A stretch of 64,000 bases of DNA from Sphingobacteriales bacterium (lineage in GTDB: Bacteria; Bacteroidota; Bacteroidia; Chitinophagales; CAIOSU01): contig JAIXOI010000011.1 in the NCBI GenBank assembly GCA_027486795.1, positions 1-64,000 on the forward strand, read 5' to 3'. The notes under the pieces were generated by a model. The model worked only from the letters and a program-made list of their open reading frames with translations, made no database searches and was not told the DNA's origin. Position 1 is the stretch's first letter, and every line of letters begins with the position of its first letter. The position numbers and the translations under genes are program-made. Of the stretch, positions 1 through 64,000 are shown in pieces.

Positions 1-47
1 GGCCGCACCTATCTTTACAAATGCGTACACCAAGCATGGTACACCAA

Positions 48-81
48 ACAAAAATCCCGATCACCTAAGGCAATCGGGACT
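48..81 (-). terminator. Intrinsic terminator after the acyl-CoA dehydrogenase gene
   Basis: On the minus strand a 7-bp stem (55-61 pairing with 73-79, TCCCGAT/ATCGGGA) is followed by a run of T. It lies about 30 bases after the stop codon of the acyl-CoA dehydrogenase gene. The remaining bases 1-47 hold no feature I can name. Confidence 0.75.
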
Positions 82-111
82 CTATTTAATCCGTCAACTT
101 ATTCTAGGACG

Positions 112-1275
112 TTACAAATATTTACGGCTTATCAGCTCTTTCATAATCTCGTTGGTGCCGGCATAAATACGCTGCACCCTGGCATCGGCCCAAGCGCGGG
201 CTACTTGGTATTCCCAAATATAGCCATAGCCACCATGCAATTGCACACAGGCATCAGCCACTTTGCATTGCAACTCGGTAAGTGAGTACTTGGCCATTGA
301 TGCCGTAGCACCATCAAGTTGCTTATTGTTATGCAACTCCACACAACGGTCGGCAAATACACGGCCCATCTCCACTTCGGTGGCTAGCTCTGCAATTTTG
401 TATTTAGTGTTCTGAAACTCGGCAACTGGCTTACCGAAAGCTTGGCGCTCTTTAATGTACTGAATAGTGAGGTTTAGGGTAGCCTCGGCAGCTGCAATGG
501 CACCCAAGCCTACCACTAGACGTTCTTGCGCCAATTCGGTCATGAGGTAGGCAAAACCGTGGCCTTCACTGCCCAAAAGGTTCTCTTTAGGCACTTTCAC
601 GTTATCAAAAAACAGTTCGCAGGTATCTTGAGCATGTAAACCCGCTTTATGGAACGGCTTGCCCTTACTAAACCCTTCGGCGTTAGCATCCATCACCAAT
701 AAGCTAATGCCTTTGGCGCCTTTGGTAGGGTCAGTTTTTACGGCCACCACGGCTAGGTCGCACAGGTAACCGTTGGTAATAAACGTTTTAGAACCGTTTA
801 CTAGGTAATGGTCGCCTTTATCAACGGCTGTGGTGCGCATGCCTTGCAAATCGCTACCTGCTCCTGGCTCGGTCATGGCAATGGAGGCAATGTAATCGCC
901 CGAAACCATTTTAGGTAAGTACTTCTGTTTAGTTGCTTCGTTGCCATAGTGATCGATGTACGGGCAAACAATATCGTTGTGCAAGGGATAACCTACTGCT
1001 GGGCCAGCGCAGCCTGTAAGGGCTAGTACTTCAGTAAAAATGGCATTGTAGCGAAAATCTTTAATACCCAAGCCGCCGTACTTTTCATCAACTTGCATGC
1101 ACAAAAAGCCATTTTCGCCTAGCTTCTGCCAGCTTTCGCGGCTCACCATGTGATCTTTTTCCCACTGCTCGTTGTTGGGGGTTATTTCTTTAGCGGCAAA
1201 GTCCGCAACAGTTTTGAAGAACAGCAAATGCTCTTCGTTGTATATGTTACGGGGTATACTTGGGGTATTTTGCAT
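112..1275 (-). CDS. Acyl-CoA dehydrogenase, LCAD/IVD-like catalytic base
   Basis: 387-residue flavin-dependent acyl-CoA dehydrogenase, which introduces the alpha,beta double bond in acyl-CoA (fatty-acid or branched-chain amino-acid breakdown). Visible are the substrate/FAD loop MTEPGAGSD (about 134-142), FITNG (165-169), ERQAFGKP (276-283) and the C-terminal LHGGYGY and YAGTNEI motifs. At the YxGT position where MCAD/SCAD carry catalytic Glu there is Ala. Instead Glu251, in AQERLVV, lies where long-chain and isovaleryl-CoA dehydrogenases carry their base, so I infer that this residue is catalytic. I chose the ATG at 1275 because the 21 upstream codons are a short-period repeat that happens to be open. 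It stands alone; the exact substrate cannot be read from the sequence. Confidence 0.93.
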   Translation of the reverse strand: MQNTPSIPRNIYNEEHLLFFKTVADFAAKEITPNNEQWEKDHMVSRESWQKLGENGFLCMQVDEKYGGLGIKDFRYNAIFTEVLALTGCAGPAVGYPLHNDIVCPYIDHYGNEATKQKYLPKMVSGDYIASIAMTEPGAGSDLQGMRTTAVDKGDHYLVNGSKTFITNGYLCDLAVVAVKTDPTKGAKGISLLVMDANAEGFSKGKPFHKAGLHAQDTCELFFDNVKVPKENLLGSEGHGFAYLMTELAQERLVVGLGAIAAAEATLNLTIQYIKERQAFGKPVAEFQNTKYKIAELATEVEMGRVFADRCVELHNNKQLDGATASMAKYSLTELQCKVADACVQLHGGYGYIWEYQVARAWADARVQRIYAGTNEIMKELISRKYL

Positions 1276-1309
1276 GGCGTTTTCAATTTGTGACTGCAAG
1301 TTACTAACT

Positions 1310-1513
1310 AGACACAAGACATAAGACACAAGACACAAGACTTTTTTCGCGTACCCTAATTTTCAGAATCAAACTAGATGAGAGATATGAAATGACAGAT
1401 GACAAATGAGAAACATGAAATTGCATTTACTGGCAAAATTGAACCGCAATTCAAGTTACAGTTATGTTATTGAAGTGGCTGGAATTGGTCTTGCGTCTTG
1501 CGTTTTGTGTCTC
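1310..1513. repeat. Three short-period degenerate tracts between genes
   Basis: The gap holds three tracts built from slightly varying 7-9 bp words. At 1310-1345 the word is ACACAAG/ACATAAG; at 1379-1418 it is variants of GAAATGACA/GACAAATGA; at 1490-1513 it is CTTGCGT/TTTGTGT, which reads as the complement of the first. Tracts of the same kind occur in many other gaps in this window. Nothing else is apparent in this stretch. Confidence 0.6.
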
Positions 1514-1520
1514 AAAACCA

Positions 1521-2393
1521 TCAATCCTCCCATTCCAATATCATCTCCACCGAGTAGTGGTCGCTAAGGCCAACGGTAGTGCCGTAGCGTTTTGGGTTAC
1601 CACTTTTCCAAGCAGGGCCAATGCGTATGGTAGCGGTTCGTTTAATGGTTATGTTTGCGCCGTTATCACGCACCAAAATATAATCGACGGTGTGGTCAAT
1701 TTCTGTGGTCGAGGCCATATCTTCTTTGCAATTATAATGTGGTTGTTGCTCTACGTGCAGTAGGCGCAACATGGCCTCATAATCTTCTGGCTTGCTTTTC
1801 TGGCAATTCATATCGCCACAAATAATCTGGATGGTAGCGCTGTCTTCGTTAGGCTTCAGTAGCTCGTCGTAAAGTTGTCTAAATTGGTGGCGGTTTACCT
1901 CCTGCGGGTTGCCATTGGTATGAGTGCCCACTATCTGGAAAATATGGCCATTGTGCTCGCCCTCCACCATCAGCCCGCCTTTCCGGGCTAGGCATCCATC
2001 GTTTGCGCATTCCGTAAACTCCACTTCTCCTTTTACGCTCAGGGGGCGGTCGCTCAATACCCAGATGCCGCTATTGGTTTTCCAACTAAATTTTCGGTTA
2101 GCGGGGCCGTATTGGTATGGGTACTTTTCTTTTAAACCCTTATAAATTTTATGTCTAGCGCGTGTTTTAAAGGCCTCTTGAAACATGATAATGTTATAGT
2201 CGCGCTTGCCCAACTCTTCTACAATACCGTTGCAGCGCTTGCCTTTCTTGGTTTTGTAGTAGACACAATAAGGCAGCATATGTATGTTCCATGATAGTAT
2301 TTTGAACTGCTCAGGGTAGGGTGGGGTATAATCCTCTTGGGCGAAGGATGGTAACGACAATAGCAGGGCTAAAACCAGTAAAAGCGCTCGCAT
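1521..2393 (-). CDS. Secreted endonuclease/exonuclease/phosphatase (EEP) family phosphodiesterase, sphingomyelinase-like
   Basis: 290 residues with a clear signal peptide (cleaved about residue 19, SFAQ). The EEP fold motifs are in order: SWNIHM with Asn36, the metal ligand Glu73 in FQEAF, GTHTN (157-161), GDMNC (193-197), a VDYIL strand Asp near 237 and catalytic LSDHY (277-281). Members are Mg-dependent phosphodiesterases acting on nucleic acids, sphingolipids or phosphoinositides. The layout (KYPYQ, SGIWVLSDRPL, GTHTN) most resembles bacterial neutral sphingomyelinases, and Bacteroidota make sphingolipids, but the substrate is inferred. The secretion signal argues for a periplasmic or extracellular substrate. 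A near-consensus promoter box TATCTTTA lies at 2417-2424. It is monocistronic. Confidence 0.85.
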   Translation of the reverse strand: MRALLLVLALLLSLPSFAQEDYTPPYPEQFKILSWNIHMLPYCVYYKTKKGKRCNGIVEELGKRDYNIIMFQEAFKTRARHKIYKGLKEKYPYQYGPANRKFSWKTNSGIWVLSDRPLSVKGEVEFTECANDGCLARKGGLMVEGEHNGHIFQIVGTHTNGNPQEVNRHQFRQLYDELLKPNEDSATIQIICGDMNCQKSKPEDYEAMLRLLHVEQQPHYNCKEDMASTTEIDHTVDYILVRDNGANITIKRTATIRIGPAWKSGNPKRYGTTVGLSDHYSVEMILEWED

Positions 2394-2473
2394 AATGGGT
2401 GGTTGGTATAGTGGTTAAAGATAGGGTTTAAGCAACAACCTAAAAAACAAACTGGCATGTCATTTGCCATTGT

Positions 2474-2481
2474 TATCTTTG
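2474..2481 (+). promoter_or_regulatory. Bacteroidota -7 promoter box for murF-alr
   Basis: TATCTTTG matches the phylum -7 consensus TAnnTTTG exactly. It lies 18 bases before the ATG at 2500 and so excludes the upstream in-frame TTG at 2464 as start. I see no convincing -33 TTTG at the usual spacing. Confidence 0.65.
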
Positions 2482-2499
2482 ACACTCCAAACTGGTTAC

Positions 2500-5025
2500 A
2501 TGGCTACTACCGGCTACACATCTCAACAAATCGCTAAAGTAATGGGCGGCAACTGGCTCCAGTTTACTGGAGATAAGCCCATACATGGTTTGTCGTTAGA
2601 TAGCCGCAAAATTACCGACCCCGAATCGGCCCTGTTTTTTGCCGTAAAAGGTAAGCGGCACGACGGACATAAATTCCTTAGCGACTTATATGCTTTGGGA
2701 GTGCGCAACTTTGTGGTTACCGAAGAAGAAAAAGCCTATGACCTGCCAGAAGCCAACATATTAAAGGTAAACGATAGCATCCGTGGGCTGCAAACCTTGG
2801 TAGCGTGGCACAGGGAGCGATACAAATTACCCGTTATCGGCATTACTGGCAGCAATGGAAAAACCATTGTAAAGGAGTGGCTGTACCAACTATTGGAAGA
2901 GGATTATGTAATAGTGCGCAGCCCCAAGAGCTACAATAGTCAAGTTGGAGTGCCGCTTTCGGTGTGGCAACTTAACGATAGCCACACGCTGGGCATTTTT
3001 GAGGCGGGCATATCTGAAGCGGGAGAGATGGAGCACCTCCAAAAAGTGATAAAACCCGACATTGGCATTTTTACCAACATTGGCGAGGCGCATGCAGAGG
3101 GCTTTTTGAATAATAGGCATAAGGTTAAAGAAAAACTGAAACTGTTTATTCATAGCCGTATCCTCATCTATTGCAAAGACTACCACGAGATAACGCAGGC
3201 CATTACTGAAATACGTAGCCAGTTTACCGACGATGAAGCGCAAGAGAAATTCCAATTGTTTACTTGGGCGCACAAAACCGATGCCGATCTGCGTATAACC
3301 AAAATAGATTCGAATAGCAACGAGACCCGCATTGCAGGGGTTTATAAGGAGGAGCAGATTTATATTGTTACCCCATTTATTGACAAAGCCAGCATCGAGA
3401 ACTCCATTCATTGTTGGGCAACCATGTTGTACCTGCGTGTGCATCAAGAGGTTATTCAAGCACGCATGCGCAAGTTGGGCAAAATAGCCATGCGCCTGGA
3501 GCTCAAGGATGCTGTGAATAATTGTAGCTTGATAAACGATAGCTATAACTCCGATTTGGGCTCGCTGACCATTGCGCTGGACTTTTTGAACCAGCAAAAG
3601 CAACACCCAAAAAAGACCTTAATTCTGTCGGATATACTTCAATCGGGCAAAAATGAGATGGATTTGTATGAGGATGTAGCAGCCTTAGTTGGGCAAAAGG
3701 GCGTAACCCGACTGTTGGGAATTGGCCCAGCTATCTCAAGGCAACATAAAATATTCGAGAAGAATGTAAGTCTAGAGGCTTCCTTTTATCCAAGCACCGA
3801 TGTGTTTTTAACACAATTGGCTAAGCTACATTTTGCCGACGAGACCATACTACTTAAAGGTGCGCGCAGCTTTGAGTTTGAGCGCATAAGCAAGTTGCTG
3901 GAGCAAAAGGTACACGAAACCGTTCTGGAGATAAACCTGAATGCCCTGGCGCACAACCTACAAGTATATCATAGCTTGCTAAAACCTGGGGTAAAAACCA
4001 TGGTAATGGTAAAGGCCCTGTCATATGGTAGCGGTAGCTTTGAAATTGCAAATACCCTGCAGTTCCATAGGGCCGATTACTTGGCCGTTGCCTATACTGA
4101 TGAGGCAGTTACACTTCGCAAGGGCGGTATCACCTTGCCTATAATGGTAATGAACCCCGAGCAGCGCAGCTTTGAGGCCATTGTGCAGTACCAATTGGAG
4201 CCTGACCTATACAACGAGGGTGTTTTCAATAAGTTCAGCGAGTATTTGCAACTGAGCGGACATGCCAGTGCGGAGAAACCATTCCCGATACATATTGAGC
4301 TAGATACGGGTATGCACCGGTTAGGCTACGGAGTAGATGAAGTTGAGGCATTAACAAAAATCCTCAAAAACACGCCTTGGCTAAAAGTAAAGAGCATTTT
4401 CTCGCACCTAGCAGCCAGTGAAGAGGTGGTGCACGACGGTTTTACCAACGAACAAGTAGCTAAGTTTGAGCAAATGAGCTCAGCCATTATAGAAGGACTG
4501 GACTATAAGCCCATGCGGCACATCCTCAACTCGGCGGGTATCGCGCGTTTCCCGAATGCGCAATATGATATGGTTCGCTTAGGCTTGGGCGTATATGGCA
4601 TTGATACCAGCGCCGCCTTGGTTGGTAAATTGCAACAGGTAGGCCGCATGCGCACTACTATTTCGCAGTTGCGCACGATTGCTGCTGGCGAAACTGTAAG
4701 TTATAGCCGAACCTACACCGCAACTAATGAGCGACGAATTGCAACGGTGGGCGTTGGGTATGCCGACGGCATTGACCGCCGCTTGAGCAACGGCGCAGGT
4801 AGCATGATGGTGTATGGCCACTTAGCACCCATTGTGGGCCGAGTGTGCATGGATATGTGTATGCTTGATGTTACAGATGTGCCCGAGGCAATGGAAGGTG
4901 ATGAGGTTATTGTTTTCGGCCCCGAACTACCCGTGCAGCAAATAGCAGATTGGGCAGGCACTATCCCCTATGAGATACTTACGGGTATAAGCAGTAGGGT
5001 TAAAAGGGTTTATTGGCAGGAGTAG
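2500..5025 (+). CDS. murF-alr: Bifunctional UDP-MurNAc-tripeptide:D-Ala-D-Ala ligase / alanine racemase
   Basis: 841-residue fusion of two cell-wall enzymes. Residues about 1-470 are MurF, which adds D-Ala-D-Ala to UDP-MurNAc-tripeptide using ATP: P-loop GITGSNGKT at 114-122, then central EAGISEAGE and DSYNSD motifs. Residues about 475-841 are a fold-III alanine racemase, which makes the D-Ala: PLP lysine 505 in MVKALSYGSGS, HILNSAGIAR, RLGLGVYGID, and catalytic Tyr754 in GVGYADGIDRR. The fusion channels D-alanine supply to its use and is common in Bacteroidota, so it is not a frameshift or assembly error. The P-loop has GKTIVKE where GKTTTKE is usual. Start chosen from the promoter box at 2474 and the ATG context. 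Confidence 0.95.
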   Translation: MATTGYTSQQIAKVMGGNWLQFTGDKPIHGLSLDSRKITDPESALFFAVKGKRHDGHKFLSDLYALGVRNFVVTEEEKAYDLPEANILKVNDSIRGLQTLVAWHRERYKLPVIGITGSNGKTIVKEWLYQLLEEDYVIVRSPKSYNSQVGVPLSVWQLNDSHTLGIFEAGISEAGEMEHLQKVIKPDIGIFTNIGEAHAEGFLNNRHKVKEKLKLFIHSRILIYCKDYHEITQAITEIRSQFTDDEAQEKFQLFTWAHKTDADLRITKIDSNSNETRIAGVYKEEQIYIVTPFIDKASIENSIHCWATMLYLRVHQEVIQARMRKLGKIAMRLELKDAVNNCSLINDSYNSDLGSLTIALDFLNQQKQHPKKTLILSDILQSGKNEMDLYEDVAALVGQKGVTRLLGIGPAISRQHKIFEKNVSLEASFYPSTDVFLTQLAKLHFADETILLKGARSFEFERISKLLEQKVHETVLEINLNALAHNLQVYHSLLKPGVKTMVMVKALSYGSGSFEIANTLQFHRADYLAVAYTDEAVTLRKGGITLPIMVMNPEQRSFEAIVQYQLEPDLYNEGVFNKFSEYLQLSGHASAEKPFPIHIELDTGMHRLGYGVDEVEALTKILKNTPWLKVKSIFSHLAASEEVVHDGFTNEQVAKFEQMSSAIIEGLDYKPMRHILNSAGIARFPNAQYDMVRLGLGVYGIDTSAALVGKLQQVGRMRTTISQLRTIAAGETVSYSRTYTATNERRIATVGVGYADGIDRRLSNGAGSMMVYGHLAPIVGRVCMDMCMLDVTDVPEAMEGDEVIVFGPELPVQQIADWAGTIPYEILTGISSRVKRVYWQE

Positions 5026-5028
5026 TTT

Positions 5029-5063
5029 TTTGGTCCATGATCGACCGTCCACGGTCCACAATT
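5029..5063. repeat. Short-period degenerate tract (GGTCCA/GTCCAC words)
   Basis: Directly after the murF-alr stop, the words GGTCCATGA, CGACCGTCCAC and GGTCCAC follow one another. This is another member of the short-period intergenic tracts. Related GTCCAC words occur near 23792 and 43970, also just after stop codons. Confidence 0.45.
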
Positions 5064-5087
5064 TAGACGGTTAAAAAACGCTATCAA

Positions 5088-5945
5088 TTACTCAGGCTCA
5101 CTAACATTTCCAGCCTTTTTGCTCAATATGCCATTGGCAATGGCAAACATACTTGATGCTGCCATTACACCCCAAACGATAAACAGCTTGTTTACCGAGC
5201 CGCCGGCATAAACGGGCAAGGCTAGCAGCACCCAAACCAGCAATAATATTTGAAATGCTAGCAGTCGCTTTCGGGAAATAGTGAAGTTATTGCTGTCGGC
5301 GGGGGCTTCGGGGCGTTTGTAGGCAATAAACATAAACACCAAAAACAAGGCCAATGCCACCATGTTAGTATTCAGTAGCGCAGGGCTAATGGTAGGTATT
5401 ATAGGGAAGAAATAGAAGGTTGCAACCCCACCTGCAAGGGCCAAAAAGCCGAATAACAATGATAACCTGTTGGAAGGCTTTAGTACTCCATCCAACAAAA
5501 AAGCCAGAGCTACTACCAGCACTGTCAAACCTTGGTGTTCGCCATAAACCAGCCAAGCGGCTCCACCCAAAATTATAAGCGCATCAGGAATAACGGGCTG
5601 CCGACCACAACTACAAATCAATATTCGGGCGGCGCCCATCACTACCGCAATGCTTAACAAATCGGGCCTTATGCCCCACACAAAACCAATGGAAATAATA
5701 CCTACCGCCACAAATGCTGAGTAGGGCTCTTGCGGGTCAATTTCGCGGGCAAAGGCCCAAGTAAGGAATACCGTGGCAGCAAACTGCAACCCCAACAAAA
5801 CCGATTTGCCCAGCACCAAACCATGCACCAGCCCCAATATAAAACCACCCACCAAAGCCATTGCCGATAGTATAGCTATCAGCTTATTGGTAGGGTACTT
5901 AAAATCAATGGGCCGGGCAATGCCCGAGAATTCGTAGATGTTCAT
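5088..5945 (-). CDS. Polytopic inner-membrane protein, function unknown
   Basis: 285 residues with roughly eight to nine hydrophobic segments, beginning about residues 22-45 (IAILSAMALVGGFILGLVHG) and ending about 250-272. Loops are short and polar (FAREIDPQEPYS, YKRPEAPADSNN). I do not recognise the family; no transporter or enzyme signature is visible. It is convergent with murF-alr and followed on the same strand, upstream, by the WG-repeat gene 45 bases away. An exact TAnnTTTG box lies only 4 bases before the ATG, so the message should be leaderless. Its even base composition and the length of the open frame support a real gene. Confidence 0.75.
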   Translation of the reverse strand: MNIYEFSGIARPIDFKYPTNKLIAILSAMALVGGFILGLVHGLVLGKSVLLGLQFAATVFLTWAFAREIDPQEPYSAFVAVGIISIGFVWGIRPDLLSIAVVMGAARILICSCGRQPVIPDALIILGGAAWLVYGEHQGLTVLVVALAFLLDGVLKPSNRLSLLFGFLALAGGVATFYFFPIIPTISPALLNTNMVALALFLVFMFIAYKRPEAPADSNNFTISRKRLLAFQILLLVWVLLALPVYAGGSVNKLFIVWGVMAASSMFAIANGILSKKAGNVSEPE

Positions 5946-5949
5946 AGTG

Positions 5950-5957
5950 CAAAACTA
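5950..5957 (-). promoter_or_regulatory. -7 box almost touching the start codon of the membrane protein gene
   Basis: On the minus strand the sequence is TAGTTTTG (TAnnTTTG), ending four bases before the ATG at 5945. With the usual few bases between box and transcription start, the RNA would begin at or next to the A of the ATG. Confidence 0.55.
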
Positions 5958-5990
5958 AACCTTAGTAGCTAATGAGACATGTTGCCCATT

Positions 5991-7748
5991 TCAATCCACA
6001 AACTTCCCGCTCATATCTATCTCCTTCTCTACGGATTGCCAAGTATTGCCTTTTTTCTGTTTTACCAAAACCTTGGCAGAGCCTTCATCAAAGGGGTCGG
6101 CAGCGTCAAATTGCGGTTCAATAAGCCAGTGTCCGGCTTGCCCAATATAACCCCATTTACCCTCATCGTTAATGGCTGGGGCCAGCCCATCGCGAAACGA
6201 GCGGGCTTGCTTAAACTGGGGCGCGATAACCATTTTACCCGTGAGGTCAACATAACCCCACAAATCGTCTTGTCTTACAGCGGCCAAACCCTCCGAGAAC
6301 GAATATCCATCATCGTATTTTATAGCTATTGCCGCTCTGCCACGGCTGTTTACAAATCCGTATTTTTCGCCTTTGCGCACCAAGGCTAAGCCTTGGCTAA
6401 ATGGCAAAGCATCGTCGTACTCTATTGCGATAACGGCTTTCCCTTTTCTATTGATAAAACCCCATTTGCAGGTCTCTGATTCGCAATTGCCTATTGATAC
6501 TAGCGCTAGTCCTTGTTTAAATTCGCCGGCCTCACTATACTTTGGCGCAATTATTAAAGTACCCTTAGGGTCTATATATCCATATTGACAACTATCCTCG
6601 CAATCAACCAACGATACGGCGGCCAAGTTTTCTGAAAAGGCATAGGCGTCTGGGTATTTCGGCTCAATTAACAATTGCCCCGTTAGGCTATCTGCATAAC
6701 CAAACAAATTATCCGCCTCAAGCAATCTGATTTCCATTTTCGAGAACCGTATATCTTCTTCAAGTTGCTCTTGGTGCGGGTACTTTGGAAATAGTTGCTG
6801 AAAACGCTCTAGCTCTTCGGTGGTTCGCGATAGGTTGTACGCGTCATACAACTCATCCCAGGCCTTGCCCAGGTTTCGGTTGTTGGGGTAACGGCTCACA
6901 AAGTTGGTGTACTCCAGTATGCTCTTGTTTCGAGTTTCAATATCAAACACCTGATCCTCAGCGGCAGAAGCATAAGGACTGCTGGGGTACTTGGCCGCAA
7001 AATCCAAATAATCTTGCAATGAGCCCTCTGCGGTCGTTTCCTCATAAAACAGTCGCTCGTATTTGTCTAGGGCCTCTTTATAAAAACTGCTTTCGGGGTG
7101 TTTAAGGGTAAAATCTTTATAAGCCTGCCAAGTACCCGCTTTGGTAAGCTCTTGGTATAGCAAGCTTTCGTAAAACTTTACCGCCTCTGGTATTTGGTCG
7201 GCATTGGGGTATTGCTCTAAAAACTGCTTGAAGCTTTCGTAAGTAAACGATTCTTTGGCCTCTTTGAATGCCTCGTTATTGCGTTTGGCCACCGCATCAT
7301 CAAATTTAGGCGAGTAGGGGTAAAGTTTTATAAAGTGTTCCCATCCAGGGACCGTATTGGTGCTATCGGCTATTTGATATGCTTCTGCAGTTATCTCGTC
7401 CTTCAGTTTACCCATATTATATGGCCGAATACCCAAGAAAGCGTTTTTTCGCACCACCTTATTATTAGTTGTACTATCTAGCTCAGCGAAGCTTATTTTT
7501 AAATGATAGTAAGCACTATCAATGTTTCTGGCCTTATTGTCGCCAGCAGCATAATATTCTGCCCAAAGGAAGTGTATGGCATAGTCGGTACTGTCTTTTT
7601 TGCTGCCTTTTTCGAGAAAGGTGCGGGCTTTGGCATAATCGCCAGAGAGTATGTACTTCAAGGCATTATTGCCGTTTCCGGCCATTGCAATTAGGCCGAT
7701 TAGGCAAGTAAAAACGAAAACAGGAAAAAATAGCCTAAATAATTTCAA
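5991..7748 (-). CDS. Secreted WG-repeat protein with TPR-like N-terminal region
   Basis: 585 residues. A signal peptide (about 1-23) is followed by an alpha-helical region (about 28-335) with TPR/YbgF-like units spaced about 35 residues apart, each with a YP.S pattern (LYPYSPKF, QYPNADQI, KHPESSFY, KYPSSPYA, RYPNNRNL). From about 345 to the end there are six to seven WG repeats (WGFINRKGKAVI, YGFVNSRGRAAI, WGYVDLTGKMVI and so on). WG repeats form beta-propeller-like or solenoid structures, usually of unknown binding function. The product is most likely periplasmic or on the outer surface, and there is no T9SS sorting domain. The pairing of TPR-type helices and WG repeats suggests a scaffold, which is inference. 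Confidence 0.85.
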   Translation of the reverse strand: MKLFRLFFPVFVFTCLIGLIAMAGNGNNALKYILSGDYAKARTFLEKGSKKDSTDYAIHFLWAEYYAAGDNKARNIDSAYYHLKISFAELDSTTNNKVVRKNAFLGIRPYNMGKLKDEITAEAYQIADSTNTVPGWEHFIKLYPYSPKFDDAVAKRNNEAFKEAKESFTYESFKQFLEQYPNADQIPEAVKFYESLLYQELTKAGTWQAYKDFTLKHPESSFYKEALDKYERLFYEETTAEGSLQDYLDFAAKYPSSPYASAAEDQVFDIETRNKSILEYTNFVSRYPNNRNLGKAWDELYDAYNLSRTTEELERFQQLFPKYPHQEQLEEDIRFSKMEIRLLEADNLFGYADSLTGQLLIEPKYPDAYAFSENLAAVSLVDCEDSCQYGYIDPKGTLIIAPKYSEAGEFKQGLALVSIGNCESETCKWGFINRKGKAVIAIEYDDALPFSQGLALVRKGEKYGFVNSRGRAAIAIKYDDGYSFSEGLAAVRQDDLWGYVDLTGKMVIAPQFKQARSFRDGLAPAINDEGKWGYIGQAGHWLIEPQFDAADPFDEGSAKVLVKQKKGNTWQSVEKEIDMSGKFVD

Positions 7749-7810
7749 GTGATTGATGTTTTTTAAGTCGTACCTAATGAGGGTTATAGTTTTAACCTAC
7801 TAAAATTATC

Positions 7811-7818
7811 TATCTTTG
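7811..7818 (+). promoter_or_regulatory. -7 promoter box for the outer-membrane barrel gene
   Basis: TATCTTTG matches TAnnTTTG exactly, 29 bases before the ATG at 7847. A weak -33 (TTTTAA, no proper TTTG) lies about 20 bases upstream. Confidence 0.7.
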
Positions 7819-7846
7819 GCCATTATATCACACTAAATCAACCACA

Positions 7847-8500
7847 ATGAAAAAGTTAGTTTTGATTGCTGCGGCTTTTATTTTGATGTTGCCTTCAGCA
7901 TTCGCACAAAAAGGATTGCACGCAGGATTGAAAGTTACGCCAATTACTACTTGGATGTTCAACAAGGACTTTTCTGATGCAGGCGATGAACTAGATTACA
8001 AAACCACCTTTGGCTACATGTTTGGCGCTACGGTAAACTACCACTTTACAGATGGATTTGGTTTAGGTGCTGATTTCTTGTACTCAAGCCAAGGACAGAA
8101 CTTCAAATCGTTTGGCGAAGACGGTGCTGAATTGAAGGTTAAGTATTTGAAAATACCTATTCTTTTGCATTTCAACACCAACTCTGAAGAAGTTGTTTAT
8201 TTCCAAGGCAATTTTGGCCCTCAATTTGGCGTGTTGCTTTCTGGTGAAGTTCAAGACCCAAACAACCTTATCGGCGACGTTGATGTTAAAGATGAACTTG
8301 AAAGTTTGAATATTGGCTTAGTATTGGGCTTCGGTTTGGGCTTTAATGTTCACGAGAACTTTAAAATCAATGCTGGACTTCGATTCGATGGTGCCCTTAC
8401 CAGCGCTACTGATAGCAAAGGTATTTTTGGTACTGAAAACACGACCAATGTAACTGGCGGTGTTGAACTAGGCTTTATTTATGTATTGCCTGTAAAATAA
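7847..8500 (+). CDS. Outer-membrane beta-barrel protein, porin-family (PorT/OMP_b-brl_2 type)
   Basis: 217 residues: signal peptide 1-21 (PSAFAQ) and a small beta-barrel with alternating hydrophobic strands. The start GLHAGLKVTPITTW is typical of Bacteroidota 'outer membrane beta-barrel' proteins, as are YLKIPILLHF at about residues 101-110 and FKINAGLRFDGALT; the C-terminal strand is ELGFIYVLPVK. Such proteins sit in the outer membrane; most have unknown roles and one branch (PorT) belongs to the T9SS. The sequence does not show which branch this is. It has its own promoter (7811) and terminator (8526), so it is monocistronic. Confidence 0.88.
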   Translation: MKKLVLIAAAFILMLPSAFAQKGLHAGLKVTPITTWMFNKDFSDAGDELDYKTTFGYMFGATVNYHFTDGFGLGADFLYSSQGQNFKSFGEDGAELKVKYLKIPILLHFNTNSEEVVYFQGNFGPQFGVLLSGEVQDPNNLIGDVDVKDELESLNIGLVLGFGLGFNVHENFKINAGLRFDGALTSATDSKGIFGTENTTNVTGGVELGFIYVLPVK

Positions 8501-8525
8501 TACCTGCCCATTTATAATATAACTA

Positions 8526-8554
8526 AGGGGCTGCCGCAAGGTGGCCCCTTTTTT
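8526..8554 (+). terminator. Intrinsic terminator after the barrel gene
   Basis: A 10-bp stem (AGGGGCTGCC with GGTGGCCCCT, two G-T pairs), a GCAA tetraloop and a six-T tail. It ends at the stop codon of the convergent recX gene. Confidence 0.9.
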
Positions 8555-9008
8555 ATTGCGCCTCTTCCTTCAATACTTCCCACACCAAGTTAGGCTCAAA
8601 GCCCTTGCCTACTAAATATGTTACCAGCTTATGCTGGCGTTGGTACCCTTCGGGGTCTTTCAGCAGCCGGCCTTTTTGCTCCAACAGGGCACGAATGGTG
8701 TTGTAGTAGTCGTCCCAGTCCAGTGCTTTAAGGGCATTGCTAATGTGCGGTTCTTTTATCCCTTTTATTTTTAGACCATGCACTATCTTCATTTTGCCCC
8801 ACTTTTTTAGTCGCAATTTGCTACCTGCGTATGTTTTGGCAAAACGTGCATCATCCAAAAAACCTTGCTCGCGCAGGCACCTGAACACCTCGGCGTGCAA
8901 CTCCATGGGCACAGTAAGCTTGGACAGCTTGTTGCGCACCTCTTGCTCGCAACGCTCTTGGTAGGCGCAGTAAGCTTCTAGTTTCGATATGGCTTCTGAT
9001 GGGGTCAA
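8553..9008 (-). CDS. recX: Regulatory protein RecX
   Basis: 151 residues, the normal RecX length. RecX binds RecA filaments and limits RecA-driven recombination. The typical all-helical pattern is present: YCAYQERCEQEVRNKL near the start, LREQGFLDDARFAKTYA in the middle and KLVTYLVGKGFEPNLVWEVL near the end. The only sensible start is TTG (TTGACCCCATCA); no in-frame ATG precedes the conserved region. TACCTTTA, one mismatch from the -7 box, lies just upstream. recA is not in this window. Confidence 0.9.
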   Translation of the reverse strand: MTPSEAISKLEAYCAYQERCEQEVRNKLSKLTVPMELHAEVFRCLREQGFLDDARFAKTYAGSKLRLKKWGKMKIVHGLKIKGIKEPHISNALKALDWDDYYNTIRALLEQKGRLLKDPEGYQRQHKLVTYLVGKGFEPNLVWEVLKEEAQ

Positions 9009-9150
9009 GTAAGATAAAGGTACAAACTACGATTTTGAAATAGAAGGATGGGGCTGCAAAACCAACCATGGCTATTTGAAGCAAAGGATATACTGCGTTT
9101 AGTCGTCTTATTGAATAAGGATTAATAACTTGCAGCTTGTTGAAGCGCTT

Positions 9151-9852
9151 ATGACTAAACAACCCCTTTTAGTGTGCATTCTGGTGTTTTGCTTCGCCAT
9201 TGCTGGGTTTGCGCAAGCCAGTAGGTTTACTATGTCGTTTGTACCTTGTTTCAACGCCCAGCCATTGCAACTGGGGCAGGCTTACTTGCTAGCAAATATT
9301 AACGACAGCCTTACGGTAGAAGGGTTCCGATTTTATGTTTCGGGAATAAAGCTGTTGAACAGCAACAAAGTAGTGTATGAAATTCCCGATGGTTATTACT
9401 TAATAGACGCAGCTCACCCCCAAAGCCAAACCTTGCAGCTTAATTTACCCAAACCTTTCATTTTCGACCAAATACAGTTCCACATCGGTATTGATAGCAT
9501 AACCAATGTTTCGGGTGCCATGGGCGGTGCACTCGACCCCATGAACGGCATGTATTGGGCATGGCAGAGCGGTTTTATCAACTTTAAGCTAGAAGGCACG
9601 AGCCCAGTATGCAACTCCCGAAATCATAAGTTCCAGTACCACATCGGGGGCTACATGCCACCTTTCAATGCTTTACAAACCGTTACTTTTTCTTGCACCA
9701 ATGACCAAGACCTAACCGTGTATATTGCGCTTGATAAAATACTGGGTAGCTTAGATTTAAGGTTGGAGCCCGAAATCATGTCGCCCAACGCTAAGGCAAT
9801 ATCCTTGTCAACCATCATCCATCAAAACTTTACCACCAATATACAGCCATGA
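9151..9852 (+). CDS. MbnP-like periplasmic protein, partner of the di-heme enzyme
   Basis: 233 residues with a signal peptide (about 1-21, GFAQ). The pattern LTVEGFRFYVSGIKLL, then DGYYLID, HIGIDSITNVSGAMGGALDP and the Trp-rich MYWAWQSGFINFKLEG, and a late GGYMPPF, matches the MbnP family. In methanotrophs MbnP is a copper-binding protein with a Trp converted to kynurenine by MbnH. The ATG overlaps nothing upstream; a TTG at 9130 is possible but would add residues before the signal peptide. The stop overlaps the next start by four bases (ATGA), so the two are translationally coupled. The copper role here is inferred from family and context, and no methanobactin genes are visible. Confidence 0.85.
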   Translation: MTKQPLLVCILVFCFAIAGFAQASRFTMSFVPCFNAQPLQLGQAYLLANINDSLTVEGFRFYVSGIKLLNSNKVVYEIPDGYYLIDAAHPQSQTLQLNLPKPFIFDQIQFHIGIDSITNVSGAMGGALDPMNGMYWAWQSGFINFKLEGTSPVCNSRNHKFQYHIGGYMPPFNALQTVTFSCTNDQDLTVYIALDKILGSLDLRLEPEIMSPNAKAISLSTIIHQNFTTNIQP

Positions 9853-10874
9853 AGAAGCTTTGGCTCATTTTAATTGGATTGGGATTACTGTCGTTTACAG
9901 TATCCAAAGGGTTTAGGCTGGCGTATCCTTCTTATTTTCCGAAGCCCCTTTACGACTTTAAGAAAAACCCATTAACCCAACAAAAAATTGACCTGGGCAG
10001 GGTGCTTTTTTACGACCCTATTCTCTCTAAAGACAACTCCATATCGTGTGCCTCTTGCCACTCGCCATACAATGCCTTTGCGCACGTTGACCATGATTTG
10101 AGCCACGGCATTGCCGACCAAATAGGCACCCGAAACGCCCCCGCGTTGATAAACTTGGCTTGGCAATCGGAATTTATGTGGGATGGCGCCATAAACCACT
10201 TAGATATGCAAGCCCTCGCACCCATAAGCCATCCCAAAGAAATGGACGAAGATATTGCCAATGTGGTAAGTAAACTGCGCCAAATACCTATGTACCGTGA
10301 GTTGTTTTTTGATGCGTTTGCCGATAGCACTATTACTGGAGCCCAAACATTGAAGGCCCTATCGCAGTTTCAGTTGACTTTTATATCAGCCAACGCCAAG
10401 TACGATAGTGTAATGCGCAAGGAATCGGTTTTTAGCAGCCAAGAGCTGAATGGATACCGCCTTTTTAAACAACACTGCAACAGCTGCCATGCTGAGCCTT
10501 TATTCAGTACTTACGAGTTTGCCGATAACGGTTTAAAAATAGACAGCACCCTTAACGACCTTGGCCGGGTGGTTATTAGCCACAACCCGGTAGACTCGTT
10601 CAAATTCAAAGTGCCTACCTTACGCAATGTGGCCTACTCGTTCCCTTACATGCACGATGGGCGGTTTTCAAAGCTATCGCAAGTGGTTACTCACTACACC
10701 AACCTTACCTTCTGCAACCAAAAGGATAAAAGGTTGCAAAAACCAATCGTACTTACTGAAAACGAAAAGGTAGATTTGGTAGCGTTCTTGTTGACTTTGA
10801 GCGATAAGTCCTTCGTATTCAACCCCAGTTATAGCTACCCTAAAGAAATTTTAGCCCGTTGGCGAAGGGATTAA
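9849..10874 (+). CDS. MbnH-like di-heme cytochrome c peroxidase/MauG family enzyme
   Basis: 341 residues. An N-terminal hydrophobic export signal (1-18) is followed by two c-type heme sites, CASCH at 67-71 and CNSCH at 210-214, with the family pattern LGRVLFYDP (49-57), GTRNAPAL and VPTLRNVAYSFPYMHDGRF (about 254-272). The di-heme peroxidase/MauG superfamily either reduces H2O2 or, in MauG and MbnH, oxidises a partner protein through bis-Fe(IV). Because the gene is fused by a four-base overlap to an MbnP-like gene, MbnH-type modification of that partner is the best guess. It is periplasmic. A simple peroxidase is the alternative. Confidence 0.9.
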   Translation: MKKLWLILIGLGLLSFTVSKGFRLAYPSYFPKPLYDFKKNPLTQQKIDLGRVLFYDPILSKDNSISCASCHSPYNAFAHVDHDLSHGIADQIGTRNAPALINLAWQSEFMWDGAINHLDMQALAPISHPKEMDEDIANVVSKLRQIPMYRELFFDAFADSTITGAQTLKALSQFQLTFISANAKYDSVMRKESVFSSQELNGYRLFKQHCNSCHAEPLFSTYEFADNGLKIDSTLNDLGRVVISHNPVDSFKFKVPTLRNVAYSFPYMHDGRFSKLSQVVTHYTNLTFCNQKDKRLQKPIVLTENEKVDLVAFLLTLSDKSFVFNPSYSYPKEILARWRRD

Positions 10875-10915
10875 ACAATGATGGCGTCAAACAACTAACA
10901 AACACTACTAACCCT

Positions 10916-12280
10916 ATGAAAAAAATACTCTTTTCGCTACTTGCCTGCTGCTATTTGGCCGTTTCGGTTGCTCAAACAAACCCTGCCATTATCGCTTGGT
11001 TGCAAAACAACTCCCTACTAGGCAGCTATTATGTGCAAGGTAACTCTACGGCCATAAGTAACAATACGCTAGCCAACGTGCAAACGGTGCAGTACTCCAC
11101 AGACTGGGTGTATGTAACCACTCAAGGAATCCCTAGTTACCCAACGGGGCCGTTTTTGGACAACAACCCTTCACAAGCTACCGGGCAGAACGCCATTTTC
11201 AAGATTTCATTAAACCCCACAGAGAATACAGGAACAGCCACTAACACCAATGGCGGCAATATTGGTATATTCATTAATGGGGTAGCCCTGTTCGATTACC
11301 GCGATGGTGTTTCTTGGAAAAACAGTACTGGCGCCTTAGCGGGCGGCCCCACTGGCGGCATGGGCGATGGCGTGTGGAACCGCGATGCTATTGTAGCGGA
11401 AAAAGCAGGCTTCGATTGCGCCAAAGGTCACCCAGCTATGGGCAACTACCACCACCACCAAAACCCATCAGCATTTAAGCTAGATCTTACCGTAATCTCT
11501 ACTGTTTGCAACCTTTACGATGCCGATGGTTTGTACACTATTGATAGTACTGAGCATTCGCCATTATTAGGTTTTTCTTACGACGGTTTCCCAATTTATG
11601 GTGCTTATGGTTACAAAAACACTGACGGCACTGGCGGTATTACTCGCATGCAATCTGGCTATTCGTTGCGCAACATTACCACCCGCACCACATACGCCAA
11701 CGGAAATACAGTAACCGCGGGCCCACCAGTAAATGGCACTTATCCTTTAGGTCTTTTTAGGGAAGACTATGAATACATTGCCAACGCAGCCCCTGAATAT
11801 TTAGACGAGCACAATGGCCGCTATTGCATAACGCCCGAATACCCGAACGGCACATATGCCTACTTCTGTACCGTTGACGAAAACTGGAACTCGGCATACC
11901 CGTATGCGGTGGGGCCTACTTTTTATGGCGTAAAAAATGCTGTAAAAGTTGCCTCTATAACCGAAGCGGTAACCACCTACATACCTACTGAAGACACTAC
12001 TGGTACCGGTATTGCAACCCAAGACTTTGATAACTTAAAAGTTACCTTGTTCCCGAACCCGGCCAACGATTTGCTAGCTATACAGTACAATGGATTGTTG
12101 AAGGAAACTATTAAAGTGCAGATGTTTGATATTTCTGGCAAGTTGATAATAGAAACCGCCATTAACCAAGGCAGCACCATTGCATATATGGATATTAGCA
12201 CGGTTTACAATGGTGTGTATTTGATGCAATTATCCAACAACGAATTTACCTCGGTACAAAAAGTAGTAATTCAAAGATAA
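10916..12280 (+). CDS. YHYH-domain protein exported by the type IX system
   Basis: 454 residues: signal peptide (1-20, VSVAQ), then a YHYH domain of about 330 residues. The domain is recognisable from GHPAMGNYHHHQNP and the following LLGFSYDGFPIYGAYGY. A C-terminal T9SS type-A sorting domain (about 375-454) starts FPNPANDLLAIQY and ends FTSVQKVVIQR. YHYH proteins are poorly characterised; the His-rich centre suggests metal binding, which is inference. It follows the MbnH-like gene by 41 bases and ends at a strong terminator, so it is probably the third gene of the same operon, a surface-exposed partner of the copper/redox pair. Confidence 0.87.
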   Translation: MKKILFSLLACCYLAVSVAQTNPAIIAWLQNNSLLGSYYVQGNSTAISNNTLANVQTVQYSTDWVYVTTQGIPSYPTGPFLDNNPSQATGQNAIFKISLNPTENTGTATNTNGGNIGIFINGVALFDYRDGVSWKNSTGALAGGPTGGMGDGVWNRDAIVAEKAGFDCAKGHPAMGNYHHHQNPSAFKLDLTVISTVCNLYDADGLYTIDSTEHSPLLGFSYDGFPIYGAYGYKNTDGTGGITRMQSGYSLRNITTRTTYANGNTVTAGPPVNGTYPLGLFREDYEYIANAAPEYLDEHNGRYCITPEYPNGTYAYFCTVDENWNSAYPYAVGPTFYGVKNAVKVASITEAVTTYIPTEDTTGTGIATQDFDNLKVTLFPNPANDLLAIQYNGLLKETIKVQMFDISGKLIIETAINQGSTIAYMDISTVYNGVYLMQLSNNEFTSVQKVVIQR

Positions 12281-12318
12281 CTCCCTTAATGTTTTGATGA
12301 TTGTTGTTTGTTGAAGCA

Positions 12319-12351
12319 AGAAGGCTGCTCGTAAGGGCAGCCTTCTCTTTT
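12319..12351 (+). terminator. Intrinsic terminator of the MbnP-MbnH-YHYH operon
   Basis: A perfect 10-bp stem (AGAAGGCTGC / GCAGCCTTCT), an eight-base loop and a CTTTT tail. It lies between convergent genes. Confidence 0.88.
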
Positions 12352-14737
12352 ATAGCTCAATTACAATGCCTATTGAAGGCAATATCAATCCATCTTCACT
12401 CGGAACCCTTTTCATTTGGTATCGGGTAGGGTCGTTAGGGTCAACCACCAAATTTCCGTTAGCATCCCTTACAGCTACCAAATCAGGGTTCAGCTTGGTG
12501 GTACTGTTCAGCACATTGCGTATATCCAAGTATAAATTCAACGACCATTTCTTGAAATACCAGCGTTTGTCTACCCTTATATCCCACTGTTGGCCCAATG
12601 AGTTGCGGCCTTCGTTAAGTTGGTTATAATCAAGCTGGGCCTCGCCTTTAACATCCCAAACGCTTATCAACGAAGAGTAGGCAACATCGTATGGGGTAAA
12701 TGGGTTGCCAGTAGCCAACCCAAAACGAGTTCCAATATCCCAGTTACGCTTAAACTTCTTACCAACTGCTATACTAAACACATGGCGCCTGTCCCAGCTA
12801 CTGTATCTATAATCACCATTTTTATCCGTAAACTCACTAATGGCAAAGGTATAAGAGGCAATACCGAAGAATCCTTTAAAGAGCTTTTGCTGCACCGATA
12901 CCTCAAAGCCATAAGCCCGTCCATCAGAATTACTATTGGCCGGTGCATCGCCCACTACTCCGTATACGGCACCCAAGTTAGCCAACGAAATGCTATCATC
13001 CAATAAAAACGGATAATTGTTGTACAACTTCAAAAAACCCTCTATGCTTACCCTAGTATTGCTTTGGGTAGTATAATCGGTACCTATTACAAACTGTGTG
13101 TTGCCAATGTAGTTCAATGTGTTTTTATTAGTCAAAGTGCCTAAGCTATCACGGTAGCTGAGGGTAGTATTGGGTGGCAATTGGAAATAACGACCCGTGT
13201 TGAAGTTGATGTTCCAGCCCGGTTTAAGAGTGTAGCTTGCCGAGAAACGAGGCGATAACTGGCGCAGCGGATTAGCCATGCGGCTGTTGTAACTGTTTAT
13301 ATCAGTTCGCAAACCTAATGACAACGACAAACGGCTATTAAAAAAACTACGACTCACTTGCCCAAACAGAGCCCCTTTGTGCTGGTTAATATTAGATCTG
13401 TAGCTGGCAATATAGTTGCCAGCATCGGTAGGTATCACGGCAGTGCTGTTTATCTCGTACTGTGCAAACTCGTAGCCAGCGCCAAAGTTTAGTTTAAACC
13501 CACCCACCAACATATTTTGCTCGTAGCGGAGCTTGTTCTCGCTCTCGTTGCTCGTTAAGCGGAACAACAAAGCATCGGGGTTGTCGTTCTCATTGTCTCG
13601 GTACTTAAAGTTCTCGTTGTTTTGCTGGGTGCGGCTGGCAACCAATAGGTAGTTGCCGTTTTCAGTAAACTTTCGGTAGCGAGCGCCTACTGTATAGTTC
13701 CATTGGTTAAAATAGGGTAAAAAGCCCAAAATGTATTGTTGGTCTTCTGTTTCGTTGGCACCCAGGTTTAGTTTAAATTTATCGAAAGCACCCAAGCCCA
13801 ATACAATCAATTCGCTCTTGTTCTTGAATTTAGTTTTAATCTTAAATTGGGCATCGTTGTATAATGGCAAAAATGGTAAACCCAGTGCTTTAAACAACAA
13901 TTGCTGATAGCTGCGGCGGTAGGAGGCAATAAAGGTAGTGTTGTTTTTCTTTTTACTAAACGGCCCTTCTAAAGATAACCCCGCTTCGGTAGCACCAATG
14001 GTAAAGCGGCTGGCAACACGATCGTTGCGGCCCTCTTTAAAACCAAACTCCATAATACTGCTCAAGGTATTGCCCCGGTTGGCTGGAAAGGCACCAGAAT
14101 AAAAATCAACTTCCTTAATAAAATCGACATTAATGAAACCATTGCTACCACCCGATGCCCCTTGAGTGCTAAAATGGTTGATGCTAGGTATCTCAATACC
14201 ATCAATAAAAAAACGGTTTTCGTTGGGGCTGCCACCGCGAACAATAATATCATTGCGGAACGATACACCCGTTGAAACCCCAGGTAAGGATTGTATTACC
14301 CTACTAATATCTCTATTGCCGCCTGGGTAACGCTCAATTTCGTTAGCGCTTACCGTTTTTACAGAAAGTGGACTTTCGGCCGTTTTGGCGAAAGGGCTTT
14401 CTTTTATCACTACCTCGTCCAACGACTCTGAAGATTGGGCCAACACGATATTCAAAATGGTCTTCTTGTTAGTATAAGCCTCAATATCGAAAAGGGTTTT
14501 GGTGGTATATCCCAAAAACGATACTTGCAGGTTGTATAATCCTGGCTTCAGATCCGTTAAAGCATAGTTGCCATCAATATCGGTAGTGGTGCCAGTAGTG
14601 GTATTTTGTATAGTGATATTGGCAAATGGGATAGGCTCGTTGGTGAGTTCATCGGTTACCTTGCCAGTAATAACACTTGTTTGGGCATAAGCTCCCAATG
14701 CTGACGCAAACAATAAAAGGGTTAATAGTGTTTTCAT
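12350..14737 (-). CDS. TonB-dependent outer-membrane receptor with carboxypeptidase-regulatory-like head
   Basis: 795 residues: signal peptide 1-18 (GAYAQ), a CarboxypepD_reg-like beta-sandwich (about 20-100, ITGKVTDELTNEPIPFANI), a plug domain (about 115-225, with SRVIQSLPGVSTG and IIVRGGSPNENRFFIDG) and a 22-strand barrel ending LPSIGIVIEL. It imports a ligand across the outer membrane using TonB energy. No SusD partner lies next to it, so a SusC role is unlikely, and no substrate is implied. It is transcribed divergently from a MarR regulator across a 74-base gap containing operator-like palindromes, so repression by that regulator is likely. Confidence 0.93.
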   Translation of the reverse strand: MKTLLTLLLFASALGAYAQTSVITGKVTDELTNEPIPFANITIQNTTTGTTTDIDGNYALTDLKPGLYNLQVSFLGYTTKTLFDIEAYTNKKTILNIVLAQSSESLDEVVIKESPFAKTAESPLSVKTVSANEIERYPGGNRDISRVIQSLPGVSTGVSFRNDIIVRGGSPNENRFFIDGIEIPSINHFSTQGASGGSNGFINVDFIKEVDFYSGAFPANRGNTLSSIMEFGFKEGRNDRVASRFTIGATEAGLSLEGPFSKKKNNTTFIASYRRSYQQLLFKALGLPFLPLYNDAQFKIKTKFKNKSELIVLGLGAFDKFKLNLGANETEDQQYILGFLPYFNQWNYTVGARYRKFTENGNYLLVASRTQQNNENFKYRDNENDNPDALLFRLTSNESENKLRYEQNMLVGGFKLNFGAGYEFAQYEINSTAVIPTDAGNYIASYRSNINQHKGALFGQVSRSFFNSRLSLSLGLRTDINSYNSRMANPLRQLSPRFSASYTLKPGWNINFNTGRYFQLPPNTTLSYRDSLGTLTNKNTLNYIGNTQFVIGTDYTTQSNTRVSIEGFLKLYNNYPFLLDDSISLANLGAVYGVVGDAPANSNSDGRAYGFEVSVQQKLFKGFFGIASYTFAISEFTDKNGDYRYSSWDRRHVFSIAVGKKFKRNWDIGTRFGLATGNPFTPYDVAYSSLISVWDVKGEAQLDYNQLNEGRNSLGQQWDIRVDKRWYFKKWSLNLYLDIRNVLNSTTKLNPDLVAVRDANGNLVVDPNDPTRYQMKRVPSEDGLILPSIGIVIEL

Positions 14738-14760
14738 TTTGCGAATTTACAAGTATTAAA

Positions 14761-14802
14761 ACAGCATTGTTACAAAATTGTTTTAACCTTGTACAAAATT
14801 GT
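14761..14802. promoter_or_regulatory. Operator-like palindromes between TonB receptor and marR-type gene
   Basis: Three 10-base elements of form ACAnnnTTGT occur: ACAGCATTGT at 14761, ACAAAATTGT at 14772 and ACAAAATTGT at 14793. The last two are identical and 21 bp apart (two helix turns), inside a longer near-repeat of 16 bases. The position in the divergent promoter region fits MarR dimers controlling both genes. This is inferred from sequence alone. Confidence 0.6.
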
Positions 14803-14811
14803 TTAAAATTT

Positions 14812-15477
14812 ATGATTGAAGATATTGAAGCGCTCTTGGCAAATTACAAAAAATACCTAAACACCGGCCGAAATGACCTGAAGGGTTTCGGGTATTGGCT
14901 GGTACAAGAAGACTTAAAAGCCTCCGCTTCGCAAGCGGTTACCGATTATGAACAGGAGATAAACCGTATGCATGGGGGCAGCAACAACATTTTTCAACTC
15001 TATGGTGAGCTCTCGATGCTTTGGGGACAGCTCGACCGGTACAAACATATGCTAGTAAAAAGTGCCTTGGCCGATATGCCCGTGAACAATACCGAGGAAT
15101 TTGTGCTATTGTTGTACATCGACATTTACCAAAAGCCACGCATGAAAGATTTTGTCAGAGATTCACTGATGGAGGTTACCACGTGTTTCGAAATGATGAA
15201 GCGCATGAAGAAACGCGGATTAATTGCCGAAGAAACCGACCCTACAGATAAGCGTAGCAAGCTCATTTACCTTACCGATGCGGGCAGGAAAGCCGCTACG
15301 ATAACCAAGGTGCGCATGAGCAAGGTTAACGAAATACTCTACCATAATGCAACAGCAGAGGAGCTGCGACAAATACGCGACACCTTTAGGGCACTAGCCG
15401 GCTACCACGAGCGGGTGCACCAATACCTGCAACGTAACGCTTTTGAAGACCTCGCTAAAGACCCTAGTGGTGTATGA
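14812..15477 (+). CDS. MarR-family transcriptional regulator
   Basis: 221 residues. An N-terminal helical region is followed by a winged helix-turn-helix (about 95-165) containing the recognition region DSLMEVTTCFEMMKRMKKRGLI and the wing ETDPTDKRSKLIYLTDAGRKAA, the MarR signature. It is longer than the usual 140-160 residues because of an extra N-terminal segment of about 50 residues. MarR proteins are dimeric repressors released by small ligands. I chose the ATG at 14812, since the upstream open frame runs through the operator region and the start of the receptor gene. Its probable target is the divergent TonB receptor and itself. Confidence 0.9.
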   Translation: MIEDIEALLANYKKYLNTGRNDLKGFGYWLVQEDLKASASQAVTDYEQEINRMHGGSNNIFQLYGELSMLWGQLDRYKHMLVKSALADMPVNNTEEFVLLLYIDIYQKPRMKDFVRDSLMEVTTCFEMMKRMKKRGLIAEETDPTDKRSKLIYLTDAGRKAATITKVRMSKVNEILYHNATAEELRQIRDTFRALAGYHERVHQYLQRNAFEDLAKDPSGV

Positions 15478-15496
15478 TTGGAAACTAAACAACAAA

Positions 15497-15530
15497 CAAA
15501 AAAGGCGGCTCCCCTCCCAAAGAACCGCCT
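15497..15530 (-). terminator. Intrinsic terminator after the toroid-protein gene
   Basis: On the minus strand the stem AGGCGG/CCGCCT (15525-15530 with 15503-15508) is followed by six T. It lies between convergent genes. Confidence 0.75.
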
Positions 15531-15556
15531 CCGACACGTCCAACTCAATCCAACTT

Positions 15557-16897
15557 TTATTCTTTGCCCAATGCTACCAGAGCATCTATGTCATTGTTTA
15601 TAGACAGTACCAGTATACAAGTGGCCGTGCAAAACACGTGGCTGGTAATGCAGTGGTGGCCGTTCCAGGTGCCGTCGTTATTTTGAATATTTAGTAGTGT
15701 AGCAGATACATCGTCATACCACTTTTTCCAGCTATAGTCTTTGCCAATTACTAGGCTTTCGCCTGTTTGCAAAAAGCTCACAAACTCCTCGCCACCATTA
15801 TTGCCAAAGCCGCTCATTACACCTTTGTCTTGGGCTTGCAGTTTAGCGCTGTTATATATCTGGTTGGCAGTGTTGTACTTCAAGGCTTCCTCTTCAGTCA
15901 TGCCCGCTTTTTTCAAATTATCTACCGTCACTGGTGCGCTATCGGCTAATACTCCTTTCTTTTTGGCATCTGCTATTACCTCATCCGCTTTGCGACTTTC
16001 CTTGGCACTGCTTCGCGTGCTATTGCTTACACTATACAACACCACACCAGCGCCATCTTCGGCATCAACGGTACCAGTGTTTACATTATAGTTGTCTTTT
16101 TGATATTGGCGCGATTTTTCCAAAGCCACACTATCCACAACCATACCTTTGCTTTGGGCAGTTTCCAACACCGTGCCCGCCAAGCCCGATTGCAACACGC
16201 CCGCCCAACCAGCATTAGTAATACTGCCGTTACTGCCCTGTGCCCTTTGGATTTTCTGTATGCAAACGTTCAAGTTCTTTTCTACACGCTTTTTTAGGTT
16301 GACATCGTGGCCAACATAATCCAGCAAATTGGTAAGGAACTGCGCCGAAAGAATCACATCTATATTGCCCCCAAGCTTGCTCTGTATTTGGGTGGAGGTA
16401 AGGTCAGTAATGTTCAGTTGCTCATCGGGCGTGTTCTCAATGCATTTTAAGATGTATTGAGTGGCCTTGTTGAGCTGGGTGGTATACATTCCGTTGGTCA
16501 GGGTAGTGCCACTTCGCATAATAGCCATGCTTACCATAGCAGTAGTGGCTGGGTCGGGCACCACGGCATGTGGGTCGATGATATCTTGTGCCGAATGGCT
16601 GCCTGCACCCCAGCCACCATCGGGGTGTTGGGCAGTAGCAAGCCATTTAAGCCCCTTATTAACCGCCTTCAACGCATTTTCGGGCGTGGGGTGGCGGAAG
16701 CCAGGGTCCAATTCGCGCTTCGGCGGGTCTTCGTTAAAAACGGTTTTAAACACGCAGCCCTTTACAGGTTCGAGCATTACGGTTTCATTGGGGGCTTTAA
16801 CAATTGTTTTGGGCCCAGAGAACGCTACTATGGCAACGGTGCCTCCCATAAGAAACATGGCCACTAAAGTGAGGGTAAATAATTTTCTGTTTTTCAT
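15557..16897 (-). CDS. Exported alpha/alpha-toroid (prenyltransferase/squalene-oxidase repeat-like) protein
   Basis: 446 residues. The N-terminus MKNRKLFTLTLVAMFLMGG is a signal peptide or membrane anchor. Two QW-like repeats are visible: GLKWLATAQHPDGGWGAG near residues 85-102 and LLNIQNNDGTWNGHHC near the C-terminus. Such repeats build alpha/alpha toroids as in squalene-hopene cyclases, prenyltransferase beta subunits and related binding proteins. No DxDD cyclase motif is seen, so enzymatic cyclisation is unlikely; a binding or structural role is more probable. I start at the ATG at 16897, because upstream codons lack a signal peptide. It is divergent from an L,D-transpeptidase. Confidence 0.72.
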   Translation of the reverse strand: MKNRKLFTLTLVAMFLMGGTVAIVAFSGPKTIVKAPNETVMLEPVKGCVFKTVFNEDPPKRELDPGFRHPTPENALKAVNKGLKWLATAQHPDGGWGAGSHSAQDIIDPHAVVPDPATTAMVSMAIMRSGTTLTNGMYTTQLNKATQYILKCIENTPDEQLNITDLTSTQIQSKLGGNIDVILSAQFLTNLLDYVGHDVNLKKRVEKNLNVCIQKIQRAQGSNGSITNAGWAGVLQSGLAGTVLETAQSKGMVVDSVALEKSRQYQKDNYNVNTGTVDAEDGAGVVLYSVSNSTRSSAKESRKADEVIADAKKKGVLADSAPVTVDNLKKAGMTEEEALKYNTANQIYNSAKLQAQDKGVMSGFGNNGGEEFVSFLQTGESLVIGKDYSWKKWYDDVSATLLNIQNNDGTWNGHHCITSHVFCTATCILVLSINNDIDALVALGKE

Positions 16898-16995
16898 AAT
16901 GGTATATTTACGGTGTGAATTGTTAGATAGTGATGCGGCGATAAATTGAATTCCATAAACCTGAACTATAAAAAAATTTGCTGCTGATTGCGGCA

Positions 16996-17003
16996 TAATT
17001 TTG
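16996..17003 (+). promoter_or_regulatory. -7-like box upstream of the L,D-transpeptidase gene
   Basis: TAATTTTG fits TAnnTTTG, 43 bases before the ATG at 17047. A TTTG lies at 16977-16980, but the 15-base spacer is shorter than the usual 19-21. Confidence 0.4.
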
Positions 17004-17046
17004 GATGGGGTCTGAAACATGATTAGAAACCCAAAACACTACAATT

Positions 17047-17685
17047 ATGAAAAGAACAATACTATACCTACTGCCTTCCTTGGTTTTGTTAATGGGGTTA
17101 TTGTCGTGGGCGGCAGGGCAAACAAAAGATATACTGCAACAGCCACTTACCCAGCAATACCTTACCCGACTAAAAAAGGACTTTAACTACCAACCTGAGC
17201 AGTTGTTGGTGCTTATCAGTGCGGCCAAGCAGGAGCTATACTTAGTACAAAACGGTAAGGTAACAGCCACGTACAAAGTATCGACGAGCAAAAAGGGTAT
17301 CGGTAGCAAAGCGGGCAGCGACAAAACTCCGCCAGGAACACATCGCATAAAAGAAAAGTTTGGCGAAGGGGCGAAGGTTGGAGCGATTTTCAAAGGCCGC
17401 GCTTACATTGGCCGCGAGGCAGAAATTATTACCGAACCCATTAGCGTAAACAGCGACGATGTGACCACTCGCATATTATGGCTTGAAGGGTTGGAGCCGG
17501 GCATCAACAAAGGCGAAGGAATTGATAGTTATAAACGCTACATATACATACACGGTACGCCCGAAGAGGGCCTTATCGGTCAACCCGCCTCGCACGGCTG
17601 TATCCGAATGCTTAATAAAGAGGTGATAGAAGTGTTTAACAAAGTACCGATTGGTACGTTGGTGGTGGTGTTGAATGATTTGTGA
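17047..17685 (+). CDS. L,D-transpeptidase (YkuD domain), small
   Basis: 212 residues: signal peptide 1-24, then a YkuD domain from about residue 50 (LLVLISAAKQELYLVQNGKV) with the catalytic motif HG (169-170) and SHGCIRM (182-188, nucleophile Cys185). YkuD enzymes make 3-3 cross-links in peptidoglycan or attach proteins to it, with a cysteine acyl-enzyme. It is exported to the periplasm. It is divergent from the toroid protein. A second, longer L,D-transpeptidase is at 42995. Confidence 0.92.
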   Translation: MKRTILYLLPSLVLLMGLLSWAAGQTKDILQQPLTQQYLTRLKKDFNYQPEQLLVLISAAKQELYLVQNGKVTATYKVSTSKKGIGSKAGSDKTPPGTHRIKEKFGEGAKVGAIFKGRAYIGREAEIITEPISVNSDDVTTRILWLEGLEPGINKGEGIDSYKRYIYIHGTPEEGLIGQPASHGCIRMLNKEVIEVFNKVPIGTLVVVLNDL

Positions 17686-17686
17686 T

Positions 17687-17716
17687 GTACAATGTACGAT
17701 GTACAAAGTACGATGG
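17687..17716. repeat. Short-period degenerate tract (GTACAATGTACGATGTAC words)
   Basis: Immediately after the stop codon the words GTACAAT, GTACGAT, GTACAAA and GTACGAT follow at 8-9 base steps. It belongs to the window-wide family of short-period intergenic tracts. Confidence 0.6.
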
Positions 17717-17749
17717 ATAAAGGGTTTCTGGTTGCCGAAATATAGCAAA

Positions 17750-17903
17750 GTCCTGTAAGGACTATAGGTTGGTAGCAAACCGTTTTTGCCGATTTACATA
17801 GTCCTGTATGGACGTTACTACATTATGCGGGTATCATCCCTAAAGGGATTTGTGGGTTATGGGTTCGTTTTTGGCTACCACCAACATATCATCCCCAGGG
17901 GAT
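17750..17903. repeat. REP-like cluster of four short palindromes
   Basis: Four imperfect palindromes occur in 155 bases: GTCCTGTAAGGAC (17750-17762), GTCCTGTATGGAC (17801-17813), ATCCCTAAAGGGAT (17836-17849) and ATCCCCAGGGGAT (17891-17903). Between them the words GGTAGCAAAC and GGCTACCACC are roughly inverted. This layout is that of REP/RAYT-type mobile palindromes known from Bacteroidota and other phyla. No transposase gene is in the window, so the element would be mobilised in trans, if at all. Confidence 0.65.
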
Positions 17904-17913
17904 TCTTGCAGGC

Positions 17914-19644
17914 CTACCCCACCCGAATATCCTTGGCGCTCAATTCGATGTTAATGTTTCCTTGCCATTCATTGGGTTCGAGGCAGAAGCAAATGTCGAA
18001 TTTGCGCTTGGTACTGCCTTTGCTGATTACCTGCTCGCCAAAGTAGCCCATATTAAAGCCGATACCTTTGGCCTCGCGTTTACCGTCCTGCGTAATGTGC
18101 AGTTTTAGGTGCAGCTCTTTTACCACTCTCGTGCCACCATAGTCATACACGCCTTTACTCAAAAACACGGGTCGCATATTCTCTGGTCCGAAGGGCGCAA
18201 ACTGCTTCAAGATGTTATAAAACTTATCGTTTATATCGTTCAACTCCAACTCCGCATCAATAGTTACTTCGGGTATTAGCATTTCGGGTAGGATGGTGCT
18301 GCTCACCACTTCTTCAAAACGGTTGCGAAAGGCTTCAAAGTTTTCGGGCAATAGGCTCAAACCTGCGGCATATTTATGCCCGCCGAATTGCACCAGTAAG
18401 TCGCTGCACTTAATCAAGGCTTCGTGTATATCAAAGTCGCGCACCGAGCGAGCGGAACCTGTTATCATACCGCTAGATAACGTTAGCACTATGGTGGGGC
18501 GATAATAATGCTCCGTTAATCTAGAGGCCACAATACCCACAACGCCCTTGTGCCAATGTTCCTGCATTACTACAGTGGTGGTGCGTTTATCCAGCAACGG
18601 GTCGTCGCGTAATATTTGCAACGCCTCCGTGGTCATCTCCTTGTCCGTTTCTTTTCGATTGGCATTGCGGTTTTGCAGCTCCTCCGCACCCGAATCAGAA
18701 TTAATGTCTGTATCGCTTATTAGCAACTCCACCGCTGCTTTAGCATGACCCATGCGGCCAGCGGCATTAATGCGTGGCCCGATGATAAACACCAAATCGG
18801 TAATGCTCATTTCCTTATCTACGCCTGCTTGCTTTAATAGGCTGGAAATGCCTTTTCGTTTTTCGCCATTGTTTATCAACTCCAAGCCAAAATAGGAAAG
18901 TACCCTATTCTCGCCTGTAATGGGTACAATATCAGAGGCAATAGAAATCACGACCAAATCGAGCAGGGCAAATACAATCTCATCGGGTATGTTGTTTCGT
19001 TTGGCAAAGGCTTGAGCTAACTTAAAGCCGATACCACAGCCGCTCAGCTCTTTATATGGGTATGGACAATCGGGACGCTTTGGGTCGAGTACAGCTGCAG
19101 CGGGCGGAATTTCGTTGCCTACTAAGTGGTGGTCGCAGATAATAAAGTCCACGCCGCGGTCGCGGGCATAAGCCACCTTATCCACGCTCTTAATACCGCA
19201 ATCGAGCGCAATAATGAGTTTAAAATGATTATCAATGGCATAATCCACGCCCATTTGGCTTATCCCATATCCTTCAGCATAGCGGTCGGGTATATAAAAT
19301 TCCAATCGCTCGTAAAACTCCCGCAAGAAGGTGTACATCAGTGCCACCGAGGTAGTTCCATCCACGTCATAATCACCGTATATCAATATCTTCTGCCCCT
19401 TGGCAATGGCCAGCTCAATTCGCTCCACTGCCTCGGCCATGTCCTTCATTAAAAAGGGGTCGTGCAGGTCATCCAAACTTGGGCGGAAGAAAAGCTTGGC
19501 TTCCCCCAAACTATTGATGCCCCGCTGCACCATCAAACGGCAAAGTACGGGATGGATGTTCAGCTCTTGTTGCAGGGCCGTTACGGCATCCTCGTCGGTT
19601 TCTCTTATGGTCCAGCGCTTGGTTTGTGTAGGGGCAAGTTGCAT
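17914..19644 (-). CDS. recJ: Single-stranded-DNA-specific exonuclease RecJ
   Basis: 576 residues. RecJ degrades single-stranded DNA 5'-3' in recombination and mismatch or base-excision repair. DHH motifs are in order: IYGDYDVDGTTS (about 84-95), ALDCGIKS, FIICDHHLVG, GPRINAAGRMGHA (about 292-304) and the DHHA1 motif GGHKYAAGLSL. A C-terminal OB-fold domain follows. The Met at 19644 (MQLAPTQTKRW) is chosen because the -7 box lies at 19649-19656; the upstream frame would run through it. The gene is probably transcribed as a leaderless message. The REP-like cluster lies just beyond its 3' end. Confidence 0.95.
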   Translation of the reverse strand: MQLAPTQTKRWTIRETDEDAVTALQQELNIHPVLCRLMVQRGINSLGEAKLFFRPSLDDLHDPFLMKDMAEAVERIELAIAKGQKILIYGDYDVDGTTSVALMYTFLREFYERLEFYIPDRYAEGYGISQMGVDYAIDNHFKLIIALDCGIKSVDKVAYARDRGVDFIICDHHLVGNEIPPAAAVLDPKRPDCPYPYKELSGCGIGFKLAQAFAKRNNIPDEIVFALLDLVVISIASDIVPITGENRVLSYFGLELINNGEKRKGISSLLKQAGVDKEMSITDLVFIIGPRINAAGRMGHAKAAVELLISDTDINSDSGAEELQNRNANRKETDKEMTTEALQILRDDPLLDKRTTTVVMQEHWHKGVVGIVASRLTEHYYRPTIVLTLSSGMITGSARSVRDFDIHEALIKCSDLLVQFGGHKYAAGLSLLPENFEAFRNRFEEVVSSTILPEMLIPEVTIDAELELNDINDKFYNILKQFAPFGPENMRPVFLSKGVYDYGGTRVVKELHLKLHITQDGKREAKGIGFNMGYFGEQVISKGSTKRKFDICFCLEPNEWQGNINIELSAKDIRVG

Positions 19645-19648
19645 AGGG

Positions 19649-19656
19649 CAAATATA
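19649..19656 (-). promoter_or_regulatory. -7 box immediately before recJ
   Basis: On the minus strand TATATTTG (TAnnTTTG) ends four bases before the recJ ATG, which implies a leaderless transcript. No -33 TTG is visible at the usual distance. Confidence 0.45.
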
Positions 19657-19682
19657 AGTAAATGGATGTTGGCTGGCACTTA

Positions 19683-20216
19683 TCATTCACTTATCAAGTG
19701 CCTATCAAACATAGGCTTACCCAATTCATCCATTATCTCATCCAGCAGTTGCTCCCTATCAAAATCGAGCATGGCGCAATTGACAATTATGGCTGCTCCC
19801 GTTTTTTTGATGGTTTGCTTAATGAGGAATTTATTTATGAAGTGCGCGCTATCTATCGCTTGCTGGTTGTTGGTAATAGTAACCAGCAAATGCGGGTAGC
19901 CGCGGTATTGTTTTAACTCGGCATCGGTAACATCGGCCCAAGGGATGAGGCCCATTCTGGCTGGGCTTATATAATCTACCAAACCCTCATCGGTAATAAG
20001 TAGGGCGGGGGAGGTCTTGAACAATTGGCGAATGGAGTTGGCTACAACTACCATATTGACGACAAAAAACAACAACAGTAATAGGCTATACCAATCGTAT
20101 AGGGGTATAGCATACCAGCGGCTATAGAGTTTTAGCCCAAGGTATAGCAACGCTGCCGACGATAGCAACAAATTGCGGTAATGCAGAAAATTACGACGCG
20201 GTATCTTGAGTGCCAT
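19683..20216 (-). CDS. STM3941-like membrane protein, function unknown
   Basis: 177 residues. Two hydrophobic helices follow a basic start (about 12-30 and 38-60), then comes a soluble C-terminal domain with LLITDEGLVDYIS and GLIPWADVTDAEL. That pattern (a short 'I.W.DI' PH-like beta domain after two membrane helices) is shared by the STM3941-family proteins of unknown function. I use the ATG at 20216; a GTG at 20243 is the alternative. It ends 38 bases before recJ and may be cotranscribed with it. Confidence 0.7.
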   Translation of the reverse strand: MALKIPRRNFLHYRNLLLSSAALLYLGLKLYSRWYAIPLYDWYSLLLLLFFVVNMVVVANSIRQLFKTSPALLITDEGLVDYISPARMGLIPWADVTDAELKQYRGYPHLLVTITNNQQAIDSAHFINKFLIKQTIKKTGAAIIVNCAMLDFDREQLLDEIMDELGKPMFDRHLISE

Positions 20217-20239
20217 GGATTGGTTAAAGGTAAACCGAA

Positions 20240-20291
20240 ACACCCTAAAAATAAAAGCAGGCCCATTGTTTTACCAATTGCCTGCTTTTAT
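20240..20291 (-). terminator. Intrinsic terminator after the DUF349 gene
   Basis: A perfect 12-bp inverted repeat (20251-20262 with 20280-20291, ATAAAAGCAGGC/GCCTGCTTTTAT). On the minus strand it is followed by TTTTTAGGG. It ends the transcript that carries the DUF349 gene. Confidence 0.85.
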
Positions 20292-20389
20292 TCTCTCAAT
20301 CCCAAACTACGCTTTTTTACGTAGCGTTTTTAGATTAGTTTCCTATTGGGTAATTATTTTTCAGAGGTCATCCAAAATTGGCGTCACCA

Positions 20390-22297
20390 TTATCTTCTTC
20401 CACCCCCGCCGCTGCGGCCTTTATCAAACCTTGGTTTATCAAAGCGTGGGCGCTCTTCGCGCTGCTGTGCGGGGTCGGGCTTAGGCAGTTGCTTCAGTTT
20501 GGTTTCCCAAACGGTTAGCTCTTCTTTCGCTTTTTCTATACTTTTCAATACTCCTTGTTTCAAAACTTCGGCACCTTTGCTGGCGCCAAAGAAACCTAGG
20601 TTATTTTCGTATTGATCAATGGTTTCTTTAATCTTCTTTATCGTTTCTTGAACCACGCGGCGCTCTTGCTCAATCAATCGGCCACCGCCTTCTCCTTGTC
20701 CCAACGATTCAACTTTATCTTTAAACTTGGTGAGTACCATTTCGGTTTTGCTCATTTTCAGTTTATCGTATTGGGCATCCAAGGCCTTTTTGTAGGAATT
20801 GTTAATGTTGTCAATCTCGTTTTTCGGCACTGGGCCAAGGTTGCGCCACTCTTCATTGAAGGCTTTGAGAGCATCCAAGTCTTTGCTCTTTTCACCGCTC
20901 AATTCAAAGGCTTCAACCTTTGCTATAAACTCTTGCTTAGCTTTTAGGTTACCGGCCTGGCGGTCATCCAATGTAGCAAAGTGTTCTTTCTTGGCCTCGA
21001 AGAAATGGTCGCAAGCTGCACGGAAACGCAACCAAAGTTTTTGGTCTTCCTTGTTGCCGCCACTTGGCGTTTCCTTCCATTCTTGTTGCAAACTGATAAG
21101 TGCCTCGGTAGTATTTCTCCAGTCGGTTTGGTTCTTTAGCTTTTCGGCAGCTTCTATCAAAGCCAACTTAGCATCTTGCCCAGCTTTATTATGATCTTTC
21201 TGGTTGCCATAAAACTCTTTCTTCTTAGCAAAGAAGGCATTACAGGCGGCACGAAACTCTTTATAGGCATTATCATTGTCCTTGCGCGCGGCGTTGCCGG
21301 TACCTGCCCAGTCTTTTTGCGCCTGAAGCACTTTTTCGGTAGCCTCCTGCCATTTCTTGTGCGAGTTAAGGTCTTCGTCAAGCAAATCAACTACAACCTT
21401 CCCAAGGGCTTCTTTTGCCTCCATGGCCAAGCGTTGACGGTCGCGGATGCTATCGTAATGCGCCTGTATACGGTCATAAGCGGCATTTACGGCTAGCCAA
21501 AAATCATTGCGTACCTCTTTCCACAAGTCCTCCTTGGTTGGTCCAATTTCAGCCCACTCCGTTTGGTACACCTTCAGCATGTCGTCAATCTTACTAAACG
21601 ACGTTTCAGCTTCCAATTCTTTAACCTTAGCAATCAAAGCTGTTTTAGCTTCATAGTTCTTTTCTAAGTCGTAAACCTTCAAATCCCTAAAGATTTGCAT
21701 CGTGTGGAAGAACATATCTATTTGGTGGCTAAACTCACTTTGCAGCTGCTTGTAGTGCTTGCGCGGCACTTGACCAATGCTTTTCCACTTAGCCATCAAC
21801 TGGTTGTAAGCATCATAAGCTTGGGTAATAGTCGGCCCTTCTTTAATCAGGTTCTTTAGGTCCTCAACTATTTGCTGCTTCTCCTTAAGGTTGCCGTTTT
21901 CGTCTTCGTTCTTCTTGGTCTCGTATGCTTCTTTGCGGGTATTTATCAGGTTCAACAGTTCTCTTACCCTGTGGTCCAATCGCAACGATTCTTCAGCGCT
22001 AATGGCTGGCGCTTGCTCTGTTGCGGATTCTGTTGGTGCTGAGGCGTCCTCGGTGGTTTCAGCCAAAGGTGCCGTCTCTTCTACCGCAGTTTCTGAATTT
22101 TCAGTAGAAGCATCAGTTACGGCATCGATTGCAACGTTATCGGCTACTTCCTCCGTTACCTCAGCAGTGTGGTGTTCTTGGTTCACTAATGCTTGGTATG
22201 CGCTTTCAATGGCATCCACTTCCGCAATGATATGTTCCATATCCTCGTGCTTCAGCAACTCTTCTAGCCTGTTTACTACTTCCTGTTTGGTCATCAT
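20390..22297 (-). CDS. DUF349 repeat protein
   Basis: 635 residues. An acidic, Ala/Glu/Thr-rich low-complexity N-terminus (about 40-110) is followed by five or so DUF349 helical repeats of about 75 residues, each with a W...G pattern (MAKWKSIGQVP, QTEWAEIGPT, QKDWAGTGNA, QQEWKETPSG, NEEWRNLGPVP). The C-terminal tail is basic and Arg/Gly-rich (RFDKPRFDKGRSGGGGRR). The family is of unknown function and the tail suggests nucleic-acid binding (inference). Start at 22297 (or 22294, MM) from the promoter box at 22325; the longer frame begins upstream of the predicted transcript start. scpA lies 88 bases upstream. Confidence 0.85.
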   Translation of the reverse strand: MMTKQEVVNRLEELLKHEDMEHIIAEVDAIESAYQALVNQEHHTAEVTEEVADNVAIDAVTDASTENSETAVEETAPLAETTEDASAPTESATEQAPAISAEESLRLDHRVRELLNLINTRKEAYETKKNEDENGNLKEKQQIVEDLKNLIKEGPTITQAYDAYNQLMAKWKSIGQVPRKHYKQLQSEFSHQIDMFFHTMQIFRDLKVYDLEKNYEAKTALIAKVKELEAETSFSKIDDMLKVYQTEWAEIGPTKEDLWKEVRNDFWLAVNAAYDRIQAHYDSIRDRQRLAMEAKEALGKVVVDLLDEDLNSHKKWQEATEKVLQAQKDWAGTGNAARKDNDNAYKEFRAACNAFFAKKKEFYGNQKDHNKAGQDAKLALIEAAEKLKNQTDWRNTTEALISLQQEWKETPSGGNKEDQKLWLRFRAACDHFFEAKKEHFATLDDRQAGNLKAKQEFIAKVEAFELSGEKSKDLDALKAFNEEWRNLGPVPKNEIDNINNSYKKALDAQYDKLKMSKTEMVLTKFKDKVESLGQGEGGGRLIEQERRVVQETIKKIKETIDQYENNLGFFGASKGAEVLKQGVLKSIEKAKEELTVWETKLKQLPKPDPAQQREERPRFDKPRFDKGRSGGGGRR

Positions 22298-22324
22298 TGC
22301 AAGTACTTCAATGCTTGTTTGGGG

Positions 22325-22332
22325 CAAAAATA
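22325..22332 (-). promoter_or_regulatory. -7 box for the DUF349 gene
   Basis: On the minus strand TATTTTTG fits TAnnTTTG, 27 bases before the ATG at 22297. It decides against the upstream ATG at 22336. Confidence 0.5.
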
Positions 22333-22385
22333 ACATTTGCCCGCCAAATTGTCCATAAAATTATGATTCAGTGGGCGGTAAGTCA

Positions 22386-23171
22386 TTATTCCGCCTCTTC
22401 AGTATCGTTATCCAAAGCTACACCTTTCGGTTCGCCATCGAGCAATAAAACGATAAAATTGTTAAAACCTTGACGCAGTTGCAAGTCAACCAACTGTTGC
22501 GCCACCAATTCCAAAATTGCCAAAAAAGTAAACACGGCATGTATCCGATTCTCGCATTCGGCAAATAGCTCTTCGAACGGGGTTGGGGTATCTTTACTTA
22601 TTTGGCTAATAATAATGTCTTTTTGCCCCTCAATGGTATAGGCATAACGCACTACCGAGTGGCGCACTTCTGTTTTTTCCTCGCTATAGCGCTGCAGCAC
22701 TTTGTTGAAAGCGTGCATCAAATTGTACAACGATAGACTGTGCAACTCGGCCTCCACGGTTTTGCTCTCGGTTATGGCTGCAATATCCAGCGCCGTGTTG
22801 CCCCGCTTAAATTTTCGTTGACGGTCTTCCTCCAGTTCTTTTAGCTCATTGGTTACCTCTTTAAACTTTTTATACTCCACTAGCTTTTGCACCAACTCGT
22901 GGCGAGGGTCAATTTCGTTGCCCAGTTCGTCAATGTCGCGTCGGGGCAATAGCATTTTGGCCTTAATGCGCATAAGCGTGGCGGCCACCAACATAAATTC
23001 GCTGGCACCTTCAATGTCCAACTCCTCCATGCCATGCATGTATTGTAAAAAATCGGCAGTAATCTGGGATATCGGAATATCATAAATATCCAACTCGTCG
23101 CGCTCAATAAAGAACAGCAGCAAATCGAACGGACCCTCAAATTGGGGCAGATGTATTTCGTAGGTAGCCAA
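22386..23171 (-). CDS. scpA: Segregation and condensation protein ScpA
   Basis: 261 residues. ScpA is the kleisin subunit that bridges SMC heads in the bacterial condensin. The N-terminal kleisin signature FEGPFDLLLFFIERDELDIYDI (about 11-32) and ISQITADFLQYM follow the start, and a C-terminal winged-helix region carries FLAILELVAQQLVDLQ. The start is TTG (TTGGCTACCTACGAA), because no ATG precedes the conserved region; it lies 7 bases after a perfect -7 box. scpB and smc are not in the window. Confidence 0.93.
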   Translation of the reverse strand: MATYEIHLPQFEGPFDLLLFFIERDELDIYDIPISQITADFLQYMHGMEELDIEGASEFMLVAATLMRIKAKMLLPRRDIDELGNEIDPRHELVQKLVEYKKFKEVTNELKELEEDRQRKFKRGNTALDIAAITESKTVEAELHSLSLYNLMHAFNKVLQRYSEEKTEVRHSVVRYAYTIEGQKDIIISQISKDTPTPFEELFAECENRIHAVFTFLAILELVAQQLVDLQLRQGFNNFIVLLLDGEPKGVALDNDTEEAE

Positions 23172-23178
23172 AGTCGTG

Positions 23179-23186
23179 CAAAGATA
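23179..23186 (-). promoter_or_regulatory. -7 box just before the scpA TTG start
   Basis: On the minus strand TATCTTTG is an exact TAnnTTTG match. Only seven bases separate it from the TTG codon, so the leader would be absent or a few bases. Confidence 0.6.
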
Positions 23187-23192
23187 GTTTGT

Positions 23193-23224
23193 AAGTACGA
23201 TTTACGAGTGACGATTTACGATTG
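23193..23224. repeat. Short-period degenerate tract (TTTACGA words)
   Basis: The words AAGTACGA, TTTACGAG, TGACGA and TTTACGATTG follow one another just upstream of scpA. The same ACGA word recurs at 39808, 41573 and 58915. Confidence 0.6.
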
Positions 23225-23276
23225 TGTTTCGATGACTAAATCGGTACATTAGCAGTAGTATATAAAACTTGAAACC

Positions 23277-23789
23277 ATGTCCTTAATTCTTCCCGTAAAA
23301 GGTGTTTCTCCAGTGTTTGGCAACAATTGTTATTTGGCTCCCAACGCTACCATTATTGGCGATGTGGTAATGGGCGACAACTGCAGTGTTTGGTTTAATG
23401 CCGTAGTGCGAGGCGATGTGCATTTTATCCGCATTGGCAACAAGGTAAATGTGCAAGATGGAGCCATTATCCATTGCACCTACCAAAAGGCTCCAACCGT
23501 AATAGGCAACAATGTTTCTATTGGCCATGCCGCCATTGTACATGGTTGCACCGTCATGGATAATGTACTGATAGGCATGCGTGCCGTTTTGATGGACCAT
23601 GTGGTAGTTGAACCGGGCTCAATAATAGCTGCTGGAGCCGTGGTGCTAGAGGGAACGCACATTGAGTCGGGATGCATATATGCGGGTGTACCTGCAAAAA
23701 AAGTAAAAACCGCAGATGCTGAGCAAACCCAGCGATTGATTGATGGCATAGCGAATAACTACTTAATGTATTCTGATTGGCTTAAATAA
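23277..23789 (+). CDS. Gamma-carbonic anhydrase family protein (left-handed beta-helix)
   Basis: 170 residues of hexapeptide repeats forming a left-handed beta-helix. The gamma-class pattern is present: Arg45-Asp47 in VVRGD, Gln60-Asp61 in VNVQDGAIIHC, and zinc-ligand histidines 66, 84 and 89 (IIHC, IGHAAIVHGC). The family hydrates CO2 or acts as an acyltransferase-like scaffold (YrdA/PaaY/CaiE type); activity of this branch is often unproven. It is cytoplasmic and monocistronic. I see no special regulatory site upstream. Confidence 0.9.
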   Translation: MSLILPVKGVSPVFGNNCYLAPNATIIGDVVMGDNCSVWFNAVVRGDVHFIRIGNKVNVQDGAIIHCTYQKAPTVIGNNVSIGHAAIVHGCTVMDNVLIGMRAVLMDHVVVEPGSIIAAGAVVLEGTHIESGCIYAGVPAKKVKTADAEQTQRLIDGIANNYLMYSDWLK

Positions 23790-23907
23790 TTGGTGGTCCA
23801 CAGAAAAAATAAAGTAAACAAGTTGGTAGTGAATTAATTACCAAAATAAAACATTGATATAAATAGAATTGGTTTAAAAGCCAATTAACTCTAAGAGCAA
23901 ACAACCT

Positions 23908-24597
23908 ATGGAAACTGCAACCATCAAACCCTCAGCACAAAAGCCCACCCTATATTTTATACCTGGGTTGGCGGCTACACCTGCCATTTTCCGCAACATT
24001 CATTTGGATGAATACGAGTGCCAATATTTTAAATGGGAAGACCCCGAGAAAGGTGATACCATCCAAAGCTATAGCAAGCGCCTTGCCGACAGAATTGACA
24101 CTAGCAAACCTTTCGTTTTGATAGGTTGCTCGTTGGGTGGTATTATGAGCAACGAAATAGCGAAGCATATCAAGCCGGAGCGCATTATCCTTATTTCGAG
24201 CCTTACCACACGCAAGCAATTTCCGAACCGCTTGAAAGTATTTAGAGTGCTTCAGTTACACCGAGTATTGCCATACTCTTGGGTAGTAGCTGGTGTAGGC
24301 AAAATAAGAATGATAAAAGGCGGCGGCTCCGCCGAGGAGGCCGAGCTAGTATACCAAATGGCGAAAGAAAGCTCTGGCAAGTTTTTCCGATGGGCCTGCA
24401 ATCAAGTGCTTTTTTGGAAACATAACGATGCCCACCCCAACACCTATCACATACACGGCAACAAGGACACTTTGTTCCCCATAAAACGAATCGGCAAAAC
24501 CCATCATACCGTTGACGGTGGTTCGCATTTCATGGTAGTAAAAGAAGGGGCTCAAGTAGAATTGGCTATCAGACAAATACTACTATCTGGAAACTAA
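23908..24597 (+). CDS. Alpha/beta hydrolase
   Basis: 229 residues. The alpha/beta-hydrolase core is visible: oxyanion/strand region YFIPGLAATP (16-25), nucleophile elbow GCSLGG with Ser75 (73-78), an acid in HGNKDTLFP and a late His in VDGGSHFMVV. The substrate cannot be told. It has no signal peptide and is cytoplasmic. Similar short hydrolases in Bacteroidota are annotated only by fold. It lies 118 bases after the carbonic anhydrase gene. Confidence 0.87.
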   Translation: METATIKPSAQKPTLYFIPGLAATPAIFRNIHLDEYECQYFKWEDPEKGDTIQSYSKRLADRIDTSKPFVLIGCSLGGIMSNEIAKHIKPERIILISSLTTRKQFPNRLKVFRVLQLHRVLPYSWVVAGVGKIRMIKGGGSAEEAELVYQMAKESSGKFFRWACNQVLFWKHNDAHPNTYHIHGNKDTLFPIKRIGKTHHTVDGGSHFMVVKEGAQVELAIRQILLSGN

Positions 24598-24610
24598 GTA
24601 CAAACAAATG

Positions 24611-24660
24611 CTAACTCATTTTCAAATTAGCACACCTTCAAATTTTCAAATTAAAATCAC
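24611..24660. repeat. Short-period degenerate tract (TTCAAATT words)
   Basis: Between two convergent stop codons the words CATTTTCAAATT, AGCACACC, TTCAAATT and TTCAAATT run in sequence. It belongs to the window-wide family but uses a different word. Confidence 0.55.
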
Positions 24661-26309
24661 TTTTCCATCTCAATTTCCACCTCAATTTCCCAATTCGGTT
24701 TTAAATCAATTGGCGTTGGATGCATATAAACGCGCTCTGGTTGTCGGCTTTGGTTATAACTACCAGTATCCCATTGTTTATTAAAGTTGGCATCTCTTAC
24801 TATACGAACTTTGTACGCCCCAGGCACAAGCTTTTCGTACTTCTTGCTAAACTTGGTTGTGCCCGTAATTACCACCACCACCACTGGCATGGCATCACCA
24901 ATTCTTGCCTCTAACAAATACTGCTGGCTCGGCTCTAAGCTATCAACAGTTATCGTAACCGCTCCATAATCTTCTGGCTTACGGGCTATTACCTCAAAAC
25001 CGATACTATCGCTCTTTAACCCGTAACTGTCGGTAATAGCACTGTCCAGAAACACTATTTTATAGTGAGAACCGGGCTTCCAACTAAAACCAATGGCTAC
25101 TTTACGTTTTACACTGTCGGCAAAATACACCGTGGGCACCACGGCGTTTATTGTATCTTCAAGCACATATACTTTACTATCGTCCACGTTTTGCGCTGGC
25201 CTATTCAATTCAAATTCAAATGGCCTATCTAGTTCCAAAACATCGGGCGCTGTACTTCTCTTCATTTTCGAAGACACGGTCAACAAACCTGGCTTACCTA
25301 TTTTATAGAGCGAATCGTTGGTAAACAAAGGTGATTTTACGCTTACGCTATCGGTTAAAGTATCGTTTGCTGTAACCAGCAAAATGCTGCGCCCATTGGT
25401 GTTGTAGAGGTACCAATGGCTAATTGTGTCACGTGAAACATTGTACTCAATTAAGCTACCACTGAAATTAGCAGTATCCAACAACGGCTTAATGTCAACC
25501 TTTTTTATAGGCATGGAATAAATAAACTGATTGAATCCTCTGCTTGAAGTAAAAGTTTCTATCAATTGCAGGCTCTTTACCTCTTCTTGGAAAAGCCGCA
25601 ACTCTAATGGCGGCAATGGCACTTCCGAAACTGAAATTGGATCGGGCCAAAAAGCTATTTTTTCATTTGGCAAATCGTACTTCAAATTGAAGTTCTCATC
25701 CTTAACGGCAAATACCTTATACTTCCCACCTTTTAAGTTCTCTATTCTAAACGACCCATCTTTATTAGTACGACCAAAATAATATGGCTTCTCTTTATAA
25801 ACCACGCTATCTTCCAGCACATCGTATAACAAAACTAATACTCCTTCTATCAGTTCTCCCTTCTCGGCCTCCACTACCCTGCCTGTCACAATAAACGAAT
25901 CCAAATAATCGCCCGTGCTAAAAACATATTGAAAATCGGGAAGAACATTACTTTCTGTAAGGTCCTTCACCGCAGCGGTAATATTTATGGTATAGGTAGT
26001 GTTGCTGCGCAAGCTATCTTGAAACTCAATAATCAACTCTTTTCCCTTTACCCTAAAACTAGGAAATGGAACCATAGGCGGTGATATGACTACTTGTTGC
26101 GCGGGATTGTCAAGCACCACATACTCATCGAACAAAATCCGGACCTTCGATTCCTTAAAATTGGTAGACTTATTGAGCGGATATGAGCCTAGAACCTTTG
26201 GTGGTGTTACATCCTTTGGTCCACCAGTAGGTGCAACTTGGTTGGCACATGATGTACCAAACAGCAACAAAACAAAACCCACAATTGTGTACCAAAAGAA
26301 ATTTCTCAT
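24657..26309 (-). CDS. Ig-like-domain lipoprotein
   Basis: 550 residues. The signal sequence ends in a lipoprotein Cys (FGTSC, Cys21). A bacterial Ig-like/SbsA-type domain (about 32-135: PPKVLGSYPLNKSTNFKES, DSLRSNTTYTINI) is followed by a carboxypeptidase-regulatory-like sandwich (about 140-230) and further beta-rich segments. It is probably anchored to the outer membrane; function unknown. Its ATG overlaps the mnmG stop by four bases (ATGA), so it is translated from the same message as mnmG, an odd partner for a tRNA-modification gene. Confidence 0.85.
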   Translation of the reverse strand: MRNFFWYTIVGFVLLLFGTSCANQVAPTGGPKDVTPPKVLGSYPLNKSTNFKESKVRILFDEYVVLDNPAQQVVISPPMVPFPSFRVKGKELIIEFQDSLRSNTTYTINITAAVKDLTESNVLPDFQYVFSTGDYLDSFIVTGRVVEAEKGELIEGVLVLLYDVLEDSVVYKEKPYYFGRTNKDGSFRIENLKGGKYKVFAVKDENFNLKYDLPNEKIAFWPDPISVSEVPLPPLELRLFQEEVKSLQLIETFTSSRGFNQFIYSMPIKKVDIKPLLDTANFSGSLIEYNVSRDTISHWYLYNTNGRSILLVTANDTLTDSVSVKSPLFTNDSLYKIGKPGLLTVSSKMKRSTAPDVLELDRPFEFELNRPAQNVDDSKVYVLEDTINAVVPTVYFADSVKRKVAIGFSWKPGSHYKIVFLDSAITDSYGLKSDSIGFEVIARKPEDYGAVTITVDSLEPSQQYLLEARIGDAMPVVVVVITGTTKFSKKYEKLVPGAYKVRIVRDANFNKQWDTGSYNQSRQPERVYMHPTPIDLKPNWEIEVEIEMEK

Positions 26310-28168
26310 CGGCCCATATAAACCATGAGTACAGAAATGTCGGAAGGAGAAACGCCACTGATTCGGCTAGCTTGACCTAATGTAGTTGGGCGAACCTTCG
26401 AAAGTTTTTCGCGCGCTTCGTGCGACAAAGAGGTAATCTTCCTGAAGTCGAAACTGTCAATGATGCGCACACCCTCCAATTTACCCATTTTATCTACCAG
26501 CTGTTGCTCCTTTTCAATATAGCCCTCGTACTTCATTTTTATCTCCGCCTGTTCCACAAAATCATTATCGTACTGACCCAAATATTGATCTAGCTCGGGC
26601 AACTGGCGGCGCATAATTTGCATGTCAATTTGCGGGCGACTTAAAATTGCGTGTAGCTTAGTTCTATGTGAAATAGCAGTGGTGCCTTGCTCTTCGAGCA
26701 TTGAATTCACCAAATCAGGTGTTACGCTCTCATTTAAAAAGTACTTCTGTACTTCAGCGGCAACGCGTATCTTATCCTCTACCCTAGCCATTCTTTCATC
26801 GCTAGCAAGGCCAAGCTTGTGACCTAGTGGCGTCAATCGCAAATCGGCATTATCCTGGCGAAGCAGAATTCTAAATTCAGCCCTAGAGGTAAACATTCGG
26901 TATGGCTCGTCTGTACCTTTGGTAATCAAATCATCAACCAATACGCCAATATATCCTTCGGAGCGACTGATAATTATTGGCTCTTCTTCTTTAACTGCTA
27001 AATGCGCATTTATTCCTGCCATCAATCCTTGGCAAGCAGCCTCTTCATATCCAGTGGTGCCGTTTATCTGGCCGGCGAAGAATAGATTCTTTACCAACTT
27101 GGTCTCTAAGGTATGTGTTAATTGTGTTGGCGGAAAGTAATCATACTCAATAGCGTATCCAGGACGGAACATCTTGGCATTCTCAAAACCAGCAATTTTT
27201 CGCATCGCTTTATATTGCACATCTTCTGGTAAAGAGGTAGAAAAGCCGTTGATATACATCTCAACTGTATTCCAACCTTCAGGCTCTACAAATATTTGGT
27301 GACGGTCCTTATCTGCAAATCGATTTACCTTATCTTCTACCGATGGGCAGTATCGTGGGCCAAGACCTTTGATACGACCTGTAAACATTGGAGATTTATC
27401 AAAGCCTTCTTTTAATATCTCGTGCACCTCACTATTGGTATAAGTAATGTGGCAAGGGCGCTGTTTGGTTAGCCTCGGTGTATCTGTGTATGAAAATTTT
27501 TCAGGCAGTTCATCGCCTGGCTGTTCTTCCATTTTTGAATAGTCGAGCGTACGGCCATCAACCCTTGGCGGGGTTCCGGTTTTCATACGGCCCGTTTCAA
27601 AACCTAATTCAGCCAGTTGTTCGGTGATACCTGTGGCTGCCCTTTCTGCAGCTCGCCCACCGCCAAACTTTTTCTCCCCAATATGTATTAATCCGTTTAA
27701 AAAGGTTCCATTGGTAAGAACTACGGTCTTGCCCAGTATTTCGTGACCCATACCCGTTTGCACACCTACAACCCTACCGTCCTTAATGATGATACCATTA
27801 ACCATATCCTGCCAAAAGTCTAGGTTGGGCGTATGCTCTAAAGTATTGCGCCACTCGTTTGCAAACAACTGGCGGTCGCTTTGTGCCCGTGGGCTCCACA
27901 TAGCCGGGCCTTTTGATTTATTGAGCATACGAAACTGAATCATGGTGAGGTCGGTAATGATACCCGAGTATCCCCCCATGGCGTCAATCTCTCTAACAAT
28001 CTGCCCTTTGGCTACACCGCCCATTGCTGGGTTACAACTCATTTGGGCGATAGTTTGCATATTCATAGTAATCAGGATCACCCGCGAGCCCATATTGGCC
28101 GCTGCGGCTGCGGCCTCGCAGCCCGCGTGACCTGCACCTACTACTATTACGTCGTATTCTGGAAACAT
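26306..28168 (-). CDS. mnmG: tRNA uridine-5-carboxymethylaminomethyl synthesis protein MnmG (GidA)
   Basis: 620 residues, the normal length. MnmG with MnmE builds the 5-carboxymethylaminomethyl group on U34 of tRNAs, using FAD. The FAD-binding VVGAGHAGCEAA at 9-20 and the family blocks MSCNPAMGGVAKGQ, GTFLNGLIHIG, GRMKTGTPPR, FAGQINGTTGYEEAA and the C-terminal GEAS-type LGQASRISGVSPSDISVL are present. It follows ybeY in the same direction after a 104-base gap that holds a parS-like site. mnmG is a classic origin-proximal gene. Confidence 0.96.
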   Translation of the reverse strand: MFPEYDVIVVGAGHAGCEAAAAAANMGSRVILITMNMQTIAQMSCNPAMGGVAKGQIVREIDAMGGYSGIITDLTMIQFRMLNKSKGPAMWSPRAQSDRQLFANEWRNTLEHTPNLDFWQDMVNGIIIKDGRVVGVQTGMGHEILGKTVVLTNGTFLNGLIHIGEKKFGGGRAAERAATGITEQLAELGFETGRMKTGTPPRVDGRTLDYSKMEEQPGDELPEKFSYTDTPRLTKQRPCHITYTNSEVHEILKEGFDKSPMFTGRIKGLGPRYCPSVEDKVNRFADKDRHQIFVEPEGWNTVEMYINGFSTSLPEDVQYKAMRKIAGFENAKMFRPGYAIEYDYFPPTQLTHTLETKLVKNLFFAGQINGTTGYEEAACQGLMAGINAHLAVKEEEPIIISRSEGYIGVLVDDLITKGTDEPYRMFTSRAEFRILLRQDNADLRLTPLGHKLGLASDERMARVEDKIRVAAEVQKYFLNESVTPDLVNSMLEEQGTTAISHRTKLHAILSRPQIDMQIMRRQLPELDQYLGQYDNDFVEQAEIKMKYEGYIEKEQQLVDKMGKLEGVRIIDSFDFRKITSLSHEAREKLSKVRPTTLGQASRISGVSPSDISVLMVYMGR

Positions 28169-28216
28169 CTTTCTATTATTATACTATTCCAATTCAAACA
28201 CCCCTTAACGGGCAAA

Positions 28217-28232
28217 TGTTCCACGTGGAACA
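28217..28232. promoter_or_regulatory. parS: parS-like ParB-binding site 1
   Basis: TGTTCCACGTGGAACA is a perfect 16-bp palindrome that matches the ParB-site consensus TGTTnCACGTGnAACA. It lies in the mnmG-ybeY gap, 49 bases before the mnmG start. The second copy is 59 bp away. Confidence 0.85.
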
Positions 28233-28272
28233 TTTCAAGTAAACTTTGCCTTAAAATCACTTTTACTCCATG

Positions 28273-28713
28273 TTATGTTCCACGTGGAACAACGAAGCTT
28301 TCGAATAGCATAAGTGCTTGATTTTCAGCATGTCGCATGGCTTCTTGGTCGCCCTTTTTCTTATCCTTAAGGCCCAATAGATGCATTATACCGTGTATCA
28401 TTACCCTACGCAGCTCTATATCGAAATCTACAGCCTCTTTAATGGCATTTTCTTTCACCCTATCAACGCTAACAAATAAATCGCCGCATACAATATCGCC
28501 CTCGGTATAATCAAACGTGATGATATCTGTATAGTAATCGTGCTGCAGATGTTCTTGGTTCATCTGCAACAAATACTCATCGCTGCAAAACACATAGGCC
28601 ACATCGCCGAGTTTTTTGTTCTTTGATTCTACGACAGACTTTACCCAAGCCTTCAAAGCTCGAGAATTAGCTAATCGAAACGATATAGATTCTTTGTGGA
28701 ATGAAACAGGCAC
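28273..28713 (-). CDS. ybeY: Endoribonuclease YbeY (rRNA maturation factor)
   Basis: 146 residues. YbeY is a metal-dependent RNase needed for 16S rRNA 3'-end maturation and ribosome quality control. The motif HGIMHLLGLKD (about 110-120) gives two zinc histidines; the third His of the HGxxHLxGxDH form is replaced in the KDKKKGDQEAM segment, which I believe is usual for Bacteroidota. The last codons, encoding VPRGT plus stop, overlap a parS-like palindrome, so the C-terminus is constrained by DNA function. It is separated by 10 bases from the upstream ATPase gene, so an operon is likely. Confidence 0.93.
   Translation of the reverse strand: MPVSFHKESISFRLANSRALKAWVKSVVESKNKKLGDVAYVFCSDEYLLQMNQEHLQHDYYTDIITFDYTEGDIVCGDLFVSVDRVKENAIKEAVDFDIELRRVMIHGIMHLLGLKDKKKGDQEAMRHAENQALMLFESFVVPRGT
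28276..28291. promoter_or_regulatory. parS: parS-like ParB-binding site 2, inside the 3' end of ybeY
   Basis: A second perfect TGTTCCACGTGGAACA starts 59 bp after the first. It is read on the minus strand as the last codons of ybeY (GTT CCA CGT GGA ACA, then the stop TAA). I found no further copy in the window. Confidence 0.85.
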
Positions 28714-28723
28714 GATTGGCCGT

Positions 28724-29128
28724 TTATAATTTAAACTGTAGCTCTACTGACGAGCCGTTGTTAGAGAACACCAACAAGTCGCTTAACTGACTCATCAAGA
28801 ACACACCTCTACCCGTAAGCTTCTCCAAGTTTTCAGGATCGGTTGGATCAGGAAGGTTATTGTAATCAAAACCAGCCCCAGAATCGCTTACCGTAAATAT
28901 AAGCTTGTTACCATCGCGGCGGCAAGTTATAACGGCATCTTTACCAGGGTCGCATTCGTTACCATGTATAATGGCATTGTTTACTGCCTCGGTAAGAGAA
29001 ATTATGATATTACCGTAAACGTCGTCTCCTACGTTTTCCGCCTCCTTCACCTGGTCGATGAAAGTTTCCAACAGGACAATATTGTCCGGAGTCGACGCAA
29101 TCTTTAATTGATAATCCTTTTTCACCAT
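28724..29128 (-). CDS. Anti-sigma-type (RsbW-like) histidine-kinase-fold ATPase
   Basis: 134 residues, a lone HATPase_c domain. Visible are the N-box ISLTEAVNNAIIHGNE (about 46-61), the G1 box SDSGAGFDYNNLP (about 90-102), and GRGVFLMSQLSD. The small size and the EAVNNAI...G pattern fit the serine-protein-kinase/anti-sigma group (RsbW/SpoIIAB). A target sigma factor or antagonist is not adjacent. ATG at 29128 follows a perfect -7 box by 12 bases. It is probably cotranscribed with ybeY. Confidence 0.87.
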   Translation of the reverse strand: MVKKDYQLKIASTPDNIVLLETFIDQVKEAENVGDDVYGNIIISLTEAVNNAIIHGNECDPGKDAVITCRRDGNKLIFTVSDSGAGFDYNNLPDPTDPENLEKLTGRGVFLMSQLSDLLVFSNNGSSVELQFKL

Positions 29129-29140
29129 GTTTGAAGCTGT

Positions 29141-29148
29141 CAAAGATA
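29141..29148 (-). promoter_or_regulatory. -7 box for the ATPase-ybeY-mnmG transcript
   Basis: On the minus strand TATCTTTG is an exact TAnnTTTG match, 12 bases before the ATG at 29128. It lies in the 37-base gap after the DUF4175 gene. Confidence 0.6.
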
Positions 29149-29165
29149 TATAAAATTCCCAACCA

Positions 29166-32100
29166 CTAATTAATATTCTTGAAATAACTTTCCACCAAAT
29201 TTTTATAATAGGGCTTTAAAGAAGGTGGAAGTGTTTTATACAGTTGTATTTCTGCTTCTCTTCTCTTTAAATATTCCTCCAACGATGGTGGCATTTTTTG
29301 CTGTTGGTTGTTTGCCGTTTCCGACTCTCGCTTATTGTCCGTTTCTCTTTGGCGCATCGCATCTTCGGCTTCCAACAACTTAGTCATTATTTCTTGCTGA
29401 CGTAAAAGCATTTCATTGGTAAGCTGTTTGTTTACCAACTCAGTTTCTGTTTTATTCATTTCATCCAACAATTTCTTAAGCTCGCCATTGCTCCCCGCCT
29501 TATCACCTTGTGCATCCATCATCTGTTGCAATGCATCGCGTATCATTTTCTGTTGCGCAGCTGCTTTGGCCATTTCCTTGCTCATATTGCCACCACCTTG
29601 TCCTGGTTTATCTCCAGGTTTTTGGCCAGGCTTCATTCCTGGCTTGTCTCCCATCTCCTTCATCAGTTTATCCAACTGATCATTGAGTTGCTTTTGCATT
29701 TGACTCATGCCCATGCCTGGCTTCTTATTGTTGCCTGGTTTTTTGCAATTAGCTTCGCCTGGCATTTGTTGCGACATCTGTTGCTGCAACTGGTCCATAA
29801 CTTCTCCAAACATCAGGGCAAGGTTATTGAAACCAGTCATTACATACTGTTGGTTCGTGCCTGCATTGTACTTATCACGTTGCTCCAACCGGTCAATACC
29901 GTTACTCATGTTTTTGTTAATAGTGCGAATTTCATCGGTAACGTATGCCTCAATTTGGGCTATTCGCTTAGCCAAAACATATAAACTATCTTCCACCATT
30001 TCGGCATCGTCTTTAAGCTTCTTCTGCTTCTGAACTAGCGAAACATAAAGTGGATCGTTGATGTTGGTCTTTTTCAAACTTGCCATTAACTCTTCTTGGT
30101 CGAAAGAAAGCTTTAAAAGATTATCGAGCAACTGGCGTAGTGCCTGCATATCCATTTCATCTTGCTCTTGCTGGCTCTGTTGTTGCATTTGGGCCAAGCT
30201 TTCCGACATTTTCTTCATTTTGTCAGCAGCATTTTTTTGGTTTTGGCTCGCCTTCTTGTTTTTACCATCGCCTATGTTGCCCTTAGCATCGTCCATTTCC
30301 TTTTCGGTATCGCTCATTTCCTCATCCAACTTATCAAGCGGCATATCTTCGCCGGACTCCTCATTCAACTTATCAAGGTCATCCATTTGCTCCTTGATTT
30401 TATCAAACTCCTTATTCAGTTCTTCTTGTTTTTGGGCCAGCTCCTCTTTCTTTATACCATCTGCATTCTCGGTTTGCTTACTTAACTCTTCCTGTTTTTG
30501 GGCTAGCTTCTCTAAATCTTTTACCGTTTCATCCAATTTTTGCTCTAACTCCAACTGCTTAAACAGCGATAGCATACGGTCTAATTCCTTCTCAAGCTGC
30601 TCATCCGTCATTTCGAACTTTTCCATCTCCTTCATCATGTCCTGCTTACTAAGATCTTCCATCATCTTATCAAGCTTATTAAACAACTCTTTCAGTTCAT
30701 CATTCAACACTTCGTTAAACAACTTTTCTAGCTGCTGCTGCTTTTGAACTACTTCGGGGCTAAAATCTTTGTAATCTTCCTGTCTATCTTGATTTTTACT
30801 AAACTCTTCTTTAATCTTATCCAAATTTTGTTGAAGCTGGTTTTGCTTCTGCATCATATCCTCAATCGACTTCTTATCCTCCCAATTAAGATTCTTCTTA
30901 TCAATCATTTTCTCTTGAAGGTTGCGAATGTCTTGTTGCAACTCTTTAGCATCCTTCATAGATGATTCCATCTGGTCTTTTAAACTTTCGTTACTTTGCG
31001 CGGTAAGCTCATCCAGTTGGTCGATGGTAGGCATTTTAAGTTTTAAAAAAGGAGTTCGACCACTTTTACTACCGTTGATGGCATCATTGTCCCAAACCTC
31101 GAAGTAATAGGTAACCTCATCCCCTGGCTGCAACCCAAGCTTTTTAAGGTCCCAATAATGGTTAAAAGGACTAACGGTAGCAGCTTTATTAAATGCAAGC
31201 GGCATACTCTCCCACTTATCGCTGTTCTGCCCTTTACCTTCTACTTTATACTTCAAGCTCAGAGAGCGCAACCCATAGTCATCTGATACATCGCCAGTAA
31301 AGTAGCGGTATTGATTATTATCAACGCTATCTTCAAATTCGGTTACCGCTATAACTGGATATTGATCGGGAGTAACATTAATGATGTAAGTGATTGAATC
31401 GGCATTTGGCAAGTTTTCGCCACTTACCCTCATCGTGTATGGTGTGCTTGCACTTACTACTTTAGTAAATACAAAATGGTCCTTTTGCCTATTGCCACCT
31501 AACAACATAGTGTCGCCTAAATACATAGCGATATCACTTGCCGATTTTCCATTAAAGTCCCATATAACCTTGGTGCCTTCGGGTACGATTATGTCTCCGG
31601 TATTACTTAATACTTCGTCTTTACGGCCTATGTAGCTAGGATAATCGAGGGCAATATTGAAACCCACTATCATTGGCTTTGGGGTAACTTCTAGCTCATA
31701 GTCCTTCGAATCGAAACCAGCGGCACTAAAATTAAATTCCAAGTTTTTCTGCAGATTGAAGAATTTGTAAGTATAGTCGCCACTTTTATCCTTTTGCATC
31801 TTGTAAGTGTAACCACCTTGGTTAATGCTAACCTCGTTGGGCAACGCCTCACCTACCACCTTCAAGCGTAGCTCAAAATCACTGTATTGTAGGGCGTAGA
31901 GTTTTTCATTAGCCACAATGAACTTAAAAGGAGCCGGCTTTTCAAAGCTTTGTCCATTGTAAACTAAACGAGTAGAGCCTTCGGTTATAATTCGGGGAGC
32001 CCCTACAAGAATAACTATCAAGGCTACCAATGGAACCGCTAAATACTTTAAGTACTTACGGTTGTTACCTAAATCAATCGCCGATACGAAAGGTATTGGC

Positions 32101-32519
32101 TTAAGGTTCTCTATTTTCTGGCTGATACTTGCATTGATCAAACTTGCATCTGATATACCTTCTGACTGTTTTTTGAGCTGCAATATGTTAAGCAGTCTGT
32201 CCTCTACATTTACAAAATGGGTACCTATAATTTTGGCCGCCTGCTCATGACTGATTACCTTACCCAATCTTGCATATTGCATTGTAGGTAAGATTACCCA
32301 CCGATAAGCTACAAAACCCGAAAAACCTAAGTAACCAAAAAACAAAAATTTTCGGCCAATACTAGGCAGAAACAAATAAAACTCAACAAACGAAACTGCC
32401 AGAAATAGCGCTAGCAAGAGGGCCGATGTGTAAATCAATCCTCGTAGCAGTTGATTGAGGTAATACTTCCGTATAAACTCATCTAACCGTAATATCAGCA
32501 ATTCATAATTGTTCATCAT
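29166..32519 (-). CDS. DUF4175-family giant membrane/coiled-coil protein
   Basis: 1117 residues. Two N-terminal membrane helices (about 25-48 and 55-75) and a third near 155-172 are followed by a long beta-rich periplasmic region (about 190-500), then an extended coiled coil rich in Gln, Lys, Glu and Met (about 510-1010, for example QMDDLDKLNEESGEDMPLDK), and a GQKPGDKPGQGGGN-type Pro/Gly linker at about 1000. The C-terminal SLEEYLKRREAEIQLYKTLPPSLKPYY fits the family. DUF4175 proteins are widespread in Bacteroidota and uncharacterised. Start at the first of two adjacent ATG codons. Confidence 0.85.
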   Translation of the reverse strand: MMNNYELLILRLDEFIRKYYLNQLLRGLIYTSALLLALFLAVSFVEFYLFLPSIGRKFLFFGYLGFSGFVAYRWVILPTMQYARLGKVISHEQAAKIIGTHFVNVEDRLLNILQLKKQSEGISDASLINASISQKIENLKPIPFVSAIDLGNNRKYLKYLAVPLVALIVILVGAPRIITEGSTRLVYNGQSFEKPAPFKFIVANEKLYALQYSDFELRLKVVGEALPNEVSINQGGYTYKMQKDKSGDYTYKFFNLQKNLEFNFSAAGFDSKDYELEVTPKPMIVGFNIALDYPSYIGRKDEVLSNTGDIIVPEGTKVIWDFNGKSASDIAMYLGDTMLLGGNRQKDHFVFTKVVSASTPYTMRVSGENLPNADSITYIINVTPDQYPVIAVTEFEDSVDNNQYRYFTGDVSDDYGLRSLSLKYKVEGKGQNSDKWESMPLAFNKAATVSPFNHYWDLKKLGLQPGDEVTYYFEVWDNDAINGSKSGRTPFLKLKMPTIDQLDELTAQSNESLKDQMESSMKDAKELQQDIRNLQEKMIDKKNLNWEDKKSIEDMMQKQNQLQQNLDKIKEEFSKNQDRQEDYKDFSPEVVQKQQQLEKLFNEVLNDELKELFNKLDKMMEDLSKQDMMKEMEKFEMTDEQLEKELDRMLSLFKQLELEQKLDETVKDLEKLAQKQEELSKQTENADGIKKEELAQKQEELNKEFDKIKEQMDDLDKLNEESGEDMPLDKLDEEMSDTEKEMDDAKGNIGDGKNKKASQNQKNAADKMKKMSESLAQMQQQSQQEQDEMDMQALRQLLDNLLKLSFDQEELMASLKKTNINDPLYVSLVQKQKKLKDDAEMVEDSLYVLAKRIAQIEAYVTDEIRTINKNMSNGIDRLEQRDKYNAGTNQQYVMTGFNNLALMFGEVMDQLQQQMSQQMPGEANCKKPGNNKKPGMGMSQMQKQLNDQLDKLMKEMGDKPGMKPGQKPGDKPGQGGGNMSKEMAKAAAQQKMIRDALQQMMDAQGDKAGSNGELKKLLDEMNKTETELVNKQLTNEMLLRQQEIMTKLLEAEDAMRQRETDNKRESETANNQQQKMPPSLEEYLKRREAEIQLYKTLPPSLKPYYKNLVESYFKNIN

Positions 32520-32768
32520 TAATATCCGCTTATCGGTTACCTTTTATTGGTTTACTCGCTTTACAAAGCATAAACTATTTATAGTATCCTCTCATTTAAT
32601 CCTAAATTCATTATACCCTGCTACTACAACAACGCAAACAGCACTACGTTTATTGGCACTAACAGTTTGACGCAATCTTGGCATTAACGGTTGTAAATTA
32701 CTTTGCTGTTATCACTATTTAACAATTCGGCAACCAAACAAATTCAATCTAACGGCAAACCTGCCTGA

Positions 32769-34511
32769 TTATTTACCTTCTGCAGGTACGAAGTATACAT
32801 CCCTTAAGTTGCGATATTCCATACTGTTCTGCGGGAAATTTCTAACCTTAGGCTGCAACAAACGATAGTCTTTGTAATAGTAAATAGGAATAATGGCTGC
32901 ATCATCCATCATTATTTGGTCGGCCTTAAGGTAGAGTAGTTCTCTTTGATCGGCATCAACCGTTACCAAAGCCTCTTCAAAGACCTTATCAAACTCAGCA
33001 CTAGTATACCTCACCGAATTAAGGTACGAGCGCTCCTCCATAGTAGCAGGTATGTGCTTGCTGTAAAATAAGTTTAAAAAGTTCTCAGCATCTGGGTAAT
33101 CGGCAACCCAACCTGCCCGCCAAAACTGCGTTTTTCCGGTTTCAACCAACTCCAAGTGCTGCGCAAACGGAATGATGTTAATCTCCACTTCAATACCCAA
33201 GTTTTCCTTAAGCATTTTTTGAATAGCCTCGGCTACTTGTTCATTATGGCCTCCGCCACTATTAATTTGCAGTGTAAGTTTAGGTAAACCCTTACCTTCC
33301 GGGTATCCAGCTTTTACTAAATGTTCACGGGCTTTGGCCGGATCATACTCGTATCCTTTTATAACTTTATAATCATAGTTTGGCACTCCTGGAGGCACTA
33401 CACCATGGTTTGCCGCCAGCCCTGAGCCTTTCAAAGTATATTGTACGATACTTTCCTTATCTATAGCATAATTAAATGCCGTTCGTAAATCTTTATTATT
33501 AAACAATTCACCTTTATGCTGGAAGCCATAATACTGTAACGCTAAACTAGGGCTCACCTGCAATTGATATTTCTGATAGGCTGGCTGCAACTTATCCTCA
33601 AGCGTCACAATATCTGATGTTAGTTCTAATGGTAGCTTATAAAGTAAATCAAGTTTACCATTGTCAAACTCCAACAATTCTGTCTTACGATCTTTGATAA
33701 AGGTAACTTTAATGCCACTTAGATATGGCAATTGATTACCATCCGCATCTTTGCCCCAGTATTGTGGGTTTTTCTCCAATATCAAATAGTTACCTTCATT
33801 CATATCCTTTAAAACAAAAGGACCGGTACCAACTGTTTTAACACGCATTTCTTGCCCATACTTTTCATATGCCTCTTTAGGAAACACAGCCGTAAACGGC
33901 AGCGCCAACATGTTCAAAAAACCAGAGAAAGTTCTATTCAACTCAATTTTGAGGGTGTAATCATCAATAACCTGAACCCCAGTAACCCCTTCAGGTAGTG
34001 GCTGGCCACTCTGAGTTGAAAGGTAATACTCTTCGCAACCCTTAACCCTACCTTGAAACACCCAATAACCTTGGTTATCGGCATTAGCCTCGCAAAGTTT
34101 TGTAAAACAATATTTAAAATCGTTGGCAGTAACCTCACGGCCCTTTCCACCTTCAAATACTTCACTGTCATGAAATTTTACCCCTTTGCGCAAACGAAAA
34201 GTGAAAGAAGTAAAAGTGCTATCAACCTCCCAGCTCTCGGCAAGCCGTGGCACGATTGTTAAATCGGTTTGATCAAAACCCACTAAACCTTCATACACTT
34301 GGTTGGTAATACGGTGGCTGGTTACTTCCGTAACATTTAGTGGATATAGGCTTCTAAAATTTTCAACTTCGTTCATCCTAAAAATACCACCAAAATATTT
34401 GCCATTCTTTCCGGCCGTTAGGGTTTCTGCCTCTTTATTGCTACTCCTTCCTCCACACGAGGTAAAAGCCAAAACTGCCATTACAAATGAGCCGAGTATT
34501 ATGTTTTTCAT
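32769..34511 (-). CDS. Peptide/nickel-type ABC transporter substrate-binding lipoprotein (family 5)
   Basis: 580 residues. The signal sequence ends at a lipoprotein Cys (AFTSCGG, Cys19). The family-5 solute-binding signature is spread over the whole length: SHRITNQVYEGLVGFD near the start, ESWEVDSTFTSFTFRLRKGVKFHD, VVPPGVPNY, and AREHLVKAGYPEGKGLPKLTL. It binds oligopeptides or related ligands and hands them to an ABC permease, but no permease or ATPase gene is adjacent, so the transporter is encoded elsewhere. The 249-base gap before it holds nothing I can name. Confidence 0.92.
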   Translation of the reverse strand: MKNIILGSFVMAVLAFTSCGGRSSNKEAETLTAGKNGKYFGGIFRMNEVENFRSLYPLNVTEVTSHRITNQVYEGLVGFDQTDLTIVPRLAESWEVDSTFTSFTFRLRKGVKFHDSEVFEGGKGREVTANDFKYCFTKLCEANADNQGYWVFQGRVKGCEEYYLSTQSGQPLPEGVTGVQVIDDYTLKIELNRTFSGFLNMLALPFTAVFPKEAYEKYGQEMRVKTVGTGPFVLKDMNEGNYLILEKNPQYWGKDADGNQLPYLSGIKVTFIKDRKTELLEFDNGKLDLLYKLPLELTSDIVTLEDKLQPAYQKYQLQVSPSLALQYYGFQHKGELFNNKDLRTAFNYAIDKESIVQYTLKGSGLAANHGVVPPGVPNYDYKVIKGYEYDPAKAREHLVKAGYPEGKGLPKLTLQINSGGGHNEQVAEAIQKMLKENLGIEVEINIIPFAQHLELVETGKTQFWRAGWVADYPDAENFLNLFYSKHIPATMEERSYLNSVRYTSAEFDKVFEEALVTVDADQRELLYLKADQIMMDDAAIIPIYYYKDYRLLQPKVRNFPQNSMEYRNLRDVYFVPAEGK

Positions 34512-34765
34512 GTTAAAGCTTTGATAACCTAGTAAAGTTAATAGAATTTAGAGAACCTTCAGAAATTAAACCCTTGCTCCAAACTATTTGCTAAACATTA
34601 ATTAATCAAGCAACCTGTTTGGGTACCATAAACATCAGTGTAACGAAATGATGAATATCTTGGTATTTTAGCTTTATAATGCTAGTCATTCCTTCAATTT
34701 GCATAATTTTATCTTTCTCAGAGTATCCACCTCTTTTAATGGAATAATGAATACAACCTAATTGA

Positions 34766-37252
34766 ATGCTGGGCTGGCTGGGCTACTGTAAATATGGGAT
34801 ACTCCTTTTTTTACTTTCCACTTTGGGAGCAAATAGCCTTTTATCTCAATCGCTTGTATACACGGGTACTGTTACCGATGCCGTAACCGATGAACCCATA
34901 CCTTTTGCAAATGTATATTTTATGGGGAGCACTGCCGGAGGAATGACAGACTTTGACGGAAAATATACTATTACGGTTTATAAAAGACCCGATACCATTG
35001 CTGTTTCCGTTCTAGGATATAAACCGGCTAAAAAACCTATTTCACCCAACAGCCAAATCACCAATTTTAAACTAGAACGTGATGCTTATAACCTTGAGGA
35101 AATAGTAATTGTTGCAGGCGAAAACCCTGCAGATATTATACTTAAACGAGTAATAGAAAACAAAAAAATAAATGACAAGGATAAGCTAAACCGATATGCT
35201 TACCAGGCTTACAACAAAACGGAAATTGACTTGTATGATATTGACGACAAGTTTATGGACAGAAAAGTAATGAAGCCATTCCTTTTTATCTTCGATTATT
35301 TGGACAGTACCAGCGAAGAAGCACCCTATTTACCTGCATTTTTAGCCGAAAACCTCTCAGACTTTTATTACCGGAAAGATCCTAAACAACGACGCGAAGA
35401 AATTAAGGCCAGCCGTATTTCAGGTATTGACAATGAGAGCTTATCGCAAATGATGGGTAGCCTGTACCAGGAGGTAGATATATATGACAACTGGATAAGC
35501 CTAGTTAGTAAAGATTTTGCTTCGCCCATTGCCGATAATGCTCTTAATTACTACAAGTACTACTTGGTTGATAGTGGTTTTATTGATGGATACTATAGCT
35601 ACAAACTCAATTTCGTGCCCCGAAGCAAAGGATATAATACCTTTTTGGGCGATATATGGATAGCCGACAGTAGCTATGCTGTTATGAAAATAAATATGCA
35701 GGTGGCCGACCACGTGAATATTAACTTTATTGAACGAAGCAGTGTATACCAAGAATTTGGAGAGATACAACCCGGAACTTGGATGATTACGCGAGATAAA
35801 ATTGTAATCAAATTTAAGGTAGTTGACAAAGCAGTGGGTATTATTGGTCGCAAAACTGCATCGTTTAGGGATTTTAAAATTAATGATGAAGCACTGGACT
35901 CCGTTTTTGTAAACCGCGATGACATTGCTATAGCCGAAAATGTAATAGTTGAAGATGAACGTTTTTGGGAAACCGTGCGCCATGAAGAATTATCAAGTGC
36001 CGAACTGGGGGTATACCAAATGGTTGACTCGCTTAAAAACAACAAGGCTTTTAAAACTTGGATTGATATTATTGACTTGGTACTTAACGGCTATTACCAA
36101 GTAAAATATATTGAATTTGGCCCTTACTCATCTTTAGTGAGTTTAAATAAGGTAGAGCAATTCAGATTTAGGGTTGGTTTTAGAACCACTGCTGAACTAA
36201 GTAAGCATTTTAGGGTAGGAGCCTATATTGCCTACGGCACTGGCGATAAAATGTTTAAGTACGGTGCCAATGGTATGGTGTATATACAAAAGAAACCACA
36301 ATTATATTTAGGTGGTAGCTATATGTTCGATTATGATTTGGCAGCAAGCAGTGATGCCGAGTTTGGCAAAGACAATATACTCTCAGGATTATACCGCCGC
36401 CGAAAAGTACCTCTTAAACTTAATCTTATGCGTGAATGGACAGCCTATGCATACAAAGAGTGGCGCTTTGGGTTGAGCCATAAAATACTGTTTCGAAATT
36501 CGCAGGTAATGCCAAAATTTGCTTATTCATATATACCGCAAGCCAGCGATGTTTACGAAGACACCCTTATTACCAACTTTACGAATACCGAGCTTGACAT
36601 TATAAATCGCTTTGCGTACAAAGAGACTTTTTTAAGCGACGACTTTGACAGACTTAGTTTAGGCACCAAACACCCAATACTGTACTTTAGATACCGCATG
36701 GGTTTGAAAAACATATTGAACAGTGGCTTTAAATATCAACGTATTGATTTTATATTGACTGACGAGTATGCCATAAAACCATTGGGTACACTGCACATGG
36801 ATGTAACGATGGGTAAAATATTTGGCACGCTACCTACGCAATTGCTCGAAATTTTTCAAGGAAACGAAACTTACTTTTACAATGATTATGCATTTAACCT
36901 CATGAACGAATACGAGTTTGTGAGCGACATGTATATTACTATTTCACTGCGTCATCACTTAGAAGGTTTCTTTTTCAATAAAATACCGGGATTTAGAAAA
37001 CTAAAATGGCGCGAGGTAATTGGTTTTAAAGCTGCTTGGGGTACAATAAGCAATGCCAATAAAAAAGCTAACGTAAACAACTTCTCTATAACTCCATTTC
37101 CAATACCCTACATGGAAACGAGTGTAGGTATTGAAAATATACTTAAAATATTCAGAGTAGATGCGGTATTTAGAATTACCTACCGTAACAGGCCCGAATT
37201 CTTATACACTACAAATATGGGCGTAAGGTTAGGTATAGCCATTGATTTTTAA
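34766..37252 (+). CDS. DUF5686 outer-membrane protein with carboxypeptidase-regulatory-like head
   Basis: 828 residues: signal peptide about 1-28, a CarboxypepD_reg-like sandwich (about 30-115, TGTVTDAVTDEPIPFANVYF), then the DUF5686 region beginning ENPADIILKRVIENKKIND, and a long beta-rich C-terminal half that ends VRLGIAIDF, probably an outer-membrane barrel. Function unknown. The head domain is similar in layout to that of the TonB receptor at 12350, but no plug domain follows. A near-consensus TATCTTTC lies at 34710-34717. Confidence 0.85.
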   Translation: MLGWLGYCKYGILLFLLSTLGANSLLSQSLVYTGTVTDAVTDEPIPFANVYFMGSTAGGMTDFDGKYTITVYKRPDTIAVSVLGYKPAKKPISPNSQITNFKLERDAYNLEEIVIVAGENPADIILKRVIENKKINDKDKLNRYAYQAYNKTEIDLYDIDDKFMDRKVMKPFLFIFDYLDSTSEEAPYLPAFLAENLSDFYYRKDPKQRREEIKASRISGIDNESLSQMMGSLYQEVDIYDNWISLVSKDFASPIADNALNYYKYYLVDSGFIDGYYSYKLNFVPRSKGYNTFLGDIWIADSSYAVMKINMQVADHVNINFIERSSVYQEFGEIQPGTWMITRDKIVIKFKVVDKAVGIIGRKTASFRDFKINDEALDSVFVNRDDIAIAENVIVEDERFWETVRHEELSSAELGVYQMVDSLKNNKAFKTWIDIIDLVLNGYYQVKYIEFGPYSSLVSLNKVEQFRFRVGFRTTAELSKHFRVGAYIAYGTGDKMFKYGANGMVYIQKKPQLYLGGSYMFDYDLAASSDAEFGKDNILSGLYRRRKVPLKLNLMREWTAYAYKEWRFGLSHKILFRNSQVMPKFAYSYIPQASDVYEDTLITNFTNTELDIINRFAYKETFLSDDFDRLSLGTKHPILYFRYRMGLKNILNSGFKYQRIDFILTDEYAIKPLGTLHMDVTMGKIFGTLPTQLLEIFQGNETYFYNDYAFNLMNEYEFVSDMYITISLRHHLEGFFFNKIPGFRKLKWREVIGFKAAWGTISNANKKANVNNFSITPFPIPYMETSVGIENILKIFRVDAVFRITYRNRPEFLYTTNMGVRLGIAIDF

Positions 37253-37349
37253 GCTCCACATTTTATAAACCTTTCTATAAATCACTGAAAGAGGTGAACA
37301 AAATAAAAACGTGCTTGTTATCTGATGGTAATTATTAAAATCCGTCGAG

Positions 37350-37736
37350 ATGATAAATCAAGTTAACCTCAAAAAAGCCTCTACTATTGCTCGTGCAATT
37401 GCACATCCAATTAGGCTTTCAATTCTTAAATTTATCAGTGAGCAGGGTACTACAAACGTTAACAAAATATATAATACCCTAAGCCTTGAGCAATCAATTA
37501 CCTCGCAGCATTTGCGCATTTTACGCACCTCTGAATTGGTAAATACCCAACGTGAAGGTAAGTTTATACATTACTCAGTAAACCTCAAAAAGGTAGCAGC
37601 CTTTAATGAATCGCTGACCATCTTCTTCGCCAAAAAGGTAGATATTAGCGAAGACTTGGAAGAGGAAGCTGTAAAAAGCACTGTGAAACAAAAGAGTATA
37701 AATAAAACTAGCCGCTCACAGCCCGAAGCGCGCTGA
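37350..37736 (+). CDS. ArsR-family winged-helix regulator
   Basis: 128 residues. The winged helix-turn-helix covers about 12-80: [39 protein letters not shown] (recognition helix) and [15 protein letters not shown] (wing). No Cys or His cluster for metal sensing is visible, so it is not a classic metal sensor. The Lys/Ser-rich C-terminal tail overlaps the end of nadA on the opposite strand by 21 bases. It may follow the DUF5686 gene; its target is unknown. Confidence 0.87.
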
Positions 37737-38723
37737 TATTTCCAGCATTCTTTCTATCGATTTTTTAGAGCGTTCAATTAGGTCAGCCTCCAAATTTACT
37801 TCGGGGCTACCATATTTCATGCACAAATAAATCTTCTCCAACGTATTCAATTTCATGTGCGGGCAATCGTTACAGGCACATGAATTATTGGGCGGCGCGG
37901 GTATAAATGTTTTATTGGGGCTCTTCTTTCGCATTTGATGTATAATACCTGCTTCAGTAGCAACTATAAACTCATCAGCAGTATTAACCTGAGTAAATTT
38001 CAACAAACCTGCAGTGCTACCTATGTAAGCCGCCTTATCCAATATTGGGGCTTCACATTCTGGGTGGGCAATCAACAGGGCATTTGGGTGGCGCTCTAGC
38101 AAGCGCGTTATTTTCTCTAACGAAAAAATCTCATGCACCATACAGGCTCCATCCCACAACACCATATCGCGGCCTGTTTTCTTTATTAAATACGCTCCCA
38201 AATTTTTATCAGGCGCAAATATAATTGGCTGATCTTTTGGTATACTTTCAATTATCTGTACCGCATTGGTACTGGTGCATACAATATCGCTCAGGGCCTT
38301 TATCTCTGCAGTGCAGTTTACATACGTAACCACAATATGATCAGGATACAACTTTTTAAAAGCCTCAAATTTATCTGGAGGGCAACTATCAGCTAAACTA
38401 CAACCAGCCTTTAAATCGGGCAGCAACACCGTCTTATTAGGACTTAATATTTTGGCTGTTTCGGCCATAAAATGCACTCCAGCAAACACTATCACATCGG
38501 CATCAGTTTGGGCAGCTTGTTGCGAAAGTCCCAGGCTGTCGCCCACATAATCGGCAATGTCCTGTATATCGGGGTCTTGGTAGTAGTGAGCCAGTATAAC
38601 CGCATTTTTCTCTTTTTTAAGTTTTTCAATTTCCGCAAACAAATCCAATGTTGGGTCAACGAAAGTATCCAAAAAACCGCGGCTTTGTAAATTGCTTTTT
38701 GCTTCTGCTAGGCTAAGGGCCAT
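37716..38723 (-). CDS. nadA: Quinolinate synthase NadA
   Basis: 335 residues. NadA is an iron-sulfur enzyme that condenses iminoaspartate (from NadB) with dihydroxyacetone phosphate to quinolinate. Candidate cluster ligands are Cys108 ([10 protein letters not shown]), Cys194 (DGACMVHE) and the C-terminal CACNDC group (282-287). [10 protein letters not shown] (46-55) and [10 protein letters not shown] are other signatures. nadD lies upstream on the same strand after a 444-base gap, and nadB is at 60370, so the pathway is not in one operon. Confidence 0.96.
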
Positions 38724-39167
38724 TTTATTATTATTAGTTTATTAAAGAGATTTCATCATAATCATTAAGGCTGTGCATTCGGTTGTAACTCACCTCTAAT
38801 TTACTTGCTCGTTTCGTTATTCCAATCATTTACTACGCTATTAACAAGTTGTTGGGGGCAATTGGTTCTGTAAATCAAGCACTTTAATACGTTGTGCACA
38901 TAGTGTTGGTTTAAGATGAGGTTAATATTAAATTTACACAACCTCGTGGATAAGCCGAGGATAACCTGTGGGTAAAAAAGGGAAAAATAGGTTTGGTAAA
39001 TAATAACTTTTAGCATGGCAAAACTCCGTTTTCTTATCCGCTTTCCATCCCCACGCTACTAACAAAAAATGAACAGTTGATGTTAATTTCTTGTTTGCTA
39101 AACGCCTTATAAAACAGCCTAAAACCAAGGTTAAAATACTGCAATGTGTGTAACTTTTGTGCACCGA
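38724..39167. other. AT-rich gap with 11-bp-phased DnaA-box-like words
   Basis: No gene fits this 444-base gap between nadA and nadD. At 38945-38975 three 9-mers in the same orientation start at exact 11-bp steps: CGTGGATAA, CGAGGATAA and TGTGGGTAA, which differ from the DnaA box TGTGGATAA by one, two and one bases. One-mismatch boxes also occur at 38892 (TTGTGCACA) and 39145 (TGTGTGTAA). The surroundings are AT-rich. This could be a DnaA-binding or origin-type region; it is a candidate only. Confidence 0.35.
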
Positions 39168-39746
39168 TTATTTGTAAAGGTTCATATGCTCTATATACAA
39201 TCGGACTTTTTCGTGCACTAAGTATTTGATAGAGATACCCTCACTAATACATTGCCTTATGTAGCTTGCAGAAATATCCATTTGCGGAAAGGGAACTATT
39301 TGTACGCTAGTTTCAAAATTTTCGGGCGCATTTGGCGCAGGTGTATCAGGACGCTGATATACAAAAACGGTATAGTGGCGCAAAATGGCCTCGTAGTTTT
39401 TCCATTTGGTAATGTTGGCCAAGTTATCGGCACCCATGATAATGCTAAATCGGTAATCAGGAAACTTTTGGGTCAAGTGCGCCAATGTATCAATGGTATA
39501 GCTTGGTTTGGGCAACGAAAACTCAATGTTGCTCACCCGAAAGTGGTCATTGTCTTCGGTAGCAAGTGTTACCAAATGCAACCTATCATATTCGTTTAGC
39601 ATGCCCGTTTTGCTCTTTAGCGGGTTTTGTGGCGACACCACAAACCACACCTGGTTTATATCGGTATGCTCCACCAGTTGGTTGGCAATAACCAAGTGCC
39701 CCATGTGTATAGGGTTGAACGAACCAAAAAACAAACCGATGTGCAT
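39168..39746 (-). CDS. nadD: Nicotinate-nucleotide adenylyltransferase NadD
   Basis: 192 residues. NadD adenylates nicotinate mononucleotide to deamido-NAD. The nucleotidyltransferase motif GLFFGSFNPIHMGH is at 4-17, and the second motif ISASYIRQCI is near residue 161. ATG at 39746 begins the conserved strand; the 12 upstream codons have no homology. It is the third NAD-synthesis gene in this window. Confidence 0.95.
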   Translation of the reverse strand: MHIGLFFGSFNPIHMGHLVIANQLVEHTDINQVWFVVSPQNPLKSKTGMLNEYDRLHLVTLATEDNDHFRVSNIEFSLPKPSYTIDTLAHLTQKFPDYRFSIIMGADNLANITKWKNYEAILRHYTVFVYQRPDTPAPNAPENFETSVQIVPFPQMDISASYIRQCISEGISIKYLVHEKVRLYIEHMNLYK

Positions 39747-39807
39747 AGTACTACTATATAGTATACCTACAAAGTTACGCAAATGTTTGGGGCGTGGATG
39801 AATATGG

Positions 39808-39835
39808 AATTTACGAGGTACGAAGTACGATAGAA
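39808..39835. repeat. Short-period degenerate tract (ACGAGGTACGA words)
   Basis: The words TTTACGAG, GTACGAA and GTACGATAG follow one another, sharing the word set of the tracts at 23193 and 41573. Confidence 0.5.
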
Positions 39836-39855
39836 AGAGGAGGCTGCTGATTTTT

Positions 39856-39925
39856 TCGTTTGCAAGTAAATATTAGCTAATTTGTAAGCTAGCGATCAAC
39901 CTTGTTTCAGCTAAGGCGGAAAGTA
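39856..39925. repeat. Dispersed repeat R1, copy a
   Basis: This 70-base segment matches 58501-58570 at roughly 79%, with the shared cores TAAATATTAG, TAATTTGTA, GCTAGCG and GCTAAGGC. Both copies lie upstream of T9SS-sorting-domain sequence (168 bases before the gene here, 38 before the remnant there). The 346-base gap from nadD to 40093 otherwise holds the R2 repeat and the short-period tract, and no gene. Confidence 0.65.
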
Positions 39926-39977
39926 TTGCAAATCCGTATACTCTGCTGATCAAAAGTATGTCTGGATCCGGCGACTT

Positions 39978-40007
39978 CGCCTGAGGCGGGACAGGGTGAA
40001 GACGCGG
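39978..40007. repeat. Repeat R2, copy a (upstream of the T9SS cargo gene)
   Basis: A 30-base segment starting CGCCTGAGGCGGGACAGG agrees with 41685-41714 in 26 of 30 positions, in the same orientation. The two copies flank the cargo gene. Confidence 0.55.
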
Positions 40008-40092
40008 TGTCCGTTTCATCCTCGTCAAAAGAAGATTAGGACGAGGGGGGTAATCCAGTGTCACAAACTGGTAAAATCATTAAATTGGAGTA

Positions 40093-41568
40093 ATGTTAAG
40101 AAAACTGATGCTATCAATTATTTGCACTATTGCATCAAGCTTACTGCAAGCTCAAAGCACGTTTGAGCTTGCAGTGGATTATGACAATGGCGTGGAAGGG
40201 GCCACTAGTGTTTTGGCTGTGGATGACGGTATAATAGTATTAGGAAACGGTCCGATATCTGGGCCATATCCTAATTATGGATCTATTAAAATACTGAAAC
40301 TAACTTTTTCGGGCAGTGTAGTTTGGAAGAAGAGTTATTCTATGCAGTTCAAAACCTTGTTTAGTGGCCGCCCATCCAACGTTAAGAAAGTTCCTTGGGG
40401 AGGTTATGTGTTTGCAGGTAGCAGTATTGACACATCTGGCGCAAACCATGCCCTTCTTTGCGTTTTTGACGAGAACGGAGACACGCTTTTTTTAAGGGAA
40501 TTTCCTAAAAGCAATACCGTGCGTATAGGATACTCTTGTTTGCCATTACCTGATAAAGGGTTCTTAGTTATGGGACTCTCAAACGAGCTTGGGACTGCTG
40601 TTGACAGATTCTGGGCTATGCGTGTGGATAGTACTCTGAACTTGATTTGGGACACGGTTTACACAAACAATGGCACCACTTCAGGGTTTACTGCAGAATA
40701 CAACGTAGAACGCGACATCATATTATTCGGGGGGTATTCCCAGGGGATGCCTTGGCTAATGGAAGTGGATAGCATGGGTCGCATATTGTGGCAGCGAAAA
40801 TTCGTATCTCACTCCGATTGTGGTACATATGCTAAGTATACTACTGATGGTGGAATCTTATTTACAGGGTGCCTTGATACTGTTCTTCAAGGTTTTTATG
40901 GTGGCAGTTCTGACCAGCCCGATTATGTGGCTAAGCTAGATAGCAACAGGAATTTGGAATGGAGAACATTTTTTCCTTTTAATACTGATTTTCAGATAAT
41001 CCAATCAGTAAGGGAAACTACAGGTGGATATTTATTTGGAGGGTTTACGGGAGACAACTCCATTGGCGTAGGTTGGGTTGGCAAGTTAGATTATAATGGA
41101 CAATTAATTTGGCAAAGGTATTATCAGCATTTATATCAAGGATACAATATATATTGTGAGCTTCGCGATATTGATGTTGCAATCGACGGAGGTGTTTTAG
41201 CTACTGGCACAACCCATGAGCAAACTCAAGATATGTGGGTGCTAAAGCTTGATACCATGGGTTGTCTTTTGCCAGGCTGTGATACTATGCCCTGCCGCTA
41301 TCCACCATGCGATACAACAGGCATCACCGAAACCACCACCCTCCAAGCCAAACTGTACCCCAACCCCACCACGGGCACGCTCACCATTGAGCTGCCGGGC
41401 GGGGAAGGCGGCAGCATAGCGCTGTATAACCTACTAGGGCAAAACGTGTACCAAGCCACCCTTGCGGGCGGGCAAACCACCCTAGCCCTAAACCTACCCC
41501 CCGGCCTATACCTCTACCGCATTGGCAGCGGCAACCAAGCCAATAACGGCAAGCTGCTGGTAGAGTAG
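40093..41568 (+). CDS. Secreted T9SS cargo protein with type-A sorting domain
   Basis: 491 residues: signal peptide 1-20 (SLLQAQ), a body with repeated aromatic-rich strands (VWKKSYSMQF, LIWDTVYTNNG, ILWQRKFVSH, LIWQRYYQHLYQG) that looks like a beta-propeller of the delta-60-repeat type, and a C-terminal sorting domain from about residue 415 (LYPNPTTGTLTIEL) to KLLVE. The product would be exported and fixed on the cell surface by the T9SS. The body is AT-rich, while the sorting domain (after about 41300) is clearly GC-rich with different codon use, suggesting a separate origin. The gene is bracketed by the R2 repeats. Confidence 0.85.
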   Translation: MLRKLMLSIICTIASSLLQAQSTFELAVDYDNGVEGATSVLAVDDGIIVLGNGPISGPYPNYGSIKILKLTFSGSVVWKKSYSMQFKTLFSGRPSNVKKVPWGGYVFAGSSIDTSGANHALLCVFDENGDTLFLREFPKSNTVRIGYSCLPLPDKGFLVMGLSNELGTAVDRFWAMRVDSTLNLIWDTVYTNNGTTSGFTAEYNVERDIILFGGYSQGMPWLMEVDSMGRILWQRKFVSHSDCGTYAKYTTDGGILFTGCLDTVLQGFYGGSSDQPDYVAKLDSNRNLEWRTFFPFNTDFQIIQSVRETTGGYLFGGFTGDNSIGVGWVGKLDYNGQLIWQRYYQHLYQGYNIYCELRDIDVAIDGGVLATGTTHEQTQDMWVLKLDTMGCLLPGCDTMPCRYPPCDTTGITETTTLQAKLYPNPTTGTLTIELPGGEGGSIALYNLLGQNVYQATLAGGQTTLALNLPPGLYLYRIGSGNQANNGKLLVE

Positions 41569-41572
41569 GGGG

Positions 41573-41655
41573 TTATTTACGATTTTAGATTTACGATTGG
41601 AAAAAGGGCAAGGGGTTATTTACGATTTTAGATTTACGAGGTACGATTGGAAAAA
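41573..41655. repeat. Tandem pair of the TTATTTACGATTTTAGATTT tract
   Basis: The word GGGTTATTTACGATTTTAG followed by ATTTACGATTGG or ATTTACGAGGTACGATTGG occurs twice in tandem, about 44 bases apart. It occurs a third time after the sorting-domain remnant at 58915. The link between sorting domain and this tail is therefore conserved. Confidence 0.7.
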
Positions 41656-41684
41656 GGAGTAAGTACGCATAGCAAAGGCGTCCC

Positions 41685-41714
41685 CGCCTGAAGCGGGACA
41701 GGCTGAAAGCGCGG
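41685..41714. repeat. Repeat R2, copy b (downstream of the T9SS cargo gene)
   Basis: CGCCTGAAGCGGGACAGG and the following 12 bases match 39978-40007 in 26 of 30 positions, same orientation. The core CCCGCCTGAAGCGGG is itself palindromic. Confidence 0.55.
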
Positions 41715-41731
41715 GGAAGCTTGTGTATAGA

Positions 41732-42082
41732 CTACTTCTTCTCCGCAGCCACTTTAGCTTGCACCTGCTCCCAGGTGCCGCCGTTAATTACATTGGTGTG
41801 GCCGTTTTTTTCGAGGATGCTTTTGGCCTGACCGCTGCGGTTGCCGCTGCGGCAAAACACTACAATCTGGCCTTTACCTTCAAATTCGGCTAAGCGCTGT
41901 TCAACTTCGTTGAGGGGTATGTTTACCGAGCCATCTACCGTGCCCTCGGCTACCTCTTCCGGGGTTCGTACATCTACCAAAAAGGCGTTCTTCAAATCAA
42001 TTTCGCCTTGTTGCTGTGCCGCGCACGATTGCATGCCGAATACGGAGGCTACTATGGCCACTATCATTACTATTGTTTTCAT
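41732..42082 (-). CDS. Rhodanese-like lipoprotein
   Basis: 116 residues. A signal sequence ends in a lipoprotein Cys (MQSCAAQ, Cys20), then a single rhodanese domain with LVDVRTPEEVAEG and the active-site loop VVFCRSGNRSGQA (Cys82). Rhodaneses move sulfane sulfur through the loop Cys. The lipid anchor puts it in the periplasm. It is 12 bases after a second, cytoplasmic rhodanese and probably cotranscribed. Confidence 0.9.
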   Translation of the reverse strand: MKTIVMIVAIVASVFGMQSCAAQQQGEIDLKNAFLVDVRTPEEVAEGTVDGSVNIPLNEVEQRLAEFEGKGQIVVFCRSGNRSGQAKSILEKNGHTNVINGGTWEQVQAKVAAEKK

Positions 42083-42094
42083 AGGTGTTAGTTT

Positions 42095-42370
42095 TTAGTG
42101 TTGCAGCGTGGCTACGTAGCTCCACGGACCGCCGTTAATTACATTAAATATACCATTTTGATGCAGAAAAGCGTGCGCTTGGCCGCTACGGCCACCACTA
42201 AGACAAAAAACCACAATGGGGTCTTTGCCCTTAAACTGTGCAAGCTCCTGCGGCAGGCGGTCAAGCGGAATGTTAATAGCGCCTTTAACGCTACCACCGG
42301 CAAACTCGCTTGGGGTGCGCACATCTACCAAAAACGCGTTTCGGCTATTGATTGCATCTTGAAGATTCAT
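42095..42370 (-). CDS. Rhodanese-like protein, cytoplasmic
   Basis: 91 residues, one rhodanese domain with LVDVRTPSEFAGG and the loop VVFCLSGGRSGQAHAF carrying the catalytic Cys (about 57). It has no signal peptide. Together with the lipoprotein downstream it forms a pair of closely similar paralogues on opposite sides of the inner membrane. A sulfur-relay or redox role is possible; no thiosulfate genes are nearby. Confidence 0.88.
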   Translation of the reverse strand: MNLQDAINSRNAFLVDVRTPSEFAGGSVKGAINIPLDRLPQELAQFKGKDPIVVFCLSGGRSGQAHAFLHQNGIFNVINGGPWSYVATLQH

Positions 42371-42527
42371 AACTAGGTTTTTAACAGTTTATTAATTTAA
42401 TCATTTCGCAAGCCATAAAGACTTAGTACTGCAAAGTTGGGAATGTAAAATGGCGCAATCGGTAACTTTGGTTACTTAACCAAAAAAAGTTGCCATGGGC
42501 GGATTAAGCTTTTAGCGGGAGCTTTAC

Positions 42528-42812
42528 ATGAAACCATTTAACCATTACAATAACTGCCACTTTCCCCACTTGTTGGGTATATTTGCAACTATGGTTCAGG
42601 CAGTACCCGGTAAGTTTATTGAGAAGGGCATTGCGCACTACGGTGGCGTGTTGGATACCGAATTGCAGGCGCTCATAGCCAAAGCAGGTTTCCCTTACGA
42701 GCCATACCTGTTTAAAGATGGCCGCATGATGCTGGTAAACCGCGAACTAAACTTCGGTTTTCTATATTCCAGCAAAGATGAGGTAATGGAGAAGTTGGTG
42801 TTGGAGGGGTAA
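42528..42812 (+). CDS. Small hypothetical protein
   Basis: 94 residues, no recognised family. The C-terminal two thirds (MVQAVPGKFIEKGIAHYGG, then LQALIAKAGFPYEPYLFKDG) looks like a small soluble protein. An alternative ATG at 42591 gives 73 residues and is possible. It has no signal peptide of clear form. The 182 bases downstream contain only weak coding signal and then the L,D-transpeptidase. Confidence 0.55.
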   Translation: MKPFNHYNNCHFPHLLGIFATMVQAVPGKFIEKGIAHYGGVLDTELQALIAKAGFPYEPYLFKDGRMMLVNRELNFGFLYSSKDEVMEKLVLEG

Positions 42813-42994
42813 TAGTTGGTTCGCTATTCAACGGTGCTATTTATGCTGATTTGTGGAGCAATTGCCGCAATCGTATTCAAACCTATTATTGACGAAGGTC
42901 ATAATACATGTTGGGTATTTAGGGTAACTTCACTGTCCTAAATACTGGTGTTATAATAGTTTCAACTAAATCTGCTGTTGGTTTTCTTTGCTCG

Positions 42995-43942
42995 ATGGTT
43001 TTGGCCAGCACCACTTGGCTTGGCTGCAATGGGCATGAGCAAGCACCACCGCGCGAGCCCAATACAGTCGATATTATTTTTCATGAAAAGCAGGTAGATG
43101 AGGTATTTGATTTGCCGCTAAAGACTGGACCCGCCCCATATGCTTTTTTGATAGTGATTGATACGCCTGTAACGGTGAAGCACTATTATGCTTTTATGGA
43201 TAGTTTGCTGGCGGCCTATGCCCCTCGCGTGTCGTACAGGCTTACGGAATACATTGTAGCACATGCCAACCCTTGGATAATTGATACTTTAGTGAGCTTT
43301 GATTACTACACTCGCCAAGCGCGGGGCGAATTTATAAACGACCAAAAGGAAATGACTGTGCTGCGCAAAGGCGAAGTGCTGCTCATACCCAAAGCGCCGC
43401 AAGCAGATAGCATTAAAGCAGCACTTGACAGCACCATTATTGATGTGAACATACCAGAGTTTAAGCTGCGCCTATTGGTAAATGGCGTAGTAAAATACAG
43501 TTTCCCGGTGCGAGTAGGGCGCAACGAACGCAAGTACCTAGCCATGGCAGGTCATGAGGTTAGTCTTCGAACGCCCATAGGCGAAGGCGAAATTATACGG
43601 ATTGCCTACAACCCTGCCTTCATTAACCCTGCCGACAATAAAATATACTACGCCACTAAACGCGATGATGGCAAATACACCCAACTCCCCTTAATACCGT
43701 GGCTAGAGCCTACCATTGATGGCCGTCGGCAAGGTTCGCTTATACACCCTACTACCAACCAGGCTACGTTGGGCAGGCCGTATTCTAACGCCTGTGTAGG
43801 GTTGCCCGAAGGAGCAGCATGGATAGTGTACTACAATGCTCCCCTGGGCACCAAGGTGCGTTTCCGCTACCAGTTAGATGTAGTAAACGAAGCAGGCGAT
43901 AGCGTAAAGCTAAAGGACATTTACCAGCAATATGAACGGTAG
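42995..43942 (+). CDS. L,D-transpeptidase (YkuD) lipoprotein, larger
   Basis: At least 315 residues. A YkuD domain starts near residue 155 (NIPEFKLRLLVNGVVKYSFPVRVGRN) and ends with GSLIHPTTNQATLGRPYSNACVGLP, where IHP and the Cys of NACVGLP are the catalytic residues. The N-terminus shows a lipoprotein-like TTWLGCNGHE. The in-frame sequence upstream (to a stop at 42920) extends the hydrophobic region with a Lys (STKSAVGFLCS), which would make a better signal sequence, but no ATG, GTG or TTG precedes it. The true start is therefore uncertain. Confidence 0.82.
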   Translation: MVLASTTWLGCNGHEQAPPREPNTVDIIFHEKQVDEVFDLPLKTGPAPYAFLIVIDTPVTVKHYYAFMDSLLAAYAPRVSYRLTEYIVAHANPWIIDTLVSFDYYTRQARGEFINDQKEMTVLRKGEVLLIPKAPQADSIKAALDSTIIDVNIPEFKLRLLVNGVVKYSFPVRVGRNERKYLAMAGHEVSLRTPIGEGEIIRIAYNPAFINPADNKIYYATKRDDGKYTQLPLIPWLEPTIDGRRQGSLIHPTTNQATLGRPYSNACVGLPEGAAWIVYYNAPLGTKVRFRYQLDVVNEAGDSVKLKDIYQQYER

Positions 43943-44031
43943 TCGCTAATTGGCGGTTTGTTTCTAGTGCACAGTCCACAGAAAACAGCAAAAGAGGGAT
44001 AAGTTGTTATACGGTAAAATGGCCTAAAGCC

Positions 44032-45336
44032 TTACAAGCGCTTAATCTTAGCACCTAGGGCGTTCAACCTACCATCAATGTTTTGGTAGCCGCGATCAAT
44101 TTGGTTCACGTTGTGAATGAGGCTGGTGCCGTTGGCCGATAGGGCGGCTATCAGTAGCGCCACGCCTGCACGTATATCTGGCGAGCTCATGCTGATGCCG
44201 CGCAATGGGTAAGCCTTATTAATGCCCACTACCGAAGCCCGATGCGGGTCGCAAAGGATGATTTGGGCACCCATATCGATCAGCTTATCCACAAAAAACA
44301 AGCGGCTCTCGAACATCTTTTGGTGAATGAGCACCGTACCTTTGGCTTGAGTAGCTACTACCAGCACTATACTTAACAAATCAGGCGTAAAGCCCGGCCA
44401 AGGGGCATCGGCAATGGTCATGATGCTGCCATCAATAAAGGTCTGTATTTCGTAATGGCTTTGCTCGTGCACCACAATGTCATCGCCTATAATATCAAAA
44501 TTGATACCCAAGCGGCGGAATGTATCAGGTATAATGCCCAAGTGCTCAATACCCACATTTTTGATGGTAATGTTGGAGCCTGTCATGGCGGCAAGGCCAA
44601 TAAAGCTGCCAATCTCAATCATATCGGGCAATAAGCGGTGGATAGTGCCCCCCAGCGAATCGACCCCTTCAATAGTAAGCAAGTTGGAGCCAATGCCTTG
44701 TATTTTGGCGCCCATACGCACCAGCATATTGCAAAGCTGTTGTAGGTAAGGTTCGCAAGCGGCATTAAAAATGGTGGTTTTACCTTTGGCCAATACCGCC
44801 GCCATTACCACGTTGGCAGTACCTGTTACCGAAGCCTCATCGAGCAACATATAGGTGCCAGTAAGGTGGCTAGCATCAACATGGTACATGTAGGTTTCGG
44901 CATCATAATTGAATTGAGCGCCTAGCTTCTCAAACCCAAGGAAGTGGGTGTCTAACCTACGACGGCCAATTTTGTCACCACCTGGGCGAGGTATATGTGC
45001 CGCTTGAAAACGGGCCAACATGGGGCCAACAATCATAATAGAACCGCGCAGGCTAGCCGCTTTTTTGCGGAAAGCGGGCTCCAACATTACATCGGGCGAT
45101 ACATTTTTGGCCTCGAAAGTAAATGTGCCAGCCGATTCGCGGGTAATGGCTACACCCATATCGCCAAGGATATCGATGAGGTGGTTTACATCCACAATGT
45201 CGGGCACATTGCTTATGGTTACCTTTTCTGGGGTAAGCAATACGGCACAAAGTATTTGTAGTGCTTCGTTTTTAGCTCCTTGTGGGGTTATTTCGCCTTG
45301 CAGCTTTTGCCCCCCTACAACCTCAAAAGTATCCAT
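44032..45336 (-). CDS. murA: UDP-N-acetylglucosamine 1-carboxyvinyltransferase MurA, Cys-to-Asp type
   Basis: 434 residues. MurA transfers enolpyruvate from PEP to UDP-GlcNAc, the first committed peptidoglycan step. GAKNEALQIL (20-29), SLRGSIMIVGPMLAR (95-109), GTANVVMAAV and SPDIRAGVAL are family blocks. The active-site loop reads PRPGGDKIGRRRLDTH: Asp121 stands where most MurA enzymes have the catalytic Cys attacked by fosfomycin. Such Asp enzymes are active but not inhibited, so insensitivity is predicted. It follows the DUF4290 gene by 11 bases. Confidence 0.95.
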   Translation of the reverse strand: MDTFEVVGGQKLQGEITPQGAKNEALQILCAVLLTPEKVTISNVPDIVDVNHLIDILGDMGVAITRESAGTFTFEAKNVSPDVMLEPAFRKKAASLRGSIMIVGPMLARFQAAHIPRPGGDKIGRRRLDTHFLGFEKLGAQFNYDAETYMYHVDASHLTGTYMLLDEASVTGTANVVMAAVLAKGKTTIFNAACEPYLQQLCNMLVRMGAKIQGIGSNLLTIEGVDSLGGTIHRLLPDMIEIGSFIGLAAMTGSNITIKNVGIEHLGIIPDTFRRLGINFDIIGDDIVVHEQSHYEIQTFIDGSIMTIADAPWPGFTPDLLSIVLVVATQAKGTVLIHQKMFESRLFFVDKLIDMGAQIILCDPHRASVVGINKAYPLRGISMSSPDIRAGVALLIAALSANGTSLIHNVNQIDRGYQNIDGRLNALGAKIKRL

Positions 45337-45347
45337 GTGGGCTTATT

Positions 45348-46046
45348 TTATGGTTTTTTGTTGTGCCTTGGTTTGAAGTTCTTATTGTGCCGCTGACCGC
45401 CGCTACCGCCACTGCGGTCGCCGCCTTTGCCAGGTCGGCGTTTGCCGCCGCCGCCGCTGCGCTCACCATCGCGTTGCTGGAAACCGCCGGTGTGGCGTTT
45501 TTCGCGGGCTAAAAGATCAAGGTTGGTTTCGTCACCTAGTTTCAATTTACCACCGCTCATACGCTCCAAGTCATCCATGATTACTTGGTTGTTCACGGTC
45601 TCATTGTTCCAGTTGGTGTGCACCAGTTTCATGTAGTTGCCAATTACTTCGGCAAACTCTTGTCGTTTTTGGGCATCCTCCATCTCGTTCGCTTTTTTAA
45701 TCAGCGTTTCGATGTTTTTGCCATAGTGGCGGTGCTTAAACTCGCTCTGTGGGTATGGTATGCGTTCAGGCTTTGCAAAGATAGTTTCCTTATCAGGCAC
45801 TGGGTATGGTGAATCAACCACCAATTTAAAATCGGACATGATAATGATATGATCCCACAGCTTATGTCGGAAATCTTCCACGTTTTTCAAATGCGGGTTC
45901 AACTGGCCCATTAGTTCTATAACTATTTTGGCCTGTTCGTTTCTTTTCTTGTCGTCGTCTATTGAGAGGAGGTATTCTACCATCCGTTGCACGTTGCGGC
46001 CGTACTCGGTCATTTCTAACCTACCGCGCTCGGTATTATAATTCAT
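45348..46046 (-). CDS. DUF4290 protein
   Basis: 232 residues. A conserved helical domain (about 1-165, MNYNTERGRLEMTEYGRNVQ and LNPHLKNVEDFRHKLWDH) is followed by a basic, Gly/Arg-rich tail (about 180-232, RSGGGGKRRPGKGGDRSGGSG) that suggests RNA or polyanion binding. DUF4290 proteins occur in Bacteroidota, commonly upstream of murA; function unknown. It has its own exact -7 box (46068) and leads a two-gene operon with murA. Confidence 0.88.
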   Translation of the reverse strand: MNYNTERGRLEMTEYGRNVQRMVEYLLSIDDDKKRNEQAKIVIELMGQLNPHLKNVEDFRHKLWDHIIIMSDFKLVVDSPYPVPDKETIFAKPERIPYPQSEFKHRHYGKNIETLIKKANEMEDAQKRQEFAEVIGNYMKLVHTNWNNETVNNQVIMDDLERMSGGKLKLGDETNLDLLAREKRHTGGFQQRDGERSGGGGKRRPGKGGDRSGGSGGQRHNKNFKPRHNKKP

Positions 46047-46067
46047 GAAGTTGTTTTACTGTACTTA

Positions 46068-46075
46068 CAAAGGTA
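46068..46075 (-). promoter_or_regulatory. -7 box for the DUF4290-murA operon
   Basis: On the minus strand TACCTTTG fits TAnnTTTG, 21 bases before the ATG at 46046. Confidence 0.55.
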
Positions 46076-46210
46076 GCGAATTTTCCATTAGAGCATAATA
46101 TTGCCAACAGGCAGGAATTGAGCGCCAAGTTTATACATAGCTGAGTATCTAAAAACCAAATTTAATGGCCTAGGCCATCTGGCTAATAAAAACAAATAAA
46201 AGCAAGCGTT

Positions 46211-47581
46211 TTACTTATTTTTTATATTGCTATTAGGGGCGATAATAGACTGCATAATAGTAATGGCCCCGGTGGTGCTGTTGATATATAAACTATAAGG
46301 CGATAAACCACCTAGCTTTGCCGCTTCGTCGTTTTCAAATGTCCGGAGGTTGAAGATTTGCAGGTTTTGGTTTCTAACATCAAACAATACATTTCCCTTT
46401 ACTTGAAAACCATTATAGGGCATAGCATTTACCCCAACATTTCGACTATCGTACACTTGCATATTATACACTTGGTTACTATCGAGCACCAGCGTATCGC
46501 AACTAAAAAAATTGCTGTTTGATACTAGCCCGTTAGAGGTCATGGCTACATAAAAATGGGTACCAAAACCATTTTGGCACCCGATAAAACGATTATACTC
46601 CGATCGATTTTTATTGCCTTCTGCATGCACTATTACTGTAAAATCTAAAAAAGACTTGCTAAATGCACTGTCACTACCTTCCATATGCAGCTCACTACCT
46701 CTGTGTAGCTCAACGGCGTTGATGTGTGCATTCATGCTGTCGGCAAATATGCTAGCGCCGTCGTGCAGGTTTGCGCTCAGTATGATAGTATTGGCGCCGC
46801 ACCCGCGGCAGAAAATATTGCCCATGCCTATATTGCCACCATAGCGGCCCTGCGCGCCCGAAAGATCGAATACCTTCTCCACGCCACTTAAATTATTGCC
46901 TGTAACGGCTGCGTTTGCATGATCCATTACTACGGTTATTTCGGTAGTAAACTCGTTGTCGAATACCTTGCCCGTAAAGTTTTTAATTGATACTTGCGCA
47001 CCTTTAGCGCAGTCGTTTTTAGCAAAAAACAAACTATCGGCGTTGCTCAAGGTCACTTCGGCATGCTCAGTAATGTTGTTGCTGAGAATACCATAGTTTT
47101 CACCATGCAAGCCAGTAATATTTAGCACTGCGTTGCGAACCACATTGTCCTGCACTAAATCATCGCCCCATTTAAATACTGTAATCGGGTCAACGGATAT
47201 AATCTTCAAATTCAGCACCTTGTAGTTGGCACCTATGCGGTTTCCGCGCTTATCGCATCGCAGCTGCATATGTGCATGGTCAAAATCATATTCAATGTAG
47301 TCCACTTCATTAATGCTGCCATCAATAAAATACCCCTGTAGCATAAATTGGTTAGGGGTAATGGCGCATAAGTAAATACTCTTGTCTTCAATAAAATACC
47401 ATTTAAAAGGCGTCAGTTTGCCCGATTTTGCAAGCGTTACGGCTTTGTTGTAGGTCACCGTTTTGGGTGCGGCCCAATTGGTGGTAATGTCATTGGTGTT
47501 TTTATTCTGGTTTTGCTGGGCATGCAAGCCTGTTGTGCCTAACAATCCAAAACAAACCAAAAGAAATAATTTAGAAAACAT
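46211..47581 (-). CDS. Secreted protein of unknown function, beta-helix-like
   Basis: 456 residues with a signal peptide (about 1-21, GLHAQ). The body is rich in Asn, Asp, Gly and Val, and short repeated strand-turn units occur (NNITEHAEVTLSNADSLFFAKND, NNLSGVEKVFDLSGAQG), resembling a right-handed parallel beta-helix. I recognise no catalytic motif and no T9SS sorting domain. It is transcribed alone, convergent with nothing obvious; 164 bases of AT-rich sequence follow it. Confidence 0.7.
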   Translation of the reverse strand: MFSKLFLLVCFGLLGTTGLHAQQNQNKNTNDITTNWAAPKTVTYNKAVTLAKSGKLTPFKWYFIEDKSIYLCAITPNQFMLQGYFIDGSINEVDYIEYDFDHAHMQLRCDKRGNRIGANYKVLNLKIISVDPITVFKWGDDLVQDNVVRNAVLNITGLHGENYGILSNNITEHAEVTLSNADSLFFAKNDCAKGAQVSIKNFTGKVFDNEFTTEITVVMDHANAAVTGNNLSGVEKVFDLSGAQGRYGGNIGMGNIFCRGCGANTIILSANLHDGASIFADSMNAHINAVELHRGSELHMEGSDSAFSKSFLDFTVIVHAEGNKNRSEYNRFIGCQNGFGTHFYVAMTSNGLVSNSNFFSCDTLVLDSNQVYNMQVYDSRNVGVNAMPYNGFQVKGNVLFDVRNQNLQIFNLRTFENDEAAKLGGLSPYSLYINSTTGAITIMQSIIAPNSNIKNK

Positions 47582-47710
47582 GACTCGGCCTCTTTAAAAT
47601 TAAAGGTAATGAACATCCATCATGAACGGAAGTATCAATGCTTTATTTAGCATATGGATTAGCGGCGCAACATACCTTTATGCCCGCCCTTAGCAACACA
47701 AAACTAATGC

Positions 47711-48409
47711 TTAGAAATAGGAAAAAGCTACCATTTGGCCCAACAAGCCAACCATGTAGCCTGATACCACTTCGCGAGGAGTATGTGCGCCCAAAAACAA
47801 CCGTGCCGAGCCAACCGCACCAACTATGACAATAACCAAAAGCAGCGGAAACAATAGATTATAAGTAGAGATAAGCGTAAGCGTAAGCGCTACACCAAAA
47901 AAGCCGCCAACGCCTACAGCATGAATGCTGATTTTGTAGAAAACATTGGCAAAGAAGGCCATAAAAATACCCAAACTAGCCCCTAACGATATGTGTGAGA
48001 AATAATGGCCAACCCCTAGCTTTTGCACCACTAAATAGGTCCAGAAATAGAACAAAGAGATGGCAATAAATGGAATGATGCGCTCTTTATTGGTTTTTAG
48101 TTCAAAGGAACTAATCATTTTTAGGCCTCGCATTAATACCAGCACAATCACCGGAAACACCAGCGTATTGGTGACAATGGTAAGCATGAGTTGGGTTTTT
48201 TGCTGAGGCCCTAGGTGTAAAAACTGGTACGGAAAAAACACATCAACAAATACAAAGGAATAGGTAGCCAACAATATTGGGTGAAAAACATAAGAGATAA
48301 TGGTGCTCAATATCCATAGCACATTGCTTTCGGTAGCAGGTTGGTAAACCACATCCTCGTCGGCAATAAACGTTAACTCTTCTTCTTCTGGTTGTTGCTC
48401 GTTGCTCAT
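47711..48409 (-). CDS. PAP2-like integral membrane protein
   Basis: 232 residues. A short acidic start is followed by about six membrane helices (first about 28-50, last about 215-230). The late segment SARLFLGAHTPREVVSGY fits the third PAP2 motif (SRxxxxxHxxxDVxxG, with a Glu for Asp), and HAVGVGG resembles the second; the first motif is not obvious. It may be a lipid phosphatase or a degenerate relative. Its start overlaps the rpoN stop by four bases (ATGA). Confidence 0.75.
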   Translation of the reverse strand: MSNEQQPEEEELTFIADEDVVYQPATESNVLWILSTIISYVFHPILLATYSFVFVDVFFPYQFLHLGPQQKTQLMLTIVTNTLVFPVIVLVLMRGLKMISSFELKTNKERIIPFIAISLFYFWTYLVVQKLGVGHYFSHISLGASLGIFMAFFANVFYKISIHAVGVGGFFGVALTLTLISTYNLLFPLLLVIVIVGAVGSARLFLGAHTPREVVSGYMVGLLGQMVAFSYF

Positions 48410-49899
48410 AGCTCTTTGCGTAGTCGTGCTACCGATATATTCAGTTGCTCGCGGTATTTAGCCACCGTGCGGCGGGCAATGTTATAACCTTTTTTATTTA
48501 GGTACTCCATTAGCTTTTGATCGCTCAATGGGCGCTTTTTGCTCTCTTTGCTTATCAGGTCGTTCAATATGCTCTTTACCTCGCGTGTTGATACTTCTTC
48601 ACCGCTATCGGTTTGTAAGCTTTCTGAGAAGAAATACTTCAAAGGAAAGGTACCAAACTCAGTTTGTACATATTTGCTGTTAGCCACGCGGCTTACAGTC
48701 GATATATCTAAACTGGTACGCTCAGCGATATCCTTCAATATCATAGGGCGCAGGGTAGTCTCATCGCCAGTAAGGAAGAAATCGTATTGATACTCCAATA
48801 TGGTGCGCATGGTTTTCATGAGCGTTTGCTGGCGCTGCAGTATGGCATCAATAAACCACTTGGCGCTATCAATTTTCTGCTTGATGAACAATACAGCATC
48901 CTTTTGCTCCTTAGTTTTGGTTTTGCTCTGGTCGTAGGTTTGCAGCATTTCTTTAAAGTTGCGGCTAATCTTCAGCTCAGGTGCATTGCGCGAGTTAAGG
49001 GTCAATTGCAACTCGCCATTGGTATTGGTAATAAAAAAATCGGGCGTAAGGTACTGCTCATTGTTGCTGCTACCACCATAGGCACTACCCGGCTTAGGGT
49101 TGAGCTTGATAATAACATCAATGGCGCTTTTAAGCTGGTCTTCGGTTATGTTCAAGGCCCGCTCAAGCTTTTCATAGTGCTTTTTGGTAAAAGGCTCAAA
49201 CTGGTCGGTAATAATCTGCACAGCCAGAGCCACGTTCTCGTCCTGGGTTTCGTGGCGACGTAGCTGAATCAGTAAGCACTCTTGCAAATCGCGGGCACCT
49301 ACTCCAGGTGGGTCAAAGGTTTGCACTTGCAATAGTATGCGTTCTACTTCCTCCTCGTCCGTCATTACGTTTTGGGCAAAGGCCATGTCGTCGCAAATAG
49401 CATCTAGTTCACGGCGCAAATAGCCATCGTCGTCAATGCTACCTATTATCTGGTCGGCTATTTTGTGTTCCCTTTCATCCAAAGCCAATAAGCCCAATTG
49501 GGTTTCCAAAAACTCATGGAAGGTATTCTGCATGGCCACAGGCAGCGAGCGCTCCTCGTCTGGGTCGGGGTAATTGTTGTCTTTAAGCTTATACGAGGCT
49601 ATTTCGTCATCATCGTAGTAGTCTGAGAAATCTATTTCCTGCAGGCTATCTTTCTCTATACCATCTTCTTCAAGGGGCTTATCGTCCTCTTTATCTAGGC
49701 TGCTCTGTATATCGTCCGCCGACTCCTCATAGTCGCCATCATCAAGGGTGCCTGGCTCTTCAAGGGCTGGGTTAATCTCCAATTCTTCTTTTATACGCTG
49801 CTCTAACTGGGCAGTAGGTACCTGCAACAGTTTCATCAGTTGAATCTGCTGGGGCGATAGCTTTTGTAGTAGCTTTTGGCTGAGGTTCTGATTTAGCAT
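48406..49899 (-). CDS. rpoN: RNA polymerase sigma-54 factor RpoN
   Basis: 497 residues. Sigma-54 directs polymerase to GG/GC promoters and needs an AAA activator. The Q-rich region I (LSQKLLQKLSPQQIQLMKLL, about 5-24) is followed by an acidic region II (about 50-110), the core-binding domain (ARDLQECLLIQL) and the DNA-binding HTH with SLDISTVSRVANSKYVQT, ending in the RpoN box ARRTVAKYRE. It leads an operon with the PAP2-like gene. No sigma-54 activator is in the window. Confidence 0.96.
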   Translation of the reverse strand: MLNQNLSQKLLQKLSPQQIQLMKLLQVPTAQLEQRIKEELEINPALEEPGTLDDGDYEESADDIQSSLDKEDDKPLEEDGIEKDSLQEIDFSDYYDDDEIASYKLKDNNYPDPDEERSLPVAMQNTFHEFLETQLGLLALDEREHKIADQIIGSIDDDGYLRRELDAICDDMAFAQNVMTDEEEVERILLQVQTFDPPGVGARDLQECLLIQLRRHETQDENVALAVQIITDQFEPFTKKHYEKLERALNITEDQLKSAIDVIIKLNPKPGSAYGGSSNNEQYLTPDFFITNTNGELQLTLNSRNAPELKISRNFKEMLQTYDQSKTKTKEQKDAVLFIKQKIDSAKWFIDAILQRQQTLMKTMRTILEYQYDFFLTGDETTLRPMILKDIAERTSLDISTVSRVANSKYVQTEFGTFPLKYFFSESLQTDSGEEVSTREVKSILNDLISKESKKRPLSDQKLMEYLNKKGYNIARRTVAKYREQLNISVARLRKEL

Positions 49900-50038
49900 A
49901 GTGCGTCTCCAAATAATAAATGTGAAATAACAAACCTCTCAGTCTCCATTTTGGCTAAAAATTAAATGGCCAATCATATACCATACCAACTTTTAAGCCA
50001 TGCGCTTTTGGGTAAACTATTGCCTATAAAAGCAATTG

Positions 50039-50075
50039 TTTCCTGTTTCACATTTCGTATTTCACATTTACATCT
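50039..50075. repeat. Short-period degenerate tract (TTTCACATTTCGT words)
   Basis: The words TGTTTCACATTTC, GTATTTCACATT and TACATC follow at 12-13 base steps in the gap between rpoN and asnS. It resembles, in complement, the AAATGCGA words at 61980 and 62548. Confidence 0.5.
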
Positions 50076-50142
50076 CTCTTCGGTCAAAATTAGTATTAAT
50101 TTAGCAATTCATTTTGAGATAAACCACCGTAGCTAAGGCTTC

Positions 50143-51663
50143 ATGAAGACATTTATAAATAAGTTGGCGGCCGCAGAAGGCCAAAAGGTAACCCTACAAG
50201 GATGGGTAAGCAACTCCCGCGATAGTAAGGGGTTGGTGTTTATGGTATTGAGAGATGGTACTGGCTTTTGCCAGTGCGTAATCAATCAAGAAGTAGTGGG
50301 CGAAGCCGCTTTTGAAGCTGCCAAACGCTTGGGCCAAGAGGGTTCTATTAGCCTTACCGGCACCGTTGTAAAAGACGAGCGCCAAATGGGCGGATTTGAA
50401 CTACAAGTTGATAGCTTGGAGGTTGTGGGCGAAAGCGAAGACTTCCCTATCACCAACAAAGAGCACGGTGTCGATTTCCTTATGGACCAGCGCCACCTTT
50501 GGCTACGCAGTAAGCGCCAGTGGGCCATCATGCGCGTGCGCAACAAGGTGATATATGCTATTCACCAGTTTTTTCAGGAGCGCGACTTTGTGCTTATGGA
50601 TGCTCCTATATTTACGGGCAATGCCAGCGAAGGCACCAGCACCTTGTTCGAAACGGATTTTTATGGCGACCCTGCCTATCTAAGCCAAAGCGGGCAGCTA
50701 TATGGCGAGGCTATGGCTTTTGCCCAAAACAAGATATATACGTTCGGCCCTACCTTCCGTGCCGAGAAGAGCAAAACCCGCCGTCACTTGTCGGAGTTTT
50801 GGATGATTGAGCCGGAAATGATGTTTTGTGACTTGGACCAAGACATGGATGTGATTGAGGAGTTTGTGCAGCACCTAATTACTACCGTGCTTCGCGATTG
50901 CCGACCCGAGTTGGAGATTATTGGCCGCAACATTGAGAACCTAGAGAAAGCCAACGCCACCTTTACCCGCATACCTTATGTCGACGCGGTAGCTATTATC
51001 AAAGGTGAGAAGCTGGTAAACGGCAAACGCTCTATTGATGTATTGGAAGAAGATTTGAGGTTGATCAAAGCCCAAATTGCTGCCAACGAAGAAGATATTA
51101 AAGCCCGCGAAGCAGCGATTGCCAAAGGCGGCATGAAGAAGGGCGAGATTAACTTCGGTATGAATAAAATTGCCAACCTGAAGGCCGAAAACAAAGACTT
51201 ACAGGAAAAAGCCGAAAACATACCGGGCTGGCTAGAAAGCGCTAAGAACTTTGTACCTGGCGACGACTTTGGTGGTAGCGACGAAACAGTGCTTACCCGC
51301 CTATTCGATACGCCAATAATGGTGTACCGCTGGCCGAAAGCCATCAAGGCTTTTTATATGAAAACCGACGAAACCAACCCTGACTATGTAAAGGGCGTGG
51401 ATTTGCTGGCGCCGGAAGGCTATGGCGAAATAGTGGGTGGTGGCGAGCGCGAAACAGACTTGAACTACCTAGTTGACCAAATAAACAAGCATGGCTTGCC
51501 CATGAGCGTATTTGAATGGTACCTCGACCTGCGCCGCTATGGCTCGGTGCCGCACTCTGGCTTCGGCTTGGGACTAGAGCGTATGGTGGCTTACCTATGC
51601 GGACTGCCGCACGTTCGCGAGACCATCCCGTTCCCACGTATGTATGGTAGGTTACTGCCGTGA
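50143..51663 (+). CDS. asnS: Asparaginyl-tRNA synthetase, with coiled-coil insertion
   Basis: 506 residues, about 40 longer than E. coli AsnS. An N-terminal OB-fold (WVSNSRDSKGLVFMVLRDGTG) is followed by class II core motifs: motif 2 FGPTFRAEKSKTRRHLSEFWMIEPE (about 204-228) and motif 3 GFGLGLERMVAYL (about 473-485). A charged helical insertion (about 292-355, EEDLRLIKAQIAANEEDIKA, then MKKGEINFGMNKIANLKAEN) explains the extra length and is seen in Bacteroidota AsnS. The enzyme charges tRNA-Asn. It is followed by a strong terminator. Confidence 0.96.
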   Translation: MKTFINKLAAAEGQKVTLQGWVSNSRDSKGLVFMVLRDGTGFCQCVINQEVVGEAAFEAAKRLGQEGSISLTGTVVKDERQMGGFELQVDSLEVVGESEDFPITNKEHGVDFLMDQRHLWLRSKRQWAIMRVRNKVIYAIHQFFQERDFVLMDAPIFTGNASEGTSTLFETDFYGDPAYLSQSGQLYGEAMAFAQNKIYTFGPTFRAEKSKTRRHLSEFWMIEPEMMFCDLDQDMDVIEEFVQHLITTVLRDCRPELEIIGRNIENLEKANATFTRIPYVDAVAIIKGEKLVNGKRSIDVLEEDLRLIKAQIAANEEDIKAREAAIAKGGMKKGEINFGMNKIANLKAENKDLQEKAENIPGWLESAKNFVPGDDFGGSDETVLTRLFDTPIMVYRWPKAIKAFYMKTDETNPDYVKGVDLLAPEGYGEIVGGGERETDLNYLVDQINKHGLPMSVFEWYLDLRRYGSVPHSGFGLGLERMVAYLCGLPHVRETIPFPRMYGRLLP

Positions 51664-51690
51664 TATTGGGTTGAAATAACTACTCAGCGA

Positions 51691-51719
51691 AACCGAGGCC
51701 TTAAGGTCTCGGTTTTTTT
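51691..51719 (+). terminator. Intrinsic terminator of asnS
   Basis: A 10-bp stem (AACCGAGGCC / GGTCTCGGTT with one G-T pair), loop TTAA and a seven-T tail, about 28 bases after the asnS stop. Confidence 0.92.
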
Positions 51720-51765
51720 GTTTTTAAAGAACATCTTGTTTAAGGTTGGTTCTAAACTCCCTAAA

Positions 51766-51805
51766 CGCAAAACCACCCTGCACCATTTCTGGCCGCAGGG
51801 CGGTT
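51766..51805 (-). terminator. Probable terminator of the collagen-like gene
   Basis: On the minus strand AACCGCCCTGC pairs with GCAGGGTGGTT (one mismatch) around a 13-base loop and is followed by TTTGCG. It is 55 bases after the stop codon. Confidence 0.6.
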
Positions 51806-51831
51806 GTGTATATTGTTTTGAAATAAATCTT

Positions 51832-51856
51832 GTGTCTTGCGTCTTGTGTCTAACAC
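51832..51856. repeat. Short-period degenerate tract (CTTGTGTCTTGCGTC words)
   Basis: CTTGTGT, CTTGCGT, CTTGTGT. It is the same word set as at 1490-1513 and the complement of 1310-1345, 50 kb away. Confidence 0.6.
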
Positions 51857-51860
51857 TAAA

Positions 51861-54800
51861 TCACGGACAGCTAATGCTGATTGATTTGCAACGCGACAAG
51901 CTGGTTAAGCAACCATTGATGGCCGTTACGCAAACATCGCCTGGCGTGGCACCTGCTGTTACGTTAATAATGTTTGAAGTGATAATGGTATAGCTCCAGC
52001 CTGCTGGTACAGTCCATACGTAGCTAGTAGCACCCGCTACTGGGTCAATCAAGAAAGCTTGGGTTTGACCAGGGCACATTGTGGTAGGGCTATTGATTAG
52101 GCCCGGTCGCGCTGGAGGCGCTACGGCGGCCATTTCGTTCCACACTACCCCGTTAAAGAAGTTAAACTTATTACAATCGGTATTGTATATCATCAAGCCG
52201 TTTGCTGGGCTAGGAATGTTATCGCGTTGGCCAGTGCTCATGCTCGGGAACAACACGCCTTGGCCCGTGCCTTTAATTTGCAATACCGCCGATGGATCAA
52301 CTACTGACGTACCGATACCTATTTGGGTACCTGAGTTTACAATTTGGCTGCTAGCTATCCAGTCGGTACCATTATGGCGAAGGGTTTGGCCAGTAATGCC
52401 AACCGGAGGAATACCTACCGGGCCTGTTGCACCAGTAGCACCCGTTAAACCAATTGCGCCAGTGCCACCCGTAGCGCCAGTGCTGCCGGTAGCTCCTCTG
52501 GCGCCTGTAGCACCCGTTAGACCTTGAATGCCCTGAATACCTTGCAAGCCTTGAGGACCAGTGGCGCCAGTGGCACCTGTATTACCAGCTACCCCCTGAA
52601 TACCTTGTGGACCGGCAGCACCGGTAGCACCCGTTGAACCTACAGCACCCGCAGCACCCGTTGGTCCAGTAACGCCTGTAGCACCCGTTAGACCTTGAAT
52701 GCCCTGAATACCTTGGGCACCAGTTGCACCAGTTACGCCAGCAGCGCCAGTTGCACCAGTTGCACCAGTGGCACCAGTATTCCCTGCTACACCTTGTATG
52801 CCTTGGCTTCCAGTTGCGCCTGTTGCACCAGTTGCACCTGCAGCGCCAGTAGCACCAGCAGTTCCTGTTGGGCCTTGCGGGCCAGTAGCACCAGTGTTTC
52901 CTAATGCACCTGTGGCACCTGTTGGGCCAGTTGGTCCAGTAGCGCCAATTGGGCCTGCAACACCTTGTAAGCCTTGTGGGCCCGTTAAACCTACACTACC
53001 TGTAATACCTGTAGCACCTGTTGGACCTTGAGGGCCGGTTAAGCCTGTATTTCCTGTGGCGCCAGTTGCACCTGTCAATCCTTGAATGCCAGTAGCACCT
53101 GTGGCGCCAGCTACACCTGTTGGGCCCTGCAAACCCATAAGGCCTTGCAAGCCCTGCGGACCAGTAGCGCCCGTGGCACCTGTATTACCCGCTACTCCTT
53201 GAATACCTTGAGGACCGGTAGCGCCAGTAGCGCCTATGCCACCCGTGGCACCTGTGCTGCCTGTTGCGCCTGTGGCACCAGCTACACCAGTTGCACCAGT
53301 AGTACCTTGAATGCCTTGCGGACCTTGAGCACCTGTTGCGCCAGTAGCGCCAGTAGCGCCGACAGTACCAGTAGCACCCGTTGGACCTTGAGGGCCGGTT
53401 AAGCCTGTACTTCCTGTGGCACCTGTTGCGCCAGCTATTCCTTGTATGCCAGTAGCACCCGTGACGCCAGTGGCTCCGGCAGGACCTTGTAAGCCTTGCG
53501 GACCAGTGGCTCCGTCGTTACCGGTAGCGCCTGTTGGGCCTTGTGGACCCATTGGGCCACCAGCAGGACCAGTAGGGCCAGTGGGGCCCACCAAACCTAT
53601 ACCCGTAGCACCTGTGGCACCTGTTGGGCCAGCAGGGCCGGTTACGCCTTGTATACCTTGAATGCCCTGTGGGCCATCTATACCTTGTAAGCCTTGAGGG
53701 CCAGTAGCGCCTATACTACCCGTGTCACCAGTTGCCCCGGTAGCACCAGTTGCACCTGCTAAACCTTGAATCCCTTGTGGGCCTTGGGCACCGGCGGCTC
53801 CAGTAGCTCCTACGCTACCTGTTGCGCCAGTGGCACCTGTTGCACCCGTAAGTCCTTGGATGCCTTGCAAACCTTGAATGCCTTGCAGCCCTTGAGGGCC
53901 CGCAACACCTGCAGGACCAGCAGCGCCAGTAGCGCCAGTTGGGCCTACCAAACCTGTTAGGTCAACTATGTGATTAATGCCTCCCTCAGAAAATTGAAGG
54001 GTAGTGCCTACTATGCGCATGTTGGTTATCAATTCGTTGGTAATATTCGCATCGGCGTCGTTTATTAGGCTGCTTAAGTCAATATTTTTAGTGCCGCCTG
54101 CGTCAGTTATTTGAAGCATACTGCCAGTAAGTACTGCCGAACGAATCAACTCATTAGTTGGGTCGGCATCGGCATCGTTTAGCAAGCTATTAAGGTTTAC
54201 TGAGTGTGTACCTGCAGCATCAATAATGTTAAGGGTAGTACCCGTAAGGTTGGCACCTGTAATCAATTCGTTGGTAGCGCTGGTATCGGTATAATTGATA
54301 AGGCTGCCCAAGTTTACCACTTGTGGCAAGCTATTGTGCGTTAGGGTTAAGTTTTTGGTGGCCGCATCAAAAGCCATGGTAATCGTGTCGGGCTGTGCAA
54401 CTGCGCCCCCACCCAACGTGGCCAAGCTTACTGAGAATGTATCGTTCTCGGCAGTTACGGTAAGTACTTTAGTAGTTTGGTCGAACAATAAACCTGTTAC
54501 CGCATCATTACTAGCCAACGATGAAAGGTCGGCAAAGCCACCATCTTCCAATCGTAAAACTTTAGCAGCTGGGTCATACACCAATTGTTGGTCATCTGTA
54601 TTATCCATTAGGTTAACTAACGAAATCGTATTGCCATTGGCGATGCTTAAGTCAGTTCCTTGAATGTTAAGGGTTGGGGTGCCTAGGTCGTCGTTAGCAG
54701 CTACCCATGAGCTGCCCGTCCATTTAAGCACTTGACCAGCATTTGGGGTTGCGTTCACATCGGTTAGGTCGTTTAATTGTATAGTACCAGTATTACCACC

Positions 54801-55337
54801 AGCCACTACCGGAATTACGGTACGGCGGGTTGAGTCGCCCTCTACTATTACCAATTCGTTGGTAAGGGAATCAAAATAAAACTGGTTGATTGCTTCATTA
54901 GTAACATCATTGTCGCTATTAATGGTTTTGCCGCTCTCCAACGAAAACAACGCATACGGCACCGCTTGCAGCTCTGAGCTGTTTACTAGCACAAAATTGC
55001 CACCCCCTTTGGGGTCCATTTCTATCTTTAACCATTTATTGCCCTCGGCCCACGGCACGGTTGCAAAGTCGCCCAAAACAACATCGCCCTGCCCAACGGA
55101 CAAGGAGAACAACCCATATTGGTTGGTTGTAAGGGTATGGACTTCGGTGTAATAAATTTGCTGGTCAAACTTATCGGTAATGCTAATGCGGATACGGATG
55201 TTTTGATCCATTATTACCGAGCCGGAGAGGTCTCTGGCTACTGCTTGATAACGAATGCCTTGTGGTGTTTGCGCATAGGTGGTGATGGCGCTGAACATCA
55301 ACAGGATAAATAACCCGAGATGAATGAGAGTTCTCAT
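51861..55337 (-). CDS. Giant secreted collagen-like protein
   Basis: 1158 residues. The signal peptide (about 1-22, ITTYAQ) is followed by the Bacteroidota N-terminal domain [19 protein letters not shown] (about 23-140), then a region of repeated 30-residue units with DADxTNELI (about 330-455), a collagen-like Gly-X-Y stretch of about 515 residues (461-974), and a C-terminal region that contains a PKD-like domain ([20 protein letters not shown]) and ends KSISISCP. The Gly-X-Y units are dominated by GAT, GPQ, GIQ and GLQ, so a trimeric helix is likely; there is at least one break (GPAGGPMG). No T9SS sorting domain is found. It is probably a surface filament or adhesin. Start at the ATG at 55337, which begins the signal peptide. 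Confidence 0.9.
52410..53955 (-). repeat. Gly-X-Y-encoding tandem repeat region
   Basis: About 1.5 kb of the collagen-like gene is a 9-bp-period repeat (codon pattern GGN-NNN-NNN), with longer units reused, such as the [18 protein letters not shown] block that occurs several times. This makes the region prone to slippage and length change and produces long false open frames on the opposite strand. Confidence 0.85.
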
Positions 55338-55682
55338 TTTGTTGTGTATTGTGGTGAATTGGTTTTGAGTTAAATCAACCGGTTGCTTCACAGCATGCCG
55401 TACCATTTTTTACGTAGGTTACCAAAAATAGTTTCAGGGAGTTGTAAAGATGTTGTTAGGGGCATAAAATGCAGTACGGCACGCAGCCAATCGCCTTTTG
55501 TTGCTCCTACCGGCTACTTGTTTGATGGGGCCTCTTTGGGTACACTAGCAAAGGCGCAATCAATCTTGCTGGTTGTTGCTGCATGGTGCCTATACCTATG
55601 CTAGTTCAGAGCACTTGTAGGGGGTAAGTAATTGAACCAGAGTTTCAAAAAAAGTGGTAAATTAACCTCTAAACCAACCGCC
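55338..55682. other. Gap upstream of the collagen-like gene
   Basis: 345 bases between the divergent collagen-like gene and the DUF2834 gene. I see no clear promoter box, repeat or RNA. A 73-residue open frame at 55383-55604 has no recognisable protein character and I do not call it. Confidence 0.4.
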
Positions 55683-56006
55683 ATGACCACCGTATATAGA
55701 AGTGTACTTGCCATCATAGGGCTTGGGTTTGCCCTTTACTTTTTTGCGACCATTGGGCCATTGTTTCTCAACCAGCCCGATATAATAGCAGCCTTCAAAG
55801 CCGGATACGTCAATCCGTATTCATCGGGCTTCGCTACCGATGCTATTGCCTGCTGGCTGGTATTAATCTGTTGGGTTATTTACGAGAAGCTACAACATGA
55901 CATAAGGCATGGCTGGGTGGCCATAATGTTGGGTTTTGTGCCGGGGGTAGCCACGGGGTTTGCCGTGTACTTGCTGCTGCGCACCTACCAGCGCCCAGCA
56001 ATTTGA
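55683..56006 (+). CDS. DUF2834-like small membrane protein
   Basis: 107 residues with three membrane helices (about 4-22, 45-62, 75-95). The segments SVLAIIGLGFALYFFATIGP and SGFATDAIACWLVLICWVIYEK fit the DUF2834 pattern (a 'YFF' first helix and a 'DL..W' second helix). Function unknown. The ATG at 55683 (MTTVYRS) is chosen; an upstream TTG would add 17 polar residues. Confidence 0.65.
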   Translation: MTTVYRSVLAIIGLGFALYFFATIGPLFLNQPDIIAAFKAGYVNPYSSGFATDAIACWLVLICWVIYEKLQHDIRHGWVAIMLGFVPGVATGFAVYLLLRTYQRPAI

Positions 56007-56136
56007 GCTTGCGCAACTTAATACAAGCATCGTTGGCGCTGCCAGGATTGATGGCATTTACTTTGAGCGCATGGTCAGTGTATTTTTCTTTATCCACGGC
56101 ATTTGCAATTATAACCCAATAACTAAACGCCAACCA

Positions 56137-56745
56137 TCAATAAATAAACGGAATAAAGCGCTTTGCTTCTTTCTGGTATTGTAGGTATGCATCGCCAAAC
56201 TCAACAAGGAGCTTCTGCTCTTCGAGGTAGACCCCAATAGGTAGATAGATAAAAGTAGTTGCCACAAAAACCAACATGGGGTAGCTAGGTATATACAGCA
56301 AGGCCCCAACCAGCAACAGCACTACCCCAAAGTAAAGCGGGTGGCGCACGTAGGCATACATACCCGTTTTGGTGAGCTGGGTAACTTGGTGCGGCGTTTG
56401 CTCGGGTGCAGCAGTTTGCCGCAATTGCTGCAAACCCACAAACTCGGCCTTGTTGAACGAAGTAAAAGCCACCACCAACACTACCAACCCGAGTAGAAAA
56501 ACTACAGCACCTATTATAGCCACTAAAGTCGGCAGACTTATTACCGCCGCGGCTGGTAGCGTATACTGAAAGGCCAACAATGCCGATAGAAACACTACAC
56601 TGATAACATTGAACAACAACCGATAATACCGATAATGCCCTTTGGCTTTGCTGTGAACGAATGTTTTAACGCTATGGTGGGCAAGGGCACTATGCAGGGC
56701 ATAAAAGGCAGCCCAACCCAAAAACAGCACCAACAAACCAACCAT
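56137..56745 (-). CDS. Isoprenylcysteine methyltransferase/NnrU-like membrane protein
   Basis: 202 residues with five or six membrane helices. The C-terminal part has the ICMT-type motif YVRHPLYFGVVLLLVG (about 128-143) and EEQKLLVEFGDAYLQYQKEAKRFIP, which in the family binds S-adenosylmethionine and the lipid substrate. The substrate here is unknown. Start at 56745 from a near-consensus box TATCTTTT about 25 bases upstream; the longer frame starts before it. It lies 54 bases after yifB on the same strand. Confidence 0.82.
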   Translation of the reverse strand: MVGLLVLFLGWAAFYALHSALAHHSVKTFVHSKAKGHYRYYRLLFNVISVVFLSALLAFQYTLPAAAVISLPTLVAIIGAVVFLLGLVVLVVAFTSFNKAEFVGLQQLRQTAAPEQTPHQVTQLTKTGMYAYVRHPLYFGVVLLLVGALLYIPSYPMLVFVATTFIYLPIGVYLEEQKLLVEFGDAYLQYQKEAKRFIPFIY

Positions 56746-56799
56746 ACGCTTCCGTTTTGCGGCTAAAAGATAACTACAATTTTTGAATAGGGGCACTAC

Positions 56800-58344
56800 C
56801 TAACCAGCCCAACTCTCCCTATCCAAACTTCTAAACTGTATGGCTTCGGCGAGGTGTTCAATTTTAATGTCTTCGCTGCCGGCAAGGTCGGCAATGGTGC
56901 GGCTTACTTTCAGTATACGGTCGTAGGCGCGGGCACTGAGGCCCAGTTGCTCCATAGCTTTGTTGAGCAATGTTTTGCTAGACTCATTAATGCGACAAAA
57001 CTCCTTAATGCTCTTGGCACCAATTTGGGCATTGCAGTGCACGCCATCCAGCTCGGCATAGCGGGCCTCTTGTATGCGGCGGGCTTTCACTACGCGCTCG
57101 CGCACCACCTCGCTATGCTCCGATTCTTCTTCCGACGACAGGTCGGCAAACGGCAGCGGGGTTACCTCTACATGCAAATCAATACGGTCTAGCAGCGGGC
57201 CCGAAATTTTGTTCAAGTACTTTTGCACCACGCCAGGTCCGCACACGCACTCCTTTTCGGGGTGATTATAAAAGCCACAAGGGCAAGGGTTCATACTGGC
57301 TATAAGCATAAAGCTGCTCGGGTAATCAACGCTAAACTTAGCACGGCTGATGGTTACCCGGCGGTCTTCCATGGGTTGGCGCAGCACCTCTAGCACCGTG
57401 CGCTTAAACTCGGGCAATTCATCCAAAAACAGCACCCCGTTGTGCGAAAGGCTTATCTCCCCCGGTTGCGGGAACGCCCCACCTCCTACTAGCGCCACAT
57501 CGCTAATGGTGTGGTGCGGCGAGCGGAAAGGCCGCTCGTGCAGCAGCGTGGCATTGCTGCCCAGCCTGCCTACCACGCTGTGTATCTTGGTGGTTTCCAA
57601 GGCCTCGTGCAGGCTCATGGGCGGCAGTATGGTAGGCAAGCGCTTGGCCAGCATGGTTTTGCCCGCCCCGGGCGGACCAATCAATATAACGTTGTGCCCA
57701 CCCGCTGCGGCTATCTCCAAGGAACGTTTGATGTTCTTTTGGCCCTTCACGTCTGCAAAGTCGAGCTCGTTGTGGGGCAGGTTTTTGTAAAACTCCTCGC
57801 GGGTGTTTACTTCTAGCGGCACTATCTCTTGACGGCCCTCTAGAAAATCAATTACCTCCTTGAGGTTATCAACCCCATACACCGGAAAATCTTTTACTAT
57901 AGCCGCCTCGCGGGCATTGGCGTTGGGCAATATAAAACCCTTAAACTTATCTTTGCGGGCCTGTATAGCTATGGGCAAGGCCCCTTTAATGGGCTGCAGG
58001 TTGCCATCCAGCGATAGCTCGCCCATCATTATATAATCCTCCAGCGGCCTTTTGGCCTCTAGTTGGTCGGTGCAGGCCAGGGCGCCAATGGTCATGGGTA
58101 GGTCGTATGCCGAGCCCTCTTTTTTAAGGTCGGCCGGCGAAAGGTTAACAATATACTTTTGGCGAGGCATGTGGTAGCCAATCTGTTTCAGGGCACTCTC
58201 CATCCTAAACAAGCCCTCGCGCACGGCCGCATCGGGCAGGCCCACCACGTTCCAGCTAGGGCCACCGCCCAAATGGTTCGATTCGATGGTAATGGTGGCC
58301 GCATCAACCCCAAAAACCGCACTTCCATATGTTTTTACCAACAT
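56800..58344 (-). CDS. YifB/ComM-family Mg-chelatase-like AAA ATPase
   Basis: 514 residues. An N-terminal Lon-protease-like fold domain (about 1-170, KTYGSAVFGVDAATITIES) is followed by an AAA+ core: Walker A GPPGAGKTMLAKRLP (about 220-234), Walker B GVLFLDELPEF (about 303-313), and a Cys-rich segment CPCGFYNHPEKECVCG. ComM acts as a branch-migration helicase in natural transformation in some bacteria; here that role is inferred from the family. It is transcribed with the methyltransferase-like gene. Confidence 0.9.
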   Translation of the reverse strand: MLVKTYGSAVFGVDAATITIESNHLGGGPSWNVVGLPDAAVREGLFRMESALKQIGYHMPRQKYIVNLSPADLKKEGSAYDLPMTIGALACTDQLEAKRPLEDYIMMGELSLDGNLQPIKGALPIAIQARKDKFKGFILPNANAREAAIVKDFPVYGVDNLKEVIDFLEGRQEIVPLEVNTREEFYKNLPHNELDFADVKGQKNIKRSLEIAAAGGHNVILIGPPGAGKTMLAKRLPTILPPMSLHEALETTKIHSVVGRLGSNATLLHERPFRSPHHTISDVALVGGGAFPQPGEISLSHNGVLFLDELPEFKRTVLEVLRQPMEDRRVTISRAKFSVDYPSSFMLIASMNPCPCGFYNHPEKECVCGPGVVQKYLNKISGPLLDRIDLHVEVTPLPFADLSSEEESEHSEVVRERVVKARRIQEARYAELDGVHCNAQIGAKSIKEFCRINESSKTLLNKAMEQLGLSARAYDRILKVSRTIADLAGSEDIKIEHLAEAIQFRSLDRESWAG

Positions 58345-58500
58345 GATTCGCTAAATATTACAGTAGGGTAATATTAGGCAAAAAGCCGCAAAAGGGGAAA
58401 ATAACCTCCCGAATATGGTAAATTATTTGGGGCAGGGGCGGTAAGCATTGATAAACCCACGGTATGTTTATCCTTTGCTGAAGTGTACCAAATTATTGGT

Positions 58501-58570
58501 TTGTTTGTAGGTAAATATTAGGTAATTTGTAGGCTAGCGCCCAATCCCGTTTCCGCTAAGGCAGAAAAGT
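58501..58570. repeat. Dispersed repeat R1, copy b
   Basis: This 70-base segment matches 39856-39925 at roughly 79%. It lies 38 bases upstream of the sorting-domain remnant. The rest of the 264-base gap after yifB contains a short CGTAGG/CCTACG inverted repeat (58598-58620) and no gene. Confidence 0.65.
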
Positions 58571-58608
58571 AGGCGCAGCCTACCACTATCAGTTGCACGT
58601 AGGCCTGA

Positions 58609-58914
58609 ATTAACCTACGCGCAGAATGGGAGGGCATACAGCCTATTGAAACCACAGGTGCGCAAGTAACCGTTTACCCTAATCCCGCCAAATATACCGC
58701 CCAAGTGCTACTCAACTACGGCACGCCAAATGCCGAAATTGACTTCACGCTATTTGGCCTATCCGGCCAAGCCATTATCACCCAAAAGCACTTACTCAAC
58801 TCCTACGGATTCGGTGAATGGACCATCGATTTAGCAGGCCTACCCCCCGGCCTATACCTCTACCGCATTGGCAGTGGCAACCAAGCCACCAACGGCAAGC
58901 TGCTGGTAGAGTAG
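58609..58914 (+). pseudogene. Remnant of a T9SS cargo gene: isolated C-terminal sorting domain
   Basis: The frame is open from a stop at 58606 and encodes about 101 residues without a signal peptide or body. They are a type-A T9SS sorting domain: VTVYPNPAKYTAQVLLNY, then TLFGLSGQAIITQK, and LPPGLYLYRIGSGNQATNGKLLVE at the end. The last 75 bases match those of the cargo gene at 40093 in 72 of 75 positions (41494-41568 against 58840-58914), and the 3' flanking tract also matches. I read it as the 3' end of a deleted cargo gene. A GTG at 58705 could start a 69-residue product, but it would have no export signal. Confidence 0.75.
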
Positions 58915-58952
58915 GGGTTATTTAAGATTTTAGATTTACGAGGTACGATTGG
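58915..58952. repeat. Short-period tract following the sorting-domain remnant
   Basis: GGGTTATTTAAGATTTTAG and ATTTACGAGGTACGATTGG repeat the tail found twice after the cargo gene at 41573-41655. Confidence 0.7.
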
Positions 58953-59063
58953 AAGTGCGTGTCATCAAAAAACTTTCCTTTCCCTGCTCTTCAACTTAAC
59001 TAAATAGTTAAGCCCATAACAACTAGACACTTTTTTATTACTTTAGGCGGAAATATCCTCCTC

Positions 59064-60254
59064 ATGCTCCGCTCGCTTAGTTGGCTTGTATTATTGGCCC
59101 TGCCTAGTTTCGTTTTCGGTCAATCTTCCCTGTCACGCACGCTTACTTTGCCAGTAACAAATGTTGCTGCCATCGATTCGGTTTTTCTGAAACTACAAAC
59201 TAACAATATCGAAATCCGCAACGACTCGATATTGAACGAGCAACTGCTCGATTTGGTGCGCATAAAAGAAGCCGATAGTGTGCTTACTAAGCGCACCCAG
59301 CGCCATCGCTCGGGTTTTGGCTGGCTGTTGGCGCCCTTCGGTATTCATTGGCGCGCTATTACCATGAACCGAGTAAAATACGTGGGCACAGCCAAAAGAG
59401 ACATAGGCAACCCCTCCAAGCCCGAGTACACGGAGTACGATATAAATATTGACGTGATGGCCCACACCCCAAAGTATATGGCTTTGGTATGGCAGGGCCA
59501 ACAGCGTCAAAAAGAGGTAAACAAGAAAAACCTGAACGGCAAAGACCCCAACAAACCGCCTTTTATTGAGCCTAGGCTCGAGACCGCCCAATACTACCGC
59601 ATACACTGCGAGCTAACGCCACCCAACCAATACCGCGACCAAATTACGGAGCTGTTTTACCCCGTTACGGACCACAAGGGGTTTGCGGGGCACCACAATT
59701 TTGGCGAATCCCGTCCTACCCTAGGCGTGTATGGCCCGTTTGTGCTCGATTGTAACCATAATTGCCATATTGAAATACATCCGTACGATTGGTTGTGGTG
59801 GTTGGATGTAAACCCTGCCAAAGATAGCCTAGCCAACGAAAAACGCTGGCTAGTGGGTTTGCAACGTGAGGGCAGCAATCGTTTCCACAAATGGGCCACC
59901 AGCCCAAGGGTGGGGCTAGTATCGGTGCCGTTTTTGTTTGCCATTGATGAGGCCAACCCCACTATATTGATTGAGCATTTACTGCATAACGATTTTGTGC
60001 CCGAAGCCTTACAAAACTTACCCGAGCTGCCTGCCGATGCGCTAGATATGAACTTTACGGAAATGACCGTATCGCTTACCAACCAACTAAAAGACGATAA
60101 AACCCTTACCATACGCACCAACCAACCCATTGATAGCGAAGGCCTGCGCATGTGGCTATCGGAAGTTGAAACCGATGGGCAATGGATAAAAGGATACGTC
60201 AACATAGCGGTATCGGTAAAAGATATTTTTACCGCGCGGGTAACGGTGCGATAA
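59064..60254 (+). CDS. Secreted protein of unknown function
   Basis: 396 residues with a signal peptide (about 1-20, FVFGQ). A conserved-looking centre reads RIHCELTPPNQYRDQ, then TLGVYGPFVLDCNHNCHIEIHPYDWLWW (about 235-262), with clustered His, Cys and Trp that could bind metal. I do not recognise the family, and 'EIHP' segments of similar type occur in other uncharacterised Bacteroidota proteins. There is no T9SS sorting domain. It stands between the sorting-domain remnant and nadB. Confidence 0.72.
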   Translation: MLRSLSWLVLLALPSFVFGQSSLSRTLTLPVTNVAAIDSVFLKLQTNNIEIRNDSILNEQLLDLVRIKEADSVLTKRTQRHRSGFGWLLAPFGIHWRAITMNRVKYVGTAKRDIGNPSKPEYTEYDINIDVMAHTPKYMALVWQGQQRQKEVNKKNLNGKDPNKPPFIEPRLETAQYYRIHCELTPPNQYRDQITELFYPVTDHKGFAGHHNFGESRPTLGVYGPFVLDCNHNCHIEIHPYDWLWWLDVNPAKDSLANEKRWLVGLQREGSNRFHKWATSPRVGLVSVPFLFAIDEANPTILIEHLLHNDFVPEALQNLPELPADALDMNFTEMTVSLTNQLKDDKTLTIRTNQPIDSEGLRMWLSEVETDGQWIKGYVNIAVSVKDIFTARVTVR

Positions 60255-60369
60255 GTTTGGTTGTACCACAATTCTTAAAAAATTTCGCATAAACCCTACA
60301 TTCACCAAATGCAAGGATTAATTTTAACCTTTGTATAGGCTAAGTGTTACACTTGGCAGAATGTAGCGT

Positions 60370-61971
60370 ATGACCAACAGGACAGATTTTTTAGTAATTG
60401 GCTCAGGTATTGCGGGCCTTACCTTTGCAGTAAAAACCGCTGAGCGTTTCCCCAACCGCAAAGTAACCATTATAACCAAGGCCGACGAGGACGAGAGCAA
60501 TACCAAGTATGCCCAAGGCGGCGTGGCGGCGGTCTGGAATTTTGATGATGATAGTTTTGATAAACACGTAGCCGATACCTTAGATGCGGGCGATGGATTG
60601 TGTAATCTGGAGGTGGTGCAGGCGGTAGTAAAAGAAGGTCCGCAGCGCATACGTGAGATAATAGCGTGGGGCACCCAGTTTGATAAAGACGATAGTGGCG
60701 AATACCACTTGGGCAAAGAGGGTGGGCACACTGCCAACCGTATACTGCACTTTAAAGATGCCACCGGCAAAGAGATTGAGCGGGCCCTTATAAATCATGC
60801 TCATTCGCTGGCAAATATTGAGATACTAACGCACCACTACGTTATCGACATCATTACACAGCACCATTTGGGTGGGGCCATTACTAGGGTTACGCCGGGC
60901 ATAACCTGCTATGGCGTATATGTGTTGAACCTAGAGACCAACCGCACCGAAAAAATATTGAGCTGCATAACCATGATGGCTACTGGCGGGGCGGGGCAGG
61001 TTTACAAAAGCACCACTAACCCACGCATCGCCACTGGCGATGGTATAGCTATGATTTACCGCGCCAAGGGCCGCGTAATGGACATGGAGTTTATCCAGTT
61101 TCACCCAACATCATTGTACAACCCCGGCGAGAGTCCGTCGTTTTTGATAAGTGAGGCCGTGCGTGGCGATGGGGCCATATTGCGCTTGGCCAATGGAGAG
61201 GAGTTTATGCATGACTACGACCCGCGCGGCTCGTTGGCACCTCGCGATATTGTGGCCCGTGCTATTGATAACGAGATGAAAAAAGCGGGCGAAGACCACC
61301 TGTACCTTGACTGCACGCACATGGACAAGGAGGCATTTATCCACCATTTCCCGAATATTTACGAAAAGTGCGCCAGTATTGGTATTCACGTTGAAAAGGA
61401 CATGATACCCGTAGTGCCGGCCGCACACTATACCTGCGGCGGTATATTGGTAGATATGAACGGGCAAAGCAGCATTAACAATCTATATGCTTGCGGCGAG
61501 TGCTCGGCTACTGGCTTGCATGGTGCCAACCGCTTGGCGAGCAATTCATTGCTAGAGGCTATGGTGTATGCCCACCGCATATTTGAGGATGCCGCCAAAC
61601 GCATTGATAGTTGCCACTTTGAGGAACGAATACCCGACTGGGATGCCGCAGGCACTAGCGAGCCGCAAGAGTTGGTGTTGATTTCGCAGAGCCGAAAAGA
61701 GCTGCAAGAGATCATGAGCAACTACGTGGGCATAGTGCGCAGCGATGTGCGCTTAGAGCGGGCTTTGGTGCGGTTGAACATGTTGCATAAAGAAACCGAA
61801 GAACTCTACGAAAAAACTATCCTCAGCCCACAACTGTGCGAACTGCGCAACATGATTACCATTGGTTACCTCATTACCAAAAGCTCCGCCATCCGCAAAG
61901 AGAGCCGCGGTCTCCATTTCACCACCGACTACCCCGAGAAAAAAGCTTGGGCCGAAGATACGGTGCTGTAG
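60370..61971 (+). CDS. nadB: L-aspartate oxidase NadB
   Basis: 533 residues. NadB is the FAD enzyme that oxidises L-aspartate to iminoaspartate, the substrate of NadA. GSGIAGLTFAVKTAERFP at 11-28 is the FAD-binding site; KYAQGGVAAVW, HPTSLYNPGE, EAVRGDGAIL and ACGECSATGLHGANRLASNSLLEA are the succinate dehydrogenase-like active-site blocks. The last codons (KKAWAEDTVL) recur in synonymous form at 62494, which is discussed separately. Confidence 0.96.
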   Translation: MTNRTDFLVIGSGIAGLTFAVKTAERFPNRKVTIITKADEDESNTKYAQGGVAAVWNFDDDSFDKHVADTLDAGDGLCNLEVVQAVVKEGPQRIREIIAWGTQFDKDDSGEYHLGKEGGHTANRILHFKDATGKEIERALINHAHSLANIEILTHHYVIDIITQHHLGGAITRVTPGITCYGVYVLNLETNRTEKILSCITMMATGGAGQVYKSTTNPRIATGDGIAMIYRAKGRVMDMEFIQFHPTSLYNPGESPSFLISEAVRGDGAILRLANGEEFMHDYDPRGSLAPRDIVARAIDNEMKKAGEDHLYLDCTHMDKEAFIHHFPNIYEKCASIGIHVEKDMIPVVPAAHYTCGGILVDMNGQSSINNLYACGECSATGLHGANRLASNSLLEAMVYAHRIFEDAAKRIDSCHFEERIPDWDAAGTSEPQELVLISQSRKELQEIMSNYVGIVRSDVRLERALVRLNMLHKETEELYEKTILSPQLCELRNMITIGYLITKSSAIRKESRGLHFTTDYPEKKAWAEDTVL

Positions 61972-62001
61972 ATTTCAGATGGGAAATGCGAGATGGGTGT
62001 T
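61939..62001 (+). repeat. Direct repeat DR, copy 1 (nadB 3' end)
   Basis: From AAAAAAGCTTGGGC in the last codons of nadB through the stop codon and the following GATTTCAGATGGGAAATG tract. It is about 90% identical to 62494-62563 apart from a 7-base insertion there. The two copies bracket the DUF4160-DUF2442 cassette. Confidence 0.75.
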
Positions 62002-62015
62002 ACAGTTGGTAATGA

Positions 62016-62237
62016 GTTTTTGATGGAATTAGGTTTTTCTTTTTTAGCAACGAACATTTACCAATTCATGTGCATGTAAGGAATGCAGACGGCATCGCAA
62101 GGTTTGAAATAAAACTTCTGAAATTAATTGAAAATAAGGGCTTAAAACAAAAGGACATTTACCTAGCAGAGAGTATAATTGAGGAGAATGCTGACTTGAT
62201 AGAACAGAAGTGGAATGAGTACTTTGGAACTAAATAA
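62016..62237 (+). pseudogene. DUF4160 gene with a broken start
   Basis: In frame from 62016 the sequence reads VFDGIRFFFFSNEHLPIHVHV, then GIARFEIKLLKLIENKGLKQ and EENADLIEQKWNEYFGTK to a stop at 62235. This is a complete DUF4160 protein lacking its start. A candidate ATG at 62012 is one base out of frame (an extra A at 62015), so it is either frameshifted right after the start or uses an unusual start. The last 23 bases overlap the DUF2442 gene. DUF4160 and DUF2442 are commonly paired and suspected to be toxin-antitoxin-like. It is too short and lacks an ATG, so it is easily missed. Confidence 0.7.
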
Positions 62238-62475
62238 ATCGGATATGGTGGCTGTTAATAAAATATGGTTTGAGCACCGCACGATTAACATTGAGTTGAA
62301 TGATGGTCGCATGGTTAGTGCTCCAGTCGACAACTATCCTAACTTAAGTAAGGGCAGTCCAGCCCAATGGAATAATTACGAACTGTGGAATGACGGGCAA
62401 TGGATACATTGGGAAGAACTGGATGAAGACTTATCATTAGAAGGTTTCTTAAAGCTCAATAACGAGGCTGCATAA
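62215..62475 (+). CDS. DUF2442 protein
   Basis: 86 residues. DUF2442 pattern: KIWFEHRTINIELNDGRMVSAPVDNYPNL (about 16-44), where the DGR and P..YP.L are typical, and SPAQWNNYELWNDGQWIHWEELDEDL. It is usually found after a DUF4160 gene, as here, with a 23-base overlap. The pair is suspected to be a toxin-antitoxin or small regulatory system in the literature on the families; I have no evidence for its action. Confidence 0.85.
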   Translation: MSTLELNKSDMVAVNKIWFEHRTINIELNDGRMVSAPVDNYPNLSKGSPAQWNNYELWNDGQWIHWEELDEDLSLEGFLKLNNEAA

Positions 62476-62493
62476 TCATATCAGCTATGCTCT

Positions 62494-62563
62494 AAAAAAG
62501 CTTGGGCTGAAGATACGGTTTTATAGATTTCAGATCGGAAATGGGAAATGCGAAATGGGTGTT
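62494..62563 (+). repeat. Direct repeat DR, copy 2 (second version of the nadB 3' end)
   Basis: AAAAAAGCTTGGGCTGAAGA and following bases would encode KKAWAEDTVL and a stop codon, as in nadB, but with GCT for GCC, GTT for GTG and TTA for CTG. All differences in the coding part are synonymous. The tract after the stop (GATTTCAGATCGGAAATG) also matches. It has no gene in front and is non-functional. Confidence 0.75.
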
Positions 62564-62924
62564 GAGGTTTAATTTAAAGCTCCCGGGTATGGAAGTTAAA
62601 TCCGAGTGATTGTTGAACTTCCCTCTGTGACCTTTGTGTTTCCCCTTTTGTATTAATGATGGTAAAAAACAAGAGACCACCAAACTAGGATATGTCGCCC
62701 ACTTGGGCCAAAATCCATCAAACTACCCCATTTTTAGCCCAAATGCCGCAAAAAAGAAGCGTTTGAACCCACAGCCCAAAAAAGTTTTAAAAGCGCAATA
62801 GCGTTAATTTGTGAAGGTCGATTTTTGACTTATTTTGTGGACACAATTAACACATAATATCATAAAACGGGAAAGAAGAAATACGCAGGTTCGGGTAAGC
62901 AATCAACCCTAATCATAATTCAAC
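62564..62924. other. Gap between the cassette and yidD
   Basis: About 360 bases with no gene. An inverted pair GTTAATTTGTG (62803) and CACAATTAAC (about 62843) is separated by about 30 bases. The rest is AT-rich. A 63-residue frame (62492-62683, minus) runs through the repeat and is not called. Confidence 0.3.
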
Positions 62925-63155
62925 TCACGGTACTGGGTCATAACCATGTCCGCCCCAAGGGTGGCAACGGCCAATGCGCTTGGCGGTGAGCCAAAAGCCT
63001 TTGATGGGTCCATGTTTCTCGAATGCCTGTATGCCATAGTCGCTGCAGGTTGGGTTGTAGCGGCAGCTGCGCGGCACCCATGGCGAAAGGATATATTTAT
63101 ATCCTTTGATGAGGATGATAAACAGAAAACTAAGAATTTGCTTGGTGCTGGGCAT
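62925..63155 (-). CDS. yidD: Membrane protein insertion efficiency factor YidD
   Basis: 76 residues. YidD helps insertion of membrane proteins, with YidC. IKGYKYILSPWVPRSCRYNPTCSDYGIQAFEKHG (about 16-49) with its two Cys and the GRCHPWGGHGYDPVP tail are characteristic. It overlaps the end of rnpA by 26 bases, the classic rpmH-rnpA-yidD order. yidC does not follow in this window. Confidence 0.93.
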   Translation of the reverse strand: MPSTKQILSFLFIILIKGYKYILSPWVPRSCRYNPTCSDYGIQAFEKHGPIKGFWLTAKRIGRCHPWGGHGYDPVP

Positions 63156-63549
63156 GTTGTTTGGCTAGCTTTTCTAGTCCGCGGGTAAGGGCAGTATCTA
63201 TTTTAATGAACTCCATATCGGGCTGGCCGTTGTAGAGTACCACTAAAGTTATCTGTTTTTGCTGTGCGGCCAGATATTCATATAGCAAACCTTTTTGGCG
63301 GCGAAAAGATTCCTTGATGCGGCGCTTAATAAGGTTGCGACCATTGGCTAAGCGCACTTTGCGCTTGGGCACTGCTATACAGGTTTGCACCGGCGAGGGT
63401 TGGCTGGCATCGGCTGGCAGCCATATAAACTTGAAAGGGTACTCCGAAACGGAAGTACCCTTCTCAAATAGTTTTTCAATTGCTTTGCTGCTTTTTAGCC
63501 GCTCAACCTTCTTAAAACTTTGCTTACCATATGGTGCAAGTGCAGTCAT
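63130..63549 (-). CDS. rnpA: Ribonuclease P protein component RnpA
   Basis: 139 residues. RnpA is the protein subunit of RNase P, which matures tRNA 5' ends. The RNR motif NGRNLIKRRIKESFRRQK (about 74-91) and the basic AVPKRKVRLA before it are typical. It is cotranscribed with rpmH upstream and yidD downstream. The RNA subunit is not in this window. Confidence 0.93.
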   Translation of the reverse strand: MTALAPYGKQSFKKVERLKSSKAIEKLFEKGTSVSEYPFKFIWLPADASQPSPVQTCIAVPKRKVRLANGRNLIKRRIKESFRRQKGLLYEYLAAQQKQITLVVLYNGQPDMEFIKIDTALTRGLEKLAKQHAQHQANS

Positions 63550-63592
63550 AACCAGTAAGGTTTTACACGAAAACGAGCAGGCTAAAAGTACC

Positions 63593-63748
63593 TTACTTCA
63601 GGTTCTTAACGTCAGAAACGGTTAGTTTCTTACGGCCCCTTGCGCGGCGCTTTGCAATAATAGCACGGCCACCTTTCGTTGCCATTCTTTCACGGAAACC
63701 GTGTTTATTTCTTCTTTTCCTCTCTGAGGGTTGGAATGTCCGTTTCAT
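63593..63748 (-). CDS. rpmH: 50S ribosomal protein L34
   Basis: 51 residues, too short for many gene callers. The sequence begins [20 protein letters not shown] and continues [20 protein letters not shown], ending in [11 protein letters not shown]. It has the L34 pattern ([23 protein letters not shown]). It is 43 bases before rnpA and leads the operon. Confidence 0.96.
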
Positions 63749-63783
63749 CTTATCTTATATTCAGTAATATGCCAAAAGGGCTA

Positions 63784-63814
63784 CAAAGATATGCCTTTAT
63801 TTATAGTGAAGCAA
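63784..63814 (-). promoter_or_regulatory. Complete promoter of the rpmH-rnpA-yidD operon
   Basis: On the minus strand a TTG (63814-63812) is followed after 20 bases by TATCTTTG (63791-63784). This matches TTG-N19-21-TAnnTTTG, the best full promoter in the window. The leader is about 30 bases. The remaining 63815-64000 holds no gene that I can support. Confidence 0.75.
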
Positions 63815-64000
63815 CTTTTTTGCACATCGTGTTAAAAAAGGGTGGATAGTTACCACCCATTGAGTGTGAAGATACTTGATATTACTTGATTTTGAGCATT
63901 TTTTAAGCACCCATTTTCAAGCTTTTACTCCAATTAACAAGCTTGCGGCTGCTAGGTATGGTTCTATTATATAAATACCCATTTACACGCATTGCTATAT

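Follow-up and report, generated by a model that had tools for sequence, protein, structure and literature searches.

Bacterial chromosomes carry parS sites, centromere-like DNA marks by which the protein ParB takes hold of freshly replicated chromosomes to separate them. Within 64,000 nucleotides of a Bacteroidota draft genome (the window), two palindromes sit at the junction of the co-oriented, minus-strand genes ybeY and mnmG, which raises the question of whether they are such a centromere and whether the copy that coincides with the end of ybeY is kept as DNA or as protein. In this Chitinophagales-like bacterium, we consider it very likely that the pair serves as the chromosomal centromere, a parS cluster. 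It is an ordinary chromosomal parS, of a kind already well known, and sequence comparison supports the sites, their uniqueness, the type of ParB, the proximity of the origin and the selective conservation of the palindromes.

The initial annotation described two perfect 16-bp palindromes that fit the ParB-binding consensus and have no further copies in the window, and all of this holds. Both copies of TGTTCCACGTGGAACA are present, 59 bp apart from start to start, and match TGTTYCACGTGRAACA; the palindrome of copy 1 widens to 18 bp (ATGTTCCACGTGGAACAT, 28216-28233). When up to three mismatches are allowed, the only extra match in the window is a three-mismatch site at 25425; shuffled versions of the window gave on average 0.17 matches at this threshold and never three. 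Many copies spread round the chromosome would have spoken against parS, but when the entire draft assembly was searched (3,904,780 bases in 59 contigs, 97.6% complete), exactly two sites turned up at ≤2 mismatches. Few, clustered copies are what a chromosomal parS should show, and here there are two, 59 bp apart, with none elsewhere at that threshold. A first-order Markov model predicts 0.0006 exact copies per genome by chance, and the reversed sequence, used as a control, has no site in the whole draft genome. The two palindromes are thus almost certainly the only parS sites of the bacterium, although, given an assembly of this completeness in 59 contigs, additional sites are possible in the absent portion of the genome. 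A promoter and terminator scan around both sites gave a count not above that of shuffled sequences. In a scan of contigs, site pairs with exact sequence and the same spacing occur in many phyla among the matches listed.

Table 1 Positions of the palindrome pair, its neighbours and related loci.
Feature	Position	Strand	Remarks
Putative parS copy 1	28217..28232	.	TGTTCCACGTGGAACA; intergenic between ybeY and mnmG, ~49 bp 5' of the mnmG start codon
Putative parS copy 2	28276..28291	.	TGTTCCACGTGGAACA; coincides with the final codons of ybeY (VPRGT)
ybeY (rRNA maturation RNase)	28273..28713	-	146 aa; NCBIfam TIGR00043, score 88 bits (cut-off 45)
mnmG (gidA)	26306..28168	-	NCBIfam TIGR00136, above cut-off; companion of the parS cluster across the phylum
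scpA-like gene	22386..23171	-	Segregation/condensation protein A models match best but do not reach their curated cut-offs
Cumulative GC-skew minimum of the contig	35000..60128	.	First trough ~35 kb, lowest point 60,128
Hybrid site	L377:1195		
ParB loci with A or T at position 201	L389-L393, L395, L408		

Absence of parB from the genome was a ground for rejection that the initial annotation had named, but a chromosomal-type ParB is encoded on contig C41 with parA directly upstream. At the specificity positions 173, 179, 184 and 201 this protein reads R, Y, R and G. In Caulobacter ParB, R173, T179, A184 and G201 decide between binding of parS and of the Noc-binding site NBS, and R173 and G201 are described as absolutely conserved in ParB (PMC7383237); the C41 protein, which has both, is thus parS-type. 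It also retains the CTP-pocket motifs GERR and ENIQR, so that a cognate ParB with parS-specific residues, encoded together with ParA, accompanies the sites as it should a chromosomal parS. A second ParB-like gene lies on contig C53, but the residues that contact parS are missing from the helix-turn-helix of its product, which is therefore not a plausible partner. This ParB/KorB-like protein of 327 aa (locus L004, G000:C53:89118-89606) is followed by a 281-aa protein without an NCBIfam match.

The pair had been called origin-proximal on account of its place beside mnmG. This is borne out by GC skew, although dnaA and parAB lie on other contigs. In the contig of the window the cumulative skew drops to ~35 kb, remains low until 60 kb and then climbs to the contig end, so the replication origin probably lies 7-32 kb from the sites. 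In three single-contig relatives, sampling round the chromosome shows that the minus-to-plus change of GC skew falls at the parS cluster or close by, and fine sampling places the cumulative minimum 9.3, 14.2 and 14.6 kb from the cluster. By this proxy the sites are close to the replication origin, as chromosomal parS sites are. No cluster of DnaA boxes was found near the skew minimum, with a single perfect box in 104 kb, at 44,285, and oriC is consequently not pinpointed. One observation that runs counter to parS is the separation from dnaA and parAB, unlike the textbook arrangement; it is equally present in the single-contig relatives, where the sites are at the skew minimum and dnaA and parB are 0.7-3.4 Mb away. 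Adjacency to mnmG, not to parAB or dnaA, marks the origin here. The genes rnpA and mnmG belong to the classical oriC neighbourhood; in the window rnpA (63130-63549) and mnmG are 35 kb apart, around the skew minimum of the contig. The window also contains a large open reading frame of 1181 aa (51861-55406) with a long collagen-like G-X-Y repeat domain. In gut bacteria, too, the origin is reported not to be necessarily at dnaA (PMC10197239). For a draft genome with dnaA and parAB on other contigs, the palindrome pair fixes the centromere and, with it, the approximate replication origin.

The association with mnmG extends well beyond this genome. Among the matches listed, the closest titled records are metagenome-assembled genomes of Chitinophagales, with MnmG identities of 93% (L135) and 97% (L142). 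Across the order, GTTYCACGTGRAAC is present in 108 of 148 genomes, mostly as two or three clustered copies, with a reversed control of about zero; the canonical motif is missing from the other 40 (~27%), which counts against the reading as parS. When family f14 is left out, mnmG lies within ~1.5 kb of the sites, a locus of roughly 3 kb, in 49 of the 50 order genomes checked. In other orders of the class, 14 of 15 genomes show the same arrangement. In other classes of the phylum mnmG is near the sites in 25 of 30 genomes, some of them read over a wider region. In f14 (seven genomes checked) the cluster is kept and mnmG is absent from its neighbourhood, with ybeY 4-8 kb off in four of the seven. 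Across much of the phylum, where dnaA is a poor guide to the origin, parS clustered next to mnmG, frequently at its junction with ybeY, is usable as a marker.

Three other explanations of the palindromes have to be weighed. As had been noted, YbeY ends within copy 2, which spells its five terminal residues (...FVVPRGT, TAA stop), and the match might be kept mainly as protein, in the form of a functional VPRGT tail, with the intergenic copy a product of chance or a duplicated remnant. VPRGT does stand at or near the YbeY end in every near relative aligned, but the TIGR00043 match stops at residue 137, ahead of this tail, and the five codons are four-fold degenerate with third positions that are invariant save for the outermost base. 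In an alignment of six genomes that belong to this genus or lie near it, the gene ends and the spacer diverge while both palindromes stay intact, the sole change being the outermost base of one copy in one species, and intergenic copy 1, invariant in this alignment, is as conserved as copy 2. The sites are thus conserved beyond the surrounding sequence, as is expected of a chromosomal parS. At more distant ybeY ends (57 distinct loci), the 14-bp core lies past the stop codon in 36, over the stop only in two and in the coding end in 19, where it is read as V-P/S-R-G-T in eight, C-S-T-W-N in four and F-H-V-E in seven. This three-frame evidence excludes a protein-driven origin of the match, and we give the peptide explanation practically no credence. 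Whether VPRGT is kept only together with the palindrome, as the initial annotation had wondered, has a simple answer: VPRGT is one of three accidental translations. The mutual constraint of protein end and DNA site that it had proposed runs mostly in one direction: what is retained is the DNA site, and the YbeY tail is dispensable, because relatives carry the site in any of the three frames or outside the coding sequence altogether. Judged from these alignments, the overlap with ybeY is incidental and owes to the very short gap between ybeY and mnmG, with selection on the DNA site and the YbeY tail merely reading through. The reading of one DNA site in three frames at the end of ybeY is a clear natural case of selection that acts on a DNA element and not on a peptide.

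The palindromes could instead be operators through which a local transcription factor, or ParB acting solely as a repressor, controls mnmG or ybeY. The promoter-like position of copy 1 upstream of mnmG would suit this, as would the fact that mnmG is the most constant neighbour, but the distance between copy and mnmG varies from tens of bp to >1.5 kb, copies occur at either end of the gene and in numbers of up to 9-10, and in f14 the cluster persists with no mnmG nearby. Moreover, other phyla have identical pairs of the palindrome flanking parAB, and a general regulator would have more copies, of which the genome has none elsewhere; a role as operators is therefore very improbable. A nucleoid-occlusion function, with the palindromes as Noc-binding (NBS-like) sites, is more improbable still. 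NBS has the centre CCCGGG, but the centre here is CACGTG. The C41 ParB scores 241 bits on the NCBIfam nucleoid_noc model, and the solved structures that match it best are Noc chains, yet the score falls short of the model's cut-off of 315 and the residues R/Y/R/G differ from Q173/K179/K184/R201 of Noc (PMC7383237). Two clustered, origin-near sites are also unlike NBS, which are scattered round a chromosome (PMC4331003).

Both parS and ParB are canonical in the genome of the window. Several genomes of the order that lack the canonical motif have a slightly altered site repeated in the customary position, such as two copies of TGTTCCATGTGGAACA or three of TGTTCCACGGGGAACA. The variants TGTTCCATGTGGAACA, TGTTCCACGTGGCACA, TGTTCTACGGGGAACA, TGTTCCACGGGGAACA, TGCTCTACGTGGAGCA and TGTTCTACGTAGAACA are identical within a genome and different between genomes, and this identical repetition suggests that the copies within one genome change together. 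Variant parS-like sites were seen upstream of mnmG in L363, L364, L365, L366 and L370, and also at G135:C11:1226640 and 1228310. In another four loci without canonical parS, from two genera (L375, L376, L381 and L382), a paired GTTCCACGAATCCCAGTTTC repeat occurs ~40-46 bp apart upstream of mnmG; in these four genomes the repeats are often followed by GGAACA or GAAACA and resemble parS half-sites split by an insert.

ParB also differs in part of this group. Position 201 is G in every ParB read from genomes with canonical sites, and A or T in seven genomes without canonical parS (G042, G065, G083, G052, G002, G071 and G057). The genomes had been selected for their lack of canonical sites and share ancestry among themselves; the association between position 201 and the site is therefore a lead and not a test. 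Three of the G201A/T genomes have hybrid sites of the type TGTTTCACGGGAAAC, with a CACGGG centre, on the mnmG contig. In G002 (G201A), TGTTTCACGGGAAACC lies immediately 3' of the ybeY stop; in G065 (G201A), a hybrid pair TGTTTC(A/C)CG(G/T)GAAACA at C3:164303 and 164802 is 499 bp apart and ~36 kb from mnmG; and in G042 (G201A), one hybrid site is found at C11:25798, on the mnmG contig. In the hybrids, for example TGTTTCACGGGAAACA, CAC is retained in one half-site, and the other reads CCC, as in NBS. Some lineages may thus have replaced canonical parS by hybrids in its position or close by, along with a G201A/T ParB. It is conceivable, if on the doubtful side, that parS and ParB specificity drift together in the order; if they do, the hybrids would be intermediates, found in nature, between recognition of parS and of NBS.

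Taking the pair as parS, we infer by analogy how it may work. ParB dimers from the C41 parAB operon would recognize each palindrome through the helix-turn-helix that carries R173 and G201, close with CTP into clamps at the two palindromes and slide into the flanking DNA. ParA would then move the ParB-parS complex, and the nearby origin with it, to the daughter cells. ScpA is the kleisin of the SMC condensin, which is loaded by ParB-parS in model species, and SMC-ScpAB may likewise be loaded at the ParB-parS sites here. An scpA-like gene happens to lie ~5 kb from the palindrome pair. The model for these proposed steps is provided by ParABS systems characterized elsewhere (PMC7333895).

Compared with known systems, the closest match is to Pseudomonas aeruginosa, whose parS2 and parS3 are identical to TGTTCCACGTGGAACA over the 16-mer and, as perfect palindromes, bind ParB with the highest affinity (PMC4368675). 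There, too, the strongest parS sites are clustered near the origin and most copies are inside coding sequences (PMC4368675). In contrast, P. aeruginosa has ten spread sites where this genome has two 59 bp apart. Its parAB is ~7 kb from oriC; here neither parAB nor dnaA shares a contig with the sites. The Bacillus-type consensus TGTTTCACGTGAAACA (Livny et al. 2007, as cited in PMC10197239) has the same palindrome architecture with a CACGTG core, and is read by a ParB of the same family with R173 and G201; it differs at half-site position 5, which is C/G here and T/A there, and in its gene neighbourhood. In Hi-C work on gut bacteria, including Bacteroides, parS clusters served to place the origin (PMC10197239). 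Linkage to mnmG or ybeY and overlap with coding sequence do not come up in the sections consulted, which describe what is also seen here: a parS cluster at the shift in GC skew and an origin that is not always at dnaA.
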